Shown: positions 1-64,000 of the stretch, piece by piece
Layout: every line of letters starts with the position of its first letter
How positions within the stretch are numbered: the stretch's first letter is position 1
NCBI GenBank assembly: GCA_002703245.1
Contig: NZTV01000111.1
Span: 1 to 64,000 of the forward strand
Direction: 5' to 3'
Source: Microbacterium sp.
GTDB lineage: Bacteria; Actinomycetota; Actinomycetes; Actinomycetales; Microbacteriaceae
DNA length: 64,000 nucleotides
Made by a program: the position numbers and the translations under genes
Notes under the pieces: model-generated
What the model saw: the letters and a program-made list of their open reading frames with translations, nothing else
What the model was told of the DNA's origin: nothing
The model's database searches: none

Positions 1-273
<273 letters not shown>

Positions 274-304
274 TCATCCCGCGTTCACATGTATGTGACA
301 GAAA

Positions 305-567
305 GTGTCCGAATACGAGGTCGGCCAGGACGGCGGGTACATCTCGCATGTCAACTCGACGTATCCGGCGAGTGTCGGCGGTGTCGCCGTGCAGGTGGCG
401 GCGCCGACCATCACCCATACGAAGAAGTCCTGCCTTGCCGGCCCCGCCGCGACGAACGACACCCTCCCGTCGCCGGCGAGGCCCTCGGTGTCGACCTGGT
501 GGAGACTGCGACCGCGACCCTCGACCTTCGTCGATGCGTCGGTGCACGCCCGGCCGCATCCGCGTAA
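305..567 (+). pseudogene. possible remnant of a small frameshifted gene
   Basis: From a GTG at 305 the frame has high GC at third positions and reads EVGQDGGYISHVNSTYPASV and onwards to about 460-470. There the coding signal moves to the next frame, reading VAGEALGVDLVETATATLDL and ending at a TAA at 565-567. A stop (296-298) lies just before the start. No domain is recognised. It may be the C-terminal remnant of a secreted or structural protein, or chance. Both halves carry the codon bias of real genes here, which is the only support. Confidence 0.25.
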
Positions 568-602
568 CAGGCCCGTGACACGCGACGCCTAATGTTCACC
601 AC
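564..602 (+). promoter_or_regulatory. GlnR-like box and leaderless promoter of hpxO
   Basis: GTAAC (564-568), six bases, then GTGAC (575-579) resembles the actinobacterial GlnR consensus GTnAC-N6-GnAAC. Ten bases further is a -10-like TAATGT (590-595), and the ATG of hpxO follows 7 nt later with no Shine-Dalgarno. The same box-to-minus-10 spacing (10 nt) and minus-10-to-start spacing (7 nt) occur at allB. GlnR control is an inference from the motif. Confidence 0.55.
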
Positions 603-1781
603 ATGAAGATCGTGATCATCGGCGCCGGTATCGGCGGGGCGAGTGCGGGGATCGCACTGCAGCGCCTGGGCCACGAGGTCGTCCTCTACGACCGGATGCG
701 TGAGAACAAGCCGGTCGGGGCGGCCCTGTCGCTCTGGTCCAACGGGGTGAAGGTGCTGAACTGGCTGGGGTTGGCCGATGAGGTCGCCGCTCTCGGGGGC
801 CGCATGGAGGACATGGCCTATTACGAGGGCGTGACCGGCGAGGAGATGTGCCGGTTCTCCCTCGAACCGGTCACCGCCCTCACCGGACAGCGGCCCTATC
901 CGGTCGCCCGCGCCGACCTGCAGGCGCTGCTGATGGAGACGGTCGGGATGGAGAACATCCACCTGTCGAGCACGGCCACCGGCATCGACGACGACGGGGA
1001 GACGGTCACGGTCACCTTCGCCGACGGATCGACCGACACCGCCGACATGGTCATCGGTGCCGACGGGGCGCGCTCGTTCGTGCGCGACCACGTCACCGGT
1101 GGCGGCATCGAACGCGAATACTCCGGGTACACCAACTTCAACGGACTGGTGCCGGCCAACGAGGCGATCGGGCCCGTCGACCAGTGGACGACCTACGTCG
1201 GAGAGGGCAAGCGGTGTGCCGTGATGCCGGTCGCCGACGACCGCTTCTACTTCTTCGTGGACATCCCGCAACCCTCCGGTGTGCCCTACGACCGCGCCGA
1301 CGGTGTCGCCCCGTTGCGGGAGGCGTTCGGCTCGTGGGCCCCGGGCGTGCAGGCGCTGCTCGACACGATCGATCCGGACGTGTCGCTGAACCGCGTGGAG
1401 ATCTGGGACATCACCCCGTTCCACACGTGGGTGAAGGGCCGCGTGGCGATCCTCGGAGACGCCGCCCACAACACCTCGCCCGACATCGGCCAAGGGGCCT
1501 GTTCGGCGCTCGAGGACTCCTTCGCGCTGGCCATCGCGGTCGCCACCAACACCCTCTCGGTCGAGGACACCCTGCGCCGGTACGAGAAGTCCCGCACGGT
1601 GCGTGCCGGCGAGCTCGTCGACCGGGCGCGCAAGCGGGCCCACGAGACGCACGCGTTCGACCCGGCCGCGACGGAGGCCTGGTACGAGAGCCTTCGGGGG
1701 ACCGACGGCACCGGGATCATCCGAGGGATCGTCGGGAACATCGAAGACAGCCCCGTGAACCTCGGCGTCGGCACCCTCTGA
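603..1781 (+). CDS. hpxO: FAD-dependent urate hydroxylase
   Basis: This flavoprotein monooxygenase oxidises urate to 5-hydroxyisourate with NAD(P)H and O2, a non-uricase route to allantoin. Visible features are the N-terminal Rossmann motif GAGIGGA (residues 7-13), the mid-protein IGADGARS motif and the C-terminal ILGDAAHNTSPDIGQG flavin-ribityl motif. Blocks such as DQWTTYVGEGKR and RFYFFVDIP closely resemble Klebsiella HpxO as I remember it, and the length (392 aa, about 384 there) fits. HiuH, UraD and AllB, which take the product further, lie 2.5-5 kb downstream, so urate is a safe substrate call. The ATG is chosen because a leaderless promoter with a GlnR-like box sits directly before it. 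Confidence 0.93.
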   Translation: MKIVIIGAGIGGASAGIALQRLGHEVVLYDRMRENKPVGAALSLWSNGVKVLNWLGLADEVAALGGRMEDMAYYEGVTGEEMCRFSLEPVTALTGQRPYPVARADLQALLMETVGMENIHLSSTATGIDDDGETVTVTFADGSTDTADMVIGADGARSFVRDHVTGGGIEREYSGYTNFNGLVPANEAIGPVDQWTTYVGEGKRCAVMPVADDRFYFFVDIPQPSGVPYDRADGVAPLREAFGSWAPGVQALLDTIDPDVSLNRVEIWDITPFHTWVKGRVAILGDAAHNTSPDIGQGACSALEDSFALAIAVATNTLSVEDTLRRYEKSRTVRAGELVDRARKRAHETHAFDPAATEAWYESLRGTDGTGIIRGIVGNIEDSPVNLGVGTL

Positions 1782-1799
1782 TCGGGCCGCTCTTCTCTC

Positions 1800-1827
1800 G
1801 TTCGCGCCATCGGCCGAGGGCGCGAAC
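1800..1827 (+). terminator. stem-loop after hpxO
   Basis: A perfect 9-bp stem (GTTCGCGCC / GGCGCGAAC) with a 10-nt loop begins 19 nt after the hpxO stop. There is no U-tract, so it is either a GC-type terminator or a 3' mRNA stabiliser. Confidence 0.5.
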
Positions 1828-1912
1828 GGTTCGGTTGCCGCGAGGTGTCACTTCGGCCGCGACTTCCGACATCCGGTGACACGCGGATGCGGGGACGCCG
1901 CGGCCTCGTCAG

Positions 1913-2700
1913 TCAGGGATGGACGGGGGCGTCGCGGTAGGCCGCGACGGTGGCCGACGATCCGGTGATCGCGAAGCGGTCGGGCAGGTCCTCCGGTGCG
2001 GCGCGATCCCACGCGAACAGGGCGATATCGCCGAGCCGGCCCTGGAGCACCGTGGCCGCCGGGTCGGCGGGCACCTCGGCGGAACGGATGACGCTCCAGT
2101 CGGTCGCCAGATGCCACGTGACCGCCGCGTCGGTCGCGACCAGCGCGAGGGGGGGGAGGCCAGCGGGGCCAGCCCACCGCGCACCGCGCGTGCGAGGAAC
2201 ACCGCGTACAGCTCGTCGACGATGTCTGCGGCCATCTCGGGTCCACCCGCCTCGGGAAGTTCCGGCACCGGTGTCGTGGCCGTGCGGATGTCCCACAGAT
2301 GCTTGCGGGCCTCGTGCGCCTGTCGTCTCGCCCAGAACCCGTTCGTGCCCCCGGGGACGAATGCCCAGCATCCGGTCGCCGGATCCCGCGTCCCCAGTTC
2401 GGTGGCCAGAGCGGCGGAGCCTTCCACGAACCACGCGAAGCGGTCACGTTCGGCGGGGCGGACGTGCTCGGCCCGGTCGACGGCGGCACCCGTGCGCAGC
2501 ACCTCTGTGCACCAGCGCTGGATCTGCCCAAGATGGTCGACCATGCCTCCGACGGTCGGCCACGCGTCCGAGGCGATCGGGGCATCCGGATCGAGTTCTG
2601 CGGCTTCCGCGGCGAAGCGGTCGGAGAGACTGCGGACCGCCTGCGTGAAATCCCCGGTGCCGGGCGTCGGGCCGAGAGGTGCGCGCGCATCGTCGGTCAT
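1913..2700 (-). pseudogene. maleylpyruvate isomerase-like mycothiol-dependent protein, frameshifted in a G8 tract
   Basis: Read from the ATG at 2700, the protein (MTDDARAPLGPTPGTGDFTQ...) looks like the DinB-fold mycothiol-dependent maleylpyruvate isomerase-like family, with an N-terminal helical bundle holding HEARKHLWDIRT. At the run of eight G at 2149-2156 (C8 in the coding strand) the frame shifts. The original frame runs on as low-quality Arg/Pro sequence to 1909. The other frame continues sensibly as LALVATDAAVTWHLATDWSV to a TGA at 1913, the usual C-terminal domain. A one-base correction gives about 262 aa, normal for the family. This is either a sequencing error, a phase-variable tract or a fresh pseudogene. 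The physiological substrate is unknown. Confidence 0.75.
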
Positions 2701-2750
2701 GCGCCCATCCTGACATCAGACACCGCCGTCACTGCGGGTAATGTTGCCGC

Positions 2751-3266
2751 GTGCACGCAGACCTCGCCCGCGCCGAACAGCTCATCGCCGTCGTCCCCGA
2801 CTTCCCCGAACCCGGGGTCCTCTTCCGCGACATCGCCCCGTTGTTGGCCGACGCCGGCGCGTTCCGTGTCTGCGTCGAAGCGCTGGTCGAGCCCTTCCGG
2901 GGTCGGTTCGACGTGGTCGCCGGCATCGAGGCGCGCGGCTTCCTCCTCGCCGGCGCGGCCGCCGTGGCGACCGGCACCGGGATGGTGCCGATCCGCAAGG
3001 CCGGGAAGCTCCCGCGCCCGGCCGCATCCGTCTCCTACGCCCTCGAGTACGGTGAGGCCGCGGTCGAGGCATCGGATGACATCCCCGCGGGGTCTCGCGT
3101 GCTCGTGCTCGACGACGTGCTCGCCACCGGTGGCACCCTGCGCGCCAGCCACCGGTTGCTGGCCGAGCTGGGCGCCGACGTGGTCGGCAGCGCCGTGCTG
3201 CTCGAACTCGAGGCGCTCGGCGGCCGTGCCGTCGCCGGCGACGTGCACACCGTCTTCACCGCCTGA
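2751..3266 (+). CDS. apt: adenine phosphoribosyltransferase
   Basis: The enzyme makes AMP from adenine and PRPP (purine salvage, cytoplasm). The 171-aa protein has the APRT opening LIAVVPDFPEPGVLFRDIAPLL, the GIEARGFLLA block and the PRPP-binding loop VLVLDDVLATGGT with adjacent acidic residues. It has normal APRT length. The GTG start lies 6 nt after a -10-like TAATGT (2739-2744), suggesting a leaderless mRNA. Its place among purine catabolic genes means adenine can be either salvaged here or deaminated by the deaminase homologues further on. Confidence 0.93.
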   Translation: MHADLARAEQLIAVVPDFPEPGVLFRDIAPLLADAGAFRVCVEALVEPFRGRFDVVAGIEARGFLLAGAAAVATGTGMVPIRKAGKLPRPAASVSYALEYGEAAVEASDDIPAGSRVLVLDDVLATGGTLRASHRLLAELGADVVGSAVLLELEALGGRAVAGDVHTVFTA

Positions 3267-3286
3267 CGCCCCCCGATACGGGACAC

Positions 3287-3326
3287 TTGACCCTGACACG
3301 GTGTCAGGGCGTGGGGTGGGATCACC
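3287..3326 (+). promoter_or_regulatory. MerR-type promoter/operator
   Basis: A -35-like TTGACC (3287-3292) runs into a perfect 9-bp inverted repeat, CCCTGACAC-G-GTGTCAGGG (3291-3309), placed where the spacer of a MerR-controlled promoter lies. The merR start codon follows at 3327. This is the standard autoregulatory arrangement of the family. Confidence 0.7.
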
Positions 3327-4133
3327 ATGTTGAGTATCGGAGAGTTCGCCCGGATCGCGGGTGTGTCGGTGAGGATGCTGCGTCACTACGACCGGCTCGG
3401 AATCCTCGTGCCCGCGCGGGTCGACGCGCACAGCGGCTACCGCTCGTATTCGTCCGCACAGCTGCCGCGCGCCAACCAGCTCGTCGCCCTCAAGGACCTC
3501 GGCTTCTCCCTCGAACAGGTGGGGTCGATGTTGGACGACGGACTGACGGCAGAACGCGTGCAGGTGCTGCTCGAAGTGCGGCGTGACGTCCTGCGAGCGC
3601 AGGTCGCGCAGGACTCGCTGCGGCTGGCCCGCATCGAGGCGAAGCTCCGATTGATCGAGAAAGGACCGATCATGTCCGAATTCACCGAAACCGCCCTTCC
3701 CGCCCTCACCCTCGTGGGTGTCGCCACGAGCGTCGCGTCGATCGACGAGATCGAAGGGGACATCGGCCCCCTGTTCGATCGGGTCAATGGTGCGGTCGAC
3801 GCCGTCGCCGCGACGCGGGTCGGCCCGGGCGTTGCGACCTACGACGTCGAGGGCGACGGGATGCGTGTGGTCGTGGGCGAACAGGTCGGCGATGCGCCGG
3901 TGCCGGCAGGGCTGCAGCGCATCGACGTGGCCGCCGCCGACCGTGCGGTCTCGACCCGGCTCGAGGCCCCCGACCTTTCAGGCATCCAAGCCGCGTGGCA
4001 GGGGCTGATGGGCGAGGTCGAACGGCGCGGGGCGCGTCCGGCCGGCGCGGGGCGGGAGATCTACCTGCAGACGCCGTTCGACGGCCCGGACGCCTCGGGC
4101 TGGGTCATCGATCTGCAGCAGCCCGTCGTCTGA
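3327..4133 (+). CDS. MerR-family regulator with GyrI-like effector domain
   Basis: The N-terminal winged helix (MLSIGEFARIAGVSVRMLRHYDRLGILVPA, residues 1-30) plus the SGYRSYSSAQ segment is a MerR DNA-binding domain, followed by a dimerisation helix (about residues 75-115). From residue about 120 on, starting near EFTETALPALTLVGVATSV, the protein looks like a GyrI/AraC effector-binding domain, typical of BmrR/TipA-like multidrug sensors. 268 aa is the usual length for this class. It is probably autoregulated through the dyad immediately upstream. The target genes are not evident; the neighbours are purine genes with their own promoters. Confidence 0.85.
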   Translation: MLSIGEFARIAGVSVRMLRHYDRLGILVPARVDAHSGYRSYSSAQLPRANQLVALKDLGFSLEQVGSMLDDGLTAERVQVLLEVRRDVLRAQVAQDSLRLARIEAKLRLIEKGPIMSEFTETALPALTLVGVATSVASIDEIEGDIGPLFDRVNGAVDAVAATRVGPGVATYDVEGDGMRVVVGEQVGDAPVPAGLQRIDVAAADRAVSTRLEAPDLSGIQAAWQGLMGEVERRGARPAGAGREIYLQTPFDGPDASGWVIDLQQPVV

Positions 4134-4205
4134 GTTCGTCCCCCGGCACCGCCGGCGGAGTCGTACGGCGTCGACGGCGCCTGAGTCGGCCTCCGAATCG
4201 ACCCT

Positions 4206-4290
4206 GTGAACAAGACAGGAGATTTCGCTCGTGGCGCCCCGATATCCCCCCGTATCGGGGCGCTGCGGACGAGTTGCCTGTCTTGTTCAC
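4206..4290. repeat. multi-stem palindromic repeat (ACAGGAGATT family, copy 1)
   Basis: Outer perfect 14-bp arms GTGAACAAGACAGG (4206-4219) and CCTGTCTTGTTCAC (4277-4290) enclose a 5-bp middle stem (4228-4232/4269-4273) and a perfect 10-bp inner stem CGCCCCGATA (4235-4244)/TATCGGGGCG (4253-4262). It sits between the convergent merR and hiuH genes, where it could serve as a two-way terminator. Related arms recur at 51586-51670 and 51777-51858. Confidence 0.8.
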
Positions 4291-4309
4291 GCAGGATCGC
4301 CGAGCCGCG

Positions 4310-4660
4310 TCAGCTACCGCGATAGGTCGAGTACGCGAAGGGGCTGAGCAACAGCGGTACGTGTAGGTGCGGCGTCTCGCCCTCACCCGCCGGGGCGACC
4401 GTGAAGCTCACCGTCACCAGCGGGTAGAAGGCCTCGACATGCTGCGCGTCGAAGTACGCGCCGGTGGCGAAGGTGATCATGTACGTGCCCGGGTCCAGGA
4501 GCGCGGGCCCCAGGGCGAGGCGGCCGTCGTCGTCGGTGAGTCCGTCGGCGATGTGTGCGACCTCACCGGAATCGTGCAGGCGGGCCAGCGCCACGCTGAC
4601 ACCGCGGGCCGGCATGCCACGCGACGCGTCGAGGACGTGCGTGGTCAGGTGCGTGGTCAT
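4310..4660 (-). CDS. hiuH: 5-hydroxyisourate hydrolase (transthyretin-like)
   Basis: This enzyme opens 5-hydroxyisourate, the HpxO product, to OHCU. The 116-aa protein shows the family hallmarks: an N-terminal HLTTHVLDASRGMPARGV block with the catalytic His, and the C-terminal tetrapeptide YRGS preceded by PLLLSPFAYST. The length is typical. The ATG overlaps the uraD stop by 4 bp (4657-4660), so uraD and hiuH are translated together from the promoter near 5190-5290. No signal peptide is seen, so it is cytoplasmic. Confidence 0.96.
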   Translation of the reverse strand: MTTHLTTHVLDASRGMPARGVSVALARLHDSGEVAHIADGLTDDDGRLALGPALLDPGTYMITFATGAYFDAQHVEAFYPLVTVSFTVAPAGEGETPHLHVPLLLSPFAYSTYRGS

Positions 4661-5187
4661 GAGGTGCGTCCTTCCCGGTCGATCCGGTCGTCGCCGTCGA
4701 TCGCGCCGCGGAGGCGGAGCAGGGCGATCTCGGCCAGCTGCGCACAGGCTTCGGCGACCTCCGCGTCGTCGTCGTTGGCCAGTCGTCGTTGCAGCTCGCC
4801 CAGGATCTGATCCGGGGTGCGACCGGCGGCGCGGATCAGGAAGACGCGGTCGAAACGCCGCTCATAGGCAGCGTTCCCGGCGGCGATCGCCGCGACCACG
4901 GCCGGGTCGGCGTCGGTCATCGTCGACTGCTCGCGGCGTGAGGCGGTGGCCTCGGCACCCGCACCCTCGGCTTTCTCGCCGATGCGGGGGTGTTGCGACA
5001 GGGCCTGGCCGAGTTCGTCGGGACCCCATCCCTTCGCGAGCTCCGCGGCACGCGCAGTGAGCATGTCGATCGAGGCATATGGTCGGCCGGCGACCACGGC
5101 GTCGACCCAGGCGGGGACGGCCGCCCACACCCGGGCGATGTCGCGCGCGGTCGCTTCGTCGAGGGAGTTGAAGTCGGAGAGGTACAC
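4657..5187 (-). CDS. uraD: OHCU decarboxylase
   Basis: This enzyme decarboxylates 2-oxo-4-hydroxy-4-carboxy-5-ureidoimidazoline to S-allantoin. Starting at the GTG at 5187, the protein begins VYLSDFNSLDEATARDIARV, the normal UraD start with F-N-x-L, and has 176 aa. It carries the signature HPRIGEKA with the catalytic His, then the SRREQS segment. A longer in-frame extension to 5634 would run through the intergenic region and antisense to allB, so I reject it. It is first in a two-gene unit with hiuH and divergent from allB across a 112-bp promoter region holding a GlnR-like box. Confidence 0.94.
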   Translation of the reverse strand: MYLSDFNSLDEATARDIARVWAAVPAWVDAVVAGRPYASIDMLTARAAELAKGWGPDELGQALSQHPRIGEKAEGAGAEATASRREQSTMTDADPAVVAAIAAGNAAYERRFDRVFLIRAAGRTPDQILGELQRRLANDDDAEVAEACAQLAEIALLRLRGAIDGDDRIDREGRTS

Positions 5188-5260
5188 GCTGGCACGGTAG
5201 CGCGGATCCGTTTCCCGCAGGTGACGGCCGGTCACGACGGCACACAGAATGTTCGTGCAG

Positions 5261-5292
5261 GTAACACCGCGGAAACGCGCCGCGCGTAACGT
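5261..5292 (+). promoter_or_regulatory. GlnR-like box and leaderless promoter of allB
   Basis: GTAAC-ACCGCG-GAAAC (5261-5276) matches the GlnR consensus exactly. A -10-like TAACGT (5287-5292) starts 11 nt downstream, and the allB GTG follows after 7 nt. The box also lies about 75 bp upstream of the divergent uraD start, so it could serve both directions. Confidence 0.65.
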
Positions 5293-5299
5293 CAGGCGC

Positions 5300-6685
5300 G
5301 TGAAACCCGTGCGCACCGCGATCCGCGCTCGACGAGCCTTCATCGACGGATCCTTCCAGCCCGCCACCGTCGTGCTCGACGGCGGGCGCATCGTCGACAT
5401 CCTCGATCCCGCGGAGAAGACCACCGCCCAGTGGCGCGTGCTGGTGCCCGACGACGCCGTGCTGCTCCCGGGACTGGTGGACTCGCACGTGCACGTCAAC
5501 GAACCCGGCCGCACCGAGTGGGAGGGGTTCCGCTCGGCCACCCTTGCGGCGGCGGCCGGGGGGATCACGACGATCGTCGACATGCCGTTGAACTCGGTGC
5601 CGCCCACGATCAGCCCCGGTGCACTGGAGACCAAGCGCGAGGCGGCCCGCGCCTCCGCCTACATCGACGTGGGGTTCTGGGGCGGGGCGGTCCCGGAGAA
5701 CCTCGGGCGACTCGCCCCGCTTCACCACGCCGGCGTCTACGGCTTCAAGTGCTTCCTGTCCCCCTCCGGGGTGGATGAGTTCGGCCACCTCACCGCCACG
5801 CAGATGGAAGAGGCGATGGTCGAGATCGCGGCGGTCGGCTCGCAGCTGATCGTCCACGCGGAAGACCCGACCTTCCTCGGACCGGACGGTCCGCTCGGCC
5901 GCGACTACGAGGGCTTCCTGCGCTCGCGTCCACCGGCCAGCGAAGAGGCGGCCATCACGAGCGTCATCGACGCGATGCGACGCACCGGGGCCCGCGCCCA
6001 CATCCTGCACCTCAGCGATGCGCACGCGCTGCCCGCGATCCGGCAGGCGAAGGCCGAGGGCTTGCCGCTGACGGTGGAGACCTGCCCGCACTATCTGACG
6101 CTCATCGCCGAGGAGATCGCGGACGGTGCCGGGGAGTTCAAGTGTTGTCCGCCCATCCGCGAGGCGGCCAACCGTGACCTCCTGTGGGAGGGTGTGCTCG
6201 ACGGCACCATCGACGGCATCGTCAGTGACCACTCGCCCTCCACGGTCGAGCGCAAGCGTGACGGCGACGGTGACTTCGGGCTGGCCTGGGGCGGTATCTC
6301 CGGCCTCCAGGTGGGGATGTCCGCGGTGTGGACCGAGGCGCGCGCCCGCGGTGTCGCACTGGAGAGGATCGTGCCGCTGTTCTCGACCGGACCCGCGGCG
6401 ATCGCGGGTCTGGACGCCGGACGGATCGAAATCGGCGCCGCCGCGAATCTGACGGTCTTCGGCGTCGATGACGTCTTCCCCGTCGACGCGCGCACGCTGT
6501 TGCACCGCAACCCCATCTCGGCCTACGACGGCCGCACCCTCACCGGCCGTACCCGCCGCACGTGGTTGCACGGATGCTCGGTGTTCGATGTGACCGAGGG
6601 CGGCGCGGGTGAGGCGCCGCAGTGGCGGGGGAACCCCGGCGGCCATCTGCTGGCCCGTGACGACTCCGACGATGCGCGCCGGTGA
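5300..6685 (+). CDS. allB: allantoinase
   Basis: The enzyme hydrolyses allantoin to allantoate. The dihydroorotase-like amidohydrolase fold is shown by the metal-binding SHVHVNEPGRTEWEG (H63, H65), the carboxylated-lysine region YGFKCFLSPSG (K150), HAEDPT, HILHLSD and the SDHSPS aspartate near the C-terminus. NEPGRTEWEG is diagnostic for allantoinase. I chose the GTG at 5300 (461 aa) because it sits 7 nt after a -10 box; a longer version from 5249 would include the promoter. The gene heads a plus-strand run allB, amidase fusion, pucG, allC. Confidence 0.95.
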   Translation: MKPVRTAIRARRAFIDGSFQPATVVLDGGRIVDILDPAEKTTAQWRVLVPDDAVLLPGLVDSHVHVNEPGRTEWEGFRSATLAAAAGGITTIVDMPLNSVPPTISPGALETKREAARASAYIDVGFWGGAVPENLGRLAPLHHAGVYGFKCFLSPSGVDEFGHLTATQMEEAMVEIAAVGSQLIVHAEDPTFLGPDGPLGRDYEGFLRSRPPASEEAAITSVIDAMRRTGARAHILHLSDAHALPAIRQAKAEGLPLTVETCPHYLTLIAEEIADGAGEFKCCPPIREAANRDLLWEGVLDGTIDGIVSDHSPSTVERKRDGDGDFGLAWGGISGLQVGMSAVWTEARARGVALERIVPLFSTGPAAIAGLDAGRIEIGAAANLTVFGVDDVFPVDARTLLHRNPISAYDGRTLTGRTRRTWLHGCSVFDVTEGGAGEAPQWRGNPGGHLLARDDSDDARR

Positions 6686-6707
6686 GCACATGGACGAGGA
6701 TGACGAC

Positions 6708-9092
6708 ATGACGAAGGCGTTCGAGATCCTGCAGCCCGGCCGCGGCGAGATCCCCGGTGACCACTATCTGCCTGCGCGCCTGGACACCGTCACCTGGGGG
6801 CGCCTACCCTGCGAGGCCGACACCGAGGTGCTGCGGATCGTGCCGGGGGAGACGGTCACGATCGACACAGTCAGCCACGAGGGCATCCTGGAGGATCAGG
6901 GCAAGGACCCCCGCGCCTTCTTCGCGCGGCACGGCGTAGGACCGGAGGCCGTTCTCGACGATGCGATCCAGATCGCGTCGGAGCTCGCCCGCGACCCCGC
7001 GCAGGACGGGCCGCACGTCGTGACCGGTCCGATCCGCGTCGAGGGGGCGGAACCCGGTGACCTGCTCGCGATCACCGTCGAGCGCCTGGACCCGCGCGTG
7101 CCCTACGGTGTCATCTCGAACCGGCACGGCAAGGGCGCCCTCGTGGGCGAGCTGCCGCGTGGCGAACACACGGTGAGCGTGTTCTCCCCCGTCCACGAGC
7201 GGGCCGGGCGCCTCTACGGCGCACTCCCCCTGCACGACAGCGTGGCGGGTACCGCCGGGGTCGAGCGCGAGGTGGAGTACCCGCTGGACCCGTTCCTCGG
7301 CACGATGGGGATCGCCGTCAGCGGTGATCAGCGGCCGCACTCGGTTCCACCGGGCAGCCACGGCGGCAACATCGACATCAAGCTGCTCACCGTCGGCGCG
7401 ACCCTCTACCTGCCGGTGCAGGTGGCGGGCGCGCTCGCCTACGTCGGCGACCCGCACTTCGCCCAGGGCGACGGAGAGGTCGCGTTGACGGCTCTCGAAG
7501 CCTCGTTGCGGGCGACCCTGCGCTTCGATGTGATCCCGGCGGCCGAGGCGCGGAAACGCTTCGGCGAGGTGGACGGTCCGCTGGTGAAGACGCAGGAGTA
7601 TCTAGTCCCGACCGGGATGCACGAGGACCTCGGCGAGGCCATGCGCCGGTGCGTCCGGGCGTCCCTCTCCCTCCTGCATGCCCGATACGGCATGGACGAA
7701 CATCTCGCGTACGCCTACCTGTCCGCCGCCGTCGACTTCGACATCTCCCAGGTCGTCGACATCGTATGCGGGGTGCACGCGCGCATCCGCGAAGCCGACT
7801 TCGACGGCCCCGCCGAGATGGCCGCGAGCCATTCGGCGACCACCGGGTTCGACTCCGTGGGCGGCGCGTTCGACGGCTCCGTATGGCGCACCGTCGGCGA
7901 TCCCCTCTATCAGGGTGCGTGGGAGGGGCCACTGAAGGGCCTGACCGTGGCGGTCAAAGACGTCTTCGCGATCAAGGGCTACCGGATCGGCGCCGGCAAC
8001 CCGACCTTCCTCGACGGCGCACGACCCGAGCCGCGGACCGCCCCGGCCGTGGGTGACCTGTTGCGTGCCGGAGCCTCGCTGCGCGGCATCGCCCGCACGG
8101 ACGAGTTCGCCTATTCGATCGCCGGCGACAACGTCCACTACGGCACGCCCCCGAACCCCGCCGCGCCGTGGGCGCTGCCCGGCGGGTCCTCCAGCGGTCC
8201 GGCCACGGCCGTCTCGCTCGGCCATGCCGACATCGGACTGGCCACCGACACGGCGGGTTCGGTGCGCGTACCTGCCTCGTACCACGGCCTGTGGGGCCTG
8301 CGGACGACCCATGATTTCGTGCCCCGCCAGGGCCTGCTGCCGCTCGCGCAGTCGTTCGACACCGTCGCCTGGCTGACGCGCGACGGCGACACCCTGAGGC
8401 GGGTCGCGGACTGGTGCCTGAGCTACGACGGATCGGAGTCGACCGAGAGCGTGTACGGCCCGTCGGCCGAAGACCTCCCGTGGCGCTTCCTCGTGCCCCG
8501 CGAGGCGCTCGCCGTGGTCGAACCGGCCACCCGCGCCGCGTTCGAGCGGATGCTCACGTTGCTGGCCGCCGCCGACGAGCCTCCCGAGGTCGACAGTGTG
8601 GCGATCGGCGACCTCGACGACTACGCCGTTCCGTTCCGCGCGGTCCAGGGTGCGGAGGCGTGGCGCAACAACGGCGACTGGCTGAGGGAGCATCCCGGCG
8701 CGGTCGGACCGGCCGTCGCGGAGCGCTTCCGCGCCGCCTCACAGGTGACCGCCGACCAGGAGACGGCGGCGCGTGCCGCGGTCAAGAAGATCGCGCAGTC
8801 CTTGGCCGACGTCGTCGACCGGGGCGTCCTGCTGCTGCCGACCGCTCCCGGGCCCGCACCCTCGCGGACGGCCGAACCCGCCGATGTCGACGCGACCCGC
8901 CTGGCGAGTCTGCGCATGACCACACCGGCCGCCGTGGCGGGCCTGCCCTCCGTGTCGGTGCCCCTGCTGACGGTGGCGACCACCGACGGGCCTGCGCCGG
9001 TCGGGGTGTGCCTGGTCTCACCGGCCGGCACCGACCTCGCGCTCGTGAGGCTGGCCCAACGCCTCGCGGCGACCGTCACCCGCACCGTGTGA
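6708..9092 (+). CDS. acetamidase/formamidase-amidase signature fusion protein
   Basis: This 794-aa protein joins two amide-hydrolase families. Residues 1-390 resemble FmdA/AmdA acetamidase/formamidase (SHEGILEDQG, GPIRVEGAEPGDLLAITV, PHSVPPGSHGGNIDIK, GDPHFAQGDGE). From about residue 395 it is an amidase-signature enzyme: catalytic Lys in VAVKDVF (K417), GGSSSGPA (S494/S495, cis-Ser) and the nucleophile Ser in DTAGSVR (S518; Gly to Ala at the residue before Gly compared with the usual DTGGS). Both active sites look intact. The ATG at 6708 is preferred (GAGGA at 6696-6700, 7-nt spacing); 6690 is an alternative. Placed between allB and pucG, it probably releases ammonia from a late product such as oxalurate, oxamate or formamide-type amides; this is inference. 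Confidence 0.85.
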   Translation: MTKAFEILQPGRGEIPGDHYLPARLDTVTWGRLPCEADTEVLRIVPGETVTIDTVSHEGILEDQGKDPRAFFARHGVGPEAVLDDAIQIASELARDPAQDGPHVVTGPIRVEGAEPGDLLAITVERLDPRVPYGVISNRHGKGALVGELPRGEHTVSVFSPVHERAGRLYGALPLHDSVAGTAGVEREVEYPLDPFLGTMGIAVSGDQRPHSVPPGSHGGNIDIKLLTVGATLYLPVQVAGALAYVGDPHFAQGDGEVALTALEASLRATLRFDVIPAAEARKRFGEVDGPLVKTQEYLVPTGMHEDLGEAMRRCVRASLSLLHARYGMDEHLAYAYLSAAVDFDISQVVDIVCGVHARIREADFDGPAEMAASHSATTGFDSVGGAFDGSVWRTVGDPLYQGAWEGPLKGLTVAVKDVFAIKGYRIGAGNPTFLDGARPEPRTAPAVGDLLRAGASLRGIARTDEFAYSIAGDNVHYGTPPNPAAPWALPGGSSSGPATAVSLGHADIGLATDTAGSVRVPASYHGLWGLRTTHDFVPRQGLLPLAQSFDTVAWLTRDGDTLRRVADWCLSYDGSESTESVYGPSAEDLPWRFLVPREALAVVEPATRAAFERMLTLLAAADEPPEVDSVAIGDLDDYAVPFRAVQGAEAWRNNGDWLREHPGAVGPAVAERFRAASQVTADQETAARAAVKKIAQSLADVVDRGVLLLPTAPGPAPSRTAEPADVDATRLASLRMTTPAAVAGLPSVSVPLLTVATTDGPAPVGVCLVSPAGTDLALVRLAQRLAATVTRTV

Positions 9093-9148
9093 ACCGCATC
9101 CGACCCGCGACCGACATCCCGCATCCCGCCCGACCGATCAGAGACATC

Positions 9149-10366
9149 ATGACTTTCCCCGCCCCGATCGATCCGCCCGCCCGCCTGCTCATGGGCCCCG
9201 GCCCCATCTCGGCGTACCCGAGCGTGCTGCGCGCCATGTCGGCGCCGCTGGTGGGCCAATACGACCCGTTCATGACGGCGACGATGAACGAGACGCAGTC
9301 GCTGTATCGCGACGTGTTCGCCACCGGGAACGAGGCGACCGTGCTCATCGACGGCACCTCGCGCGCCGGGATCGAGGCGGCGATCACCTCCCTCGTGCGG
9401 CCGGGGGAGAAGGTGCTCGTTCCGGTGTTCGGACGCTTCGGACACCTGCTGGCGGAGATCGCCGAACGCGCCCTGGCCGACGTGCACACCATCGAGGTCG
9501 AGTGGGGGCAGGTCTTCACCCCCTCGGCGATCGAAGAGGCGATCACGCGGGTCAAGCCGACGCTCCTGGCGCTGGTCCAGGGCGACACGTCGACGACCAT
9601 GTGCCAACCGCTGGACGAGATCGGAGAGATCTGCCGACGTCACGGCGTGCTGTTCTACACCGACGCCACCGCCTCGCTCGGCGGCAACGACTTCGAGGCG
9701 GACGCATGGGGTCTGGACGCCGCGACCGCGGGTCTGCAGAAGTGCCTGGGCGGGCCGTCGGGTTCGGCGCCGCTGACCCTCAGCGACCGCGCGGTGGAGG
9801 TCGTGCGGTCGAGGACCCGCATCGAGGCGGGTATCCGTGAGGAGGGCGACGCGAGCGCCGACGACTTCGTGCGGTCGAACTACTTCGATCTCGGGATGAT
9901 CCTCGACTACTGGGGCCCGCGGCGCCTGAACCACCACACCGAGGCGACCTCGATGCTCTACGGGGCACGGGAGTGCGCGCGCGTGCTCTTGCTCGAAGGA
10001 CGAGACGCGGTGATCGAGCGTCACCGCCGCATCGGCGACGCGATGCTCGCCGGGGTGCGCGGACTGGGCCTCGACGTGTTCGGCGACGTCGCCCACAAGA
10101 TGACGAACGTCGTCGCCGTCGAGATCCCCGACGGGGTCGCCGGCGATGCGGCACGTCAGGCGATGCTGACGGACTTCGGGATCGAGATCGGCACGTCGTT
10201 CGGTCCGCTCCACGGCCGCGTCTGGCGCATCGGCACCATGGGGTACAACGCGCGGCCGGATGCCGTGTTCAGCACCCTCGCGGCGCTGGAGCACGTGCTG
10301 CGGCGCTTCGGCGCCCGTGTGCCGGTGGGCGGCGGGGTCGACGCGGCCGCCGAGGCGCTGGCATGA
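9149..10366 (+). CDS. pucG: (S)-ureidoglycine--glyoxylate aminotransferase
   Basis: This class V PLP aminotransferase moves the amino group of ureidoglycine to glyoxylate, giving glycine and oxalurate. It starts LLMGPGPISAYPSVLRAMSA, has the PLP-lysine context GLQKCLGGPSG (K198), FYTDATASLGG for the cofactor aspartate, and a C-terminal VWRIGTMGYNA block typical of the AGXT/UGXT family. 405 aa is normal. The alternative alanine- or serine-glyoxylate aminotransferase is less likely because allantoinase and allantoate amidohydrolase flank it. Its stop overlaps the allC start by 4 bp. Confidence 0.88.
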   Translation: MTFPAPIDPPARLLMGPGPISAYPSVLRAMSAPLVGQYDPFMTATMNETQSLYRDVFATGNEATVLIDGTSRAGIEAAITSLVRPGEKVLVPVFGRFGHLLAEIAERALADVHTIEVEWGQVFTPSAIEEAITRVKPTLLALVQGDTSTTMCQPLDEIGEICRRHGVLFYTDATASLGGNDFEADAWGLDAATAGLQKCLGGPSGSAPLTLSDRAVEVVRSRTRIEAGIREEGDASADDFVRSNYFDLGMILDYWGPRRLNHHTEATSMLYGARECARVLLLEGRDAVIERHRRIGDAMLAGVRGLGLDVFGDVAHKMTNVVAVEIPDGVAGDAARQAMLTDFGIEIGTSFGPLHGRVWRIGTMGYNARPDAVFSTLAALEHVLRRFGARVPVGGGVDAAAEALA

Positions 10367-11673
10367 CGGAGTCGCTGTTGCAGATCTCGCCCGACGCGAT
10401 CGCCGCGTCGGCGCGACGCGTGATGGGTCGCTGCGACGAACTCGCCCGGGAGACGTCGATGGACGGCGGTATCGAGCGGGTCTACCTCTCGCCCGAGCAC
10501 GCCCGGGTCAACCGCCTCGTGGCGGAGTGGATGCGCGAGATCGGCATGTCGACGCGGCAGGACGCCGCGGGCAATCAGATCGGCCGCCTCGGTTCCGACC
10601 CGCGCGGCGCGACCGGTGGCGACGAACCGGCCTTGATGCTCGGGTCGCATCTGGACACCGTCCCCGACGCCGGTCGTTTCGACGGGATGCTCGGCGTGCT
10701 CATGGCGATGGAGGTCGTCCGGCTGCTGCGGGTGCGCACCGCCGACCAGTGGCGCTCGGCGCTCGGGTTCGCGCTGGAGATCATCGCGTTCTGGGACGAG
10801 GAGGGCACCCGTTTCGGTACGGCCCTGCTCGGCTCCTCGGCGGTGGCCGGCACCTGGAAGGACGAGTGGTGGAAGCTCACCGACGCCGACGGGACGACCC
10901 TGCGGCAGGCGTTCCTCGAATTCGGACTCGACCCCGGACGTGTGGGGGAGGCCGCTCGAGGTCCGGATGAGCTCATCGGCTATCTCGAGGCGCACATCGA
11001 GCAGGGACCAGAACTCGACCGTCGCGGGGAGTCGCTCGCCGTGGTGTCGTCGATCGCCAGTGCGCGCCGGTTCCTTCTTACCGTCGAGGGTGAGGCGCGT
11101 CACGCCGGTGGGACGCCCTACGACATGCGCCGCGACGCGCTGCTCGGAGCCAGTGAAGGCGCGCTCGCCGTCGAGCGGATCTGCCGCGCCGAGCATCACA
11201 TCATCGGCACGGTCGGCCGCTTCGAGGCCTTCCCGGGCGGGGTGAACATCGTTCCGGGCGAAGTGCAGTTCTCGCTCGACCTGCGCGGCGAGTTCGACGG
11301 CGAGCGTGATCGCGTGTGGCACTCCCTTTCGGGCGAGCTCGACGAGATCATGGGGCGCCGTGGCCTGCGCTGGCGCGCCCGCGAGATCCACAGTGCCGCC
11401 GCAGTCGCGTGCGCGCCGCTGCTGCAGGATGTCATCCGGGAGGGCATCGGGACCACGACGGCCACGGCCGAGGATCCCGCCACGATCTTCAGTCGGGCCG
11501 GCCACGACGGGATGGCCATGGGGGGCATCACCGACATCGGCATGCTCTTCCTCCGCAATCCCGACGGCATCAGCCACCACCCGGCCGAATCCGTCTCGAC
11601 CGGAGATGTCGCCCACGGCATCCGCGCTCTGGCCGAAGCCGTGCTGAACCTCGCCCACGCCCGCACCACCTGA
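10363..11673 (+). CDS. allC: allantoate amidohydrolase (M20 family)
   Basis: This metal-dependent hydrolase splits allantoate to ureidoglycine, CO2 and ammonia. M20 peptidase-fold motifs are present: GSHLDTVPDAGRFDG (H96), FWDEEGTRFG (general base/metal Glu 146-147), EAHIEQGPELD, and a C-terminal SRAGHDGMAMG metal His. EAHIEQGP is diagnostic of the AllC/HyuC/beta-ureidopropionase subgroup. It is 436 aa, the usual size. An N-carbamoyl-amino-acid hydrolase is possible by sequence alone, but its 4-bp overlap with pucG, which consumes ureidoglycine, points to allantoate. It is cytoplasmic. Confidence 0.9.
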   Translation: MTESLLQISPDAIAASARRVMGRCDELARETSMDGGIERVYLSPEHARVNRLVAEWMREIGMSTRQDAAGNQIGRLGSDPRGATGGDEPALMLGSHLDTVPDAGRFDGMLGVLMAMEVVRLLRVRTADQWRSALGFALEIIAFWDEEGTRFGTALLGSSAVAGTWKDEWWKLTDADGTTLRQAFLEFGLDPGRVGEAARGPDELIGYLEAHIEQGPELDRRGESLAVVSSIASARRFLLTVEGEARHAGGTPYDMRRDALLGASEGALAVERICRAEHHIIGTVGRFEAFPGGVNIVPGEVQFSLDLRGEFDGERDRVWHSLSGELDEIMGRRGLRWRAREIHSAAAVACAPLLQDVIREGIGTTTATAEDPATIFSRAGHDGMAMGGITDIGMLFLRNPDGISHHPAESVSTGDVAHGIRALAEAVLNLAHARTT

Positions 11674-11696
11674 TCCCCCCCATCCCTTGCCCACCA

Positions 11697-11746
11697 TGTC
11701 CCGATTCCGGTCCGCCACAGGGCCTGAAACCGCAGAGATCGGGACA
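11697..11746. repeat. TGTCCC/GGGACA palindromic repeat (copy 1)
   Basis: Arms TGTCCCGAT (11697-11705) and ATCGGGACA (11738-11746) enclose a 32-nt loop, 24 nt after the allC stop. The terminal motif TGTCCC...GGGACACG recurs at 27346-27396, 27430-27480 and inside the xdh gene (47142-47194). It may act as terminator or 3' end stabiliser for the allB-allC unit. Confidence 0.65.
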
Positions 11747-11769
11747 CGCATCGTCACGACGGGACTCCC

Positions 11770-13146
11770 ATGACACGCCTGCTCCTCACCAACGCCCGCC
11801 TCATCACGGTTCCCGCCGGCACCGACGACCCCGGCTTCATCGACGGCGGGTGGATGCTCGTCGAAGACGGTCGCATCGCCGGGCTCGGCGCGGGCGAACC
11901 GCCGTCGGGCACGACCGCCGACGAGATCCTCGATGTCGACGGGAGCTTCGTCGCGCCGGGCTTCGTGTCGTCGCACAGTCACCTGTTCACCAGCGGACTG
12001 CGCGGGCTCGGCGTCACCGAGACGCTGTACGGATGGTGCGACTCGATGCTCGGGATGACCGCGGGCGCGAGCCCGGACGACATCTACTGGTCGACTCTGC
12101 ACGGGGCGCTCGACTTCCTCGGCAACGGCGTCACGACCGCCTACAACTTCACCGATCCGCTGCAGTCCTGGGAGCGGATGGTCGAGGGCAAGCGGGTCGG
12201 CGACGCCCCGCTGCGCGAACTGGAGTACCACACGCGTCAGGCCGATGCGTGCCTGGATGCGGGCATCCGCTTCGTGGATTCCATCGCGATGGATGCGACC
12301 GTCGGCTCCGACGACGAGATCCACGACCGCTTCGCCCAGAGCGTCGCCCACACCCGCTCCCTCGACCCCGACCTCGCGCTGGGCGCCTCGATCATGGGCC
12401 AGGTGCAGTGGTCGCCGCGTGAGGACGCTGCGGAGATCGAAGTCCAGGCGATGCGGCGGCTGGGCGTGACCAACCAGGCGCACTTCCTGGAGTCCCCGGA
12501 GGCCGTGCCGCTGCAGCAGGCGAAGTTCGCGATGTACCGGGACGCGGGCGCGCTCGGTCCCGACATGATGTTCGGCCACTTCATCCAGACCACCCCGGAG
12601 ATCATCGAGCAGGCCGCAGAGGGGGGCGCGTCCATGTCGTGGCAGCCGGCCTCGAACGGACGCCTCGCGTCGGGCGTCGCGCTGGTCCCGGAGATGCTCG
12701 AGCGGGGCATGAAGGTCGGGATGGGCCTGGATGATCAGGCCTGCACCGACGTGTCGGACCCGTGGCAGAACATGCGCATGGGGATGACGATGCAACGGGC
12801 GCGCACGAAGGATCCGCTGTCGATGATGCCGGAGACCGTGCTGCGTCTTCACACGCTGGGAAGCGCCGAGATCGTGGGGGTCGACGACCGCGTGGGAAGC
12901 CTCGAGGTGGGCAAGTTCGCCGACTTCGTCGTCGTGGATCCGCGCCGACCCGATGTGGGTCCGCTGTGGCATCCGGTGCGCTCGTACGTGCTGTCGATGA
13001 GCCTGCGCAACCTCAGTCGCGTCTACGTCGGCGGGCGGCTGGTGTCTGAGCACGGCCTGTCGACGAACCCGTTGTCGGCCGAGGCGACCGTACGCGTGCA
13101 CGCGCAGCTTCCGCAGATCGCCGCCGAGCTGGGCCACCCGCGCTGA
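11770..13146 (+). CDS. ATZ/TRZ-type amidohydrolase (nucleobase deaminase-like)
   Basis: This 458-aa cytosine-deaminase-like metal hydrolase has SSHSHLFTSGLRG (HxH), the second metal region FGHFIQTTPEIIEQAAE and the C-terminal MGLDDQACTD aspartate; HFLESPE takes the usual HxxE place. The family includes guanine deaminase, 8-oxoguanine deaminase, hydroxyatrazine hydrolase and SsnA. I cannot fix the substrate. In a purine island, deamination of guanine, 8-oxoguanine or a related triazine/pterin is plausible. It starts 96 nt after allC behind a palindromic repeat, so it may have separate transcription. A second, only distantly similar family member lies at 35763-37133. Confidence 0.75.
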   Translation: MTRLLLTNARLITVPAGTDDPGFIDGGWMLVEDGRIAGLGAGEPPSGTTADEILDVDGSFVAPGFVSSHSHLFTSGLRGLGVTETLYGWCDSMLGMTAGASPDDIYWSTLHGALDFLGNGVTTAYNFTDPLQSWERMVEGKRVGDAPLRELEYHTRQADACLDAGIRFVDSIAMDATVGSDDEIHDRFAQSVAHTRSLDPDLALGASIMGQVQWSPREDAAEIEVQAMRRLGVTNQAHFLESPEAVPLQQAKFAMYRDAGALGPDMMFGHFIQTTPEIIEQAAEGGASMSWQPASNGRLASGVALVPEMLERGMKVGMGLDDQACTDVSDPWQNMRMGMTMQRARTKDPLSMMPETVLRLHTLGSAEIVGVDDRVGSLEVGKFADFVVVDPRRPDVGPLWHPVRSYVLSMSLRNLSRVYVGGRLVSEHGLSTNPLSAEATVRVHAQLPQIAAELGHPR

Positions 13147-13248
13147 GACGGGTGGGGAGATCGGCGGGATCACTCGTACCCGCCGTCGTCTCCGCTCGCT
13201 CCGCACCGCTCCTACCCCGGCGAGCTCGGGGTGGACTCATCGCAGGGT

Positions 13249-13264
13249 GTAACGACCCCGAAAC
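13249..13264 (+). promoter_or_regulatory. GlnR-like box upstream of the ABC-deaminase operon
   Basis: GTAAC-GACCCC-GAAAC is an exact GTnAC-N6-GAAAC match. It lies 120 bp before the substrate-binding-protein gene, in a 238-bp gap after the deaminase. A TAGCGT hexamer at 13294-13299 could be the matching -10. A small stem, CCCCGGCGAGCTCGGGG, lies just upstream (13215-13231). Confidence 0.6.
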
Positions 13265-13384
13265 ACCGCGGCCAGTGTTCGTGAAATCTACATCCCGTAG
13301 CGTCCATCGCACGTGGAACGGGATCCGTCCTGATTCACCACTCCGTTACCCGAGGCACCACCCGCATCAGAGGACAGCACACAC

Positions 13385-14464
13385 ATGACCTTCCTTTCTT
13401 CCCGACGGGGCCGCATCTCCGCGGCACTGGCCGGCATCGCCGTGTCGGCACTCGCCCTGACCGCCTGCGCCGGATCGTCCGACTCCGAGCCCGCCGCCGA
13501 CACCGACGACGCGGCATCCGACGAGATGATGACCGACATCACGGTACAGCTCAGCTGGATCAAGAACGAGGAGTTCGCCGGCGAGTTCTTCGCCGACAGC
13601 AAGGGCTACTACACCGACGCCGGATTCGACTCGGTCACCCTGGTCCCCGGTCCCTCGACCGGCGCCACCGAGCTCATCTCCGGCACCGCCGACGTCGCGA
13701 TGAGCGACGCGGTCTCGATCGGATCGGTCGTCGCCTCCGAAGGCGCGCCGCTGAAGATCGTCGGCGCCACCTACCAGAAGAACCCCTTCACGATCCTGTC
13801 GCTGGCCGACGGCGGCAACATCGCCACGGTCGACGACCTCGCCGGCAAGAAGATCGGCGTGCAGGACTCGAACACCGCCCTGTTCATGGCCTTCCTGGCC
13901 GCGAACGGCATGACCGCCGACGACCTCGAGATCGTCCCGGTCCAGTACGACCCGGCGCCGCTGACCAACGGTGAGGTCGACGGCTTCATGGCCTACCTGA
14001 CCAACGAGTCGATCATCATCGAGCACGAGGGCTACGACACCGTCAACCTGCCCTTCGCCGACAACGGTCTGCCCTTCGTCGCCGAGACCCTCACCACGAC
14101 CGACGACATGATCTCCAGCAACCCCGAGACCATCAAGGCGTTCCTGAAGGCCGAGATCATGGGCTGGACCGACCAGGTCAACGACCCCGAAGAGGGCGCC
14201 CGCCTGGCCTACGAGGAGTACGGTGCCGACCTGGGTCTCGACCCCGACACCTCGATCGCCGGTTCGATCGCGCAGAACGATCTCGTCGTGACCGACGAGG
14301 TCGAGGCCAACGGGCTGTTCACCATCAGCGACGACCTCCAGGCCGCCACCATCGAGAGCCTTTCGGGCGCGGGTATCGAGCTCGCCGCGTCGGACCTCTT
14401 CGACCTCTCGCTCCTCGCCGAGGTCTACGAAGAGAACCCCGAACTCCTCGACTTCATGGGCTGA
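13385..14464 (+). CDS. ABC transporter substrate-binding lipoprotein (NMT1/THI5-like)
   Basis: The protein begins with a positively charged segment and hydrophobic stretch ending in the lipobox LTAC ([14 protein letters not shown]), so it is a membrane-anchored binding lipoprotein of 359 aa. The mature part, from [20 protein letters not shown], resembles the NMT1/THI5/SsuA solute-binding family used for hydroxymethylpyrimidine, sulfonates, nitrate and, in purine clusters, possibly nucleobase-like ligands. It leads an operon with the ATPase, two permeases, a deaminase homologue and a XRE-cupin regulator. A pyrimidine- or purine-like ligand is therefore my best inference; the ligand is not proven. 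Confidence 0.85.
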
Positions 14465-14478
14465 TTGAGAGTTCCACA

Positions 14479-15303
14479 GTGACGCAGACCGTCGCCCAGA
14501 CCGGTGCCCAGGGGACGACCCTGGGCACCGGCCTGCAGATCACCGACCTGAACAAAGTCTTCTCCAGCGGCCGCAAGCAGGTGGTCGCCCTCCAAGACGC
14601 CAACCTCCACACCGACCAGGGCACGTTCCTGTCGTTGCTCGGGCCGTCGGGATGCGGCAAATCCACCATCCTGCGCATCCTCGCCGGGCTCGAGCAGCCG
14701 ACCAGCGGGACCACCCGCGTCGACGGCAAGAGCCCGAAGGAGCTGCGCAAGGAGAACAAACTCGGCATCGCCTTCCAGGACTCGGCGCTGCTGCCCTGGC
14801 GCAGTGTGCTGTCGAACATCCGCCTCCCCTTCGAGATCGCCGGCCAGCCGGTCGACAAGACCTACGTCGACGAGATGATCTCGCTGGTGGGCCTGAAGGG
14901 TTTCGAGAAGGCCAAGCCCGCACAGCTGTCCGGCGGAATGCGTCAGCGTGTGTCGATCGCCCGTTCGCTCATCATGCGCCCCGAGGTGTTGCTGTTCGAC
15001 GAGCCGTTCGGTGCCCTCGACGACATGACCCGGCAGAAACTCAACCTCGAGCTGCTGCGCATCTGGACCGAGAAGCCGGCCACCACCCTGCTGGTGACCC
15101 ACGGCATCTCCGAGGCCATCTTCCTCTCCGACCAGGTCGCGGTCATGAGCCCGCGCCCCGGCCGTGTGAAGGAGGTCATGACCATCGACCTGCCGCGCCC
15201 GCGCCTTCCCGAGATGATGCGCAGCCCCGAGTTCCACGCCTACGTCGACCAGGCCTCCGAGCTCCTGTTCGGCGAGGGAGGCGCGGCGGCCGATGACCAC
15301 TGA
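14479..15303 (+). CDS. ABC transporter ATP-binding protein (SsuB/TauB type)
   Basis: This 274-aa nucleotide-binding subunit shows Walker [10 protein letters not shown], the Q-loop in [12 protein letters not shown], signature LSGGMRQR, Walker [14 protein letters not shown] and the switch His in [12 protein letters not shown]. The sequence type matches importers paired with NMT1-like binding proteins. The GTG start lies 14 nt after the binding-protein stop. Its end overlaps the first permease by 11 bp, so the subunits are translationally linked. Confidence 0.93.
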
Positions 15304-16123
15304 GGCCACCTCGAAGTCCCGCACGATCGAGTGGGAGGACGTGCAGCTGCCGCCGTGGCTCATCGGCACGATCGGCGGCGTCGGCCTCATCGCCTTGTGG
15401 TGGATCATCTCGGCCGTGTGGGTCAGCTCCACCGGCGCCCACCCCATCCCCAGTCCGCCGGAGGTCATCGGCGCCTACATCGCCGCGGGGTGGGATTACT
15501 TCACCCGAAACTTCGCGGTGACCCTCGCCGAGGCGGGCATCGGCTACCTCTGGGGCAACGGTCTGGCCCTGCTGATGTCGGGGATCGTGCTGATCGTCCC
15601 GCGCCTGGAAGGCGTCGCGATGCAGGTCGCGATCCTCACCTACTGCGTGCCGATCGTCGCGATCGGCATGCTCGCCGTCGTCCTGATCCCACCGCCCGCG
15701 GTCGGCGAGCCGTCGGGCACGGCGATCCTCCTCGCCGCGCTGTCGTGCTTCTTCACCACGGTCGTCGGCGCCCTCCTCGGTCTGAAGTCGGCCGACAAGA
15801 CGAGCCTCGACCTCATCACCGTCTACGGCGGATCCAAGCTCACGCAGCTGTTCAAGGTGCGCCTCGTCGCCGCGCTGCCGGCCATCCTGAACGCCCTGAA
15901 GATCGCCGTGCCCGCCGCCTTCCTCGGCGCCGTGCTCGGTGAGTTCTTCGGCAAGATCGAGGTCGGTGTCGGCCTCGCGATGGTCCTGGCCCAGCAGGCA
16001 TCCGACGCGCCGCTGGTGTGGGCGCTGGCCCTCGCCTCCGGGGCGGTCTCGCTCGCCGGGTTCGGCATCGTCGGCATCATCGCGCGCGTCGCCGCGCCCT
16101 GGTCGAAGGGAAGTGCGTCATGA
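15293..16123 (+). CDS. ABC transporter permease 1
   Basis: This 276-aa integral membrane protein has about six hydrophobic segments. The first is [22 protein letters not shown] near residues 22-43. The cytoplasmic EAA-like loop around [24 protein letters not shown] contacts the ATPase. It belongs to the SsuC/ThiX binding-protein-dependent permease class. It overlaps the ATPase gene at its start and the second permease at its end (ATGA), which points to a two-permease channel rather than a homodimer. Confidence 0.9.
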
Positions 16124-17019
16124 CCTCCGTCAGCAGCCCCCCGGTCGCGCCCACGCCGGAACCCCCCGCACAGCCCGACACCTCGGCGCAGCTGCAGAGC
16201 ACGATGCGCAAGCAGGCCGCGACGGGAGCGCTGAAGGCGTTCCTGTGGGGGCTGGGCACGTTCCTCGGCACGATCGTCGCCGTGTTGGTGATCTGGGTCG
16301 GCGTGCTGTGGATCTTCCAGATCTCGCCGCTGATCGCCAAGGGGCCGGTCGACGTGTGGAACTTCCTCTTCGAGGTGCCCGCCGCCGAAGCCAACCGGGA
16401 GATGATCTTCGGCAACCTCATGGTCACCCTCGGCGACGCCGCGATCGGCTTCATCGCCGGCCTCGTCGTGGCCACCCTCGGGGCCACCGTCTTCCAGCTG
16501 AACAAGGGCATCGAACACGCTCTCATGCCGGTCGCGATGCTGCTGCGCTCGGTGCCGCTGGTCGCCATGGCGCCGGTGATCATCCTCATCTTCGGCCGCG
16601 ACTTCTGGACCCTCGCCGTCATCGGCGGCATCGTGGTGCTGTTCCCCGCCCTGGTGAACATCTCCTTCGGGCTGCGCTCCGCATCCCCCCAGATGAACGA
16701 CCTCGTCGACGTCTACGGCGGCGGAGCCTGGACGAAGCTGCAGAAGGTCGCGATGCCCACCTCGTTGCCGGCGTTCTTCGCGGCCGTGCGCATCTCGGTG
16801 CCCGGCGCGATCACCGGCGCACTGCTGGCCGAATGGCTGGCCGTCGGCGGCGGCATCGGCGGATCGATCGCCGGGTACGTGCCGCAGGCGCAGTTCAGCG
16901 CGCTGTGGACTTCGGTGGTCGCCGTCACGGCGGTATCGCTTATCCTCTACAACGTCGTCCAGATCGTGGAAGACGTCGTTTTGGCCCGTATGGGCATGCA
17001 CCCTCAGAAGGGCGTTTGA
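16120..17019 (+). CDS. ABC transporter permease 2
   Basis: This is the second membrane subunit (299 aa) of the importer. A Pro/Ser-rich cytoplasmic N-terminus (residues 1-30) precedes the hydrophobic helix FLGTIVAVLVIWVGVLWIFQ. The coupling loop contains DLVDVYGGGAWTKLQKVAMP, parallel to that of permease 1. The ATG at 16120 overlaps the previous stop (ATGA); longer in-frame starts lie inside permease 1 and are rejected. The stop is 4 nt from the deaminase-like gene, linking uptake to deamination. Confidence 0.9.
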   Translation: MTSVSSPPVAPTPEPPAQPDTSAQLQSTMRKQAATGALKAFLWGLGTFLGTIVAVLVIWVGVLWIFQISPLIAKGPVDVWNFLFEVPAAEANREMIFGNLMVTLGDAAIGFIAGLVVATLGATVFQLNKGIEHALMPVAMLLRSVPLVAMAPVIILIFGRDFWTLAVIGGIVVLFPALVNISFGLRSASPQMNDLVDVYGGGAWTKLQKVAMPTSLPAFFAAVRISVPGAITGALLAEWLAVGGGIGGSIAGYVPQAQFSALWTSVVAVTAVSLILYNVVQIVEDVVLARMGMHPQKGV

Positions 17020-17023
17020 TCGC

Positions 17024-18061
17024 TTGAGCACCACCGACCTCGCCGCCTTCGCCCACGGGCTCCCCAAGGCGGAACTCCACCTGCACCTCGAAGGCACCCT
17101 GGAACCCGAGCTGAAGTTCGCCCTCGCGGCGAAGAACGGGATCACGCTGGACCAGAAGACCGTCGAAGACGTGAAGGCCAGCTACGACTTCACCGACCTG
17201 ACGAGTTTCCTGGCCGTGTACTACCCGGCGATGCAGGTGTTGCAGACCGCGGACGACTTCCACGACCTCGCGTGGGCGTACCTCCAGCGCGCGAAGGCGC
17301 AGGGCGTCGTGCACGTCGAGATGTTCTTCGACCCGCAGGCCCACACCAGCCGGGGGGTGCCCTTCGCCGAGGTCATCACCGGGTACCGCCGCGCGGCCGT
17401 CCGGGCGCAGGACGAGCTGGACATCTCGGCCGAACTCATCCTGTGCTTCCTGCGTGACTTCTCCGCCGAGTATGCGATGGCCACCCTCATGGAAGCGCTG
17501 CCCTACAAGGCGTGGATCGTCGGGGTCGGACTCGACTCCGACGAGCGGGGAAACCCGCCGGAGAAGTTCGCCGCCGTGTTCGCCCGCGCCCGCGCCGAGG
17601 GCTTCTTCCTCACGATGCACTGCGACATCGACCAGGTCGGCTCGATCGACAACATCCGCACGGTGCTCGAAGACATCCAGGTCGATCGAATCGATCACGG
17701 CACGAACATCGTCGAAGACCCCGCGCTCGTCGACGCCGCCATCGCAAAGGGCATCGGTTTCACCACCTGCCCCGTGTCGAACTCGTTCGTCACCGACCAG
17801 ATGAAAAGCGAGGAGATCGTCTCGCTGCTGCGCAAGGGCGCCCGTGTCATGGTCAACTCCGACGACCCCGCCTACTTCGGCGGATACGTCGGCGACAACT
17901 ACGTGGCGCTCGCCGAGCAGGCCGGCCTCACGGCGACCGACCTGGTGCAGTTGGCGATCAACTCGTTCGAGGCCTCGTGGCTGACCGCACGCCGCCGCGA
18001 GGCGTTCGTGCAGGACGTGCGCGACTACGCCGCCGCCGCCGGCGTCGCGCTTCCCGTCTGA
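17024..18061 (+). CDS. adenine/adenosine deaminase-family protein with altered HAGE motif
   Basis: This 345-aa TIM-barrel protein opens PKAELHLHLEGTLEPELKFAL and keeps FFDPQAHTSRGVPF and NSDDPAYFGGYVGDNYVAL, which place it nearest to the bacterial adenine deaminases (adenine to hypoxanthine). The usual HAGE motif, whose Glu is the proton donor, reads H199-C-D-I-D here, so the canonical Glu is absent; D201 or D203 might substitute. The start is TTG at 17024, because no ATG or GTG occurs between the permease stop and the metal-binding motif. It is co-transcribed with the ABC importer. Adenine or a modified adenine as substrate is plausible but uncertain. Confidence 0.8.
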   Translation: MSTTDLAAFAHGLPKAELHLHLEGTLEPELKFALAAKNGITLDQKTVEDVKASYDFTDLTSFLAVYYPAMQVLQTADDFHDLAWAYLQRAKAQGVVHVEMFFDPQAHTSRGVPFAEVITGYRRAAVRAQDELDISAELILCFLRDFSAEYAMATLMEALPYKAWIVGVGLDSDERGNPPEKFAAVFARARAEGFFLTMHCDIDQVGSIDNIRTVLEDIQVDRIDHGTNIVEDPALVDAAIAKGIGFTTCPVSNSFVTDQMKSEEIVSLLRKGARVMVNSDDPAYFGGYVGDNYVALAEQAGLTATDLVQLAINSFEASWLTARRREAFVQDVRDYAAAAGVALPV

Positions 18062-18070
18062 GGCCGAGCC

Positions 18071-18703
18071 GTGACCAGCGCCACGCTCCCCGTCGGTCCC
18101 GCCGTCGGCGGGCGCACGGCCGGCGCGGACGTCGACGAGTCCGGGCGCCGCCTGGGAGCCCACATCCGCCACCTGCGCAAAGCGCACGGGCTGACCCTCG
18201 TGCAGGTCGCGGAGGCCACGGGGCTGTCGCACCCGTTCCTCAGCCAACTCGAGCGGGGACTCGCGCAGCCGAGCCTCGGCTCCCTGCGCCGGATCGCGGT
18301 GGCGTTGCAGACGAGTCCGATCGAACTGGTCGCCGCCGCCGACGAGCCCGCCCACGACCTCCCCGCCGTGGAGATCCAGCGCCGCGATGAGCCTGCCGGC
18401 ACGACGGTGCCGGATGGCTTCGCCTCGGGCACCGCGCGGCTGCTCGCCGCGGCATCGCGTCCGCTGCACCCGCTCGAGATCAGCGCCGCCGCCACCGAAC
18501 CCGGGGAGGCGTTCCAGCATCCCGAAGACGAGTTCGTCTACGTCGTCGAGGGTGCGGTGTTTCTCGACCTCGACGGCGACGTGCGCACCATGCACGTCGG
18601 TGACTCCGCGTACTACGCCGGAGGTGTCGCCCACCGCTGGTGGTCGGCCGACGGCGCCCCCTACCGGCTGGGCGTCGTCAAGCAGGGCACTCGCCGCGCC
18701 TGA
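18071..18703 (+). CDS. XRE-family regulator with C-terminal cupin
   Basis: This 210-aa protein has a helix-turn-helix (about residues 27-80: LGAHIRHLRKAHGLTLVQVA ... HPFLSQLERG) followed by a cupin barrel (about residues 130-205: FQHPEDEFVYVVEGAV ... GDSAYYAGGVAHRWW). Such proteins sense small ligands through the cupin; PuuR-like members control amine or nitrogen catabolism. The GTG start is 9 nt after the deaminase-like gene, so it is last in the ABC-deaminase operon and may control it. A similar regulator ends the xdh operon (44216-44800). Confidence 0.88.
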   Translation: MTSATLPVGPAVGGRTAGADVDESGRRLGAHIRHLRKAHGLTLVQVAEATGLSHPFLSQLERGLAQPSLGSLRRIAVALQTSPIELVAAADEPAHDLPAVEIQRRDEPAGTTVPDGFASGTARLLAAASRPLHPLEISAAATEPGEAFQHPEDEFVYVVEGAVFLDLDGDVRTMHVGDSAYYAGGVAHRWWSADGAPYRLGVVKQGTRRA

Positions 18704-18739
18704 CCCGGGCGCGGCCGCCCCGCGCCCGCGCCCGCGCAC

Positions 18740-18815
18740 GAATTCAGGTTGGCTCCGTTCGGGTGCGCGGTTCCGGCTGGCATAAGGGGCTTGACCCGAG
18801 CGCCAGCCTGAATTC
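18740..18815. repeat. TCAGGCTGGC palindromic repeat, copy 1
   Basis: Arms GAATTCAGGTTGGC (18740-18753) and GCCAGCCTGAATTC (18802-18815) pair with a single G-T wobble around a 48-nt loop. It is the first of two tandem copies in the 330-bp gap 18704-19033 between convergent genes; it probably works as a bidirectional terminator/REP. Confidence 0.75.
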
Positions 18816-18884
18816 GGGCACGGGTGGGGCTGGTGCCCCCGCGTCGAACACCGCCGGAGGGTCTCCGGCAAGTGCCGTGCCATA

Positions 18885-18956
18885 ACTCAGGCTGGCCGCG
18901 AGTGCTGTCGCCGGTTTGGCCGGTTGTGGGCCCGGCGCCGCGCTGCCAGCCTGAGT
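18885..18956. repeat. TCAGGCTGGC palindromic repeat, copy 2
   Basis: Arms ACTCAGGCTGGC (18885-18896) and GCCAGCCTGAGT (18945-18956) are perfectly complementary around a 48-nt loop, the same loop length as copy 1. The rest of the 18704-19033 gap shows no gene. Confidence 0.78.
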
Positions 18957-19033
18957 AAGGGCGCGAGGGCGACTCGAGCCGGCGGCAACTCGGCCCCCGG
19001 CGTCCCGGTCACCGGCGCGACCGGGACGGGTGC

Positions 19034-19624
19034 TCAGGAGTCGCCGCGAGCGTTGTAGACGAGGCTCTCGCTGGCGCCGTAGGCGCGGTAGACCTCGAGG
19101 GCCTCGTCTCGGGCGACGCCGATGGTCACGTCGATCCCGCGGGCGCGGAACTGGTCGGCCCAGTCGGCCACGACCGGGCCTTCGTCGAATCCGGTCAGTT
19201 CCTCGAGCTCGGGTCCGTCACCGGCGACGACGAGGGAGCGCACGCCACTCCACATGGTCGCCCCGTAGCACTGGACGCAGGGTCGCCAGTTGACGATCAG
19301 CGCCAACCGGGCACCGTCCTCGCCGAGGTTCCACCGTCCCAGGGCGCGCTGTGCGAGGGCGAGGGCCATCACCTCGGCGTGGCCGGAGGTGACGCCGGTG
19401 CTGAGCACCACGTTCACCCCCACCGACACCAGCTCGCCCGTCGACTCGTCCACGACGATCGCGGCGAACGGACCGCCGTTGCCGGCGCGCCAGTTGCGAT
19501 CTGCGAGGTCGTTGACCAGCGCCATCCGGTCGGCGTCGGTCGCGAGCGTGCGCGGGAGCGCCTCAAGGTCCGACGTGAGCCACTCGGGCAGGGTCATCGT
19601 GTAGGTGGTGGCGAGCTCGGGCAT
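19034..19624 (-). CDS. cytidine/deoxycytidylate deaminase-fold nucleoside deaminase (guanine deaminase-like)
   Basis: This 196-aa zinc deaminase has the HAE motif (TSGHAEVMALALAQ) and the second zinc ligand pair in NWRPCVQCYGATMW, i.e. PCxxC. The arrangement GGPFAAIVVD ... HAE ... PCxxCxGA resembles bacterial GuaD-type guanine deaminases and tRNA adenosine deaminases. At this length, and beside purine genes, a free-base or nucleoside deaminase such as guanine to xanthine is most plausible. It would feed xanthine to the xanthine dehydrogenase at 44.8-48.5 kb. It is convergent with the XRE-cupin gene across two palindromic repeats. Confidence 0.8.
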   Translation of the reverse strand: MPELATTYTMTLPEWLTSDLEALPRTLATDADRMALVNDLADRNWRAGNGGPFAAIVVDESTGELVSVGVNVVLSTGVTSGHAEVMALALAQRALGRWNLGEDGARLALIVNWRPCVQCYGATMWSGVRSLVVAGDGPELEELTGFDEGPVVADWADQFRARGIDVTIGVARDEALEVYRAYGASESLVYNARGDS

Positions 19625-19736
19625 GGGGATCTTCCTTCGTGCGGGGACACCTCGACGCTAACCCGCTCAGATTTCACTCCATCGGTGCCCGTGTTTCCGC
19701 CGCGTATCGCGTCGCCGATCGGGTGCAGGCGCCGGG

Positions 19737-20975
19737 TCAGGCGCGCGTGGAGCGGGGGCGCGTGAGCACCCCCACGCCGACGCCGAGGGCCGCGAGCACG
19801 CCCGCGGCGGTGACGACCAGACCGAAGGCGGCCGTGGATCCGCCCTCCGCCGCGAGCGCACCGCCGAGAGAGGTGCCGACGGCGACGCCCATGACGACGC
19901 CGCTGCCGGTGAGGGTCATGAGGATGCCGGCACGGCCGGGTTGCGCGATCGAACCGGCGACGCTGAAGATCGTGAGCAGGGCCGGGCCCTGGAACGCACC
20001 CGCGAGGACGGCCCACACCAGCAGGATCCCGACGTTCGGCGCGAGCATCATCCCCACCGCGCCCAGAGCCATCCCGACGCCCGCGAGGACCCAGCGGGTG
20101 GCGAAACCGATCCGGTCGGGCACGGTGACCATCGCCACGGTGGCCACGGCCGAACCGACGGCCATCACCGCGTAGAGCAGGCTGCCGGAGTCTCCGAGCC
20201 CGTTGGCCAGCGCGAAGGAGGTCAGGCCTGCCTGGCTGGCTCCGAAGAAGGTGCCCATCGCGAGCATCCCGCCGAGGACGAGCGCGCCGATGGTGCGGCG
20301 CGCTGCGGCCGAGACGGGCACGACGGCCTCGTCGGAGGCCGCCTCCGACGCCGGATCCATGCGGGGGGCGGTGAATCGTGCGGACGGGTGCAGGGCGAAC
20401 TGCGTGACGAACACGGCGATCAGCGCCGCGGCCGACAGCAGCGCGGCCTCGGGTGAGACGGTCACGGCGAGGATGCCGACCAGCGCCGGACCGACGATGT
20501 ACACGACCTCGTCGGTGACGCCCTCGAACGCGAATGCGGCGGAGAGGTCGTCGTGGCTCATCGCCATCCACCGCACGCGCGACAGGGGGCCGACCTGGGG
20601 GAGGGAGAGCCCGGTCGCCCCGGCCAACGCGATGAGGACGGCGTCGGGTGCGTCGGCGATCGTGGCGACGAAGGCCACTGCGAAGGCGACGTTCAGCACG
20701 ACTCCGGTCAGCAGCACGGGGCGCTGTCCGAACCGGTCGGTGAGCGCGCCGCTGGTGGGGGCGCCGATCGCTTCGCCGAGGGCGGCGGCGGCAGCGGCGA
20801 TCCCGGCGAGGGCGATGGACCCGGTGGATGCGGTGGTGAGCGTCAGGATCGCCAGCGGCATCATCGACAGCGGGAGCCGCCCGAGAGAGGTCGCGACGAG
20901 ATAGCCCCACCCGGCGCGGGCGGGGAGGGCGCGGTAGACCGCGAGCGCGGATCGCGCAGAGGTGTCTGCAGACAT
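19737..20975 (-). CDS. MFS transporter
   Basis: This 412-aa membrane protein has about 12 hydrophobic segments in two halves joined by a charged central loop (RMDPASEAASDEAVVPV, near residues 190-210). The GALTDRFGQRP sequence between helices 2 and 3 is the standard MFS motif A. The organisation suits a drug- or metabolite-exporting MFS protein. The ATG at 20975 is chosen because the longer upstream extension lacks membrane or MFS character. The substrate is unknown. It lies 112 nt upstream of the deaminase on the same strand, so joint transcription is possible. Confidence 0.85.
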   Translation of the reverse strand: MSADTSARSALAVYRALPARAGWGYLVATSLGRLPLSMMPLAILTLTTASTGSIALAGIAAAAAALGEAIGAPTSGALTDRFGQRPVLLTGVVLNVAFAVAFVATIADAPDAVLIALAGATGLSLPQVGPLSRVRWMAMSHDDLSAAFAFEGVTDEVVYIVGPALVGILAVTVSPEAALLSAAALIAVFVTQFALHPSARFTAPRMDPASEAASDEAVVPVSAAARRTIGALVLGGMLAMGTFFGASQAGLTSFALANGLGDSGSLLYAVMAVGSAVATVAMVTVPDRIGFATRWVLAGVGMALGAVGMMLAPNVGILLVWAVLAGAFQGPALLTIFSVAGSIAQPGRAGILMTLTGSGVVMGVAVGTSLGGALAAEGGSTAAFGLVVTAAGVLAALGVGVGVLTRPRSTRA

Positions 20976-21072
20976 GGTGGGTCGCTTTCTGATGTCTCCC
21001 CCGGCCCGGAGAACATCGATTGCCCACTGGTGTGATCGTTGCGCCGATTCTATCCGAGCGGCCGCGGTCTCA

Positions 21073-21420
21073 TCAGCGGCCTGAGGCGGTCGCGCAGTCG
21101 ACGCACCGGGTCGCGTCGGGGCGGACCTCCAGTCGCGCGACAGGTATGGCGCGTCCACAGGTGAGGCACACACCGTAGGTGCCGGATGCGCGGCGCCCGA
21201 GCGCCGCGTCGATGTCGTCCAGCTCGGTCGATGCGGCCGCCCGCAGCCCTTCCAGCCGCGACCACTCGACGGACAGCGTCACCCCTTCGGGGTCGTGTTC
21301 GTCGTCGGCCGACTCGGCGCCACGGTCGCCCCGTAGCTCGGCGATGTCGTCGGTGATGTGGGCGAGGCGTCGCGCGACGTCGGCGCGTCGTCGGCGGAGG
21401 TGTTCGTCGGGACCGGTCAC
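21073..21420 (-). CDS. DksA/TraR-type zinc-finger protein
   Basis: This 115-aa protein has a long helical N-terminal half (residues 1-75, coiled-coil-like, rich in Arg, Asp and Glu) and a C-terminal four-cysteine zinc finger: YGVCLTCGRAIPVARLEVRP followed by CVDC. This is the RNA-polymerase secondary-channel binding architecture of DksA/TraR, in the short form common in actinobacteria. Its role is probably transcriptional modulation during stress. No operon partner is evident. Confidence 0.85.
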   Translation of the reverse strand: MTGPDEHLRRRRADVARRLAHITDDIAELRGDRGAESADDEHDPEGVTLSVEWSRLEGLRAAASTELDDIDAALGRRASGTYGVCLTCGRAIPVARLEVRPDATRCVDCATASGR

Positions 21421-21483
21421 GGCGTCGATGCTCCTTGCACCCCCCGACCCTACGTCGGCGGGTGGACATCGTCGCCGGTGCGA

Positions 21484-22050
21484 TCAGTCGCGCAAGACGG
21501 AGTGCTGTTCGCCGCGGGCCGGGGGCACGTACGTGCAGGTCTCGCCGGCGCACCGTTCGGGCTTCCGGCGGGAGAACCGTCGAGCAAGCGCGCAGCCGAC
21601 GCAGATGCCGAAGGCCGCTTCGAGGAACAGCAGCGCGAGACACATCCCGCAGACCGCTTGGGCGATGAGGGCGGGTAGACCGAGCCAGCCGAGGCTGAGG
21701 CATCCCAGCATCGCCATCCCGAAGCCGAGCCCCCACGCCAGGACCTTCGGGCGGGCGTCGACCCACTCGGGACGTTGCGCCCGGGTGATGAGGGTGCCGA
21801 TCACGAGCGTCGGGGTGTATCTCGTGCCGAGGAAGAGCCGTGTCATCATCTCGACCGCGAAGATGATGCCGAACAGGCGCATCGGGTCCAGATCACCCGT
21901 GGCGACGCCCCACATCCACGCGGCGAAGCCCGCCAGGAACAGGATGCCCGCCGACGCGCGGACCGCCCGCTCGTTGACCACGGGTCGGTCGATGCCCTCG
22001 ACCCATTCGCCGATCGCGGGTTTCTCTGCCTGCGGGAGAGCGGTGTCCAT
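21484..22050 (-). CDS. DUF4395 membrane protein
   Basis: This 188-aa protein has about four hydrophobic helices (including ASAGILFLAGFAAWMWGVAT and LPALIAQAVCGMCLALLFLE) and the C-terminal motif FGICVGC followed by a Cys-containing tail (ERCAGETCTYV). This pattern is typical of DUF4395 proteins, which often lie beside rhodaneses and sulfurtransferases. It starts immediately at the edge of a perfect CsoR-type palindrome shared with the divergent Cys-protein/rhodanese pair, so all three are probably induced together by copper or reactive sulfur species. Its molecular function is not established. Confidence 0.85.
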   Translation of the reverse strand: MDTALPQAEKPAIGEWVEGIDRPVVNERAVRASAGILFLAGFAAWMWGVATGDLDPMRLFGIIFAVEMMTRLFLGTRYTPTLVIGTLITRAQRPEWVDARPKVLAWGLGFGMAMLGCLSLGWLGLPALIAQAVCGMCLALLFLEAAFGICVGCALARRFSRRKPERCAGETCTYVPPARGEQHSVLRD

Positions 22051-22084
22051 GGCTCCACTATACCCCCGGGGGTATAGTGGAGCC
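22051..22084. promoter_or_regulatory. CsoR/CstR-type operator, perfect 34-bp palindrome
   Basis: The half-site GGCTCCACTATACCCCC is followed directly by its exact reverse complement. The core TACCCCCGGGGGTA is the signature of CsoR-family (CsoR, CstR, RcnR) operators. TATAGT, which reads identically on both strands of the dyad, gives each divergent promoter a -10 hexamer inside the operator. Binding would block transcription of the DUF4395 gene (left) and of the Cys protein/rhodanese genes (right). The CsoR-family regulator itself is not in the window. Confidence 0.85.
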
Positions 22085-22116
22085 GAAACGCGACAGACGA
22101 AGGAAGGGTGGCGACC

Positions 22117-22248
22117 ATGTGCGCTCCTGCGACATGCGACCGATGCGGCAAGACGACCTGGGCCGGATGCGGTCAGCACATCGACGAGGCGCTGGCCGGC
22201 GTCCCGGTCGACCGGCGATGCGTGGGGCACGACGATGCGGCGGCGTGA
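22117..22248 (+). CDS. 43-aa cysteine-rich small protein
   Basis: This short frame begins ATG with an AGGAAGG Shine-Dalgarno at 22101-22107 and encodes MCAPATCDRCGKTTWAGCGQ followed by a helical HIDEALAGVP segment. It has five cysteines, including a CDRC pair that could bind zinc or copper, or accept sulfane sulfur. It is the first gene rightward of the CsoR-type operator and overlaps the rhodanese start by 14 bp. I recognise no named family, but tiny proteins of this kind occur beside rhodanese genes. Codon bias and the strong ribosome-binding site support it being real. Confidence 0.75.
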   Translation: MCAPATCDRCGKTTWAGCGQHIDEALAGVPVDRRCVGHDDAAA

Positions 22249-22609
22249 CCTGCGCGCGGTGGTCGCGCTCGCGGCGGCCATCGCTCTGACGGCGACGGTG
22301 GCCGGATGTGCGGGAGGAAGCCCCGCTTCCATCGCCGTCACCGACGAGACCGTCGTGGTCGACGTCCGCACGCCGGCGGAGTATGCCGAGGGTCACCTCG
22401 AGGGTGCCGTGAACATCGACCTGCAGGACTCGGGCTTCGAGGAGGCGATCACGGCGCTCGACGACGACGGCCAGTACGTCGTCTACTGCCGCTCCGGCAA
22501 CCGATCCGCGCAGGCGGCGTCGCTGATGGAGGCCGAAGGGCTCGACGTCATCGATGCCGGAGGTGTCGACGAGGCCGCGGACGCCACCGGGCTTCCGATC
22601 CTCCCCTAG
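22235..22609 (+). CDS. rhodanese-like lipoprotein
   Basis: This 124-aa single-domain sulfurtransferase has an N-terminal Arg-rich signal and the lipobox VAGC (RDLRAVVALAAAIALTATVAGC), so it is exported and lipid-anchored. The mature domain has VVDVRTPAEYAEGHLEGAVN and the active-site loop YCRSGNRSAQA with the catalytic Cys at residue 85. Rhodaneses move sulfane sulfur between donors such as persulfides and acceptors. The ATG overlaps the upstream Cys-rich gene, and both sit under the CsoR-type operator; a role in persulfide or copper-stress handling at the cell surface is a reasonable inference. Confidence 0.88.
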   Translation: MRRRDLRAVVALAAAIALTATVAGCAGGSPASIAVTDETVVVDVRTPAEYAEGHLEGAVNIDLQDSGFEEAITALDDDGQYVVYCRSGNRSAQAASLMEAEGLDVIDAGGVDEAADATGLPILP

Positions 22610-22644
22610 CCGCGCGGCGGTCGCCGCGAGGGGATCGGGCCGGG

Positions 22645-23208
22645 TCAGACCGCCGAGCGGACGCCCTGCCAGATGTGCTTCTGGTTGACGGCGTCGATCG
22701 GGGTGTTCGCCAGATGGTTGGTGTAGTTCGACATCACCTTCTGAGCGATGCCGAGCACGACTTCGAGCACCTGCCGCTGCGTGTACCCGGCGTCGAGGAA
22801 GGTCTGCACGGTCTCCTCGCTCACGTCGCCTCGCTCGCGCACCATCGCGAGGACGAACGTGCGCAGCGCCTCGAGGTGTGCGGTGGGCAAGGGGGTGCCG
22901 TCGCGGAGGGCTTGCGTGATGGCGTCGTCGACGCCCATCCGCTGAGCCATCCCGGTGTGCGCGGGCACGCAATAGTGGCACTCGTGTTCGACGTTGATCG
23001 TCTGCCACACGACGGTGAGTTCGTCCTTGTCGAAGCTCGAGTCCATGAAGAGCCGGTGGAGGGTCTGGTACCCCTCGAGCAGCCCCGGCGCTTCGGCCAT
23101 CGTCGCGTGCAGGCCCGGGATGCGGCCGTTCTTCTTCCGGGAGGACTCGAGGAGGGGCTTCGAGGCGTCCGGGGCGGTGGTCTCATCGTGTCGGGTGAAC
23201 TCGACCAA
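22645..23208 (-). CDS. AhpD-like carboxymuconolactone decarboxylase family protein
   Basis: This 187-aa all-helical protein has the CxxC active-site motif in INVEHECHYCVPAHTGMA, with the Glu and His residues seen in AhpD-type peroxidase partners. It probably acts as a thiol-based peroxidase or reductase. The TTG at 23208 is taken as start because AAGGAG lies just upstream (23219-23214), and the frame upstream is low quality. It is divergent from a tetR gene across a shared operator, so it is likely the TetR target. Confidence 0.85.
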   Translation of the reverse strand: MVEFTRHDETTAPDASKPLLESSRKKNGRIPGLHATMAEAPGLLEGYQTLHRLFMDSSFDKDELTVVWQTINVEHECHYCVPAHTGMAQRMGVDDAITQALRDGTPLPTAHLEALRTFVLAMVRERGDVSEETVQTFLDAGYTQRQVLEVVLGIAQKVMSNYTNHLANTPIDAVNQKHIWQGVRSAV

Positions 23209-23264
23209 TGCTCGCTCCTTCGATCGGCGGACGCGTCGTTCGGGCGAACGCGCGCACTGTTGTG

Positions 23265-23276
23265 TACCGAACGGTA
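23265..23276. promoter_or_regulatory. probable TetR operator
   Basis: TACCG-AA-CGGTA is a 5-bp inverted repeat with a 2-nt spacer, centred in the 125-bp divergent gap between the AhpD-like gene and the tetR gene. Its size and place fit autoregulation plus control of the AhpD-like gene. Confidence 0.55.
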
Positions 23277-23333
23277 ACATACCTTCGTAGGGGCGACATG
23301 GACGCGTCGCCTCGAGGTTCCTAGGATGTGCGG

Positions 23334-23954
23334 ATGACGACGCAGAGCGAGACGACGACGATCGGTCGTCCGCGCCTCTTCGACGAGGAAGAGGTACTCG
23401 GCGTGTTGACCGACCTGTTCTGGCGGCAGGGGTATGCGCAGACATCGATGGCACAGATCGTCGAGGCGAGCGGGATGCACAAGCCCAGCCTGTACCGCGC
23501 GTTCGGATCGAAAGACGCCCTGTTCGCGCGCGTGCTGGAACGCTACCTCCGCGAACGCATGGACATGTTCGCCACCATGGTCGAGGCGTCCGGCCCCGGA
23601 ATCGCGGGCGTGCACCGCTTCCTCGACCTCTTCGAGGCGGATGCCGTGTCGGCTCGCGGACGCGACGGCTGCCTCATGGTCATGGCCTCGAGCGAGCTCC
23701 GCGGCGCCCTCCACGACCACGACTTCTCGAGTGACTACCGCGCGCAGATGCGCGAGCGCCTGTCGGTCCTGGTCGCACGGGCGCACCAGGATCCGCCACG
23801 CGACCCGGACGAACGCGACGACCTGGTGCGGACACGCACCGACCTTCTGACGACCTACCTGCTGGGGATGAACGTGATCATGAGGTCGGGCGCCCCCTCG
23901 GCCGAGATCCACGCCCACCTGCGCGCGCTCCACGCCACCGTCGACAGCTGGTGA
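23334..23954 (+). CDS. TetR-family transcriptional regulator
   Basis: This 206-aa repressor has a standard N-terminal helix-turn-helix (TIGRPRLFDEEEVLGVLTDL ... TSMAQIVEASGMHKPSLYRAFGSKDALF, residues 9-62) and a helical C-terminal ligand domain. The GMHKPSLYRAFGSK sequence resembles the AcrR/NemR-type branch that often responds to electrophiles or oxidants. The ATG at 23334 lies 6 nt after a -10-like TAGGAT (23322-23327), again leaderless. The divergent AhpD-like redox gene is its likely target. Confidence 0.9.
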   Translation: MTTQSETTTIGRPRLFDEEEVLGVLTDLFWRQGYAQTSMAQIVEASGMHKPSLYRAFGSKDALFARVLERYLRERMDMFATMVEASGPGIAGVHRFLDLFEADAVSARGRDGCLMVMASSELRGALHDHDFSSDYRAQMRERLSVLVARAHQDPPRDPDERDDLVRTRTDLLTTYLLGMNVIMRSGAPSAEIHAHLRALHATVDSW

Positions 23955-23994
23955 CCGACCGGCGCCGGCGGTCCCGACTGCTAACGTCGTCGGT

Positions 23995-24633
23995 ATGAGA
24001 ACGCATCCCGAGCGCGCCCCGCGAGGCATCGTCTTGTTCGCCCCGGGCGCCGGTGGCGACCCCGCGCGATACGCGGACACGATCGACCGGATCGTCGCTG
24101 CCGGGTACATCGTGTCGGCGGCGACGCACGAGAGGTTCGATGCACGGCACGCCTCGGCGGAGCAGATGTGTGAGCGTGCGGTGGGGCTCGCCGACGCGCT
24201 CGAGGGTATCGACCGCCCCGACCTCCCGGTGGTCGCCATCGGCCATTCGGCCGGCGGATGGGCGGCGCTGTGTCTCGCGGGCGCGCGACCCCGCGGACGC
24301 GAGGGCGGCCTGCTCGACGTGCCGGTCGAGCGCCGCGTCCGCAAAGCGATCGCGCTCGCCCCGCCGATGGGCTGGTTCGCGGCCCCCGACGCGTGGGCGA
24401 CCGTGCACGCGGAGATCGAGATCCTCAGCGGAGCGGCCGACGGCGTGACCCCGCCCGAGACCGCCCAGATCGCACGCCGGTCGCCGAGACCGGTGAACCT
24501 GCGCACCTACCCGGGGGTCGGGCACCTGGATGTCATGACGGTGCTCCCGCCCGGCGTGTCGGTCACACCGGGACTCGACCATGCGGCGTTCCTGGACAAG
24601 CTGGCCTCCGACATGGTCGACGCCTTGCCGTGA
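23995..24633 (+). CDS. alpha/beta hydrolase
   Basis: This 212-aa protein of the dienelactone-hydrolase/PET-hydrolase-like fold has an oxyanion region LFAPGAGGDPARYA, a nucleophile elbow AIGHSAGGWAAL with the catalytic Ser, and a late His in YPGVGHLDVM. The Asp is likely in EIEILSGAADG. There is no signal peptide. The ATG follows a TAACGT -10-like hexamer by exactly 7 nt (leaderless). The substrate is unknown; neighbours do not define one. Confidence 0.8.
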   Translation: MRTHPERAPRGIVLFAPGAGGDPARYADTIDRIVAAGYIVSAATHERFDARHASAEQMCERAVGLADALEGIDRPDLPVVAIGHSAGGWAALCLAGARPRGREGGLLDVPVERRVRKAIALAPPMGWFAAPDAWATVHAEIEILSGAADGVTPPETAQIARRSPRPVNLRTYPGVGHLDVMTVLPPGVSVTPGLDHAAFLDKLASDMVDALP

Positions 24634-24673
24634 CGCCCCCGCGTCGAACCGTGCGCCGACGGAGGGGGCGGAC

Positions 24674-25708
24674 TCAGCGGAGGGCGGACAACGCGAGGAT
24701 CTGTGCGTCGGCTTCGGCGAGTAGCCGGGCCTTTTGATCGTCGTCGCACCAGGCGGCTTCGAACCCGCCGCGGGCGATGCGGGCGGCATCCGCATCGTCC
24801 AATCCCATCGCCGGCAACGCGTGGGTGTACTCGCGTCCGATGTCGGTCTTGAAGAACACCGCATCGTCGGTGGCCAACGTGACCGGCAGGCCCGCGGCGA
24901 CCATCTGCGCGATGCGATGCTCGGGGGTGAACTCCCACTGCGACAGCATGTGCGTGGAGTGCGGGGTGCAGGTGAACGGGATGCCGGATTCCTGCGCCTT
25001 CGCGAGGGCCGCCGGGTCGTCGACGACGCGGTAGCCGTGATCGACCCGGTCGACGCCGAGCGTCTCGATCGCATCCACGACGTTCCACGGGGAGGCGTTC
25101 ATGGTCTCGCCGGCGTGCGCGGTGCGCTTGAGGCCGTGGCGGCCGGCGAGCTCGTACGCCTCACGGAACCGCAGCGGGTCCTCGGTGAGCTCGGGGGTGA
25201 GGTCGTCCTGGCCGATGCCGACGACCGCGTCGCGCGGATGGGCGAGCACGGTCTCGACCATCGCCGTCGCCGCGGCGGCCGGAAGCGACCGGTTGATCGC
25301 CGCGACCAGCCGGAACCCGACGCCGAAGTCGCGCTCCGCCTGTGTGAGGCCGTCGGTGATCGCGTCGATGAGGCTCGGGTAGTCGATGCCGCGCGGGGCG
25401 AAATTGTCGGGGTTGATGAAGTACTCGCGGTAGCGCAGGTTGCCGTCGCGCACGCCGTCTTCGACGCCTTCGTAGGCGACACGGGCGATCTCGTCGCCGG
25501 TCGTGAGGGCCAGGTGGGCCGCATTGAAGACGTCGAGGAAGTCGGGCAGTCCCTCGTACTCGAGCAGCGCGTCGAGGTCGTCCGTCTTGAGGGCGACATC
25601 GTGCTTCACGGCGAGTTCGATGAGGGTCGGAACCCGCATGACCGAGACGAAGTGGCAGTGCAGTTCGGCCTTGGGCAGCAGACGCAGGTAGTCGGTGGTG
25701 GAGAGCAT
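24674..25708 (-). CDS. adenosine deaminase-family protein (intact HAGE)
   Basis: This 344-aa metal hydrolase has PKAELHCHFVSVM for the HxH zinc ligands, HAGETM (H198, E201) with the proton-donor Glu, VDRVDHGYRVVDDP and a C-terminal ATDDAVFFKTDIG aspartate pair. It has all catalytic elements of adenosine/adenine deaminases, but TDDAVFF replaces the usual SDDPxxF and the N-terminal substrate region differs, so the substrate may be a modified purine. It is the last gene of the minus-strand operon with GMC oxidoreductase, TPP decarboxylase, LLM monooxygenase and aldehyde dehydrogenase. It is a close paralogue of the gene at 32430-33476. Confidence 0.82.
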   Translation of the reverse strand: MLSTTDYLRLLPKAELHCHFVSVMRVPTLIELAVKHDVALKTDDLDALLEYEGLPDFLDVFNAAHLALTTGDEIARVAYEGVEDGVRDGNLRYREYFINPDNFAPRGIDYPSLIDAITDGLTQAERDFGVGFRLVAAINRSLPAAAATAMVETVLAHPRDAVVGIGQDDLTPELTEDPLRFREAYELAGRHGLKRTAHAGETMNASPWNVVDAIETLGVDRVDHGYRVVDDPAALAKAQESGIPFTCTPHSTHMLSQWEFTPEHRIAQMVAAGLPVTLATDDAVFFKTDIGREYTHALPAMGLDDADAARIARGGFEAAWCDDDQKARLLAEADAQILALSALR

Positions 25709-25748
25709 CGGTCCTTCTCTCGAGTCGGGGCGCGGAGTCGGGTGGGTG

Positions 25749-27314
25749 TCAGGCGGTGTGCAACAGGTCGGCGGCACGTTCGGCGATCGCGACGGTCGGT
25801 GCCTGGGTGTTCGCGGTGGGGATGACCGGCATGACGGAGGCATCCGCCACCCACAGTCCCTCGAGGCCGCGAACCGCGAGCGACGGGTCGACGACGGCCA
25901 TCTCGTCCGTGCCGATGCGGGCGGTGCCGGCGCAGTGGAAGAACGAACCGATGTTCTCACGCACGAACCGCACCCGGTCCTCCCGGGAGGTCATCGACAC
26001 CGGCGGGGTGATCGGGCCTTCGGCGAGGTCGGCATAGGCCGAGGTGGCGACGAGGTCTTGAACCGCATCCAACGCTTCGACCATCGCGGCCAGGTCGGTC
26101 GGGTCGGCGAGGTAGTTCGGTTGGAACTCGGCGGGCACTGTCGGATCCGCCGAGCGCGAGCGCACCCAGCCGACACTGCGTGACCCGTACAGGCCGGGAA
26201 CGAGGGCGAAGACGCGGTTCCCGGTCAGGTCGTAGCGGTCGTGCAGGGTGTCGTCGCCGCGGGATCCGTGGGCGATGACGGTGTGCAGGTCGGGGCCGGT
26301 CTCGGCGTACGAGCTGCGCCAGTTGACCATCGCGCCGCCGCCGTTGCCGAGCACGGCGCCGAGGTCGTGCCGGGCGCGGAAGTTCACCCCGAGGATCAGA
26401 GGGTGGTCCTGGAAGTTCTCGCCGACGCCGGGCAGGTCGTGGCGAGGGGGGATGCCCGCTTCGCGCAGACGCACCGGGTCGCCGATGCCCGAGCGCTGCA
26501 GCAGGCGAGGGGTGTCGAGTGCGCCCGCGGAAAGGATGACGCGGGAGGCGCGGGTGGTGACCAGTGCGTTGTCGACCTCGTGACGGATGCCGGTGGCGGT
26601 GGTGCCCTCGAGCACGACGTCGTGGACCGGACTGTCCACCAACACGTGCAGGTTCGGCCGGGCGAGGGTGGGCTCGAGGTAGGCACGCGCGGTGCTCCAG
26701 CGTTCGAAGGATCCGTCGGCGCCTTCGATCGCGTTGTAGTCGGCGTAGACGGCGCCCTCGTTGGATGCCGCGTTGGCGTCGTCGATCACGGGGATGCCGC
26801 GCTCGCCGGCGGCATCGATCAGGGCGTGCGCGATCGGGTGGACCCGCGTGAGCGGGCCGACGCGGACCGGTCCGTCCAGGCCGCGGTACGCCGGGTCGCC
26901 GCCGGGGCGCGTCTCGGAGCGGCGGAAGAAGGGGAGGAGGTCGTCGTACCCCCAACCGGTGGCGCCGGATGCGGCCCAGGCGTCGTAGTCGGCGCGGGCG
27001 CCGCGGTACCAGAGCATCGCGTTGGTCGACGATGAACCGCCCAGCACGCGGCCCCGCGGCATGGCGATCGCGCGGCCGAGCACGTGCTCGGTGGGGGCGG
27101 AGGCGTAGCCGTGGTCGTAGGGTCCGCCGATCATGGCGTCCCAGTGGGCGGCCTCGAGGATCTCGCGCACCCCGCTGTGTGAGGGACCCGACTCCACGAG
27201 CAGCACCGTCGCATCCGGATCCTCCGACAGGCGGGCCGCGAGCACGCATCCTGCCGCGCCGCCTCCTACGACCAGATGGTCGTAGGAGGCGGCGGGCGTG
27301 GTGACGAACGGCAT
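25749..27314 (-). CDS. GMC-family FAD oxidoreductase
   Basis: This 521-aa flavoenzyme has the N-terminal dinucleotide motif DHLVVGGGAAGCVLAARLSE with the E of LVESGP, the GMC signature PRGRVLGGSSSTNAMLWYRG, a second signature near SAGALDTPRLL, and the C-terminal catalytic FFHCAGTARIG and ANTQAPTVAIAERAADLL regions. Members oxidise primary alcohols to aldehydes (choline, glucose, polyethylene glycol, pyridoxine). Beside an aldehyde dehydrogenase and an oxo-acid decarboxylase it could generate an aldehyde from an alcohol substituent, for instance a hydroxyalkyl group. The substrate is not deducible. It lies 40 nt upstream of the deaminase homologue. Confidence 0.85.
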   Translation of the reverse strand: MPFVTTPAASYDHLVVGGGAAGCVLAARLSEDPDATVLLVESGPSHSGVREILEAAHWDAMIGGPYDHGYASAPTEHVLGRAIAMPRGRVLGGSSSTNAMLWYRGARADYDAWAASGATGWGYDDLLPFFRRSETRPGGDPAYRGLDGPVRVGPLTRVHPIAHALIDAAGERGIPVIDDANAASNEGAVYADYNAIEGADGSFERWSTARAYLEPTLARPNLHVLVDSPVHDVVLEGTTATGIRHEVDNALVTTRASRVILSAGALDTPRLLQRSGIGDPVRLREAGIPPRHDLPGVGENFQDHPLILGVNFRARHDLGAVLGNGGGAMVNWRSSYAETGPDLHTVIAHGSRGDDTLHDRYDLTGNRVFALVPGLYGSRSVGWVRSRSADPTVPAEFQPNYLADPTDLAAMVEALDAVQDLVATSAYADLAEGPITPPVSMTSREDRVRFVRENIGSFFHCAGTARIGTDEMAVVDPSLAVRGLEGLWVADASVMPVIPTANTQAPTVAIAERAADLLHTA

Positions 27315-27345
27315 CAGGTGACCTCTCCGCAGCGAATCCCCCGCA

Positions 27346-27396
27346 TGTCCCACTCTCTGTCCTTGCGACGCGGGCTTGGCGACAGCTTTCGGGACA
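27346..27396. repeat. TGTCCC/GGGACA repeat (copy 2)
   Basis: TGTCCCACTCT (27346-27356) begins the element and TTTCGGGACA (27387-27396) closes it, with the outer 6 bp complementary. It lies between the TPP decarboxylase and GMC genes, in tandem with copy 3. Confidence 0.6.
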
Positions 27397-27429
27397 CGTT
27401 CAGAGCGGCGCGACCGACCCGGCGGGGCA

Positions 27430-27480
27430 TGTCCCACTCTGTGCGGCTACGGCGGGACGCTCGCAGCCGAAAAGGGGACA
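27430..27480. repeat. TGTCCC/GGGACA repeat (copy 3)
   Basis: TGTCCCACTCT (27430-27440) and AAAGGGGACA (27471-27480) delimit a 51-bp element identical in length to copy 2. Together they fill most of the 208-bp gap inside the minus-strand operon and may adjust expression of the downstream GMC and deaminase genes. Confidence 0.6.
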
Positions 27481-27522
27481 CGCGAAGGGGGGAGAGGGTG
27501 TCGTCGCGGCGGAGGGGAGGCA

Positions 27523-28137
27523 TCAGTTGTGCTCGCTCGGGCCCATGATCGTGATGCCCTCGGTCTCTTCCACATGGCGGACGAAGATGTACTTGTCCTC
27601 GCGCCCGTCGGAGTGCTTGCGTTTGATACCGGGTTCGAGGATGCCGTCGGTCTTCGCGACCACGATGTAGGGCTCGTCGGCGGCCAGGCCCGCGGCGCAG
27701 TGCTCGTCGAACTCCTCGAGCGTGTGCGCGGTGAAGGCCTTCTCGACCCCGGCTCCGCGGGCGATCGCGGCGAGGTCGACACGTCCGCCGTTGGTGTGGG
27801 TACGGGGCCCGCCGATCGACTGGTACTGCTCGTTGTCCCACACGACGATGAACAGGTTCTCGGGCTGCTCGTTGCCGAGGGTTGCGAGGATGCCGAGGTT
27901 GAACAGCAGTCCACCGTCGGTGTCGAGCGACACGATCTGGCGGTGGGGGAGTCCCACCGCGAGCCCGAAGGCCTCACCGGAGACGCATCCGAGCTGCTGC
28001 TGGAACAGGCTCGCCTCGCGCATGTGGGGTGCGGCGTTGTACCACTCGTCGACGGCGCCGCCGAGCGAGAGGATGACCAGCTCGTTCTCCAGACGGGCGC
28101 CGAGCAGCTTCATGGCTTCGAAACGGGAGTAGCTCAT
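27523..28137 (-). CDS. TPP-dependent 2-oxo acid decarboxylase, beta (TPP-binding) subunit
   Basis: This 204-aa protein resembles the C-terminal TPP-binding domain of sulfopyruvate/phosphonopyruvate decarboxylases (ComE-like). It has GCVSGEAFGLAVGLPH, the TPP-Mg motif SLDTDGGLLFNLGILAT, and WDNEQYQSIGG. Together with the alpha subunit encoded just upstream (4-bp overlap), it would form a decarboxylase that turns a 2-oxo acid into an aldehyde. Coenzyme M synthesis is unlikely in an actinobacterium, so the substrate is probably another 2-oxo acid in this catabolic operon. The C-terminal 40 residues (HSDGREDKYIFVRHVEETEG) are charged and not diagnostic. Confidence 0.82.
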   Translation of the reverse strand: MSYSRFEAMKLLGARLENELVILSLGGAVDEWYNAAPHMREASLFQQQLGCVSGEAFGLAVGLPHRQIVSLDTDGGLLFNLGILATLGNEQPENLFIVVWDNEQYQSIGGPRTHTNGGRVDLAAIARGAGVEKAFTAHTLEEFDEHCAAGLAADEPYIVVAKTDGILEPGIKRKHSDGREDKYIFVRHVEETEGITIMGPSEHN

Positions 28138-28634
28138 CGGACCAGACCTCCTCCGAGCACGACGGCGGCGTGGTGGTACGAGGCGTAGGCGTGCTCGTAC
28201 GCGTTGACCACCGCCTGCTCGATCTCATCGACCTCGCGCACGATCGTGTAGGGGGTGCGCAGGGTCTGCAGCAACGGTTCCATGGTGATCCCGTGGGGGA
28301 TCGCCCACCAGTTGTTCTCCCCGAGTTCGCCGCGGTAGCTCATGATCATGACGACCGGGATGCCGGCGCCCAGTCCCAGGCGGGCCAGGTGCTCGGTCGC
28401 GGCACGCAGGCCGGAGTTCTCCATGACCAGCACGGCGCGCTTACCGGACAGGAACACGCCGCCGGCGATCGCGGCACCTTCGCCCTCGTTGGTGACGGGG
28501 ATGGTGCGGATGTCGGCGTCGGCGTCCAGAGCCGGGTACAGCTCTTTCAGCAGCGAGTCGGGAAGGTAGGTGGCGACGCTGACGCCGGCGCGCTTGAGGC
28601 CCCGGATCACCGCCTCGACGGCTTCGGCTTTCAT
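28134..28634 (-). CDS. TPP-dependent 2-oxo acid decarboxylase, alpha (PYR) subunit
   Basis: This 166-aa protein resembles the N-terminal pyrimidine-binding domain of sulfopyruvate decarboxylase (ComD-like): VSVATYLPDSLLKELYPALD, then TNEGEGAAIAGGVFLSGKRA with the catalytic Glu that activates TPP, and MENSGLRAATEHLARLG. It makes an enzyme only with the beta subunit that overlaps its stop by 4 bp. It lies 136 nt downstream of the LLM monooxygenase gene; a 12-bp stem-loop sits in that gap. Confidence 0.83.
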   Translation of the reverse strand: MKAEAVEAVIRGLKRAGVSVATYLPDSLLKELYPALDADADIRTIPVTNEGEGAAIAGGVFLSGKRAVLVMENSGLRAATEHLARLGLGAGIPVVMIMSYRGELGENNWWAIPHGITMEPLLQTLRTPYTIVREVDEIEQAVVNAYEHAYASYHHAAVVLGGGLVR

Positions 28635-28669
28635 TCGGTCTCTTCTCTTGTCCGCGGGGGTGGGTGGTG

Positions 28670-28736
28670 CCTGCTCCGCAGCCGGATTCTGCGGCCACTG
28701 GAGGGAGGAACCCGCGGTTCGTGACTGCGGAGCAGG
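28670..28736. repeat. palindromic repeat CCTGCTCCGCAG
   Basis: Perfect 12-bp arms CCTGCTCCGCAG (28670-28681) and CTGCGGAGCAGG (28725-28736) surround a 43-nt loop with further CCGCAG/CTGCGG pairing. It lies between the LLM monooxygenase and TPP decarboxylase genes in the minus-strand operon, and is a candidate intra-operon terminator or processing site. Confidence 0.7.
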
Positions 28737-28770
28737 GGTCGTGTGAGGTCGGGGGGTACGGGGACGGGGG

Positions 28771-30153
28771 TTATGCGGGGGCGGGGGCGGTGGTCGCAGT
28801 CAGGCGGTGCGCGCGGTGCGAGGGTGAGAGCCGCGGGCTGCCGCTGAAACGTTCGCGCAGCGTGTCGGCGGGGGCGCTGGCACGGCCGCGCTCGACGAGG
28901 ATCGGCAGGACCAGGTCGATGAACGCGCGGTAGGAGTCGGGGCCGCCGAAGGTGGGTTCGAGCATGAGGCCGTCGATGCCGGATCCGTCGATGATGGCTT
29001 CGATCTCGTCGGCGACCTCCACCGGGTCGCCGGTGATCTGGAAGCCGCGGATCGCCTTGGTGCGGAACTGGTCCAGCACACCCCGCACCCGCACATCCGG
29101 GTCGTTCTTCGCGTAGCGGTCGACCAGGGTCTGCCCGTAGTCGGTGCGCAGGTCGACAAGCCGGGTGTCGGGGTCGACCCCGGTCAGGTCGATGCCGGTG
29201 ATGCCGGCGAACATGACGGCGGCGTCGTCGAGGCCGAGGAGCGCCTCGTACTCGGCCCGTAGCGCCTGGGCCTGTTCCCGGGTCTCGGCGACGGTGACGG
29301 TCATGCCGCTGACGACCTTCACCTCTGCGCCGTCGCGCCCGTGGGTCTCGGCTTTCGCGCGGATGTCGGCGACGTGCGCCGCAGCCGAGGCGATCGACTG
29401 GCCCTGGATGAACACGGCCTCGGCGTTTCGGGCCGCGTACGCGCGCCCGCGGTCGCTGGTGCCGGCCTGGAACAGCACCGGCGTGCGCTGCGGGGTCGGC
29501 GGCACGGCGAACACGCCGTGTGCGCGCTGGTACTCACCGTCGACCTCGACGCGGTGGAGCTTGTCGGGGTCGGCGTACAGTCCCCGTGCCCGGTCGCGGA
29601 GTTCCGCATCGTCGTCCCAGCTGTGCTCCCAGAACCGCAGGCACGTGTCGAGGAAGTCGTCGGCGGCGTCGTAGCGCTGGTCGTGGGTGAGCTTCCGCGT
29701 CACGCCGAACAGGTCGTCGGTGGTGGCCTGCGAACTGCCGGTGACGATGTTCCAGCCGATGCGCCCGCCGGTGAACCGGTCGAGCGTCGCGAAGCGTCGC
29801 GCCGTCGCGTAGGGCATTTCGACCGTGGTCGGCGAGGTGACCACGAACCCGATGTTCTCGGTCGCCCGCGCCAGCGCCGGGATGGCGAGCATGGGGTCCA
29901 GGGCCGGGAACTGGATGCCGTGGGCGGCGACCTCGTGCGGCATCCGCCCCTCGAGGGTGGCGTAGCCGTACGTGTCGGCGAAGAACAGGAAGTCGAACCC
30001 GGCTCGGTCGAGCATGGCGGCCAGGTCCACCCAGTAGTCGAGTCGGTCCCAGTCGTCACCGCGGCCGCGCGGGTCGGTCCAGGTCGGCATCCCGTTGCTG
30101 GGGTTCATCATCTCGAACGCGCCCAGCAGGATCGGCTTCTTCGTCTCACTCAT
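28771..30153 (-). CDS. LLM-class flavin-dependent monooxygenase (NtaA/SnaA/DszA type)
   Basis: This 460-aa protein starts KKPILLGAFEMMNPSNGMPT and has the NtaA-type blocks DFLFFADTYGYATLEG, ARRFATLDRFTGGRIGWNIVTGSSQ, YQRAHGVFAVPPTPQRTPVLFQAGTSDRG and the C-terminal FGGPDSYRAFIDLVLPIL. These FMNH2-dependent enzymes cleave C-N or C-S bonds or hydroxylate heterocycles (nitrilotriacetate, dibenzothiophene sulfone, uracil by RutA). A flavin reductase is not seen nearby; the nitroreductase at 34872-35720 might substitute. The start lies 2 nt from the upstream aldehyde dehydrogenase stop. The substrate is unknown. Confidence 0.88.
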   Translation of the reverse strand: MSETKKPILLGAFEMMNPSNGMPTWTDPRGRGDDWDRLDYWVDLAAMLDRAGFDFLFFADTYGYATLEGRMPHEVAAHGIQFPALDPMLAIPALARATENIGFVVTSPTTVEMPYATARRFATLDRFTGGRIGWNIVTGSSQATTDDLFGVTRKLTHDQRYDAADDFLDTCLRFWEHSWDDDAELRDRARGLYADPDKLHRVEVDGEYQRAHGVFAVPPTPQRTPVLFQAGTSDRGRAYAARNAEAVFIQGQSIASAAAHVADIRAKAETHGRDGAEVKVVSGMTVTVAETREQAQALRAEYEALLGLDDAAVMFAGITGIDLTGVDPDTRLVDLRTDYGQTLVDRYAKNDPDVRVRGVLDQFRTKAIRGFQITGDPVEVADEIEAIIDGSGIDGLMLEPTFGGPDSYRAFIDLVLPILVERGRASAPADTLRERFSGSPRLSPSHRAHRLTATTAPAPA

Positions 30154-30155
30154 CG

Positions 30156-31655
30156 TCAGATCACCATCGCCACGGTCTTGGTCTCCAGGTAGTTCTCGAG
30201 CCCCTGCGGGCCGTTCTCGGTACCCCATCCGGACTCCTTGTGGCCGCCCTTGGGCAGCTCGGGTCCGAGGAAGGAGTGGCAGTTGACCCACACGGTGCCG
30301 GCCTCGAGCTGTGCGGCGATGCGGTGGCCGTTGCTGAGACCCTCGGTCCATACGCTCGCGGCGAGGCCGTAGCGGGAGTCGTTGGCCCAGGCGACGACCT
30401 CGTCGATCTCGTCGAACGGGGTGACGACGGCGACGGGGCCGAAGATCTCTTCGCGCATGAGCGGCATGTCGGCGCGCACGTCGGTGAGCACGGTCGGGGT
30501 GTAGAAGGTGCCCTCGCGGGTGCCGCCGGTGACCACGCGGGCGCCGTCCGCAGCGCCGGCGTCGACGAGGGACGCGACCCGTTCGGCCTGCGGGGTGCTC
30601 ACGAGCGGGCCGAGGTCGGCGTTCGGGTCGAGGCCGTGGCCGAGGCGGAGCTTCTCGCCGGTGGCGGCCATCCCCTCGACGACGCGGTCGTAGACGTCGC
30701 GGTGGGCGTACACGCGGGCGCTGGCGACGCACACCTGCCCGCCGTTGTCGAAGATGCCGCGCGAGACGCCCTCGATGGCGGCGTCGATGTCGGCGTCGGG
30801 GAGGATGAGCGAGGGCGACTTCCCGCCGAGCTCGAGGGTGAGGCGGGTCAGGTCGGTGGATGCGGTTTGCACGAGTCGTTTGCCGACGGCGGTCGAGCCG
30901 GTGAAGGCGACCTTCGCGACATCCGGGTGCTCGACGAGGGCCTGTCCCGCTTCGGCGCCGTAGCCGCTGATGATGTTGACGACACCGTCGGGAACCCCGG
31001 CGCGCTGGAGGAGCCGACCGAGGAATGCGGCGGTGAGCGGGGTGTTCTCGGCGGGCTTGAGGACGATGGTGCAGCCGGCGGCCAGGGCCGGGGCGAGCTT
31101 CATCGCGGTCATGATCAGCGGTGAATTCCACGGCACGATCGCCGCGACCACGCCGACCGGTTCGCGTCGCGTGTAGGCGAAGAGCTCTTTGCCGACCGGG
31201 GTACGCGAGATCGAGGTGGGGATGGTCTGCCCGAAGATCTTGGTGGGCCACCCGGCGTAGTAACGGAACTGGTTGATTGCGGCGGGCACCTCGCCGAAGC
31301 GCGAGGTACGCAGGTTCTTGCCCTGGTCGAGGGTTTCCAGCTCGGCGAGGTCGTCGAGGTGTTCCTGCATGAGGTCGGCGATGCGCCACAGGAGGGCGCC
31401 GCGGTCGGCGGGGCTCATCCCGCGCCAGTCGGGGCGGTGCAGGGCTTCGCGTGCGGCGGCGACCGCCTGTGCGACGTCGGCGGCGTCACCGCGGGCGACG
31501 GATGCGAGTGCCTGGCCGGTGGCCGGGTCGAACGTGTCGAAGGTCTCGCCGGATGCCGCGGCCTGCCACGATCCCCCGATCAGCAGGCGGCCGGGATCGT
31601 CGGCGAGGAAGCGTGCGACACCGTCGCGGAGCGTCGGTGCGGAGGGGGGAGTCAT
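30156..31655 (-). CDS. NAD(P)-dependent aldehyde dehydrogenase
   Basis: This 499-aa enzyme has all ALDH hallmarks: VVAAIVPWNSPLIMTAMKLA, cofactor loop FTGSTAVGKRL, general-base LELGGKSPSL, the catalytic Cys in FDNGGQVCVASAR, and EEIFGPVAVVTPFD. The length is typical. It is the first gene of the minus-strand operon and would oxidise the aldehyde made by the TPP decarboxylase or GMC enzyme to an acid. The ATG at 31655 lies 38 bp downstream of a -10-like TATAGC; the promoter carries an inverted repeat and a GlnR-like box. Confidence 0.92.
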   Translation of the reverse strand: MTPPSAPTLRDGVARFLADDPGRLLIGGSWQAAASGETFDTFDPATGQALASVARGDAADVAQAVAAAREALHRPDWRGMSPADRGALLWRIADLMQEHLDDLAELETLDQGKNLRTSRFGEVPAAINQFRYYAGWPTKIFGQTIPTSISRTPVGKELFAYTRREPVGVVAAIVPWNSPLIMTAMKLAPALAAGCTIVLKPAENTPLTAAFLGRLLQRAGVPDGVVNIISGYGAEAGQALVEHPDVAKVAFTGSTAVGKRLVQTASTDLTRLTLELGGKSPSLILPDADIDAAIEGVSRGIFDNGGQVCVASARVYAHRDVYDRVVEGMAATGEKLRLGHGLDPNADLGPLVSTPQAERVASLVDAGAADGARVVTGGTREGTFYTPTVLTDVRADMPLMREEIFGPVAVVTPFDEIDEVVAWANDSRYGLAASVWTEGLSNGHRIAAQLEAGTVWVNCHSFLGPELPKGGHKESGWGTENGPQGLENYLETKTVAMVI

Positions 31656-31693
31656 GCGGACACCTCACGTCGGGGGCGGGGGATGCCCCTGAT

Positions 31694-31745
31694 GCTATAC
31701 AGCAATCATTGATTGCTTGTAGCTATCACGTTTCGCGTGTGTTTC
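31694..31745 (-). promoter_or_regulatory. composite operator/promoter of the aldehyde dehydrogenase operon
   Basis: On the minus strand a GlnR-like box GAAAC-ACACGC-GAAAC (31745-31730) is followed by 12 nt, then the perfect inverted repeat AGCAATCA-A-TGATTGCT (31717-31701) and, 1 nt later, a -10-like TATAGC (31699-31694). The repeat lies where the promoter spacer should be, so a repressor bound there would block RNA polymerase while GlnR could activate from upstream. The same layout precedes the amidohydrolase gene (37141-37194). Confidence 0.7.
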
Positions 31746-31811
31746 AGGATTCGCAGCCTCGTCACCCGCGCGCCCGACGCGCGGACGGTGGGCGTGCGCG
31801 AGGGGCTCCGA

Positions 31812-32351
31812 TCAGGCCGCCGCGATCGAGTGGATGTCGGACGAGAACGTCTGTCCGTTGAGCTCGAGATAGACGTGTCGTTCTGTCACCGACAGGCTCA
31901 TCGTCGTGCGGCGTTCGATCTGCGCGGATGCCGCTTCGAGGAACCCGCGGTCGAAGCTGTGCACCAGGATCTCGGCTCCGCGGTGGATCCGCTTTCCCTG
32001 CCAACTCGCGACGAGCTTGGCGGGATCCCGGTGGGTGTACACGGCGACGTGGCTGGCCTTCATGCTGCCTTCGTGCAGCCGCGCGGCATCCGGCGCGCCC
32101 ACTTCGATCCATCCCGTCAGCGAGCCGGTCGCATCGCGGATGACGATCGCCGGCTCATCGGTGGCCGAGATGCCCTCGGTGAACGCGATGCCCTCGGCGA
32201 ACTCCAACCCGTAGGCGAGTACCCGGGTGAGCATGTAGACGTCGGTTTCGGAGGGGTGTCGCGCCACGCGGAGGGAGAGGTCGTCGTAGACCCCGCGGTC
32301 GACATCGGCGAGCGTCACGGTGAAGGTGTGGATCGTCGCGCCGGCAGCCAT
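31812..32351 (-). CDS. yaeQ: YaeQ family protein
   Basis: This 179-aa protein has the YaeQ landmarks ARHPSETDVYMLTRVLAYGL, SATDEPAIVIRDATGSLTGW and WIEVGAPDAARLHEGSMKA. YaeQ proteins have a PD-(D/E)XK nuclease-like fold; their role is unresolved. The gene stands alone, with the aldehyde dehydrogenase promoter region 157 bp downstream and the third deaminase homologue divergent 78 bp upstream. Confidence 0.9.
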   Translation of the reverse strand: MAAGATIHTFTVTLADVDRGVYDDLSLRVARHPSETDVYMLTRVLAYGLEFAEGIAFTEGISATDEPAIVIRDATGSLTGWIEVGAPDAARLHEGSMKASHVAVYTHRDPAKLVASWQGKRIHRGAEILVHSFDRGFLEAASAQIERRTTMSLSVTERHVYLELNGQTFSSDIHSIAAA

Positions 32352-32429
32352 CCCGTCAGCCTATGCCGCAACACTCCGGACACATGTCGCGGGTAGACCT
32401 GATCCCGCACCCCGAACCAGAGGACCCCT

Positions 32430-33476
32430 GTGATCTCGTACCCCGACTATCTGCGCCTGTTGCCGAAGGCGGAACTGCACTGCCACCTCATCGCGCTGAT
32501 GCGCCCCGACATGCTGCTCTCCTTCGCCGACCGCAACGACGTCGCGTTGCCGTCCCGCGACATCGACGCGCTCATCGACTCCGACAATCTGCAGGACTTC
32601 CTGGCGTTGTTCGTCACGGCCAATGACGTGCTTCGGACGCAAGACGACTTCGCCGAGGTGGCCTACGAGGGGGTGAAGGATGCGGTGCGTGCCGGCAACC
32701 TCCGCTACCGCGAGTACTACGTCAACTCCCAGAACTCGAGCGCCTACCTGTCCTATCCCGACTTCATGGACGGCATCATCGCGGGTCTCCGCCGGGCCGA
32801 AGACGAGTTCGGCGTCGGGTTCCGCATCGTCAACGCGATCAACCGGTCGCTGTCGCCCGAGGCCGCCGTCGAGATGGTGCGCGAGATGATCCGTCACCCG
32901 CGCGCGGAGGTCGTCGGCATCGGTCAAGACCACCTCACCGCCGACGGCGGGGAGGACCCGGGGCTGTGGATCGACGCCTACCGGCTCGCCGCCGAGCACG
33001 GGCTGAAGCGCACCGCGCACGTGGCCGAGACGATGCCGGCCGATCCGGATGCGGTGCGCATCGCGCTCGACGATCTCGGCGTGGATCGCATCGACCACGG
33101 CTACCGTGCGGTCGATGACCCGGACGTGCTCGCGCAGCTCGCCGCATCCGGAACCCATGTGGCCTGCACCCCGATCTCCACCCAGGTGCTCTCCGGGTGG
33201 GCGCCCACGCCGGATCATCGCATCGCCACGCTCATCCGCGAGGGCGTTCCGGTGAGCTTCTCCACCGACGACGCCGTGTTCTTCCGTACCGACCTCGGAC
33301 GTGAGTACGTCGACGGGCTGACGGGAATGGGGTTCGGCCCCGAGGTCGCCAAGCAGGTCTCGCTCGCGGGAATCGACGGGGCATGGTGCGATGGCGCGAC
33401 GAAGGCCCGGCTGCGCGCGGACTTCCGCGCGCAGCACCTCGTGCTCGACGCGCTGCTCGACCCGACGATGCGATAG
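32430..33476 (+). CDS. adenosine deaminase-family protein (HVAE variant)
   Basis: This 348-aa protein has PKAELHCHLIALM (HxH), HVAETM (H197, E200) in place of HAGE, VDRIDHGYRAVDDP and STDDAVFFRTDLG. The proton-donor Glu is kept, while Ala-Gly becomes Val-Ala. It is a clear paralogue of the gene at 24674-25708; both open with a YLRLLPKAELHCH stretch. The GTG at 32430 is preceded by AGAGGA (32419-32424). It is divergent from yaeQ and shows no GlnR-like box. A purine or aminopurine substrate is likely by family; the exact one is open. Confidence 0.8.
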   Translation: MISYPDYLRLLPKAELHCHLIALMRPDMLLSFADRNDVALPSRDIDALIDSDNLQDFLALFVTANDVLRTQDDFAEVAYEGVKDAVRAGNLRYREYYVNSQNSSAYLSYPDFMDGIIAGLRRAEDEFGVGFRIVNAINRSLSPEAAVEMVREMIRHPRAEVVGIGQDHLTADGGEDPGLWIDAYRLAAEHGLKRTAHVAETMPADPDAVRIALDDLGVDRIDHGYRAVDDPDVLAQLAASGTHVACTPISTQVLSGWAPTPDHRIATLIREGVPVSFSTDDAVFFRTDLGREYVDGLTGMGFGPEVAKQVSLAGIDGAWCDGATKARLRADFRAQHLVLDALLDPTMR

Positions 33477-33566
33477 CGCTACGACTGCCCACCGGGCGCG
33501 CGCGGTCTTCTCATCACCGCTGCCGTCGAAGCGGTAGGTTCGAGGGCGTCGAGTGAGAGGGGCGCG

Positions 33567-34175
33567 ATGACCAGGGGGCGGCCACTGTACGTCGAGACGT
33601 TCATCCGTGCCGATCTCGAGCGCGTCTGGGAGCTCACGCAGGACTCTGAGCAGCATCCGCGCTGGGACCTGAGGTTCAGTGCGATCCGGCCGCTCGGAAC
33701 GGATGGCGGTGGACGCACGCGATTCCGATACGAACGCACACTGCCGTTCCACGTCATCCGCGGAGAAGGTGTGTCTCTCGGGGAAAAGACACGACCCGAC
33801 GGTACGCGCACGTCGGCGCTCGGATTCTCGACGGAGGACCGCTGGTCGCCGCTCCGCAGCGGACGCGGATTCTGGCGATATGTCCCGACCGACTCCGGAG
33901 TGCGCTTCATCACCGGCTACGACTACCGGCCCGGCTGGGGTCGTGTGGCGGATGTCGTGATGCGGCCGGTGATCCTCTGGATGACGGCGTGGAGCTTTGA
34001 CCGGCTGAGGATCTGGGCGGAGTCCGAAGAGACGCGGCCGCAATGGAGGCTCCGATCGGTGCTCGCGTTCTGGCGAGTCGAACGGCCGCGCGCATCGCGG
34101 TGCCGCACGACGCCACCCCCGAGTGGAGCCATGGCGGAGGCCCCGGAGACCCTCAAGCATGTGGTCATCGGGTGA
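33567..34175 (+). CDS. SRPBCC-family protein
   Basis: This 202-aa protein begins LYVETFIRADLERVWELTQD, the typical first strand and helix of START/SRPBCC ligand-binding folds. It contains RWDLRFSAIRPLGTDGGGRT and, later, hydrophobic VVMRPVILWMTAWSFDRLRI. The C-terminal 35 residues are Pro/Arg-rich and disordered. It overlaps the DUF4166 gene by 4 bp, so the two probably work together on a hydrophobic ligand or membrane lipid. No catalytic residues are evident. Confidence 0.75.
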   Translation: MTRGRPLYVETFIRADLERVWELTQDSEQHPRWDLRFSAIRPLGTDGGGRTRFRYERTLPFHVIRGEGVSLGEKTRPDGTRTSALGFSTEDRWSPLRSGRGFWRYVPTDSGVRFITGYDYRPGWGRVADVVMRPVILWMTAWSFDRLRIWAESEETRPQWRLRSVLAFWRVERPRASRCRTTPPPSGAMAEAPETLKHVVIG

Positions 34176-34852
34176 GCGAGACCGCCATTTTCCGCACCGC
34201 GCTCGGCGACGAGTTCGATCGTCTCCATCCGATGATGCAGCGCCGGTTCGGTGTCTCGCTCGCCGGAGGATATGCGTGTGTTGGCCGCGGCACGATGACT
34301 CACATCCGGCGCGGCCCATGGTGGACCGTGCCCTTCCTGCTCATCGGACGGCTACGACACATCCTCGTCGCCGACACCGGAACGAACGTGCCCTTCGTCG
34401 TCGAGAACTATCCGTACCGCGACCCGCTCGGCCGCGAGACGGTGACGTTCGTGCGCGAGTATCGCGCGCGCACGAAACCCGCTCGATTCGACGCGACCAT
34501 GGTGCTCGATCCCGACCGCCGCACGATCGTCGACTACCTCGGAACGCACCAGCACCTCGCCGTCGACCTGCACCTGGAGGTGGATGAGAACGGTGGTCTC
34601 GTGCTGAGGTCGGATGAGCAGCGATTCTATGAGGGGCCGGTCGCGTTCCGATTCCCCATGCTCTTCTCCGGTCGCGCTGAGCTGCACGAACGCTACGACG
34701 AGGCTGTCGGCGCCTTCCACATCACCCTGGAGGTGCGGAACCGCCTGTTCGGGTTCCTCTTCGGATACGAGGGCTGGTTCACGTGCGATTTCCCGCCCGC
34801 CACCGACGCTCCGGATCGCCTGAAGCCCGTGCGCCACGAGTCGCGGTTGTGA
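34172..34852 (+). CDS. DUF4166 domain protein
   Basis: This 226-aa protein begins with GTG overlapping the SRPBCC stop (GTGA). It has LHPMMQRRFGVSLAGGYACV, the PFVVENYPYRDPLGRETVTF block and a C-terminal LFGFLFGYEGWFTCDF. These fit DUF4166, a domain often fused or paired with dehydrogenases or SRPBCC proteins. Function is not known. The pair SRPBCC-DUF4166 forms a two-gene unit unrelated to the purine genes. Confidence 0.75.
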   Translation: MSETAIFRTALGDEFDRLHPMMQRRFGVSLAGGYACVGRGTMTHIRRGPWWTVPFLLIGRLRHILVADTGTNVPFVVENYPYRDPLGRETVTFVREYRARTKPARFDATMVLDPDRRTIVDYLGTHQHLAVDLHLEVDENGGLVLRSDEQRFYEGPVAFRFPMLFSGRAELHERYDEAVGAFHITLEVRNRLFGFLFGYEGWFTCDFPPATDAPDRLKPVRHESRL

Positions 34853-34871
34853 GCAGTTTGGAGGGCTCCCT

Positions 34872-35720
34872 CTAGTTCGAAGGGAGGCCGCGCTGCTCCA
34901 GTGCCTCGCGCATCACGTGGCGACCGCGCAGGCTCGCTTCGTCTCGTACGCGAGCCAGCACGGTCGGCGTCCACGGCCGCGCCGTGCCCTGCGAGGCGTA
35001 GTACGCCGAGAGGGCGTCGTCGTACGCGTCGATCGCCGAGTCGGAAGGCTCGCGGTACGTCTCGCGGTGGCGCACGACATCCTGCGGGAGGCGCGGCTTG
35101 ATGCCGGCGGTGTCGTCGGGATCGGGGTGTCCGATCGCCATTCCCGCGACCGGGAACGCCCCGGCGGGGAGTTCGAGGAGGTCGCTGAGGGCGAGGGGAT
35201 TGTTCCGCACCGACCCGACGTAGGTGATGCCCAGGCCGAGCGACTCGGCCGCGATCGCGGCGTTCTGCGCGGCGATGCCCGCATCCACGAACGACACCAG
35301 TGTGCTCTCGAGGTAGTCGATGCCGGCCGTGCCCGCGTCGCGCTGCTCGGCGATGAGGCGGTTGCGTGCCCAGTCGGCGACGAACACGAGGAACACCGGA
35401 GCCCGGCGAATGAACTCCTGGTCCCCGGAGAGTTCGGCGGCTGCAGCCTTGCGCTCGGGATCGCGGATCTCGATCACCGACCACGATTGCATGTTCGAGC
35501 TTGTCGATGCCGATTGGGCCGCGGCGATGATCGCTGTGATGGCGTCGTCGGAGACGTCTTCGGGGGTGAAGCGACGCACCGACCGGTGCCGCAACTGCAG
35601 GGCGATGACATCGTTGACCGACTCGAGCGTGTCGGGTGCCGCATCGCCATATCGCGCGCCGAGTCTCTCGTCGATGGCTTCGGCGCGCGGGGTCGTCGAG
35701 GTCGTCGCTGATTCGGTCAT
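34872..35720 (-). CDS. nitroreductase-family NAD(P)H oxidoreductase
   Basis: This 282-aa FMN protein of the NfsA/FRP branch has RHRSVRRFTPEDVSDDAITA (FMN-phosphate Arg/Ser), AQSASTSSNMQSWSVIEIRD, AAESLGLGITYVGSVRNNP and, near the C-terminus, KPRLPQDVVRHRETY. Such enzymes reduce nitro groups, quinones or flavins. It might deliver reduced FMN to the LLM monooxygenase at 28771-30153, since no dedicated flavin reductase is seen, but that is speculation from proximity. It lies 42 bp downstream of the amidohydrolase on the same strand... reading leftward it is the second gene after it. Confidence 0.85.
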   Translation of the reverse strand: MTESATTSTTPRAEAIDERLGARYGDAAPDTLESVNDVIALQLRHRSVRRFTPEDVSDDAITAIIAAAQSASTSSNMQSWSVIEIRDPERKAAAAELSGDQEFIRRAPVFLVFVADWARNRLIAEQRDAGTAGIDYLESTLVSFVDAGIAAQNAAIAAESLGLGITYVGSVRNNPLALSDLLELPAGAFPVAGMAIGHPDPDDTAGIKPRLPQDVVRHRETYREPSDSAIDAYDDALSAYYASQGTARPWTPTVLARVRDEASLRGRHVMREALEQRGLPSN

Positions 35721-35762
35721 ATCAGGGACGACGATATCGCGCCGCCGGATATTCCCGGGAGG

Positions 35763-37133
35763 TCAGTGGAACAGGCCCTCCGGGTCGCCGTGGGCGTCGA
35801 GCCACTCCTGCCGGCGCTCGAACAGCCCCGGCACGAGCGTGCGTACGCGGGCGATGAGCTCATCGACGTCGGCCGTGACGAGCCGCCCGCCCTGCACGAC
35901 GATCTCGCCGGCGACCATGGTCATGTCGACGTCCGACCCGCGCACCGCGTGCACGAGGTTGTGATGGATGTTGGCGTAGCCGCCGGCGGGGAGGAACGGC
36001 GTCATACGCGGAGTGTCGGCCCGCACCGCGACCAGGTCGGCCTGGAACCCGGGAGCGACGCGACCGAGACGGTCGCCCTGACCGATGGCGGCAGCCCCGC
36101 CGCGCGTGGCCATGTGCATCACCTGCCATGAGTCCATGGCGGCGGCATCCATCGACCGGAGCTTGCCGAGCAGGGAGGCGACTTTCATCTCCTCGAACAT
36201 GTCGAGGTTGTTGTTCTCCTTCTCGCCGTCGGTGCCGAGGCCGACGTTCACGCCCGCGGCGAGCATCTCGGCCACCGGTGCCATGCCGCTGGCGAGCTTC
36301 ATGTTCGAGATCGGATTATGCGAGACGCCGACACCGCGCTCGGCGATCAGGCCGATTTCGGACTGGTCGAGCCACACCGCGTGGGCCAGCATCGCGCGCG
36401 GGGTGTCGAAGAAGCCGTGCTTGTCGAGCGCGAAGATCGGGCGCATCCCGTACCGGCTGTCGAAGTCGGCGAGTTCGATCTCGGATTCGCTGCAGTGCGT
36501 GTAGATGCCGGTGTCGAAGTGGCGGGCCATGTCGATCGCGCGCTTCTGCCCGGCCTCGTCGGCGTAGAACCAGTGCTCCAGTCCCACCCACGGCATGATG
36601 CGTCCGCCGGCGGCGCCGGCCCACTCCCGCAGCATTCGCTCGTTGTCGTCCAGGGAGTCGAAGTAGTCGAAGTCCGGATGCTCACCGACGTAGTTGACGG
36701 TCACGACGCGGTTGCCGAGCTCTTGCGCGGCGCGGGCGGCGCCGTCCATGTATCGCCACATGTCGACCACGGTCGTCGTGCCCGACAGCAGACCCTCCGC
36801 GTAGCAGAGCCACGCGGCCGCCTCGGCTTCGTCCGGCCGTAGCACGCGGTGCATCGGGTCGATGTGCAGTCGCAGCCACTCCCACACCGGCAGGTGTTCG
36901 GCCGTGCCGCGCAGCATGCCGGAGTGGTGGTGCGCGTTGACCAGGCCGGGCATGAGGACCCGGTCGGAGAGATCGACCCTGTCCGCACCCGGATGCTGCG
37001 CCGCGAGCTCGGCGGCGGGCCCGACGGCGGTGATCGTGTCACCGGTCACCAGCACGGCGGTGTCGGTGACGACGTCGAGGGAGGAGTTCATGGTCACGAC
37101 GGCGTCGGGGACCAGCAATCGCGGAGTACTCAT
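35763..37133 (-). CDS. AtzA/TrzN/MtaD-type amidohydrolase
   Basis: This 456-aa metal hydrolase has NAHHHSGMLRGTAEHLPVWEW (the HxH ligands), GIYTHCSESEIELADFDSRY, the next metal His in LAHAVWLDQSEIG, SHNPISNMKLASG and GLGTDGEKENNNLDMFEEM with the metal Asp. These are the marks of the chlorohydrolase/SAH-deaminase branch (TrzN, AtzA, MtaD, guanine deaminase relatives). It would remove an amino, chloro or alkylamino group from a heterocycle. The promoter is leaderless (TACTAT, 7 nt, ATG) and shares its composite operator with the aldehyde dehydrogenase operon, so the two probably serve one pathway. Confidence 0.83.
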   Translation of the reverse strand: MSTPRLLVPDAVVTMNSSLDVVTDTAVLVTGDTITAVGPAAELAAQHPGADRVDLSDRVLMPGLVNAHHHSGMLRGTAEHLPVWEWLRLHIDPMHRVLRPDEAEAAAWLCYAEGLLSGTTTVVDMWRYMDGAARAAQELGNRVVTVNYVGEHPDFDYFDSLDDNERMLREWAGAAGGRIMPWVGLEHWFYADEAGQKRAIDMARHFDTGIYTHCSESEIELADFDSRYGMRPIFALDKHGFFDTPRAMLAHAVWLDQSEIGLIAERGVGVSHNPISNMKLASGMAPVAEMLAAGVNVGLGTDGEKENNNLDMFEEMKVASLLGKLRSMDAAAMDSWQVMHMATRGGAAAIGQGDRLGRVAPGFQADLVAVRADTPRMTPFLPAGGYANIHHNLVHAVRGSDVDMTMVAGEIVVQGGRLVTADVDELIARVRTLVPGLFERRQEWLDAHGDPEGLFH

Positions 37134-37140
37134 CGGCTCG

Positions 37141-37194
37141 ATAGTAGGAAGCAATCGTGTATTGCTTGCGGCAATCACGTTTCGGTGGTGTTTC
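37141..37194 (-). promoter_or_regulatory. composite operator/promoter of the amidohydrolase gene
   Basis: On the minus strand: GlnR-like box GAAAC-ACCACC-GAAAC (37194-37179), 12 nt, the inverted repeat AGCAAT-ACACG-ATTGCT (37166-37150), 3 nt, then -10-like TACTAT (37146-37141), and the ATG 7 nt later. The distance from box to repeat (12 nt) is the same as at 31694-31745, and the intervening bases share CGTGATTGC/CGTGATAGC. Confidence 0.7.
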
Positions 37195-37425
37195 CCGGTC
37201 GACGGCTGTGCACGGGCAGACGGTCGTCGACTCAGAACGGCGGCGCGACGGGCTGGGGGGACCTGCGGGGCGGGTGGGACGGATCCGGGGAGAACATCAC
37301 GCGCGGCGGGGGCTTCTCGACGTGACGGAGTCCCGAGGGCGCGATGAAGTGAAGGGTGCCGCCCGGGCGTTGCGTGACCGTCCATGGTGTCGCGTGCTTC
37401 AACGTGTGGTGACGTTTACAGAAGG

Positions 37426-39168
37426 GAGGCTGTCGCATGAATGGTGGCGTTCTCGGAGTGGCTTGGAGCATTTTTTGCCTGATCAGGGGATGATTAGGTG
37501 TGGCTGTGAATGTGCGTTCGGGTGACCGTGATCAGGTGTTTCTGCTTCCCCCGTCGGTGCGGGACTGGCTCCCGGAAGGCCATTTGGCGTGGTTCGTTCT
37601 CGATGTTGTTGGTGAGCTGGATCTGACGGGTTTCTATCGCGCGTATCGCGCTGATGGGCGTGGTGGCGCGGTGTATGACCCGGCGGCGATGCTCGCGGTA
37701 CTGCTCTACGCGTACTGCACCGGCGAGCGGTCGTCGCGGCGAATCGAGCGGCGTCTTGTCGAAGACGTCGCTTACCGGGTCCTCGCGGCGAATCAGGCTC
37801 CTGACCATGCGACGTTGGCGCGATTCCGGCGCCGCCACCAGGACGCGATCGCCGCGTTGTTCGGGCAGGTCCTCGGGCTCTGCGTGAAGGCGGGTCTTGT
37901 GGACGCGGGGATCGTGTCCATCGATGGGACGAAGGTCGCCGCGGACGCGTCGTTCTTCGCCAGCCGGCGGCAGGAAGAGTTGGCTGCGGAGATCCTTGCC
38001 GAAGCGGATGCGGTCGACACCGCCGAGGACGAACTCCACGGCGAGCAGCGCGGTGACGAACTCCCCACGAAGTGGGCGGGAGGTCAGGGCCGGCGGGAGC
38101 GAATCCGGGCCGCGCTGGATGAGCTCGAGCGGGACAAGGCCCGCGATTTCGAGTCACGCATCGCCGAACGTGAACGCAAGGAGGAAGAGCTGGGCAGGAA
38201 GCTGACCGGCCCGAAGCCGAAGGCCGACTCCGCCAAACGCTCCCAGCCGCGGCGGGCGAACACGACCGACCCGGACTCGAAGATCTTCGCCACCGGCGCT
38301 CGCGGGGCGATGCAGGGATACAACGCGCAAGCCGCGGCGACGACCGCGCAGATCGTCGTGGCCGCGGAAGTGACCGCGACCGCCAACGACCAGCCCCATT
38401 TCGTTCCGATGGCCACGGCTGTCCTCGAGAACCTCGCCGACGCCGCCCACTCCAACCCGGTCGGTGTCATCGTCGCGGACGCAGGCTATTGGACCGCCGC
38501 GAACGGGACGACCGACATCGGCGCGGACGTGCTGATCGCGACACGGAAGACCGCGTGGCGGAAAACCCCGAAGCCCGACGACGACAAACTCGCCATCCTC
38601 GCCCGCGTCAACCGCGGCGAGCTTTCCTACCGCAAAGCCGGCGAGCTCCTCGGCGTCTCATACACGTGGGTTCGAGACATGACGAAACGGTACTTCGGCA
38701 CCGAGGGCGAACGCATCACACGCACCTGCGAACCCGACCCGGCCGAGTGGATTCCCGTGATCGAACAAGCCGACCGAGGAGAAATCTCCAAACGCGCCGC
38801 CGCCGACACTCTCATGGTCTCCAGCACCCGCGTCAACGCCATGCTCGCCCACGTCAGAGGAGAACGCGTCGATCCCGTCATCGCCCGGCAACGCATGGAC
38901 GACAAGCTCGCCGAGCCCGGCAACCGTGAGATCTACACAAAACGGCAACACAGCATCGAACCCGTCTTCGGCAACATCAAGAACAACCTCGGCTACCGAC
39001 GATTCGCTCGCCGAGGAATCGCCGCCGTCCAAAGCGAATGGCGCCTCATCTGCAGCGCCCACAACCTCCTCAAACTCCGAACCGCCATCCTCGCCTAAGA
39101 GCCGGGAGCCACCCGGCCACCCCCACGCCGTCGCACACACCAGCCGCCACCATTCATGCGACAGCCTC
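37426..39168 (+). mobile_element. IS1182-family insertion sequence, complete
   Basis: A 1743-bp element is bounded by 24-bp perfect terminal inverted repeats (37426-37449 and 39145-39168, beginning GAGGCTGTCGCATGAATGG). It is flanked by the direct repeat AAGG (37422-37425 and 39169-39172). It contains one intact transposase gene. Because the ends, target duplication and transposase are intact and the host gene can be restored exactly, the insertion looks recent and the element may be active. Confidence 0.93.
37500..39098 (+). CDS. IS1182-family transposase
   Basis: This 532-aa DDE transposase has an N-terminal DUF772-type domain (LLPPSVRDWLPEGHLAWFVL ... YDPAAMLAVLLYAYCTGERS), then catalytic Asp in VSIDGTKVAADASF, the GYNAQAAAT motif, the second Asp in VIVADAGYWT (about residue 325) and the Glu in HSIEPVFGNIKNNLGYRRF (about residue 486). 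Between second Asp and Glu lie two helix-turn-helix-like repeats (about residues 370-394 and 424-448), which lengthen this region. The GTG start gives the normal N-terminus. The gene is intact. Confidence 0.93.
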   Translation: MAVNVRSGDRDQVFLLPPSVRDWLPEGHLAWFVLDVVGELDLTGFYRAYRADGRGGAVYDPAAMLAVLLYAYCTGERSSRRIERRLVEDVAYRVLAANQAPDHATLARFRRRHQDAIAALFGQVLGLCVKAGLVDAGIVSIDGTKVAADASFFASRRQEELAAEILAEADAVDTAEDELHGEQRGDELPTKWAGGQGRRERIRAALDELERDKARDFESRIAERERKEEELGRKLTGPKPKADSAKRSQPRRANTTDPDSKIFATGARGAMQGYNAQAAATTAQIVVAAEVTATANDQPHFVPMATAVLENLADAAHSNPVGVIVADAGYWTAANGTTDIGADVLIATRKTAWRKTPKPDDDKLAILARVNRGELSYRKAGELLGVSYTWVRDMTKRYFGTEGERITRTCEPDPAEWIPVIEQADRGEISKRAAADTLMVSSTRVNAMLAHVRGERVDPVIARQRMDDKLAEPGNREIYTKRQHSIEPVFGNIKNNLGYRRFARRGIAAVQSEWRLICSAHNLLKLRTAILA

Positions 39169-40186
39169 AAGGCTCCGACGTTGTCGATGTCGGTTCGGCC
39201 ACCGTGGGCATGGTCTTTCCGGTGGTCCCAATCGCATTCCCGCGCGGACCGCCGGCATCCGGGGAATCGGCAGTGCACGTCGCGCGCGAGGAGATAGCGC
39301 TTCTGCGCAGCAGTGGTGTGTCGGCGGTCGACGGCCAGAACCGCCCCGGTGATGGGGTCGAGGAACACCCGATCGAAGCCGGGCGCGTGTCCGGTGAGAA
39401 CCTTCGCCGTCTCCGGGTCGACGGCGCAGACTCCGTCGAGCTGCGCCCCACCGGAGGTGGTGCCCGCGAGGGTGGACGCGGGGACGGTGAGCTGCACCTG
39501 CGCCCGGATCGCCCCCAGTCCGCCTTCGACCGTGGTGCCGGTGGGGTCGATCGTCGGCGCGGCGGTGAGAAGCATGTCCATCAGCACATCGGTGCGGATC
39601 TGATCGATGCTGCGCTCGTCGATCCCGATGTCTCCACGGGAGCTGTCGGGCGCGCCGGGGCTGCCGGGTGCGTCGTCGCCGGTGGCGGCCGCGGCCGGGG
39701 CGGAACCGGCGGTGACGGTGCCCTCCGCCGGTGGGTCAACGGCGCGGCGAGCGGCGCGATCCGCATCTCTGATCGCGCGCGCTTGGCGCGTCAGACGATC
39801 ATGGATGCCGTGGATCTCGGTCGCGGGCCCGATCGCCCCGAGCATCGCCATCCCGTCGCGGAGGTCTTCGACCCACACCCGCCGTGTGAGCGCCGCCGTG
39901 TCGTGGCGCTCCTGGATCGTCTTCGGGTCGTACTTCTCGGCGACCTGCTCGGCATACGTCCGGGTGCGCGGTGCGGTGGTGGTCTCGGCGTAGGCGAGCA
40001 CGTCGCGCTCGTATGCGGAGCGGGCCTGGGGGTCCTCGAGCCCCGCGCCCTTGTCGACGATCGCGGCCAGGACCAGGCCAAGCGATGAGGTGGAGATGAC
40101 TTCAAATGCGCACGACCCGGCCGATGCGGCGAAGACCGCTCGGTTCGCGCTGCGCGCCAAGGAGATCGCCGCGGTGAAGGCTCGCT

Positions 40187-40417
40187 CAACCGGCCGTTGA
40201 TCTGCTTCTCGGACAGCACCTCGCCGGGCTCGAGGGCCGAGCGCGCCACAGAGGCGAGCAGCTCGGCTCGCAGCTGCGGGTTCGACGGGTATATCGCGAT
40301 CCGCCCGCCGGCATCGAAGAACCGCGCGAGACCCGTGGGGCGCCGCCCCAGTAGGCGGTGCAGGGTCGCACGCGACAGTCGGCCGCGTCCAGCCCTTGTG
40401 TCGCACATCGGATCCAC
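40187..40417 (-). pseudogene. DUF2087-like gene fragment
   Basis: From about 40417 to 40190 the frame reads LSRATLHRLLGRRPTGLARF and FFDAGGRIAIYPSNPQLRAE, then EPGEVLSEKQINGRL, resembling DUF2087. It then loses coding character where the DUF222 frame begins. The two truncated families meet at about 40190, as after a deletion. The fragment starts 14 bp from the divergent maltokinase gene. Assignment rests on pattern memory only. Confidence 0.4.
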
Positions 40418-40430
40418 GCCACGGTGGAGC

Positions 40431-41687
40431 GTGGACTTTCTCGATGCACTCGCGGCCTGGATGACGACTCAGCGCTGGTACGCCGGAAAAGGCCACCAGT
40501 CGCGTCTGCGGATCCTCGCCGCGCAGCCCGGCCTCGCCGGCAGCACCCGCTACCTCGTCATGGACGATGCGGGCACACTCCCGACTCTCTACCACGTGCC
40601 CCTCGTCGCCGCCTCGTCCGCCGACACGGCCGACGTGGTCGACCCGACCGACGGTCGCGCGCTCGTCGACGCCGCGCGCGTGCCGGAATTCGCCGTCGCG
40701 ACCCTCGAACAGATGGGGGTGGATGTGCGCCGTGTCACCGGCGCACGGGTCCTGACCGGCGAGCAGTCGAACACCTCGATCGTGTTCGAGGAGGAGGGCG
40801 AGCCGACGATCATCCTGAAGCTGTTCCGCACCCTCCACCACGGCGAGAACCCCGACGTCACCGTGCAGCGCGCCTTGAGCGCCGCCGGCTCGCCCTACAT
40901 TCCGCGGTTCTCCGGCAGTCAGGATGCGTCGTGGCCCGACGTCGGGCGGGAGTCCGGCACGGCCCACGGCACGCTCGGCTTCGCACAGGAATTCCTGCCG
41001 GGGGCGCAGGACGGGTGGACCACGGCGCTCGAGGCCGCCCGCGAGGGACGCGATTTCACCGACGCCGCCCGCGACCTCGCGATCGCCGTCGCCGGCGTGC
41101 ACGGCGCCCTCAGCGTCACCCTCGAGACGACCGAGGCCGGGCCGGATGTCGTCGCGACGATCGGGTCGGCGTGGCGGCGCCGGCTGCGGATCGCCGCGTC
41201 CGAGGTGCCCGCGCTCGCCGACCGTGTCGAGGCCGTCGACGAGGTCTACCGTGCCGCGCTCGAAGACCCCTGGCCGCAGCTCCAGCGCATCCACGGCGAC
41301 CTGCACCTCGGCCAGGTGCTCGCCGTGCCCGGCCGCGGCTGGCGCCTCGTCGACTTCGAAGGCGAGCCGCTGCGCCCGATGACCGAGCGCGCGACCCCGG
41401 ATCTGCCGTTGCGCGACGTCGCCGGGATGCTGCGCTCGTTCGACTACGCCGGAGCCGTCGGCGGCGGGCCGGACGGCGGGGCGTGGGCCGCCGCCTGTCA
41501 GGAGACCTTCATCGACGCCTACGCCACGGCGGCCGGCTCCGCAGACCTCGACGGCACCCTGCTGCGTGCGCTCGTGCTCGACAAGGCCGTCTACGAGTCG
41601 ATCTACGAGGCCCGGAACCGCCCCGACTGGCTCCCCGTGCCCCTCGCGGGCATCGACGCCGCGCTCACGTTCCGCAACGCGGACTGA
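40431..41687 (+). CDS. mak: maltokinase-like protein
   Basis: This 418-aa protein resembles actinobacterial maltokinase (Pep2), which phosphorylates maltose with ATP on the way from trehalose to glycogen. It has LAAWMTTQRWYAGKG at the N-terminus, GEQSNTSIVFEEEGEPTIIL with a nucleotide-binding Lys, and the aminoglycoside-kinase-like catalytic loop RIHGDLHLGQVLA followed by RLVDFEGEP for Mg. GTG at 40431 is the start that keeps the family N-terminus; the sequence before it belongs to the degraded DUF2087/DUF222 region. It is convergent with the trehalose synthase-like gene, its usual partner. Confidence 0.85.
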   Translation: MDFLDALAAWMTTQRWYAGKGHQSRLRILAAQPGLAGSTRYLVMDDAGTLPTLYHVPLVAASSADTADVVDPTDGRALVDAARVPEFAVATLEQMGVDVRRVTGARVLTGEQSNTSIVFEEEGEPTIILKLFRTLHHGENPDVTVQRALSAAGSPYIPRFSGSQDASWPDVGRESGTAHGTLGFAQEFLPGAQDGWTTALEAAREGRDFTDAARDLAIAVAGVHGALSVTLETTEAGPDVVATIGSAWRRRLRIAASEVPALADRVEAVDEVYRAALEDPWPQLQRIHGDLHLGQVLAVPGRGWRLVDFEGEPLRPMTERATPDLPLRDVAGMLRSFDYAGAVGGGPDGGAWAAACQETFIDAYATAAGSADLDGTLLRALVLDKAVYESIYEARNRPDWLPVPLAGIDAALTFRNAD

Positions 41688-41711
41688 CCCGCGACAGCAC
41701 GCCGGCCCCCG

Positions 41712-44009
41712 CTACCCGACGGGAGCCTCCGGGGCATCCAGAAGCAGGAACATCGCCCCATACGGCGCCAACGACACCGAGAAGCTGTGGAGGTCGTCGA
41801 CGTGGCCAACGGCCTCGCCGCTGGCGCCATCGACGACCTCGCACCCGGGGGTCAGGTGCTCCGAATGCACCGTTCCCTCGGTCGCTTCCGCGGCGAAGTT
41901 CAGCACCGTCACCTGCAGGGGGGCCTGGGCATCGGCATCGCCGTCGTCCAGACGATGCACCAGCACGAGCATCCCCGCATGCGCGACCTGCGGGATGTCG
42001 ACCTGCGTGGCCGTCGCGATCCCGTGCCGGCGACGCAACTCCAGCACACCGCTCAGCCGCGACGCGAACGACTCCGGATCGGCCAACTGTGTGGGCAGCG
42101 GGCCATACAGTGCGCGAGCCCGCGGCATCCCGGCCGCCGAGCCCGTCGCCTGCGGTGCGGCGTCGAGCAGGTCGTGCGCACCGCGTTCGATCCACCGGGT
42201 GTCACCGGATGCGACCAGGTCCGCGACCTCGGTGGGGGCCACCGTCAGCATCCCGGTGAGATCCCACCCCGACAGGGCGAAGACACCCGGCTGCCAGGCG
42301 TTGTATGCGCACAGCAGCAGGTGCGCGTCGCGGATCGTCGGCACGTCGGTGTCGGCGATGTCATCCAAGGTCGCAAAGCCGCGGGTCGCGGCGATGAGCG
42401 ACGTCGTCGTGCAGGCGATGCCGTTCTGCGTGAACACCCGGTTGTAGTCGGCGGTGCCGGTCAGGCTCTCGGTGAGCTCCGCGCGGACGAGCTCGGCGAG
42501 CTCTCCACCGGTGATCTCCCCGCCGCGGAACCGATAGACGTCTTCGGCGTGCCGGGTCGCCCAGTGCACGAGCTCGTAGGTGAGCTCGTCGTGGTTCTGC
42601 AGGCCGTGCACCAGCTGCACCGGCTCGACACCGAGCTCGAGGGACGTGGTCAGGGCCAGTCGCAGGAACTCCGTCTGGCCGGTCGCCAGCGCGTGGTGGT
42701 ACCCCGGGCGTCCGACGAAGTCGTACGACAGGTCCGCCCCGACCGCACCGGTGTCACGGATGTCCTCCATCGTCAGGTTCAGCTCTTGGAAGGTGAAGCC
42801 TCCGACCTTGCGCACCATGCCGCCGATGATGTGGTTCGCCGCGTGGGAGAGCGGATGCCCCTCCGACCACGCCGGTAGCCCCTCCGCGCTCTTTTCCACC
42901 CCGAGGAAGCCGTTCGCATCGAGACGCAACGCGGTCGTCCCCAGCTCGCCCAGCGAATGCAGCGCGTCGCCGATCACCAGGCGCATCCCGGCGAATGTGG
43001 GATCCAGCCAGTTGATGGAGGGCTGGCCCTGCTTGAAATAGTGCAGGTACACCCATCGGCGGGTGACACCGTCGGGCCCGGCGACCGGAGCGGTCGCGCT
43101 CCAGTTGGTCTCCTTCACCCCCGGGGTGTAGAAGATGACGCGCTGCAAGGCCCCGATGATGTAGCCGCGCTCGGCGAGTTCGTGCTCGGTGTCGGGGTCG
43201 AGGTTGACGCTGTCGACCCCGTCGGGCACCTCCGGGAGGAGTCCCCAGTCCTCCGGTTGGATCTCGACCATGTGGTAGATGCCGGGATAGTCGCGGAACC
43301 CCATCTCGGCCAGACGGAAGTCGGCGCCTTTGCCCGTGTGCCCCGGAACGATGTCGTCGATGATGCTGCCGCCGTGGTGTTCGGCGGCATCGCACAGCGC
43401 GCGGAACTCGTCATCGGTGCCGAACGTGGGGTCGATCTGTGTGCTGATGCGGTCGAAGTGCCCGTCGACGCTGGGTGTGTCGACCCAACCGGCGATCCCG
43501 CCGGCACGCTTGACCGGCCCGGTGTGGATCGCCGTGATGCCGATCCGTTCGAACGTCGCCCACAACTCCTCTTCCCCGAGCGCCGCGAGGAACGATTGGC
43601 CCGGACGGGTGATGAGCGAGATCGGATACGCCGTGAACCACACATCGGTCGTCGCGATCGCACGTCGCGCATCCGGCCTCGCATAGGGGTTGCGCCACAT
43701 CGCCGGCTGTCCCGACACCTCACGCGCGAGCACGTCGGCGTCGTGCAGCATCGACTGGTTCACCAACCAGTCGACATACCTCGGGTTCGTGCCGTTCGCC
43801 GTGCGCGGATCCGTCGCGCGCCGTCGCACCCCACCACGACGCAACTGATCCCGCGGCCGCAACCGGCGCGGGCGCGCCGGATACCGCTGTTCGTCGTAGG
43901 AGATCTCCGGGTGGTCGACCTCGGACTCCGCCTCGGCGAGCTCGCGCAGCCCGGGCAGATCGATGGGACCGGTGTAGAGCTCCTCCGGCCGATGCTCGTC
44001 TCGCGCCAT
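41712..44009 (-). CDS. treS: trehalose synthase-type GH13 enzyme
   Basis: This 765-aa GH13 enzyme probably interconverts maltose and trehalose. Visible GH13 regions: [14 protein letters not shown] (region I), [14 protein letters not shown] with the nucleophile Asp (II), [12 protein letters not shown] with the acid/base Glu (III) and [20 protein letters not shown] (IV). It is longer than the common ~600-aa TreS and lacks the usual WYKxAVFYE start, so it belongs to a divergent TreS-like subfamily. The C-terminal ~110 residues form the usual beta-sandwich. It is convergent with maltokinase, 24 bp apart. Confidence 0.8.
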
Positions 44010-44215
44010 GCGTCCAACCTACGGACGATCCGCGCCCGAGACGAGGAGTCGACACCCCGCGCCCGACACGGTATGGAGCGACGCGTGGAGCGCCTCGCCG
44101 CGAACTCCTCATGTCCGGTGAGAAACGGCCTCTGTCCCAGGGGGAGACTTGCTCTCGCGGCCGAGGTTGAGGAGTTGCCGACGTCGGCCGGTGATGTCGG
44201 CGCCGGCGGTCGGTG
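44010..44215. other. 206-bp gap, probable treS promoter region
   Basis: The gap lies between the treS start (minus strand) and the XRE-cupin stop (minus strand). I see no gene, strong stem-loop or repeat in it. Confidence 0.5.
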
Positions 44216-44800
44216 TCAGGAGCCGGCGGTGTAGATCAGCGCGACGCGGGCCGAGCCGTCGCCACGCGACTGCCAGCGGTTCCGGAGCGCGCCCGGGTGT
44301 GCGACCGCATCCCCCTCGCTCAGCTCCCACACGCCCAGGCCCTCGATCTCCAATGCGAGCGAGCCTTCGATGACGTAGTGCACGACCTCGCCGTCGGATT
44401 CGAACCAGTCGCCGACGCGCTCGCCGGGTTCGATGCGGTACTCCTGCAACGACGTCGCGCCGGCATGGATCACGCGCGTGTGGGCGGTGTCGGGCTCCTC
44501 GGAGATCGGCACCCACCGTGCCTCGGCTGCACGCGAGACGTGCACGACCTCGGGATCCGGGTCGGCCGGGAGCAACGCCGACGGCGACATCTCGAGCGCG
44601 TTCGCGATCCGGTACAGCGTGATGAGGGAAGGCATCGTCTGCCCGCTCTCGATCTGGCTGAGGAAGGGCTGGCTGATCTCGGCGGCCGTCGCCAGGGCCC
44701 GCATCGACAGTTTGCGCTCCGACCGGGCTTCGCGGATCGCGCGCCCGAGACGGTCGCCGATCAGCTGATCGATCGAGGCGGGCTGGTCGCTGGCGGGCAC
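44216..44800 (-). CDS. XRE-family regulator with C-terminal cupin (xdh operon)
   Basis: This 194-aa protein has a helix-turn-helix (about residues 18-70: LGRAIREARSERKLSMRALA ... ISQPFLSQIESGQTMPSLIT) and a cupin (about 120-190: LQEYRIEPGERVGDWFESDG ... VVHYVIEGSLALEIEG). It is the last gene of the xdh operon, 9 nt after the FeS-molybdopterin subunit, and likely controls purine oxidation. It shares architecture and operon position with the regulator at 18071-18703, suggesting paired regulators for uptake and oxidation. Confidence 0.88.
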   Translation of the reverse strand: MPASDQPASIDQLIGDRLGRAIREARSERKLSMRALATAAEISQPFLSQIESGQTMPSLITLYRIANALEMSPSALLPADPDPEVVHVSRAAEARWVPISEEPDTAHTRVIHAGATSLQEYRIEPGERVGDWFESDGEVVHYVIEGSLALEIEGLGVWELSEGDAVAHPGALRNRWQSRGDGSARVALIYTAGS

Positions 44801-44809
44801 CGCATCACC

Positions 44810-47701
44810 TTAGCCCGACTGCGCATCGCGCTGCGCGAGACGCCACACCCGTTCGCGCGTGAACGGCTGGTGGAACGGGCGCTCGCCGAGCGCACGGGCG
44901 ATCGCGTTCCCGACCGCGGGTGCGACCGGGTTGTACGGCGACTCGCTCATCGACTTGGCGCCGAACGGGCCGAGGGCGTCGTGGGTCTCGGCGAAGTACA
45001 CCTCGGTGTCGGGGATGTCGGCCATCTGCGGCACCCGGTAGGTGCGGAACACCGGGTTCACCACGCGCCCGTCCTCGACGAGCACCTCCTCGTACAGGGC
45101 GCTACCGAGCCCTTGGGCGGCGCCGCCCTCGATCTGTCCGCGACACTGGGCCGGGTTGATGACGAAGCCCGCGTCGGCGGCCTGGATGCTCTGCAACACC
45201 GCCACCGATCCGGTCGACGGGTCGACCGCGACACGGACGGCGTGCACGTTGAAGGCGAGGGAGCGGATGTCGCCGCGCTCCCATCCTTCCGCGATCAGAC
45301 CCTCCGGACGTCGCTCGTCGTCCGTGGCCGCCGCGACGAGCTCGGCGAACGACACGACGCGCTCCGCGGTGGTCACCCCATCCGGTGTCACCGCGGCGTC
45401 GTCGGCGGAGGTACCGGTGAGGGATGCCGCGAGCGCGAGCATGCGGTCCCGCAGCGCGAGGCATGCGGCGTAGAGCGCCTTGCCGGCGACGGTCGTCCCC
45501 GCCGACGCGAAGGCGCCGGTGTCGTGCTCGACCGCATCCGTGTCGGCCTGCCACAGCTGCACCTTCTCGGCCGGCGCGGCGAACACGTCTGCCGCGATCT
45601 GGCGGTGCACCGTCGAGGTGCCGTTGCCGAACTCGGCCGTGCCGACGCCCAGCAGGTACGTCCCCGCGGGCGTGACGGTCACCGTCGCGTGGGCGATGTG
45701 CCCGCGCGGAGCCATCGTCGAGATCATCGACGCGGCCATCCCCTCGCCGACCTTCCACCCGGCGGGCGCGTCGACACCGTTGCCGCGGCGCAGCGCGTCC
45801 TGCGCGAGATCGAGGCACTGGTCGAGGCCGTAGCTGCCCCAGGCGACGTCGTCGTGCGGGTGGTCGTCCTGCAGCTCGTCGCCCTCGCGCACCGCGTTCA
45901 GGCGCCGAAGATCGAACGGGTCGATGCCGAGTCGCTCGGCGAGCATGTCCATCGCCGACTCCACGCCCAGGATCACCTGGCCCAGCCCGTAGCCGCGGAA
46001 CGCCCCCGAGGGCACGTTGTTCGTATAGACCGCCTCCGCGTCGATGCGGCGGGCCGGACAGCGGTAGAGCATCTGCGATTCGGCCACGGCGTGGAACATC
46101 ACGCCGATCGCGTGGTTGCCGTAAGCGCCGGTGTCGCTCAACACGTCGATGGTCATCGCCGTCAGCTCGCCCGCCTCGGTGGCCCCGAGGGTGACCGACA
46201 CCCGCATCGGATGCCGCACCGACGCGCGCTGGAACTGGTCGGTGCGGGAGAACTCGTATGCCACGCGCCGTCCGGTGCGCAAGACGGCGAGGGCGACCAG
46301 GTCTTCCGTGAAGATCTCCTGCTTGCCGCCGAAACCTCCTCCCACGCGCGGCGCGTACACACGCACCGTTTCGGGGTCGAGATCGAGCACGTGGCACAGT
46401 TCGTCGCGCGTGAGGAAAGGCACCTGGGTGGAGGAACGGATGACGAGACGGCCGTCGTCATCCAGCCATCCGATCGCGCCGTGCGTCTCGAGTTGCGCGT
46501 GCGAGACGCGTGAGGTCTGCCAGGTGCCGGTGACGGTCACGGCGCTGTGGGCGAGCGCGGCATCGGGGTCGGCACCTACCGTCTTGTGCGCCGAGGCGAC
46601 GACATTCCGCGACGCCTCTGCGACCCGGTCCTCCGGTGTGCGGTCGGGATGCAGCAGGGGCGCCCCGGGGCTCCGCGCCGCTTCCGGCTCGAACACGGCC
46701 GGAAGCTCGTCGTAGTCCACGACCACCGCGGCGACCGCCGCATCCGCTGCGGTGGAGGTTTCGGCGACGACGGCCGCGACCCGCTGGCCGATGTGCCGCA
46801 CGACGTCGTCGAGCATCCGCATGTCGTCGGGGTCGTCGGTGCGGTGTTCGTGCCGAGCCGACGAGTAGCGGGTCGCGGGGGCGTCTTCGTGCGTGTAGAC
46901 GGCGACGACGCCGGGGATCGCGAGGGCCGCCGACGTGTCGATCGAGCGGATGCGCGCGTGCGCCACTGGGGAGGTCACGACCTTCAGCACCAACGCACCG
47001 GTCGCCTGGTCATCGAACGTGTACGGCTCGCGCCCCTGCACCACCCGGCGCGCCGCCTCCGGCCGCGCCGAGCGCCCCACCCCGGCGCCGGATCCCCCGG
47101 TCCCGGATCCCCCGGCGGCGGATCCCCCGGCGGCCTGGTGCGTGTCCCACTTTCGGTCGGTTTGGGGGGCGTTTGCGGACGCATTTTGGGACACGGTCCG
47201 GGTGGTGGTGGAGGCTGCGGAGGGGGTGGAGGTTTGGGGCTGCACGGCGCGGCCGGTTTCGCGCACCGGGCCGAGGACCGCCTCCCGGATCGACTCGCGG
47301 ATCGGCCGGTAGCCGGTGCAACGGCAGAGGTTGCCCTTCATCCGTCGGTCGAGGTCGTCGAGGTCGTGGTCGCACAGGGTGGATGCGGTCACGGCCATGC
47401 CGGGCGTGCAGAACCCGCACTGGAACCCGAAGTTCTCCACGAGCGCCTCCTGCACCGGGTGCAACTCGTCGGCGGGGGCGAGGCCGGCTGCGGTGGTGAC
47501 GGTGCGTCCCTCCATGCGGGCGGCGGGGATGATGCACGAGTGCACCGGCTCACCGTCGACGAGCACACTGCAGGCGCCGCAGTCGCCGGCGTCGCATCCC
47601 TTCTTCACCTCCGTGTGACCGTGTTCACGGAGAAGGGTGCGCAGGCACTGGCCCGGGGCGGGGTCGACCTCGATCGCCGAGCCGTTGACGTCGATCTTCA
47701 C
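44810..47701 (-). CDS. xanthine dehydrogenase, fused FeS and molybdopterin subunit
   Basis: This 963-aa protein carries an N-terminal small subunit with two [2Fe-2S] clusters (residues 1-160: KKGCDAGDCGACSVL, QCGFCTPGMAV, GNLCRCTGYRPI). A low-complexity Gly/Ser/Pro linker follows (about 160-215), then a molybdopterin large subunit with RVGGGFGGKQEIF, SGAFRGYGLGQ, GTAEFGNGTSTVHRQIA and the active-site Glu in SMSESPYNPVAPA. It hydroxylates hypoxanthine/xanthine to urate, feeding HpxO. FeS-Mo fusion without the FAD domain is unusual; FAD comes from the neighbour gene. The start is GTG, overlapping the FAD-subunit stop by 4 bp. Confidence 0.9.
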   Translation of the reverse strand: MKIDVNGSAIEVDPAPGQCLRTLLREHGHTEVKKGCDAGDCGACSVLVDGEPVHSCIIPAARMEGRTVTTAAGLAPADELHPVQEALVENFGFQCGFCTPGMAVTASTLCDHDLDDLDRRMKGNLCRCTGYRPIRESIREAVLGPVRETGRAVQPQTSTPSAASTTTRTVSQNASANAPQTDRKWDTHQAAGGSAAGGSGTGGSGAGVGRSARPEAARRVVQGREPYTFDDQATGALVLKVVTSPVAHARIRSIDTSAALAIPGVVAVYTHEDAPATRYSSARHEHRTDDPDDMRMLDDVVRHIGQRVAAVVAETSTAADAAVAAVVVDYDELPAVFEPEAARSPGAPLLHPDRTPEDRVAEASRNVVASAHKTVGADPDAALAHSAVTVTGTWQTSRVSHAQLETHGAIGWLDDDGRLVIRSSTQVPFLTRDELCHVLDLDPETVRVYAPRVGGGFGGKQEIFTEDLVALAVLRTGRRVAYEFSRTDQFQRASVRHPMRVSVTLGATEAGELTAMTIDVLSDTGAYGNHAIGVMFHAVAESQMLYRCPARRIDAEAVYTNNVPSGAFRGYGLGQVILGVESAMDMLAERLGIDPFDLRRLNAVREGDELQDDHPHDDVAWGSYGLDQCLDLAQDALRRGNGVDAPAGWKVGEGMAASMISTMAPRGHIAHATVTVTPAGTYLLGVGTAEFGNGTSTVHRQIAADVFAAPAEKVQLWQADTDAVEHDTGAFASAGTTVAGKALYAACLALRDRMLALAASLTGTSADDAAVTPDGVTTAERVVSFAELVAAATDDERRPEGLIAEGWERGDIRSLAFNVHAVRVAVDPSTGSVAVLQSIQAADAGFVINPAQCRGQIEGGAAQGLGSALYEEVLVEDGRVVNPVFRTYRVPQMADIPDTEVYFAETHDALGPFGAKSMSESPYNPVAPAVGNAIARALGERPFHQPFTRERVWRLAQRDAQSG
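47090..47134. repeat. 15-bp tandem repeat in the xdh linker
   Basis: Three copies of GGATCCCCCGGYSSC (47090-47104, 47105-47119, 47120-47134; the last two identical) encode AAGGS, AAGGS and GTGGS on the minus strand. The unit is a multiple of three, so copy-number change would alter linker length without breaking the frame. Confidence 0.85.
47142..47194. repeat. TGTCCC/GGGACA repeat inside the xdh coding region (copy 4)
   Basis: Perfect arms GTGTCCCA (47142-47149) and TGGGACAC (47187-47194) enclose a 37-nt loop. It is translated as part of the linker (about residues 170-187, SQNASANAPQTDRKWDTH). The same terminal motif is otherwise intergenic in this window. Confidence 0.75.
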
Positions 47702-48534
47702 GCTGCGTCCTCCAGCTGAGTCCGCACGCGCCGCGCCAGCTCGACGCTGACCCCGCGACGCCAGTCGGCGGCACCGAGCGGGTCGGTGTAGTAGCCCGAT
47801 GCGTCGGCGACGGCATCGGTCAGCGTGGGTTCGCCGGGAAGGTGCGGGAACCGCCACACCGTCGGTGCGGCCGTCGCGGCGGTGACGGCGAACACGGCGG
47901 ACCCGTCGGGGTCGATCCGCCCGGTGACGACCGCACCGGAGCGGCCGTGCTCGGCCAGGGCGATCTTCTTCAGAACGGCCTGCGACCGCAGGGCGGAGTC
48001 CGGGATCTCGATCGCCCGCAGGATCTCACCCCGGGCGAGGGTGTTCACGCCGTTGCCGACGACGATGTCGGCGACCGGCTCTCGGCGTTCGACGAAGACA
48101 CCGGCGGCATCCGGTTCGGGTGTCCAGATCACGGCGACCCCGTCGAGGGCGACCGAGAGCGAGACCATCCCCGCCGCGGCGAACGACCGGCAGACGTTCC
48201 CGCCGACCGTGGCGGTGTTCCAGATCTTGAACGAGGCCAGCAGCGCGTTCGCCGCGTCGACGGCCAGAGGCGCGGAGATCCACGGCGCCGGGGCCTCCTG
48301 CTGCGCCCATCGCACCAAGCGGGCGATGGTACACGTGGCACCGATCCGCAGGCCGGCGTCGGTGATCTCCAGGTCGGGCCATCCCATCGTGGTGAGATCG
48401 ACGAACCCGGTCGTCGCGGGCTGCGGCTCGCTCATCAGCCATGTTCCGCCCGCCATGAACGTCTCCCCGGGAGCCAGGGCGAGGTCGGCGTCCGTGCGCG
48501 CGGCGCGGAAGTCGCGGATGGTCGTGATGTCCAC
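47698..48534 (-). CDS. xanthine dehydrogenase FAD-binding subunit
   Basis: This 278-aa medium subunit passes electrons from the FeS clusters to NAD. It has PGETFMAGGTWLMSEPQPAT, the FAD pyrophosphate-binding block NTATVGGNVCRSF, and LRAIEIPDSALRSQAVLKKI, all typical of the CoxM/XdhB family. The GTG start lies downstream of a GlnR-like box and a TTGACT -35-like hexamer. It is the first gene of the operon FAD subunit, FeS-Mo subunit, XRE-cupin regulator. Confidence 0.9.
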   Translation of the reverse strand: MDITTIRDFRAARTDADLALAPGETFMAGGTWLMSEPQPATTGFVDLTTMGWPDLEITDAGLRIGATCTIARLVRWAQQEAPAPWISAPLAVDAANALLASFKIWNTATVGGNVCRSFAAAGMVSLSVALDGVAVIWTPEPDAAGVFVERREPVADIVVGNGVNTLARGEILRAIEIPDSALRSQAVLKKIALAEHGRSGAVVTGRIDPDGSAVFAVTAATAAPTVWRFPHLPGEPTLTDAVADASGYYTDPLGAADWRRGVSVELARRVRTQLEDAA

Positions 48535-48590
48535 TGGAGCCTCGGGATGTTGATCACATGAACAGGTGCAGGGAAGTCAACCACCGCGGC

Positions 48591-48606
48591 ATTACGTCGG
48601 TGTTTC
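48591..48606 (-). promoter_or_regulatory. GlnR-like box upstream of the xdh operon
   Basis: On the minus strand GAAAC-ACCGAC-GTAAT (48606-48591) is one mismatch from a GnAAC-N6-GTAAC box. A TTGACT -35-like hexamer (48580-48575) follows after 10 nt. A clear -10 is not visible. Confidence 0.45.
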
Positions 48607-48727
48607 GTGCGCGCAACCCCCACCGCACGCGCCCGCGTGTCCTCGCTCCGGTGCCGACACGTGCCGGGTGGTGGCAGACCCGCGGGCTCGCGCACATCCC
48701 GACCCCCCGTGCGCACCCCGCGCCGGA

Positions 48728-49504
48728 TCAGAGGGCGAGCTCGACCGCGGTGTCCAGGGCGGCTTCGATGGAGCGCATCCAGCCGTCCCTCAGCGCCTGC
48801 TTCGTGTCGCCGTAGACCGAGGCGCCGTCGACGAGGTTGCTGGATGCCGCGCACACCATCCCCGCGCGCATCCCCCGGAGACGCGCGATGACGTACATCG
48901 CCGACGCCTCCATCTCCATGTTCAGGATGCCCATGCCGTTCAACTGCCCGATCAATTCGGGGGTCTCGGCATAGAACGCGTCACTCGACGTACTGATGCC
49001 GGTGTAGGCATGTGAGCCGGCGGCTGCGGCGATCCGCTCGGCATTCCGCGTCAGCGCGAGTGTCAGCTCGGCATCGGGCACCGACGGGAACCCGCGCGGG
49101 AGGTAAGCGTCGGTGGTGCCGTCCATGCGGTAGCTGCCCTCGCTCACCAGAAGGTCGCCCGGAACGATCCCAGCCTGCAGACCGGCCGAGGACCCGACAC
49201 GGATGACGCTGGTCACGCCCACGCGGGCGAGCTCTTCGACGGCGATCGCCGTCGACGGGCAACCCATCCCGGTGGATGTCGCCGTGATGCGCCGGCCCTT
49301 GTAGGAGCCGGTCATCGTGCGGTGTTCGCGGTTGTGCGCGACCTCTCGGACGTCCGTCAGGAACTCGGCGACCAACGGCACGCGGAAGGGGTCTCCGGGC
49401 AGCAGGGCGACAGTCGACACCTCGCCGGGGGCGACGCCGATGTGATACTGGCGGGCGTCGATCCCGGCCTGGGACTTGTCGACGGGACTGGGGGTGGCGG
49501 CCAT
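48728..49504 (-). CDS. udp: uridine phosphorylase-like nucleoside phosphorylase
   Basis: This 258-aa enzyme splits a nucleoside with phosphate into base and ribose-1-phosphate. It has ALLPGDPFRVPLVAEFL (phosphate site), HNREHRTMTGSYKGRRIT, STGMGCPSTAIAVEELARVG, RVGSSAGLQ and NMEMEASAMYVIA (ribose site), the pattern of NP-I family uridine phosphorylases. The family also includes purine-specific members, so purine nucleosides cannot be excluded. The ATG at 49504 has CGAGGAG just upstream. It lies between the xdh operon promoter and xdhC on the same strand. Confidence 0.85.
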   Translation of the reverse strand: MAATPSPVDKSQAGIDARQYHIGVAPGEVSTVALLPGDPFRVPLVAEFLTDVREVAHNREHRTMTGSYKGRRITATSTGMGCPSTAIAVEELARVGVTSVIRVGSSAGLQAGIVPGDLLVSEGSYRMDGTTDAYLPRGFPSVPDAELTLALTRNAERIAAAAGSHAYTGISTSSDAFYAETPELIGQLNGMGILNMEMEASAMYVIARLRGMRAGMVCAASSNLVDGASVYGDTKQALRDGWMRSIEAALDTAVELAL

Positions 49505-49618
49505 GATCTCTCCTCGGGGCGGGCGGCGTCGGATGCGCTGGTTCCCCGCCCTGTACCACCCGGACATCCGGTGTTCGGCCGAGAGGCCATGGTTGATAGG
49601 ACCGCGTTGCGCGGCAGA

Positions 49619-50872
49619 TTAGCACGAGCGTGCGATGCTCTCCCCGGCCGAGACCACCGGCTTTCGGGAGCGGCCACGCGTGTCATGCAGGGGTCCCTTC
49701 GTCTCCCGTAGCGGCGCCCCGGTGCCGCCGTGGCGGGCGGCGACGATCTCGGCCAGCGCCGCGATCGCGGTCTCGTTTGGGGAGTGGCCGCCGAGGTCGA
49801 GGCCGAGAGGCATGTGGATGCGCGCGACGGCCTCATCCGGGACCCCCCGCTCGACGAGCAGGTGCGTGCGCCGGGCGACCGTGCGGCGGGCGCCGAGGGC
49901 GCCGACGAAGCCGATCGGCAGCGCCAGCGCCGCCTCCAGTGCCGGGATGTCGAGCCGTTCGTCGTGGGTCAGGATGCACACCGCGGTGCGCAGATCGATG
50001 TCCTCCGGGCCCTGGCCGGCGAGGTATTCGTGGGGTGGCGCGACGACGCGGTGGGCCGCCTCCGGGAAGCGCTCCTTCGTGACGAGGACCTCCCACATGT
50101 CGACCACCGTCACCGTGAACCCGGCCGCCGTGGCCACCCGGCACAGCGCCGCGGCATGCTCGCCGCCGCCCGCGATGATCAGTCGTGGACGTGGAGCCCT
50201 GCTGAGGGCGACCACCTCCGGCAGATGTGCCCCGTGGGGGACGGGGGTCGCCCGTCCGTCCTCGTGCGCCCGGGTGGTGCCGGGCGCGGCTCGGGGTGTC
50301 GTCGGCGCATCCGGTGAGGTGAGTTCGCTCGGTGAGGCGAGGGCGCTGGGTGAGGGGGTGAGCGCCTCGCGCGGCGTGACGCGGCGGTTCTCGCGGAGCA
50401 GAGCCGCTCGGGCGAGGTCCGCCGCGACGGCGGCGGGGAGGCCGTGGGCATCGTGCGCCGTGAACGCGCGTCCGGCATCCGGGCCGTCGACGACCAGACC
50501 GATCGTGATCGCCCGGTCGGCGTCCTCTTGCTCGAGCACCTCGCCGACGACGGGGTCCTCGAAGGCGACCGGATAGGCGAGGACCTCGATACGCCCGCCG
50601 CAGGCGAGGCCCGCGGCCGGGGCATCGTCGTCGGTGAGCCCGTAGGTCGCGCGGTGCGCCGAGTCGGTGGAGAGCGCGAGGCGGGCCAGCACGACCGCAT
50701 CCGCTTCGACACATCCGCCGGAGATCGAGCCGATCACCTCGCCACTCGCGGTGACCGCCATCGACGCGCCGACCCCGCGGGGGGCGCTCCCGGGCACCCC
50801 GATCACGGTGACGACGCCCAGGCGCTCGCCCGCACGCAGGCGCCGGTGTGCCTCGGTTCCCAAGCCCAGCAT
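49619..50872 (-). CDS. xdhC: XdhC/CoxI-family molybdenum enzyme maturation factor
   Basis: XdhC binds molybdenum cofactor, promotes its sulfuration and inserts it into xanthine dehydrogenase. The 417-aa protein has the N-terminal XdhC domain (GVVTVIGVPGSAPRGVGASM, GSISGGCVEADAVVLA), a disordered Ser/Pro/Thr linker (about residues 170-225) and a Rossmann-like C-terminal domain (PRLIIAGGGEHAAALCRVAT ... CILTHDERLDIPALEAAL ... GFVGALGARRT). It starts at ATG 50872, divergent from the MobA-like gene over 49 bp holding a GlnR-like box. Its presence beside xdh and a MobA-like protein supports the xanthine dehydrogenase call. Confidence 0.9.
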   Translation of the reverse strand: MLGLGTEAHRRLRAGERLGVVTVIGVPGSAPRGVGASMAVTASGEVIGSISGGCVEADAVVLARLALSTDSAHRATYGLTDDDAPAAGLACGGRIEVLAYPVAFEDPVVGEVLEQEDADRAITIGLVVDGPDAGRAFTAHDAHGLPAAVAADLARAALLRENRRVTPREALTPSPSALASPSELTSPDAPTTPRAAPGTTRAHEDGRATPVPHGAHLPEVVALSRAPRPRLIIAGGGEHAAALCRVATAAGFTVTVVDMWEVLVTKERFPEAAHRVVAPPHEYLAGQGPEDIDLRTAVCILTHDERLDIPALEAALALPIGFVGALGARRTVARRTHLLVERGVPDEAVARIHMPLGLDLGGHSPNETAIAALAEIVAARHGGTGAPLRETKGPLHDTRGRSRKPVVSAGESIARSC

Positions 50873-50894
50873 GCGGTCACGGTACCCCCGTCGT

Positions 50895-50910
50895 GTTTCA
50901 GGCGCGCTAC
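50895..50910. promoter_or_regulatory. GlnR-like box between xdhC and the MobA-like gene
   Basis: The minus strand reads GTAGC-GCGCCT-GAAAC (50910-50895), one mismatch from GTnAC-N6-GAAAC. It lies in the 49-bp divergent gap and could serve both maturation genes. A TACGCT hexamer (50908-50913), 8 nt before the MobA-like ATG, is a possible -10. Confidence 0.4.
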
Positions 50911-50921
50911 GCTTCGACGCC

Positions 50922-51539
50922 ATGGACGAACCCGCCGCGCCGATCGTGGGCTTGGTGCTCGCCGCAGGCGCGGGCACCCGGTTCGGTGGGCCGAAAGGAC
51001 TTGCGCGCGATGCGGCGGGGACGCCATGGGTCGAACGTGCCGTCGACACGCTCCGCCGTGGAGGGTGCGGCAGAGTGCTCGTCGCGGTCGGCGCACGAGG
51101 TGACGAGGTCGCCGCGCTCGTGCCGCCCGGCGCCGAGGTCGTGACGGCGGCGGCGTGGGCGGACGGGCTGTCGGCGACGCTGCGCGCAGGTCTCGCGGCC
51201 GCCGTGCCGCCGGGACCGGTCCGTCCCGCGGCGGTCGTACCGCCGGGACCGGTCCGTCCCGCGGCCGTCGTGATCCTGCCCGTCGACGTCCCCGACGCCC
51301 CACCCTCGGCGGTCCGCCGTGTCGTCGCCGCGGCCGACGCCGACCTCTCAACGGCCCTGGTGCAGGCGACCTACGACGGTGCGCCTGGTCATCCCGTGCT
51401 CATCGGCGCCGAGCACGCACCGGCGCTGGCGGAGTCGGTCGCGGGTGACGACGGTGCACGGCTTTACCTGCGCACGCACGGCGTGATCCGGGTGGAGTGC
51501 GGTGACCTGTGGTCGGGCGCCGACATCGACACCCGCTGA
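50922..51539 (+). CDS. MobA/MocA-like molybdenum cofactor nucleotidyltransferase
   Basis: This 205-aa nucleotidyltransferase begins VGLVLAAGAGTRFGGPKGLA, the nucleotide-binding signature of MobA/MocA/CoxC proteins, and has VILPVDVPDAPPSAVR with the Mg-binding Asp and GAPGHPVLIGAEH later. It likely adds CMP or GMP to molybdopterin for xanthine dehydrogenase maturation, given divergent xdhC. An 11-residue segment, PPGPVRPAAVV, occurs twice in tandem (residues 96-117) just before the metal site, from an exact-length 33-bp duplication. Confidence 0.85.
   Translation: MDEPAAPIVGLVLAAGAGTRFGGPKGLARDAAGTPWVERAVDTLRRGGCGRVLVAVGARGDEVAALVPPGAEVVTAAAWADGLSATLRAGLAAAVPPGPVRPAAVVPPGPVRPAAVVILPVDVPDAPPSAVRRVVAAADADLSTALVQATYDGAPGHPVLIGAEHAPALAESVAGDDGARLYLRTHGVIRVECGDLWSGADIDTR
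51207..51272. repeat. 33-bp in-frame tandem duplication in the MobA-like gene
   Basis: Copies 51207-51239 and 51240-51272 differ at two positions only and encode PPGPVRPAAVV twice. It looks like a recent slippage or recombination event inside the coding region. Confidence 0.9.
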
Positions 51540-51585
51540 TGCACGCCGCGCGCCCTCTCTCTTCGACCCGACGCCCGCCACCGAT

Positions 51586-51670
51586 GTCGACAACACAGGA
51601 GATCCGGCGGCAGATGGGCCGGGGAGGGGCGTTCTCGGCCCGGTCGGCTCGAATCTCCTGTGTTGTCGAC
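51586..51670. repeat. ACAGGAGATT palindromic repeat, copy 2
   Basis: Perfect 18-bp arms GTCGACAACACAGGAGAT (51586-51603) and ATCTCCTGTGTTGTCGAC (51653-51670), with an inner stem GGGCCG/CGGCCC (51616-51621/51636-51641). It is 85 bp long, the same as copy 1 at 4206-4290. It lies in the 388-bp gap 51540-51927. Confidence 0.85.
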
Positions 51671-51776
51671 GGCATGCCGAAGGCAGGCGCGGCAGAACGG
51701 CCACGAGGGGCGCGCGACAGATGGTCGGCCGGCCCGGGCCCCGGGGTCGACGCCGTCGCCTTGACGCCTCGGGTGC

Positions 51777-51858
51777 GAACAGGACAGGAGATTTTGCGGC
51801 GGAACCCGCGTGCGGCCCCCGAGTGACGCGTCTGCTGCTCGAATCTCCTGTGTTGTTC
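51777..51858. repeat. ACAGGAGATT palindromic repeat, copy 3
   Basis: Imperfect 17-bp arms GAACAGGACAGGAGATT (51777-51793) and AATCTCCTGTGTTGTTC (51842-51858), 15 of 17 pairing. It is in the same gap as copy 2. The rest of the gap holds no gene that I can support. Confidence 0.75.
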
Positions 51859-51927
51859 ACTGTGGGCGGCGCGGAGCGGGCGGGAACGCCGGCCGCAGCG
51901 GAGAGCCGGCGGAGGTAGCGTGGGCGT

Positions 51928-52140
51928 GTGGAGATCCTCGCCGCTGTCGTGCTGTTGGCCAACGCGCTGTTCAACGCCGTCGTGTGGCCGCGGTTCTACC
52001 CGAGGATCGCGAACGACGCACGCGCGACCGACGAGAGCGGTCGGCGCACTGCGTTCTACCGTGTGCACGTGGTGTTGATCGGGATCGCGATCGTGTTGGC
52101 TGCCGTCTCCGCCGTCGCGGGCGTTCTGATCCTGCTCTGA
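51928..52140 (+). CDS. small two-helix membrane protein (SCO4848-like)
   Basis: This 70-aa protein has two membrane helices (EILAAVVLLANALFNAVVWP and VVLIGIAIVLAAVSAVAGVL) joined by a charged loop with RFYPRIANDARATDESGRRT and FYRVHVV. Length, topology and the WPRF...FYRVH pattern recall a family of small actinobacterial membrane proteins (SCO4848-like) of unknown function. The GTG start lies 6 nt after TAGCGT (51916-51921), so the mRNA is probably leaderless. Confidence 0.7.
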   Translation: MEILAAVVLLANALFNAVVWPRFYPRIANDARATDESGRRTAFYRVHVVLIGIAIVLAAVSAVAGVLILL

Positions 52141-52203
52141 GACCGGCCCGGCGGACGGAACTCCGAAGCGCCGACCCGGTGGTGGGTATCGACGGCGCCC
52201 GCG

Positions 52204-53136
52204 TCAGTCGCCGAAGACGACGTTCAGCGGGGGTTCGCCGGCGGCGAGCCGTTCGATCTGGGTCCGCACGAGACGGGTGATGCGCGGTGTCATCGCGGTC
52301 GTCGCACCGCCGACATGCGGAACGATCAGCACGCCCGGCAAGGTCCACAGCGGATGGTCGGAGGGAAGCGGTTCGGGGTCGGTCACGTCGAGCGCCGCTC
52401 GGATGCGCTCTCGTGTGACGTGATCGACGAGGGCGTCGGTGTCGATCAGCGGGCCACGGCCGACGTTCACGATCAGCGCGTCGTCGGGAAGGGCCGTGAG
52501 GAACGCGTCGTCGATGATGTGCCGGGTCGCCTCGCCACCCGGTAGCGAGGTGATGACGATGTCGGTGGTGGGCAACAGCTCGGGCAGCTCGTCGACGCCG
52601 TGCACCGCGACGCCGTCTTCGTCCCGCGCGCGTGATGCGACCGGCACGATCTCGACCTCGAAGCCCGACAGGCGCGCGGCGATGGCTTTGCCGACGCCGC
52701 CGTATCCGAGCACCATCACGCGCCGGTCGGCCAGGCTCGGGGCGACAAACGGCTCCCACTGCCCGTGTGCCTGGGTGCGTGCGAACCGGTCGATGCCGCG
52801 TTGCGCGGCGATCGCGAGCCCGACTGCGAGTTCGGCGGTCGAGGTCTCGTGGACACTGGACGCGTTCGCGAACCGCATGCCTGCGGGGATGAGGCGGTCG
52901 ACCCCGTCGTATCCGATCGACTGCGACTGCACCAGGCCGACCTCGAGGCCGGCGAGGTGGTCGAGGACCGATGACATCGACATGTAGGGCGGCACGACCA
53001 TGTCGAAACGGTCGCGGGGCGCCGGGCCGTCCATGGGCCAGATCACGACGTCGACACCGTCGGGAAGCGGTTGGATGTCGGCGGCGAGTTGTTCGGTGGG
53101 GACGCTGACGACGAGGGGGGTGGGGCCGGTAGTCAC
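52204..53136 (-). CDS. D-isomer-specific 2-hydroxyacid dehydrogenase
   Basis: This 310-aa NAD(P)-dependent enzyme reduces a 2-oxo acid to a D-2-hydroxy acid, or the reverse. It has the Rossmann motif VMVLGYGGVGKAIAARL, the Arg region NVGRGPLIDTDALVDH (substrate Arg in the VGRG), the Glu region DVTDPEPLPSDHPLW and the catalytic His in LIVPHVGGAT. All catalytic residues are present. Glyoxylate/hydroxypyruvate reductase activity is plausible, which would matter because pucG consumes glyoxylate, but this is inference. Confidence 0.88.
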   Translation of the reverse strand: MTTGPTPLVVSVPTEQLAADIQPLPDGVDVVIWPMDGPAPRDRFDMVVPPYMSMSSVLDHLAGLEVGLVQSQSIGYDGVDRLIPAGMRFANASSVHETSTAELAVGLAIAAQRGIDRFARTQAHGQWEPFVAPSLADRRVMVLGYGGVGKAIAARLSGFEVEIVPVASRARDEDGVAVHGVDELPELLPTTDIVITSLPGGEATRHIIDDAFLTALPDDALIVNVGRGPLIDTDALVDHVTRERIRAALDVTDPEPLPSDHPLWTLPGVLIVPHVGGATTAMTPRITRLVRTQIERLAAGEPPLNVVFGD

Positions 53137-53239
53137 GCGGCCACGCTATCGCGCGTTGTCGGCGAGGTGGGTGCGGCCCGCGCACCCGGGCGATACGCTC
53201 ACGCCGAAGGCGCTGTCGGCGCCGCAGGAGGAGGCCGAG

Positions 53240-53674
53240 ATGACTGTTCCGGAGATCAACTACTGGGCGGTGTTGCTCGCGACGGCGTCGAGCATGGTGG
53301 TCGGGTCGATCTGGTACGCCCGTGGCGTGTTCGGTACGCGCTGGTCGACGCTTGCGAACGTCGACCTGGATCGCCCGAGTGCCTCGGCGCTGTGGGCGAT
53401 CATCACGACGGTGATCGTGAGCTTCATCACCGCCTGGGTGCTCGCGGGTGCGGCGACGATCGTCTGGCACTTCTCCGGTGGCGGCTACCTGTGGGCGACG
53501 CTGGTGACCTCGGTGATCTTGTGGGCCGGTTTCACCGCCGCACGGTTCATCACCCACGACGCGTTCGAGGGGCGTCCGACGTCACTCACGGTCTTGAACA
53601 TCGCGCACGAGCTGGTGACGGTCGTGGTGATGGCGATCATCATCGGCGTCTGGCCACCCGCCGGCACCGTCTGA
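53240..53674 (+). CDS. DUF1761 membrane protein
   Basis: This 144-aa protein has four hydrophobic helices. It opens INYWAVLLATASSMVVGSIWYARGVFG and later has AHELVTVVVMAIIIGVWPPA, the standard layout of DUF1761 proteins, whose function is unknown. An AGGAGGAG Shine-Dalgarno (53225-53232) precedes the ATG at 53240. It is convergent with purQ and appears to be a single-gene unit. Confidence 0.82.
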   Translation: MTVPEINYWAVLLATASSMVVGSIWYARGVFGTRWSTLANVDLDRPSASALWAIITTVIVSFITAWVLAGAATIVWHFSGGGYLWATLVTSVILWAGFTAARFITHDAFEGRPTSLTVLNIAHELVTVVVMAIIIGVWPPAGTV

Positions 53675-53703
53675 GGCGGGCGAGGAGCATCCGCGGGTCG
53701 GTG

Positions 53704-54407
<704 letters not shown>

Positions 54408-54411
<4 letters not shown>

Positions 54412-54656
54412 TCGACCACCTCGACACCCACCACGTCTTCGATCACGGAGTTCGACAGGATCTCGTCTGCGACCTTGCGGGCCGAAGCGAGGACCTCGTC
54501 GGTGACCTCGCCGTCGACGGTGAGTTCGAAGCGCTTGCCGATGCGCACATCGGAGAAATCCGAGATGCCGAGGCGGTCGAGGGCCCCGGAGACGGCCTTC
54601 CCCTGCGGGTCCAGCAGCTCGGCCTTGGGCATGACGTCGACGACGATGGTGGGCAT
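54408..54656 (-). CDS. purS: phosphoribosylformylglycinamidine synthase subunit PurS
   Basis: PurS bridges PurQ and small-type PurL. The 82-aa protein reads [20 protein letters not shown] ... [13 protein letters not shown] ... [15 protein letters not shown], the full-length PurS pattern. It is translationally coupled to purQ. Confidence 0.96.
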
Positions 54657-55093
54657 ACGAGGCTCCGGATGTCGCGGGCAGGGGATCGGCACCATCCTAT
54701 CGGCGCGGGCGCCTTCCGCGCGTGCCGCGGCAGGGGGAGAGGGTGTGGCCGCAGCCCCCCGCCGCGGCCACACCCTGCCGGAGGCCTCTTCGTCCCCCCA
54801 GACAGCCGGCGCCTCCGCTGCCGACGCGTCGGGGCGCCGGGCAGTCGTCGTCGCCGCGGCGCTTTCGACGGACGAGCATCACGCTCCCCAACCGTCTGTC
54901 CCGGCGCCCACGGCGACAGCGTCAAGTCAACGTGATCGCCTGGCGCGGCCCCGAATCGCGACGCGAATCCGGACAGTTCCGTACACATCCGTGATGAGGC
55001 GTGGCTCCCCACCGCACGCCGTGGCGGTGCGGGCGGTGGCGGCGGTGTCTGTTCGGTGACGTAGCATCTGTCCACGGACTGCCGGGGGGCACG
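54657..55093. other. 437-bp intergenic region
   Basis: It separates the divergent purS and HTH-membrane genes. A perfect hairpin (54740-54776) lies near purS, and a -10-like TAGCAT (55064-55069) lies before the HTH-membrane gene. The middle is GC-rich with no gene that I can support. Confidence 0.5.
54740..54776. terminator. strong hairpin upstream of purS
   Basis: Perfect 13-bp arms AGGGTGTGGCCGC (54740-54752) and GCGGCCACACCCT (54764-54776) with an 11-nt loop. It lies 83 bp upstream of purS on the coding side, so it may be a leader attenuator or simply a remnant repeat; it does not follow a gene end in the window. Confidence 0.5.
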
Positions 55094-56371
55094 ATGACAG
55101 ACCAACAGGGTGGGCGCGCAACGGGGCGGGCGCCTTTCGACGCGATCGCCGCCGACCTCCAGCGATTGCGGATCGAATCCGGCGATGTCTCATATGCCGA
55201 GATCGCCACGCGTATCGCTCGCCGGAGGGAAGCGGACGGGGCGAGCCCGGCCAGCGCGAGGATCGCCCGGTCCACGGTGTATGACGTCTTCCGGCCGGGA
55301 CGCCGGCGCATCAAGGCCGACCTGGTCGGCGAGATCGTCACCGCGCTCGGCGGTGACGAGGACGCGGCTGCCCGCTGGCGGCGACGATGCCTCGACGCCC
55401 GAGCGGACGCCTCCTCGGTCGCGACGGAGGCCGACCCGAGGGTGGCGCCGGCGCCCACGTCGGACCCGGATGCGGCGACCGGAACGAGGCAGGGGCGGGA
55501 GCCCGACGGTGGCCGATCCACCGGAGGGATGGCGGGTCCGGTCGGCGACCCGGTGTCCGCGGAGCCTGCGTCGCACCCGCGCGACCCTTCTTCGGGGGCT
55601 TTTCCCGACTCGGGCCGCGACGATGGTCTGTCCGCCGGAGCACGGGACGCGACGGCATGGCGCAGCGCCGGTGACGACGTCGGCACGCGCTGGCGACCGA
55701 GCGTGCAGAATCGGTCGGTCGCCGTCCCTTCGAAGGGTGAGCAGCCCGGCGGCGGCCCGGGAGAGGGACCCAGCGTCGCGACGCTCCGGACGAGCCTGAT
55801 GGTGGCCATCATGGTGGGTTCGGTGTTCCTGAACCTCTTCGGTACGACGGTGCACCAGGCACTCTCGTTGCCGCTGTTCCTCGACATGATCGGCACGGCG
55901 ACCACCGCCTTCGTCCTCGGGCCCTGGTACGGCGTGGTCGTGGGACTCGCCACGAACGCGCTCGGGGCGATCGTCACTTCGCCAGAGACCGTCGTGTTCG
56001 GGCTGGTCAATGCGACCGGCGCGGTGCTGTGGGGGTACGGCATGCGGGGATTCGCGCGGACGATCCCGCGGTTCATCCTGCTCAACGTGCTGGTCGCGCT
56101 GGCGTGCACGCTCGTCGCGGTCCCGCTGAACGGCTTTCTCTACGACGGCGATGGCTCCGGGCACGCGACCGATGCCTACGTCGCCACGTTGCGTGCCGCT
56201 CAGGGAATGTGGCTGGCGCTGTTCTCGGTGAACTTCCTCGCCTCGCTCGCCGACAAGATGCTCGCGGGCTTCCTCGCCCTCGGTCTCGCGCGGCTGCTCA
56301 CCCCGTTGAAATTGCGCGACGGCGACGTTCTCCCTCTTCTTCAGCCCCGGCGGGGCCGGCGCGACGCCTAA
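55094..56371 (+). CDS. HTH-membrane fusion protein (ECF S-component-like)
   Basis: This 425-aa protein joins an N-terminal cytoplasmic helix-turn-helix-like domain (about residues 10-95: FDAIAADLQRLRIESGDVSY ... STVYDVFRPGRRRIKADLVG), a long disordered Pro/Gly/Ser/Asp linker (about 100-230) and a C-terminal region with five to six membrane helices (RTSLMVAIMVGSVFLNLFGT, LGPWYGVVVGLATNALGAIV, ALFSVNFLASLADKMLAGFL). The membrane part resembles ECF-transporter S components or similar small sensors. A DNA-binding-like domain attached to such a part is unusual; function unknown. It precedes the ceb promoter but has no shared operon. Confidence 0.7.
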   Translation: MTDQQGGRATGRAPFDAIAADLQRLRIESGDVSYAEIATRIARRREADGASPASARIARSTVYDVFRPGRRRIKADLVGEIVTALGGDEDAAARWRRRCLDARADASSVATEADPRVAPAPTSDPDAATGTRQGREPDGGRSTGGMAGPVGDPVSAEPASHPRDPSSGAFPDSGRDDGLSAGARDATAWRSAGDDVGTRWRPSVQNRSVAVPSKGEQPGGGPGEGPSVATLRTSLMVAIMVGSVFLNLFGTTVHQALSLPLFLDMIGTATTAFVLGPWYGVVVGLATNALGAIVTSPETVVFGLVNATGAVLWGYGMRGFARTIPRFILLNVLVALACTLVAVPLNGFLYDGDGSGHATDAYVATLRAAQGMWLALFSVNFLASLADKMLAGFLALGLARLLTPLKLRDGDVLPLLQPRRGRRDA

Positions 56372-56443
56372 GCATCCCCCGTCGCGCATACGACGGTCGA
56401 ACGTCCTCACGGGGGCCGTGATGAAACCGTGATCTGGTGCGTG

Positions 56444-56511
56444 GGAGCGCTCTCTTGACATCATGAGAGCGCTCCCGTAGCGTCTCGTGTCAATCGGTGA
56501 GAGCGCTCTCA
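56444..56511 (+). promoter_or_regulatory. ceb operon promoter with three LacI-type operators
   Basis: The -35 TTGACA (56456-56461), 17-bp spacer and -10 TAGCGT (56479-56484) form a good promoter. Three 12-bp operators of the CebR/LacI type surround it: GGGAGCGCTCTC (56444-56455) touching the -35, GAGAGCGCTCCC (56466-56477) inside the spacer, and GAGAGCGCTCTC (56500-56511) downstream. The LacI-family gene at 61534-62550 is the expected ligand-controlled repressor. Confidence 0.88.
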
Positions 56512-56579
56512 TGAGAATGCAGCGCGGCCTTCCGAGGAGTCACCAAGCAAGCACGTCCATTCACACAAAGGAGTGACCC

Positions 56580-57860
56580 GTGAAATCACGCGCCATGCGC
56601 CGCACCGCTGTCGCGGCGGCCGCGGCTTCCGCCACCGCCCTCGTCCTCGCCGGCTGTGCCGGCGGATCGGACTCGTCCAGCAGCGGTTCGGGGGACGAGG
56701 AGATCGAACTGACGATCGCCACGTTCAACGACTTCGGCTACACCGACGAACTCCTCCAGGAGTACATGGACGAGAACCCGAACATCACGATCGTCCACAA
56801 CCGCGCCGCCACCTCGAACGACGCCCGCGCCAACTATTTCCAGAAGCTCGGCAAGACGGGCCTCGCCGACATCGAGGCCATCGAGGTCGACTGGCTGCCC
56901 GAGGTCATGGAGTACTCCGACCTGCTCGCCCCGGTCCCCGCCGACCTGACCGACCGCTGGCTGGACTGGAAGGTCGAAGCGGCCACCGACGCCGACGGCA
57001 ACCTCATCGGATACGGCACCGACATCGGGCCGGAGGGTGTCTGCTACCGCTCCGACCTGTTCGCCGAGGCCGGCCTGCCCACCGACCGCGACGAGGTCGC
57101 CGCGCTGCTCGAGGGTGACTGGTCGACCTACTTCGACCTCGGGGCCCAGTACGTGGAGGCCACCGGCAACGCGTTCTTCGACTCCGCCGGCGGCACGTAC
57201 CAGGGCATGGTCAACCAGCTCCCCGCAGCCTACGAAGACCCGGAGACCGGCGAGATCATCGCGACCGAGAACCCCGAGGTCTCGGAGGTCTACAACCAGG
57301 TCCTCGACGCCAGCGCCGACCAGTCGGCCCACCTCGGTCAGTGGTCGGACGACTGGTTCGCCGGGCTCTCCAACGGCGCCTTCGCCACGATGCTCTGCCC
57401 CGGCTGGATGCTCGGTGTCATCGAGGGCAACGCACCCGACACCACGGGTTGGGACATCGCCGATGTCTTCCCGAACGGCGGCGGCAACTGGGGCGGCTCG
57501 TACCTGACCGTGCCCGGCAACGGTGAGAACGTCGAGGCCGCGCAGGCTCTCGCCGACTGGCTGACCGCTCCCGAGCAGCAGGTCAAGGCCTTCGAAGAGG
57601 CCGGTACCTTCCCGAGCCAGAACGAGGCGCTGACCGACCCGACGCTGCTCGAGGCCACCAACGCGTACTTCAACGACGCCCCGGTCGGCACGATCCTCAG
57701 CGACCGCGCCACCGCCGTGACGGTGTCGCCGTTCAAGGGCGAGTACTACTTCCAGATCAACGACGCGATGCAGCAGGCGCTGACCCGCGTCGAGGACGGG
57801 ACGCAGGACGCCCAGACCTCGTGGGACCAGTGGGTCTCCGAAGTCGACCTGATCGGCTGA
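56580..57860 (+). CDS. cebE: ABC transporter sugar-binding lipoprotein (CebE-like)
   Basis: This 426-aa lipoprotein has a signal with lipobox LAGC (TALVLAGCAGGSDSSSSGSG). The mature family-1 solute-binding protein has YTDELLQEYMDENPNITIVH, GQWSDDWFAGLSNGAFATML and a C-terminal YFQINDAMQQALTRVEDG. GTG at 56580 follows AAAGGAG (56567-56573). Its operon partners and CebR-type operators suggest cellobiose or cello-oligosaccharides as ligand. A 122-bp gap with a stem-loop separates it from the permeases, allowing excess binding protein. Confidence 0.85.
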   Translation: MKSRAMRRTAVAAAAASATALVLAGCAGGSDSSSSGSGDEEIELTIATFNDFGYTDELLQEYMDENPNITIVHNRAATSNDARANYFQKLGKTGLADIEAIEVDWLPEVMEYSDLLAPVPADLTDRWLDWKVEAATDADGNLIGYGTDIGPEGVCYRSDLFAEAGLPTDRDEVAALLEGDWSTYFDLGAQYVEATGNAFFDSAGGTYQGMVNQLPAAYEDPETGEIIATENPEVSEVYNQVLDASADQSAHLGQWSDDWFAGLSNGAFATMLCPGWMLGVIEGNAPDTTGWDIADVFPNGGGNWGGSYLTVPGNGENVEAAQALADWLTAPEQQVKAFEEAGTFPSQNEALTDPTLLEATNAYFNDAPVGTILSDRATAVTVSPFKGEYYFQINDAMQQALTRVEDGTQDAQTSWDQWVSEVDLIG

Positions 57861-57890
57861 CACGCCCCCACCGGGAGGGTGCGCGCCTGA

Positions 57891-57922
57891 CCCCGCGTGC
57901 GTGAGCACCACGTACGCCGGGG
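57891..57922 (+). other. intercistronic stem-loop after cebE
   Basis: CCCCGCGTGCG (57891-57901) and CGTACGCCGGGG (57911-57922) pair with one bulge and one wobble around a 9-nt loop. A hairpin in this place commonly stabilises the binding-protein mRNA relative to the permease part. Confidence 0.45.
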
Positions 57923-57982
57923 AGGGTGCGCACCCCGACCGGCTCTACCCCGCCGCATCGCACGCATGAAACGAGGACCGTC

Positions 57983-59098
57983 GTGACCGCGACAACCACC
58001 CCGCCGAAGGCCCCCAGCCGGCGGAGCGAGAGCCCCGAGCCCCCGCGCTCGGTCAAGCGCATCGCGTTCGGCCATCGGATGAGCCGATGGGATCTGAAGC
58101 TCTCTCCGTATCTCTACATCTCGCCGTTCTTCATCCTGTTCGCGATCGTCGGCCTGTTCCCGATCGCCTACACGGCGGTCATCTCGTTCATGGACTGGGA
58201 CCTCGTCCGCAACTCGGGCGAGTTCATCGGGTTCGAGCAATACGGCTGGATCCTCGGCAACCCCAAGTTCTGGATCGCCCTGCGCAACACCTTCAGCATC
58301 TTCCTGCTGTCGTCGATCCCCCAGCTGATCGCCGCGATCTTCATCGCCGCGATGCTCGACCAGAACATCCGCGCCAAGACCTTCTGGCGCATGGGCGTGC
58401 TCGTCCCGTATGTGATGGCCCCCGTCGCCGTCGCCCTCATCTTCAGCAACCTGTTCGGCGACCAGTACGGCCTCGTCAACTCGATCCTCCAAGACCTCGG
58501 CTTGCCCGCCGTCCAGTGGCACTCGGACGCGTTCGCCAGCCACATCGCGATCGCCACGATGGTCAACTTCCGCTGGACCGGCTACAACACCCTGATCCTC
58601 CTGGCCGCCATGCAGGCCATCCCGCGCGACTACTACGAGGCCGCCACCGTCGACGGGGCCAGCAAGCCGCGTCAGTTCTTCTCGATCACCGTGCCGAGCC
58701 TCCGACCGACGCTGATCTTCGTGATCATCACCTCGACCATCGGCGGACTGCAGATCTTCGACGAGCCGCGCATGTACGACCAGTACGGCACCGGCGGCCC
58801 GAACTCGCAGTGGCTCACGATCACCCTCTGGCTCTACAACATCGGTTGGGGCGAGTGGAACTTCGGGCGTGCGGCCGCGCTGGCGTGGATCCTGTTCATC
58901 ATCATCCTGCTGATCGGCGTGATCAACCTGGTCGTCACGCAGGGGCTGGTGCGAACGGAAGGCACTCGCACCACGCAGACGAGAGCCGAACGCCGGGCCG
59001 CCGCTCGCGCGGCCAAGCTCGCTGTGCAGAGCGAGGCCCGGGTGCACGCCGCCGCTCCCGCCACCACGACCGGCTCAACCCGAGAGGACGAGCGATGA
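57983..59098 (+). CDS. cebF: sugar ABC transporter permease (CebF-like)
   Basis: This 371-aa MalF-type permease has six membrane helices starting at LSPYLYISPFFILFAIVGLF. The EAA coupling loop is YYEAATVDGASKPRQFFSIT. A basic/Ala-rich cytoplasmic tail of about 45 residues follows (TQTRAERRAAARAAKLA). GTG at 57983 with ACGAGGA upstream is chosen over an earlier frame start at 57926 that lacks a ribosome-binding site. The stop overlaps the next permease (ATGA). Confidence 0.9.
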   Translation: MTATTTPPKAPSRRSESPEPPRSVKRIAFGHRMSRWDLKLSPYLYISPFFILFAIVGLFPIAYTAVISFMDWDLVRNSGEFIGFEQYGWILGNPKFWIALRNTFSIFLLSSIPQLIAAIFIAAMLDQNIRAKTFWRMGVLVPYVMAPVAVALIFSNLFGDQYGLVNSILQDLGLPAVQWHSDAFASHIAIATMVNFRWTGYNTLILLAAMQAIPRDYYEAATVDGASKPRQFFSITVPSLRPTLIFVIITSTIGGLQIFDEPRMYDQYGTGGPNSQWLTITLWLYNIGWGEWNFGRAAALAWILFIIILLIGVINLVVTQGLVRTEGTRTTQTRAERRAAARAAKLAVQSEARVHAAAPATTTGSTREDER

Positions 59099-60006
59099 GC
59101 ACCACCACTCCTCCCGTCACCGTCTCCGACGAGGGCATCCCCGTCGAGGAGAAGCCGCGCCGGCGTCGCCGTCGTGCGATCCGCGGAACCCGCCCCGGCT
59201 GGTTCGTCTACGGCGCCCTGGCCGTCGTGCTGGGCGGGTCGCTGTTCCCCTTCTACTGGTCGTTCCTGATCGGTTCGGGTGACGCATCCACCATCCGCGA
59301 CCCCAACATGTCGTGGCTGCCCGGTGGCAACTTCATCGACAACGCCATGGCGGTCGTCAACGACCCGGCCGTGAACTTCTGGCTGGCGCTGTGGAACTCG
59401 ATCTACAGTTCCGCTCTCATCGCCCTGTCGGTCGTGTTCTTCTCGACCCTCGCGGGGTGGGCGTTCGCGAAGCTGAAGTTCAAGGGCGGCAACTGGCTGC
59501 TCGTGTTCGTCATCGCGACGATGGCCGTGCCGATGCAGCTGGGTGTCGTGCCGCTGTACATCCTGTTCTCCGAACTCGGCTGGACGGGGCAGATCGGCGC
59601 GATCATCGTGCCGGCGCTGGTGACCGCCTTCGGGGTGTTCTGGATGACGCAGTACCTGCGACAGTCGGTGCCCGACGAGCTCATCGAGGCCGCGCGGGTC
59701 GACGGTGCCACATCGTTCCGCACGTTCTGGACGATCGGCCTGCCCGCGGCGCGCCCGGCGGCCGCCATGCTGGGGCTGTTCACCTTCGTGACGGCGTGGA
59801 ACAACTTCTTCTGGCCGTTCATCGTGCTCGACCGTCAGAACCCGACGCTTCCGGTGGCCCTGTCGCTGTTGCAGTCGAACTACTTCGTCGACTACTCGAT
59901 CGTCCTGGCCGGTGTGCTGTTGGCGACGATCCCGCTGTTGATCCTGTTCGTGTTCGTCGGCAAGCAGCTGGTAAGCGGCATCATGGCAGGAGCCGTGAAG
60001 GGATGA
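59095..60006 (+). CDS. cebG: sugar ABC transporter permease (CebG-like)
   Basis: This 303-aa MalG-type permease has a basic N-terminus (EEKPRRRRRRAIRGTRPG) and six helices (VYGALAVVLGGSLFPFYWSF the first). The EAA loop is LIEAARVDGATSFRTFWTIG and the C-terminal helix ends LVSGIMAGAVKG as usual. It overlaps cebF and the beta-glucosidase gene by 4 bp each. No ATPase is encoded in the operon; a shared MsiK-type ATPase elsewhere would be expected. Confidence 0.9.
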   Translation: MSTTTPPVTVSDEGIPVEEKPRRRRRRAIRGTRPGWFVYGALAVVLGGSLFPFYWSFLIGSGDASTIRDPNMSWLPGGNFIDNAMAVVNDPAVNFWLALWNSIYSSALIALSVVFFSTLAGWAFAKLKFKGGNWLLVFVIATMAVPMQLGVVPLYILFSELGWTGQIGAIIVPALVTAFGVFWMTQYLRQSVPDELIEAARVDGATSFRTFWTIGLPAARPAAAMLGLFTFVTAWNNFFWPFIVLDRQNPTLPVALSLLQSNYFVDYSIVLAGVLLATIPLLILFVFVGKQLVSGIMAGAVKG

Positions 60007-61484
60007 GCACCATGACCCCCACCTCCCGAGAGGAATCCCCCCAGATGACCGCTCCCGCCCGACCGTTCCCGAAGGACTTCCTGTTCGGAGCCGCCACCGC
60101 CGCATTCCAGATCGAAGGCGCGGCTCACGAGGACGGACGCCGCGACTCGATCTGGGACGCGTTCTGCCGCGTGCCCGACGCGGTCATCAACGGCGACAAC
60201 GGGGATGTCGCCTGCGACCACTACCACCGCTACCGCGACGATGTGGCACTCATGAAAGACCTCGGGCTGAACACCTACCGGTTCTCGACCTCGTGGTCTC
60301 GCGTCCGCCCCGACGGTGGGCAGGTGAACCCCGCCGGGGTCGACTTCTACAAGCGTCTCGTCGACGAGCTGCTCGACGCCGACATCCTGCCCTGGCTCAC
60401 CCTCTACCACTGGGATCTGCCGCAGGCCCTCCAGGAGAAGGGCGGATGGGCCGCTCGCGACACCGCGGCGCGCTTCACCGAGTACGCACTCGACATGCAC
60501 GACGCCCTCGGTGATCGGGTCAAGGTGTGGACGACCCTCAACGAGCCGTGGTGCTCGTCGTTCCTGAGCTACACCGCGGGCATCCACGCGCCGGGCCACT
60601 ACAGCGTCGAGGAGGGGATGCTCGCCGCGCATCACCTCATGCTCGCTCACGGTCAGACCATCGGTGCACTACGGGAGCGCGATGCGTCCCTGAACCTCGG
60701 GATCACCCTGAACCTGACCGTCGCCGACGCGGTCGACCTGAGCGACCCCGCCGACCTCGACGCCGCGCGCCGCATCGACGGGCAGTTCAACCGGTGGTTC
60801 CTCGACCCGATCTTCCGCGGTGAGTACCCCGCTGACGTGGTCGAAGACATCCGCGCGGTCGACGCCGACGCCGTCGCGGCGTTCGAAGCGGCCGTGCAAC
60901 CGGGCGATCTCGAGCTCATCTCGACCCGCATCGACTCCCTCGGGGTGAACTACTACCACGGCGAGTACGTGGGAGGACACGAACCGGAGGTGGCCCCGAT
61001 CAGCGGCGACGCCCCCACCGCGCGTGCGGCCCACTCGCCGTTCCCCTCGCACGAGGGCATCTTCTGGCACGAGCGGGGTCTGCCCCGCACCCCGATGCAG
61101 TGGGAGGTGCAGCCGGAGGGCCTCACCCGCCTGCTCCAGCGAGTGTCGGCGGACTACGCGGGCCCGGCCGGGACGGCGCTGTACGTCACCGAGAACGGGG
61201 CCGCCTACGACGACGTCGCCGTGATCGAGGACGGGCAGACCCGTGTGCACGACGCGGACCGCGTCGAGTTCCTACGGGGGCACCTCGGTGCCGTGCTCGA
61301 CGCGATCGACGCCGGAGTGGATGTGGACGGCTACTTCTACTGGTCGATGCTCGACAACTTCGAGTGGGCCTGGGGGTACGAGAAGCGTTTCGGGATCGTG
61401 CGCGTCGACTACGAGACGCAGGAGCGCTCCCTGAAGGACAGCGGGCGCGAGTACGCTCGCATCATCGCCTCGCGCACGCTGTGA
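60003..61484 (+). CDS. bglC: GH1 beta-glucosidase
   Basis: This 493-aa retaining glycosidase hydrolyses cellobiose and short cello-oligosaccharides after uptake. It has the N-terminal signature FLFGAATAAFQIEGAAHEDG, the acid/base TLNEPW (E181) and the nucleophile YVTENGA (E397), and the C-terminal YWSMLDNFEWAWGYEKRFGI. There is no signal peptide, so it is cytoplasmic. Two ATGs are possible (60003, coupled by ATGA to cebG, and 60045); the coupled one is chosen. Confidence 0.95.
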   Translation: MSTMTPTSREESPQMTAPARPFPKDFLFGAATAAFQIEGAAHEDGRRDSIWDAFCRVPDAVINGDNGDVACDHYHRYRDDVALMKDLGLNTYRFSTSWSRVRPDGGQVNPAGVDFYKRLVDELLDADILPWLTLYHWDLPQALQEKGGWAARDTAARFTEYALDMHDALGDRVKVWTTLNEPWCSSFLSYTAGIHAPGHYSVEEGMLAAHHLMLAHGQTIGALRERDASLNLGITLNLTVADAVDLSDPADLDAARRIDGQFNRWFLDPIFRGEYPADVVEDIRAVDADAVAAFEAAVQPGDLELISTRIDSLGVNYYHGEYVGGHEPEVAPISGDAPTARAAHSPFPSHEGIFWHERGLPRTPMQWEVQPEGLTRLLQRVSADYAGPAGTALYVTENGAAYDDVAVIEDGQTRVHDADRVEFLRGHLGAVLDAIDAGVDVDGYFYWSMLDNFEWAWGYEKRFGIVRVDYETQERSLKDSGREYARIIASRTL

Positions 61485-61533
61485 CTCCCCACCGCCCGAT
61501 CGTGCAGGCGTAGGGAGTAGGGAAGGAGTCGTG

Positions 61534-62550
61534 ATGACCACGTCGTCCGCAGCTCGCGGGGCCGTCACGATCGAAGAGGTCGCCACCGCGGCCGGAGTGT
61601 CGCGGTCGACCGTGTCACGCGTCGTGAACGGTTCCCCCGCGGTGAGTCCCGAGGCCGTCGAGGCGGTCAACCGTGCGATCGCCGACCTCAACTACGTGCC
61701 CAACCGCGCCGCACGGACCCTCGCGAGCCGGCAGACGCACGCGATCGCGCTGATCGTGCCCGAAGACACCACCCGGTTCTTCGGCGACCCGTTCTTCGCC
61801 TCGGTCGTCTCCGGGATCAACGCGCGACTGAGCCAGTCCGACTACGTGCTCAACCTCGTGATCGCCAGCGACGATCCCGGAGACAAGACCACGAGCTACA
61901 TGCGCTCGGGCGCGGTCGATGGCGCGATCGTGGTCTCGCACCACACCAGCGACACCTATCTCGACCGGATCGCGGCGGTGGTCCCGGTCGTCTACGGTGG
62001 TCGCCCGGTGACCGCGCGCGAGCGCGACTACTACGTCGACGTCGACAATCGGCGCGGCGGCTATGAGGCGACGGCCCATCTGATCGCAACCGGTCGCACG
62101 CGCATCGCGACCATCACGGGTCCTCTCGACATGCCCGCCGCCGTCGACCGGTTGCAGGGCTGGCGCGACGCCCTCGCCGCCGCCGGCCTCCCCGAGGGGG
62201 TCGTCGAAGACGGCGACTTCACGACGGACGGGGGAGCGGTGGCGATGCGCCGGATGCTCGCCACGGGCGCGCTACCCGAGGCGATCTTCGTCGCGAGCGA
62301 CCTGATGGCCCAGGGGGTGCTGAGCGTGCTCGCGGCCGAGGGGATCGCGGTGCCCGACGCGATCGCGATCGTCGGCTTCGACGACTCGCCGGTTGCGACA
62401 TCCGTCACCCCGCAGCTCACGACGGTACGACAGCCCTCGTTCGAGCAGGGTGAGCAGATGGCGAACATGCTCCTCGACCGGCTCGCGGGTCTCGATCCCG
62501 ACCACGTCACCGTGCTGCCGGCCGACCTCATCGTGCGCGACTCCGCCTGA
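61534..62550 (+). CDS. cebR: LacI-family regulator (CebR-like)
   Basis: This 338-aa repressor has the LacI helix-turn-helix VTIEEVATAAGVSRSTVSRV ... AVNRAIADLNYVPNRAARTL (residues 10-60) and a periplasmic-binding-protein-like effector domain ending VGFDDSPVATSVTPQLTTVR. It is the last gene of the ceb operon; palindromes GAGAGCGCTCTC at the operon promoter are its likely operators and the inducer probably a cello-oligosaccharide. The ATG at 61534 is preferred over GTG 61531 because of spacing from GGAAGGAG (61521-61528). Confidence 0.9.
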   Translation: MTTSSAARGAVTIEEVATAAGVSRSTVSRVVNGSPAVSPEAVEAVNRAIADLNYVPNRAARTLASRQTHAIALIVPEDTTRFFGDPFFASVVSGINARLSQSDYVLNLVIASDDPGDKTTSYMRSGAVDGAIVVSHHTSDTYLDRIAAVVPVVYGGRPVTARERDYYVDVDNRRGGYEATAHLIATGRTRIATITGPLDMPAAVDRLQGWRDALAAAGLPEGVVEDGDFTTDGGAVAMRRMLATGALPEAIFVASDLMAQGVLSVLAAEGIAVPDAIAIVGFDDSPVATSVTPQLTTVRQPSFEQGEQMANMLLDRLAGLDPDHVTVLPADLIVRDSA

Positions 62551-62586
62551 CCTCCGGGGGCGCCGCGCACCGGAGGCCGGCTCACC

Positions 62587-63906
62587 TCACTCCGGGTCGC
62601 CGCCCAGCGGACCGACCGCGGGGATCGGACCGCCGTCGTCCGCACCGGTCTTGCGGGCGCGCGCGATGGCGTTCCCGAGGTGGTAGATCAGCAACGCCGC
62701 GGCCGATCCGATCACGATGGCGCCGAGTTGGAAGTCGCCCCACTGCATCGTGAACCCCGCGATGGCGATCACCAGCGCCACGGCGCCGGTGTACTGGTTG
62801 ACCGGGCGCGAGAAGTCCACGCGGTTGTCGACCCAGATCTTGATCCCGATGATCCCGATGAGGCCGTAGAGCGCGGTGGTCACGCCGCCGAGCACGCCCG
62901 CGGGGATCGAGTTGAACAGCTCCCCGACTTTGGGGGAGAGGCTGAGCAGGATCGCTGTGGCGCCCGCGACCCAGTACGCGGCGGTCGAGTACACGCGGGT
63001 TGCGGCCATGACGCCGATGTTCTCGCCATAGGTGGTCGTCCCCGACCCGCCGAAGAAACCCGCGACCGTGGTGGCCGCGCCGTCGGCGATGAGCGCACGA
63101 CCGGTGTGACGGTTCACCGAGGCATCCGTCATCGTCGCGACGCCGCGCACGTGGCCGACGTTCTCGGCGATGAGGACGAGTACGACGGGGAGGAACATCG
63201 CGATCACCCCCCACGTCTGCGGCGAGGTGAAGTCGGCGATCTGGAACTCGGGGAGACCGACCCAGGCGGCCTGCTCGACGGCCGTGAAGTCGATCTCGCC
63301 CGACAGCAGTGCCACCACGTAGCCGACGATCACGCCCAGGAAGATCGAAATCCGTCCCAGGAAACCGCGGAACAGCACGCTGAACAGCACGACCGAGACG
63401 AGCGTGATCGTCGCCGTCAGCGGTTGCACCTGGAAGTTCGTCCACGCCACCGGTGCGAGGTTGAAGCCGATGAGCGCCACGATGGCGCCGGCGACCACCG
63501 GCGGCATCAGACGGTCGATCCACCCGAGCCCGGCGAACTGCACGATCACACCGACGGCCGCGAGCAGCAGGCCGACCGCGACGATGCCGGCCAGCGCCGA
63601 CCCCATGCCCGCGGTCGCCGTGGCCGCGGTCACCGGGGCGATGAACGCGAACGACGAGCCGAGGTAGCTGGGCAGCTTGTTGCGGGTGACCAGCAGGAAC
63701 AAGATCGTGCCGACGCCCGAGAACAACAGCGTCGTGGGCACCGGGAACCCGGTCAGCACCGGTACGAGGAACGTCGCCCCGAACATGGCGATCACGTGCT
63801 GCATGCCGATCGCCACGGTCGCACCCCAGTTGAGGCGCTCGGTGGGTGCCACCACCTTCCCGGGTTCGACGGTTCGACCGTTTCCGTGCAGGGACCAGAC
63901 AGGCAT
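62587..63906 (-). CDS. uracil/xanthine permease (NCS2 family)
   Basis: This 439-aa nucleobase:proton symporter has about 14 membrane segments. GMQHVIAMFGATFLVPVLTG is the NCS2 opening and SGTTTYGENIGVMAATRVYS is the NAT signature with the substrate-binding Glu. LGSSFAFIAPVTAATATAGM is the QH-like helix of UraA-type proteins. UraA-like uracil specificity is most probable from TYGENIG, but xanthine or uric acid cannot be excluded, and either would suit this purine-rich region. It is convergent with cebR. Confidence 0.88.
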   Translation of the reverse strand: MPVWSLHGNGRTVEPGKVVAPTERLNWGATVAIGMQHVIAMFGATFLVPVLTGFPVPTTLLFSGVGTILFLLVTRNKLPSYLGSSFAFIAPVTAATATAGMGSALAGIVAVGLLLAAVGVIVQFAGLGWIDRLMPPVVAGAIVALIGFNLAPVAWTNFQVQPLTATITLVSVVLFSVLFRGFLGRISIFLGVIVGYVVALLSGEIDFTAVEQAAWVGLPEFQIADFTSPQTWGVIAMFLPVVLVLIAENVGHVRGVATMTDASVNRHTGRALIADGAATTVAGFFGGSGTTTYGENIGVMAATRVYSTAAYWVAGATAILLSLSPKVGELFNSIPAGVLGGVTTALYGLIGIIGIKIWVDNRVDFSRPVNQYTGAVALVIAIAGFTMQWGDFQLGAIVIGSAAALLIYHLGNAIARARKTGADDGGPIPAVGPLGGDPE

Positions 63907-64000
63907 ACGTGCTCCTCGAGGATGTGCGGCGACGAATCTGCGCCGCCGACACGATATCGGTTGTCGCCCACCGCATCCGTCACCGCTTCGTCATCCCTCT
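63907..64000. other. right-edge intergenic sequence
   Basis: The upstream region of the permease contains no clear GlnR-like box or other recognisable element in the 94 bases available. Confidence 0.4.

Follow-up and report, generated by a model that had tools for sequence, protein, structure and literature searches.

A GlnR-like box joined to a tandem-dyad operator at two Microbacterium promoters, with an XRE-cupin protein as candidate repressor

Introduction

Two promoters five kilobases apart carry the same arrangement of sequence motifs on the minus strand of a 64,000-nucleotide stretch of Microbacterium sp. DNA (the window, contig NZTV01000111.1), which raises the question of which proteins read that arrangement and which genes they control. 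The first promoter, P1, precedes an aldehyde dehydrogenase (ALDH) gene (30156..31655, minus strand). The genes for an LLM monooxygenase (28771-30156), ComD (28134-28634), ComE (27523-28137) and a GMC oxidoreductase (25749-27437, start uncertain) follow, probably in the same operon, and this gene order is kept in relatives. The second promoter, P2, precedes an amidohydrolase (AmidoH) gene (35763..37133, minus strand) whose ATG lies 7 nt after the end of the shared element, such that its transcript is probably leaderless. A nitroreductase-family gene downstream (34872..35720, minus strand) is possibly co-transcribed with it. The P1/P2 cluster is read as a set of nitrogen-scavenging genes.

A composite element found at two sites

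A first-pass annotation had described a shared layout at both promoters, and it is present on the minus strand as described: GAAAC-N6-GAAAC, 12 nt and AGCAAT-N5-ATTGCT at 31701-31745 (P1) and 37150-37194 (P2). The two elements are identical at 41 of 55 positions, whereas their 60-bp flanks match at only 17 and 21 of 60; a recent duplication of the promoter region is ruled out, given that the flanks are unrelated. With up to one mismatch allowed, AGCAAT-N5-ATTGCT occurs only at P1 and P2 in the genome (reversed control, 0). A scan of the genome for GAAAC-N6-GAAAC-GTGAT with up to three mismatches finds 27 places (8 for the reversed control), of which only P1 and P2 have no mismatch and the other 25 all have three. 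In the window, a scan with up to two mismatches gives three matches, two of them exact, compared to 0.25 expected in shuffles. A profile of 23 sites from other genomes, built without P1 and P2, retrieves only P1 (4.4e-14) and P2 (1.4e-10) from the window's genome at E values up to 10. The shuffle, reversed-control and profile results rule out a chance origin. The pattern and profile scans bear out the earlier notion of a two-promoter set in this 3.03-Mb genome, which is about 84% complete and could hold a third element in its missing part. Together, the sequence comparisons support a reading of each site as a 55-bp composite promoter, with a GlnR-like box, a repressor-type operator and then a -10 hexamer.

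Anatomy of the operator

At P1, the GlnR-like box GAAACACACGCGAAAC (31730..31745, minus strand, as are all features of both elements) keeps a fixed spacing in the 23 other-genome sites. Sequence alignment places dyad 1, TGATAGC-N5-GCAATCA, at 31710..31728 and dyad 2, TGATTGC-N5-AGCATCA, at 31690..31708, the latter with just four of seven arm positions paired and overlapping the predicted -10 hexamer TAGCAT (31692..31697), which stands at an invariant distance in the alignment. At P2, sequence comparison gives the box GAAACACCACCGAAAC at 37179..37194, dyad 1 as TGATTGC-N5-GCAATAC with an imperfect right arm at 37159..37177, and dyad 2 as CGATTGC-N5-ACTATCG at 37139..37157. Dyad 2 again overlaps the predicted -10, TACTAT (37141..37146), which was placed by alignment with other genomes. 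Neither promoter has an evident -35.

The half-sites repeat every 10 bp, and the repeat is longer than AGCAAT-N5-ATTGCT. The operator is thus better read, from its sequence, as two tandem 19-bp dyads of the form TGATWGC-N5-GCWATCA with centres 20 bp apart, and AGCAAT-N5-ATTGCT as the junction between them. The first-pass annotation had taken the junction itself as the operator; its position between box and -10 holds, but the two dyads are the likelier unit, since distant XRE-cupin loci carry the dyad form. Similarly, a -10 does follow the repeat, but not at a floating gap of 1-3 nt: both hexamers lie 4 nt past ATTGC, a distance that is the same in the 23 other-genome sites in a gapless alignment. 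TATAGC was dropped as the P1 hexamer because only TAGCAT keeps the spacing of the relatives.

Dyad 2 is the poorest unit: at least six of its seven arm positions pair in 3 of 28 other-genome sites, whereas dyad 1 reaches this level in 17 of the 28 and the junction in 12. The right arm of dyad 2 is in part the -10 hexamer itself. An alternative binding unit is the inner palindrome GCAATCA-A-TGATTGC, rather than the two dyads that flank it. All seven arm positions of this palindrome pair in P1 and at 8 of the 28 other-genome sites, among them those of genomes G233, G280 and G131, where the first half-site is degenerate. We nevertheless consider it an unlikely unit, given that at 16 of the 28 sites only 1-5 of its 7 positions pair and that, among 29 loci of distant XRE-cupin proteins, 21 have the dyad form and none has the junction form.

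The dyad form beside distant XRE-cupins was sought from -300 to +50 of the genes, where 0.3 loci would be expected by chance, and other spacings or orientations occur at no more than 8 of the 29 loci. Upstream of these genes, the shorter GATWGC-N5-GCWATC is found at 19 of 27 loci (L155 and L159 omitted as near-duplicates), compared to a mean of 0.86 and a maximum of 3 in 100 resamplings. The 29 loci (L143-L170 and L201, 39-51% identity) were drawn from 80 named loci. Those left out were L128-L142, of Microbacterium/Dietzia type, and L171-L200 and L202-L207, under 39% identity, which have no composite apart from weak partial matches in Gordonia (L185, L194).

A candidate repressor

The first-pass annotation had proposed a dedicated repressor and called it unknown. 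The specific operator is supported, and a good candidate can be named, an XRE-cupin protein encoded at 44216..44800 on the minus strand, suggested by its domains, co-occurrence and fold. It matches HTH_3 (PF01381; 2.4e-13, 50.3 bits, cut-off 23) and, just below the Pfam cut-off of 27.2, Cupin_2 (6e-6, 26.3 bits). Its predicted structure has a C-terminal beta-barrel (pLDDT 88, pTM 0.60) that matches cupins and 1y9q, a protein of the same architecture. The gene lies about 12.5 kb from P1 and about 7 kb from P2, and adjoins the element in many relatives. The recognition region SQPFLSQIE is identical in this protein and most of its relatives. The window's other XRE-cupin (18071-18703) was set aside as the P1/P2 regulator, as the locus of its G163 ortholog (L104) lacks the element.

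Among 366 genomes of the genus, a strict pattern search finds 14 places in 13 genomes (reversed control, 3). Twelve of the 13 are among the 32 genomes with an XRE-cupin match, a count qualified by the G219 site, which, like that of G263, has no cluster gene adjacent and was set aside as chance. Applied to 34 chosen genomes, the profile matches all 30 with a close XRE-cupin ortholog, 18 of which had given sites to the profile and 12 none, and matches none of the four without. Of those 30 with an ortholog, all members of the genus, 27 carry the whole composite. The genomes compared are related, and such counts are of non-independent events. The element precedes genes for a substrate-binding protein, AmidoH, ALDH or a 2OG-Fe(II) oxygenase in relatives. 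The GlnR box is missing beside the operator in G280 and G131 and lies away from its usual place in G233. Within 398 genomes of the family, the element is found in four: the window's genome, G221, G410 (Rathayibacter locus L149, a training site) and G455, whose site has diverged and is separated by about 1.3 kb from an XRE-cupin that has diverged too. A 34-base pattern with three mismatches matched 62 of 198 genomes and was too loose to use; five other genomes were chosen by sequence from that scan and confirmed by gene context.

A check proposed earlier was whether the element always precedes the ALDH and AmidoH genes, and this is not the case. Three genomes (G168, G323, G359) have the ALDH-LLM-ComD-ComE-GMC genes without the element, and have no close AmidoH and no close XRE-cupin ortholog. 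In a fourth, G233, the AmidoH/ALDH cluster lacks the element, and the sole ortholog of the XRE-cupin, 49% identical, sits with an operator of its own on a different contig. Pathway genes kept without the element in four genomes count against a gene-tied element, which is rejected on this distribution in favor of a regulator-tied one; as judged by comparative sequence, the element tracks the XRE-cupin regulator, not the two genes. The most likely repressor of P1 and P2 is thus the XRE-cupin at 44216-44800, which we infer to bind the palindrome TGATWGC-N5-GCWATCA and to repress.

The GlnR-like box

The proposal that the upstream box is GlnR-like is strengthened by a GlnR gene in the genome (PF21695, GlnR_1st, 1e-42; PDB 4o1h, 1.5e-26) and by an excess of GTNAC-N6-GAAAC, found at 17 places compared to one for the reversed control. 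One of these sites precedes, by 124 nt, an ORF that on visual inspection looks like an ammonium transporter gene. Relative to gTnAc-N6-GaAAc, the b-site GAAAC is exact and the a-sites of the window are GAAAC instead of GTnAC; among the 23 sites aligned from relatives, six have GTAAC as the a-site. Published variants include GAAAC-n6-GTATC from S. avermitilis. GlnR probably binds the box and activates P1 and P2. The distance from box to -10 differs from that of other GlnR-like promoters, all compared -10s being predictions: the hexamer is at column 49 here and at column 27 in two other promoters of the genome, where TAnnnT is 22 bp closer to the box, which makes activation by GlnR from -52 less certain. 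The promoter at 13249 has it at column 50, and no TAnnnT was found within reach at L118 and L120.

Proposed mechanism

GlnR on the box centred near -52 would activate under nitrogen limitation. The two 19-bp dyads, with centres two helical turns apart, would extend from about -43 to about -5, with the -10 hexamer as the right half of dyad 2. XRE-cupin dimers bound to the dyads would block access to the promoter from -35 to -10, which would stay silent until a pathway metabolite occupied the cupin domain. The outcome would be an AND gate that requires both scarce nitrogen and available substrate, with a regulon in this genome of the ALDH operon and amidohydrolase promoters under the XRE-cupin at 44216-44800. 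We regard this full model as likely; in it, the binding of GlnR and of the XRE-cupin, whether each activates or represses, the ligand and the transcription starts are inferred.

The XRE-cupin might instead act on the same operator as an activator or as an anti-activator of GlnR. The invariant distance between GlnR box and operator, the promoters' want of an evident -35 and an overlap of about 5 bp between box and operator, should GlnR cover 22 bp (PMC10704036, in part), would fit such a role. It is improbable, given that the operator extends over the -10 and that the characterised XRE-cupins of P. aeruginosa are described as inhibitors in the available part of PMC7901475.

It is also improbable that the operators are orphans, their true regulator lost with DNA replaced at 37.2-40.2 kb. 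The closest relative, G236, has two XRE-cupins, 94% and 59% identical to that of the window, which has the 94% type only; the second G236 copy, absent from the window, adjoins the element there. Yet in G278 and G326, each with one XRE-cupin match of the same type as the window's, the operator is retained, and the SQPFLSQIE region is shared by the window's copy and most relatives. If the operators were orphans, the remaining XRE-cupin at 44216-44800 would serve another target.

That the operator serves another DNA-binding protein, with the XRE-cupin a co-inherited neighbour, is very unlikely: co-occurrence alone is weak evidence where the XRE-cupin lies within the same gene cluster, as in most relatives, and G262 keeps the operator though its sole XRE-cupin match is broken, but the ComD cluster is absent from G280 and G131, which have both XRE-cupin and operator, and present in G168, G323 and G359, which have neither, and distant XRE-cupins in other families have the same dyad.

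Relation to known systems

In the part of PMC7901475 available, the P. aeruginosa XRE-cupins with determined regulons repress via palindromes in core promoters beside their own genes. ErfA, PsdR, PauR, PA0535 and others likewise combine an HTH and a cupin domain, use core-promoter palindromes and control one or two nearby targets, which belong to catabolic clusters. The operators here differ from theirs, and the window's gene lies apart from the promoters it is presumed to control; that part of the source mentions no GlnR box fused to tandem dyads with a 20-bp spacing. PuuR (NCBIfam NF007408) has the XRE-cupin architecture in common (match 6.7e-8), but the window protein scores 32 bits where the cut-off is 211 and is not an ortholog. 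Actinobacterial GlnR promoters have direct repeats of GTnAC/GAAAC half-sites with N6 spacing in the accessible portions of PMC10704036, PMC3087709 and PMC5826061; here, in contrast, a single box lies far upstream and the -35/-10 region holds a local operator. A literature survey in which subscription papers were largely uncovered found no paper joining GlnR with XRE-family cupin regulators, none on a Microbacterium XRE-cupin repressor and none on an actinobacterial XRE-cupin purine regulator; for GlnR binding sites in Microbacterium it gave only an off-topic match.

At 13249-13304 the window has another promoter built on almost the same frame, though with a different conserved insert. The operon behind it has an XRE-cupin gene of its own at its end (18071-18703), a hint that one frame may receive different operators. 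The 55-bp frame could serve as a general chassis, although this is doubtful, with a GlnR box at -52 and the proximal box replaced by a slot for a pathway-specific operator, and with GlnR and XRE-cupin contacting or competing at the invariant distance.

Control by a global activator and a local repressor is already known, and this is a well-conserved new example of it. An actinobacterial XRE-cupin subfamily gains a predicted operator, TGATWGC-N5-GCWATCA, and likely targets. The element links genes of an unassigned heterocycle-degradation pathway, and the 55-bp promoter shows how control by nitrogen and by substrate may be fused.

Anatomy of the promoter element

Both composite elements were recovered as the first-pass annotation had described them, before the aldehyde dehydrogenase (ALDH) operon (P1) and the amidohydrolase (AmidoH) gene (P2). 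They are identical at 41 of 55 bases, versus 17 and 21 in the 60-bp flanks. In an assembly of 3.03 Mb (120 contigs, about 84% complete), P1 and P2 are the sole occurrences of AGCAAT-N5-ATTGCT with at most one mismatch, and the only matches to a profile built from 23 sites, none from the window.

A gap-free alignment of these 23 sites of other genomes (21 Microbacterium, 1 Dietzia, 1 Rathayibacter) reveals a 16-bp box, mostly G(A/T)AAC-N6-G(A/T)(A/C)A(C/T), then 1 bp, TGATWGC-N5-GCWATCA, 1 bp, and (T/C)GATWGC-N4-TANNATC. Half-sites recur with a period of 10 bp and the last is the predicted -10 hexamer; alignment with the other genomes' sites replaces TATAGC, the earlier choice of -10 at P1, by TAGCAT. 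The AGCAAT-N5-ATTGCT repeat is present, not as the operator unit proposed but as the junction of two tandem dyads. Pairing at 6 or more of the 7 arm positions is seen for dyad 1 in 17 of 28 rows of other genomes and for the junction in 12 of 28; because just 3 of 28 reach it for dyad 2, this dyad is the weakest part of the proposed tandem-dyad reading. In 9 of 30 aligned rows, including P2, an ATG lies 6 or 7 nt past the element, so that these mRNAs are probably leaderless.

An XRE-cupin regulator accompanies the element

A loose pattern search of 198 genomes pointed to G163, G054, G079, G156 and G131, and all five carry the site near an ortholog (45-65% identity) of the XRE-cupin gene at 44216-44800 (minus strand). 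A stricter pattern, applied to 366 genomes, matched 14 places in 13 genomes, against 3 control matches; its sites in G219 and G263 were judged by gene context to be chance. XRE-cupin matches at E <= 1e-30 occur in 32 of the 366 genomes, 30 of them close (E <= 1e-49). In the fetched loci of relatives, the element lies downstream of the XRE-cupin gene or before an ALDH, AmidoH or substrate-binding-protein gene. A scoring matrix built on P1, P2 and four other sites gave 29.9-82.4 for true sites and at most 15.7 for all else in the same loci; its scan found no site in L083, L084, L086, L104 and L107-L110.

Among 34 chosen genomes, the 23-site profile matched in 30/30 with a close ortholog and 0/4 without (G168, G323, G359 and G120, with weaker XRE-cupin matches in G168 and G120). 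Training sites came from 18 of the 30, leaving 12 outside the training (G000, G278, G326, G139, G221, G035, G334, G204, G203, G233, G280 and G131). Of the 30, 27 have the whole composite (best E at most 1e-11). G233 has a weaker match (3.6e-6), in which the box is missing from its usual place, and in G280 and G131 the match covers the operator part alone. The dedicated repressor first proposed, left unnamed at that time, now has a good candidate by co-occurrence in XRE-cupin 44216-44800.

The expectation that the element always precedes the ALDH and AmidoH genes in related genomes fails in G168, G323, G359 and G233, which keep pathway genes without it there. ComD, a TPP decarboxylase subunit, occurs in 31 of 366 genomes, 28 of them with a close XRE-cupin ortholog. 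G168, G323 and G359 retain ALDH-LLM-ComD-ComE-GMC (LLM, monooxygenase; GMC, oxidoreductase) with no close AmidoH, and ortholog and profile searches found in them neither a close XRE-cupin nor the element. In G233, contig C33 carries AmidoH and ALDH without the element, and contig C5 an XRE-cupin (49% identical) beside its own operator. These arrangements argue that the element tracks the regulator. G262 is a counterexample, as it keeps the element before ALDH while its sole XRE-cupin match is broken (G262:C1:115360-115889; L101 7829-8387), a loss that may be recent.

The operator or a diverged form also precedes a 2OG-Fe(II) oxygenase gene (L035 5031-6080, L103 8336-9394, L037 3157-4359, L149 9643-10737, L224 7903-8958), identified by Pfam scan for L035 and by sequence likeness for the others, and this gene is a putative second target for regulators of the family. 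Upstream of window-type XRE-cupins in three relatives (L084 7472, L101 8994, L130 7912) lies a different repeat, whose arms resemble GGCTA-GAACA-TAAGCTATCA; it is perhaps the regulator's own promoter.

Which XRE-cupin copy probably serves the window

In the protein tree, the window copy groups with the XRE-cupins of G236 (94%), G278, G261 and G326 (support 100/100). G236 also has a second copy beside the element, at a place that other DNA occupies in the window. Compared with G236, the window lacks a substrate-binding-protein gene and the second XRE-cupin; 37195-40180 instead holds DNA with a transposase-like ORF (37500-39098), which by eye seems to lie inside an HNH-nuclease-like gene. Since G278 and G326 keep the operator with the window type alone, that type is probably sufficient; the copy assignment is, for the window itself, the least secure step.

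The dyad beyond the genus

Among 80 named loci, the full composite is also found in Rathayibacter and in Dietzia cinnamea, there with an AmidoH-ALDH cluster (XRE-cupin 62%). The dyad was sought as GATWGC-N5-GCWATC (at most 2 mismatches of 12, between -300 and +50 relative to the match start) in 29 of these loci, with XRE-cupins of 39-51% identity, from Agromyces, Myceligenerans, Nocardia, Mycolicibacterium, Pseudonocardia, Actinomadura, Kineococcus and others. It occurs in 21 of 29, with 0.3 expected from random windows of the same loci; no other spacing or orientation of the half-sites exceeds 8, and GCWATC-N3-GATWGC, the junction form, is found in 0/29. With two near-duplicates removed, the count is 19/27, whereas 100 resamplings averaged 0.86 and never exceeded 3. 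Because the half-site was derived from Microbacterium sites, this count provides a largely independent test of the putative binding unit; Rathayibacter L149, in the 29 and known beforehand, scores as a miss. In Gordonia, partial composites with a GAAAC-like box and a GCTAATAAA-type repeat (L185 8820, L194 8817) lie upstream of 35-36% XRE-cupins and may represent a divergent form of this composite frame.

GlnR and the upstream box

The proposed GlnR-like nature of the box is supported by a GlnR gene in the genome (PF21695, 1e-42; PDB 4o1h, 1.5e-26), picked by eye among 10 Trans_reg_C matches, and by 17 genomic occurrences of GTNAC-N6-GAAAC versus 1 of the reversed control. Three are in the window, and one lies 124 nt upstream of an ORF read from sequence as an ammonium transporter. 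The boxes of P1 and P2 deviate, with GAAAC where GTnAC is expected; relatives in the 23-site alignment alternate GAAAC and GTAAC there, and published GlnR boxes include both (PMC10704036, PMC3087709).

TAnnnT stands at column 27 in a pair of GlnR-like promoters, one at 5261 and one on C16, a position 22 bp nearer to the box than its place in the composite; at two others, L118 (amtB-like) and L120, none was found within reach. Given that 22 bp is the GlnR consensus length cited in PMC10704036, and that a GlnR half-site sits at the -35 of Streptomyces coelicolor amtB (PMC5826061), the composite, we infer, resembles a GlnR promoter in which an XRE operator took the place of the proximal box. At window 13249-13304 (+), L109 12796 (+) and L168 4353 (-), GTAAC-N6-GAAAC is followed by another conserved insert (CCAGTGTTCGTGAAATCTACATC) and then, at column 50, by TAGCGT. 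The window copy, by its layout nearly the same frame with another putative operator, precedes an operon for a substrate-binding protein, an ABC transporter, an adenosine-deaminase-like gene and a second XRE-cupin of the window (18071-18703).

Proposed mechanism

The predicted XRE-cupin fold is an HTH bundle with a C-terminal beta-barrel (mean pLDDT 88.4, pTM 0.60), and its best PDB matches are the enzyme HppE, of the same architecture, and the regulator 1y9q. No HxH, the cupin metal motif, was seen on inspection of the cupin sequence, a hint that the protein acts as a sensor and not as an enzyme. Setting the -10 hexamer at -12 to -7 places dyad 1 between -43 and -25 and dyad 2 between -23 and -5, positions that fit occlusion of the promoter by XRE-cupin bound to both. 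According to PMC7901475, those P. aeruginosa XRE-cupins whose regulons have been determined act as inhibitors on palindromes, mostly in core promoters beside their own genes. A GlnR footprint of 22 bp would reach about 5 bp into dyad 1, so that the two proteins may compete.

Pathway and significance

The cluster encodes an amidohydrolase, an NtaA/DmoA-family FMN monooxygenase, an aldehyde dehydrogenase, a two-subunit TPP decarboxylase (ComD/ComE-like), a GMC oxidoreductase and, as we read from the sequence, xanthine-dehydrogenase-like subunits. The ComD/ComE-like pair (27523-28634; 166 + 204 aa) resembles in size and make-up LumK/LumL, the two-subunit TPP-dependent heterocycle decarboxylase of lumichrome degradation (20 and 23 kDa; PMC12746152). 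Degradation of a fused pyrimidine heterocycle is our guess for the pathway. The operator and the GlnR/XRE-cupin pairing were not found in the literature searched, whose coverage largely excludes subscription papers; global plus local dual control is of a kind already known. The element is a real, strongly conserved promoter with putative dual control and a good candidate repressor.
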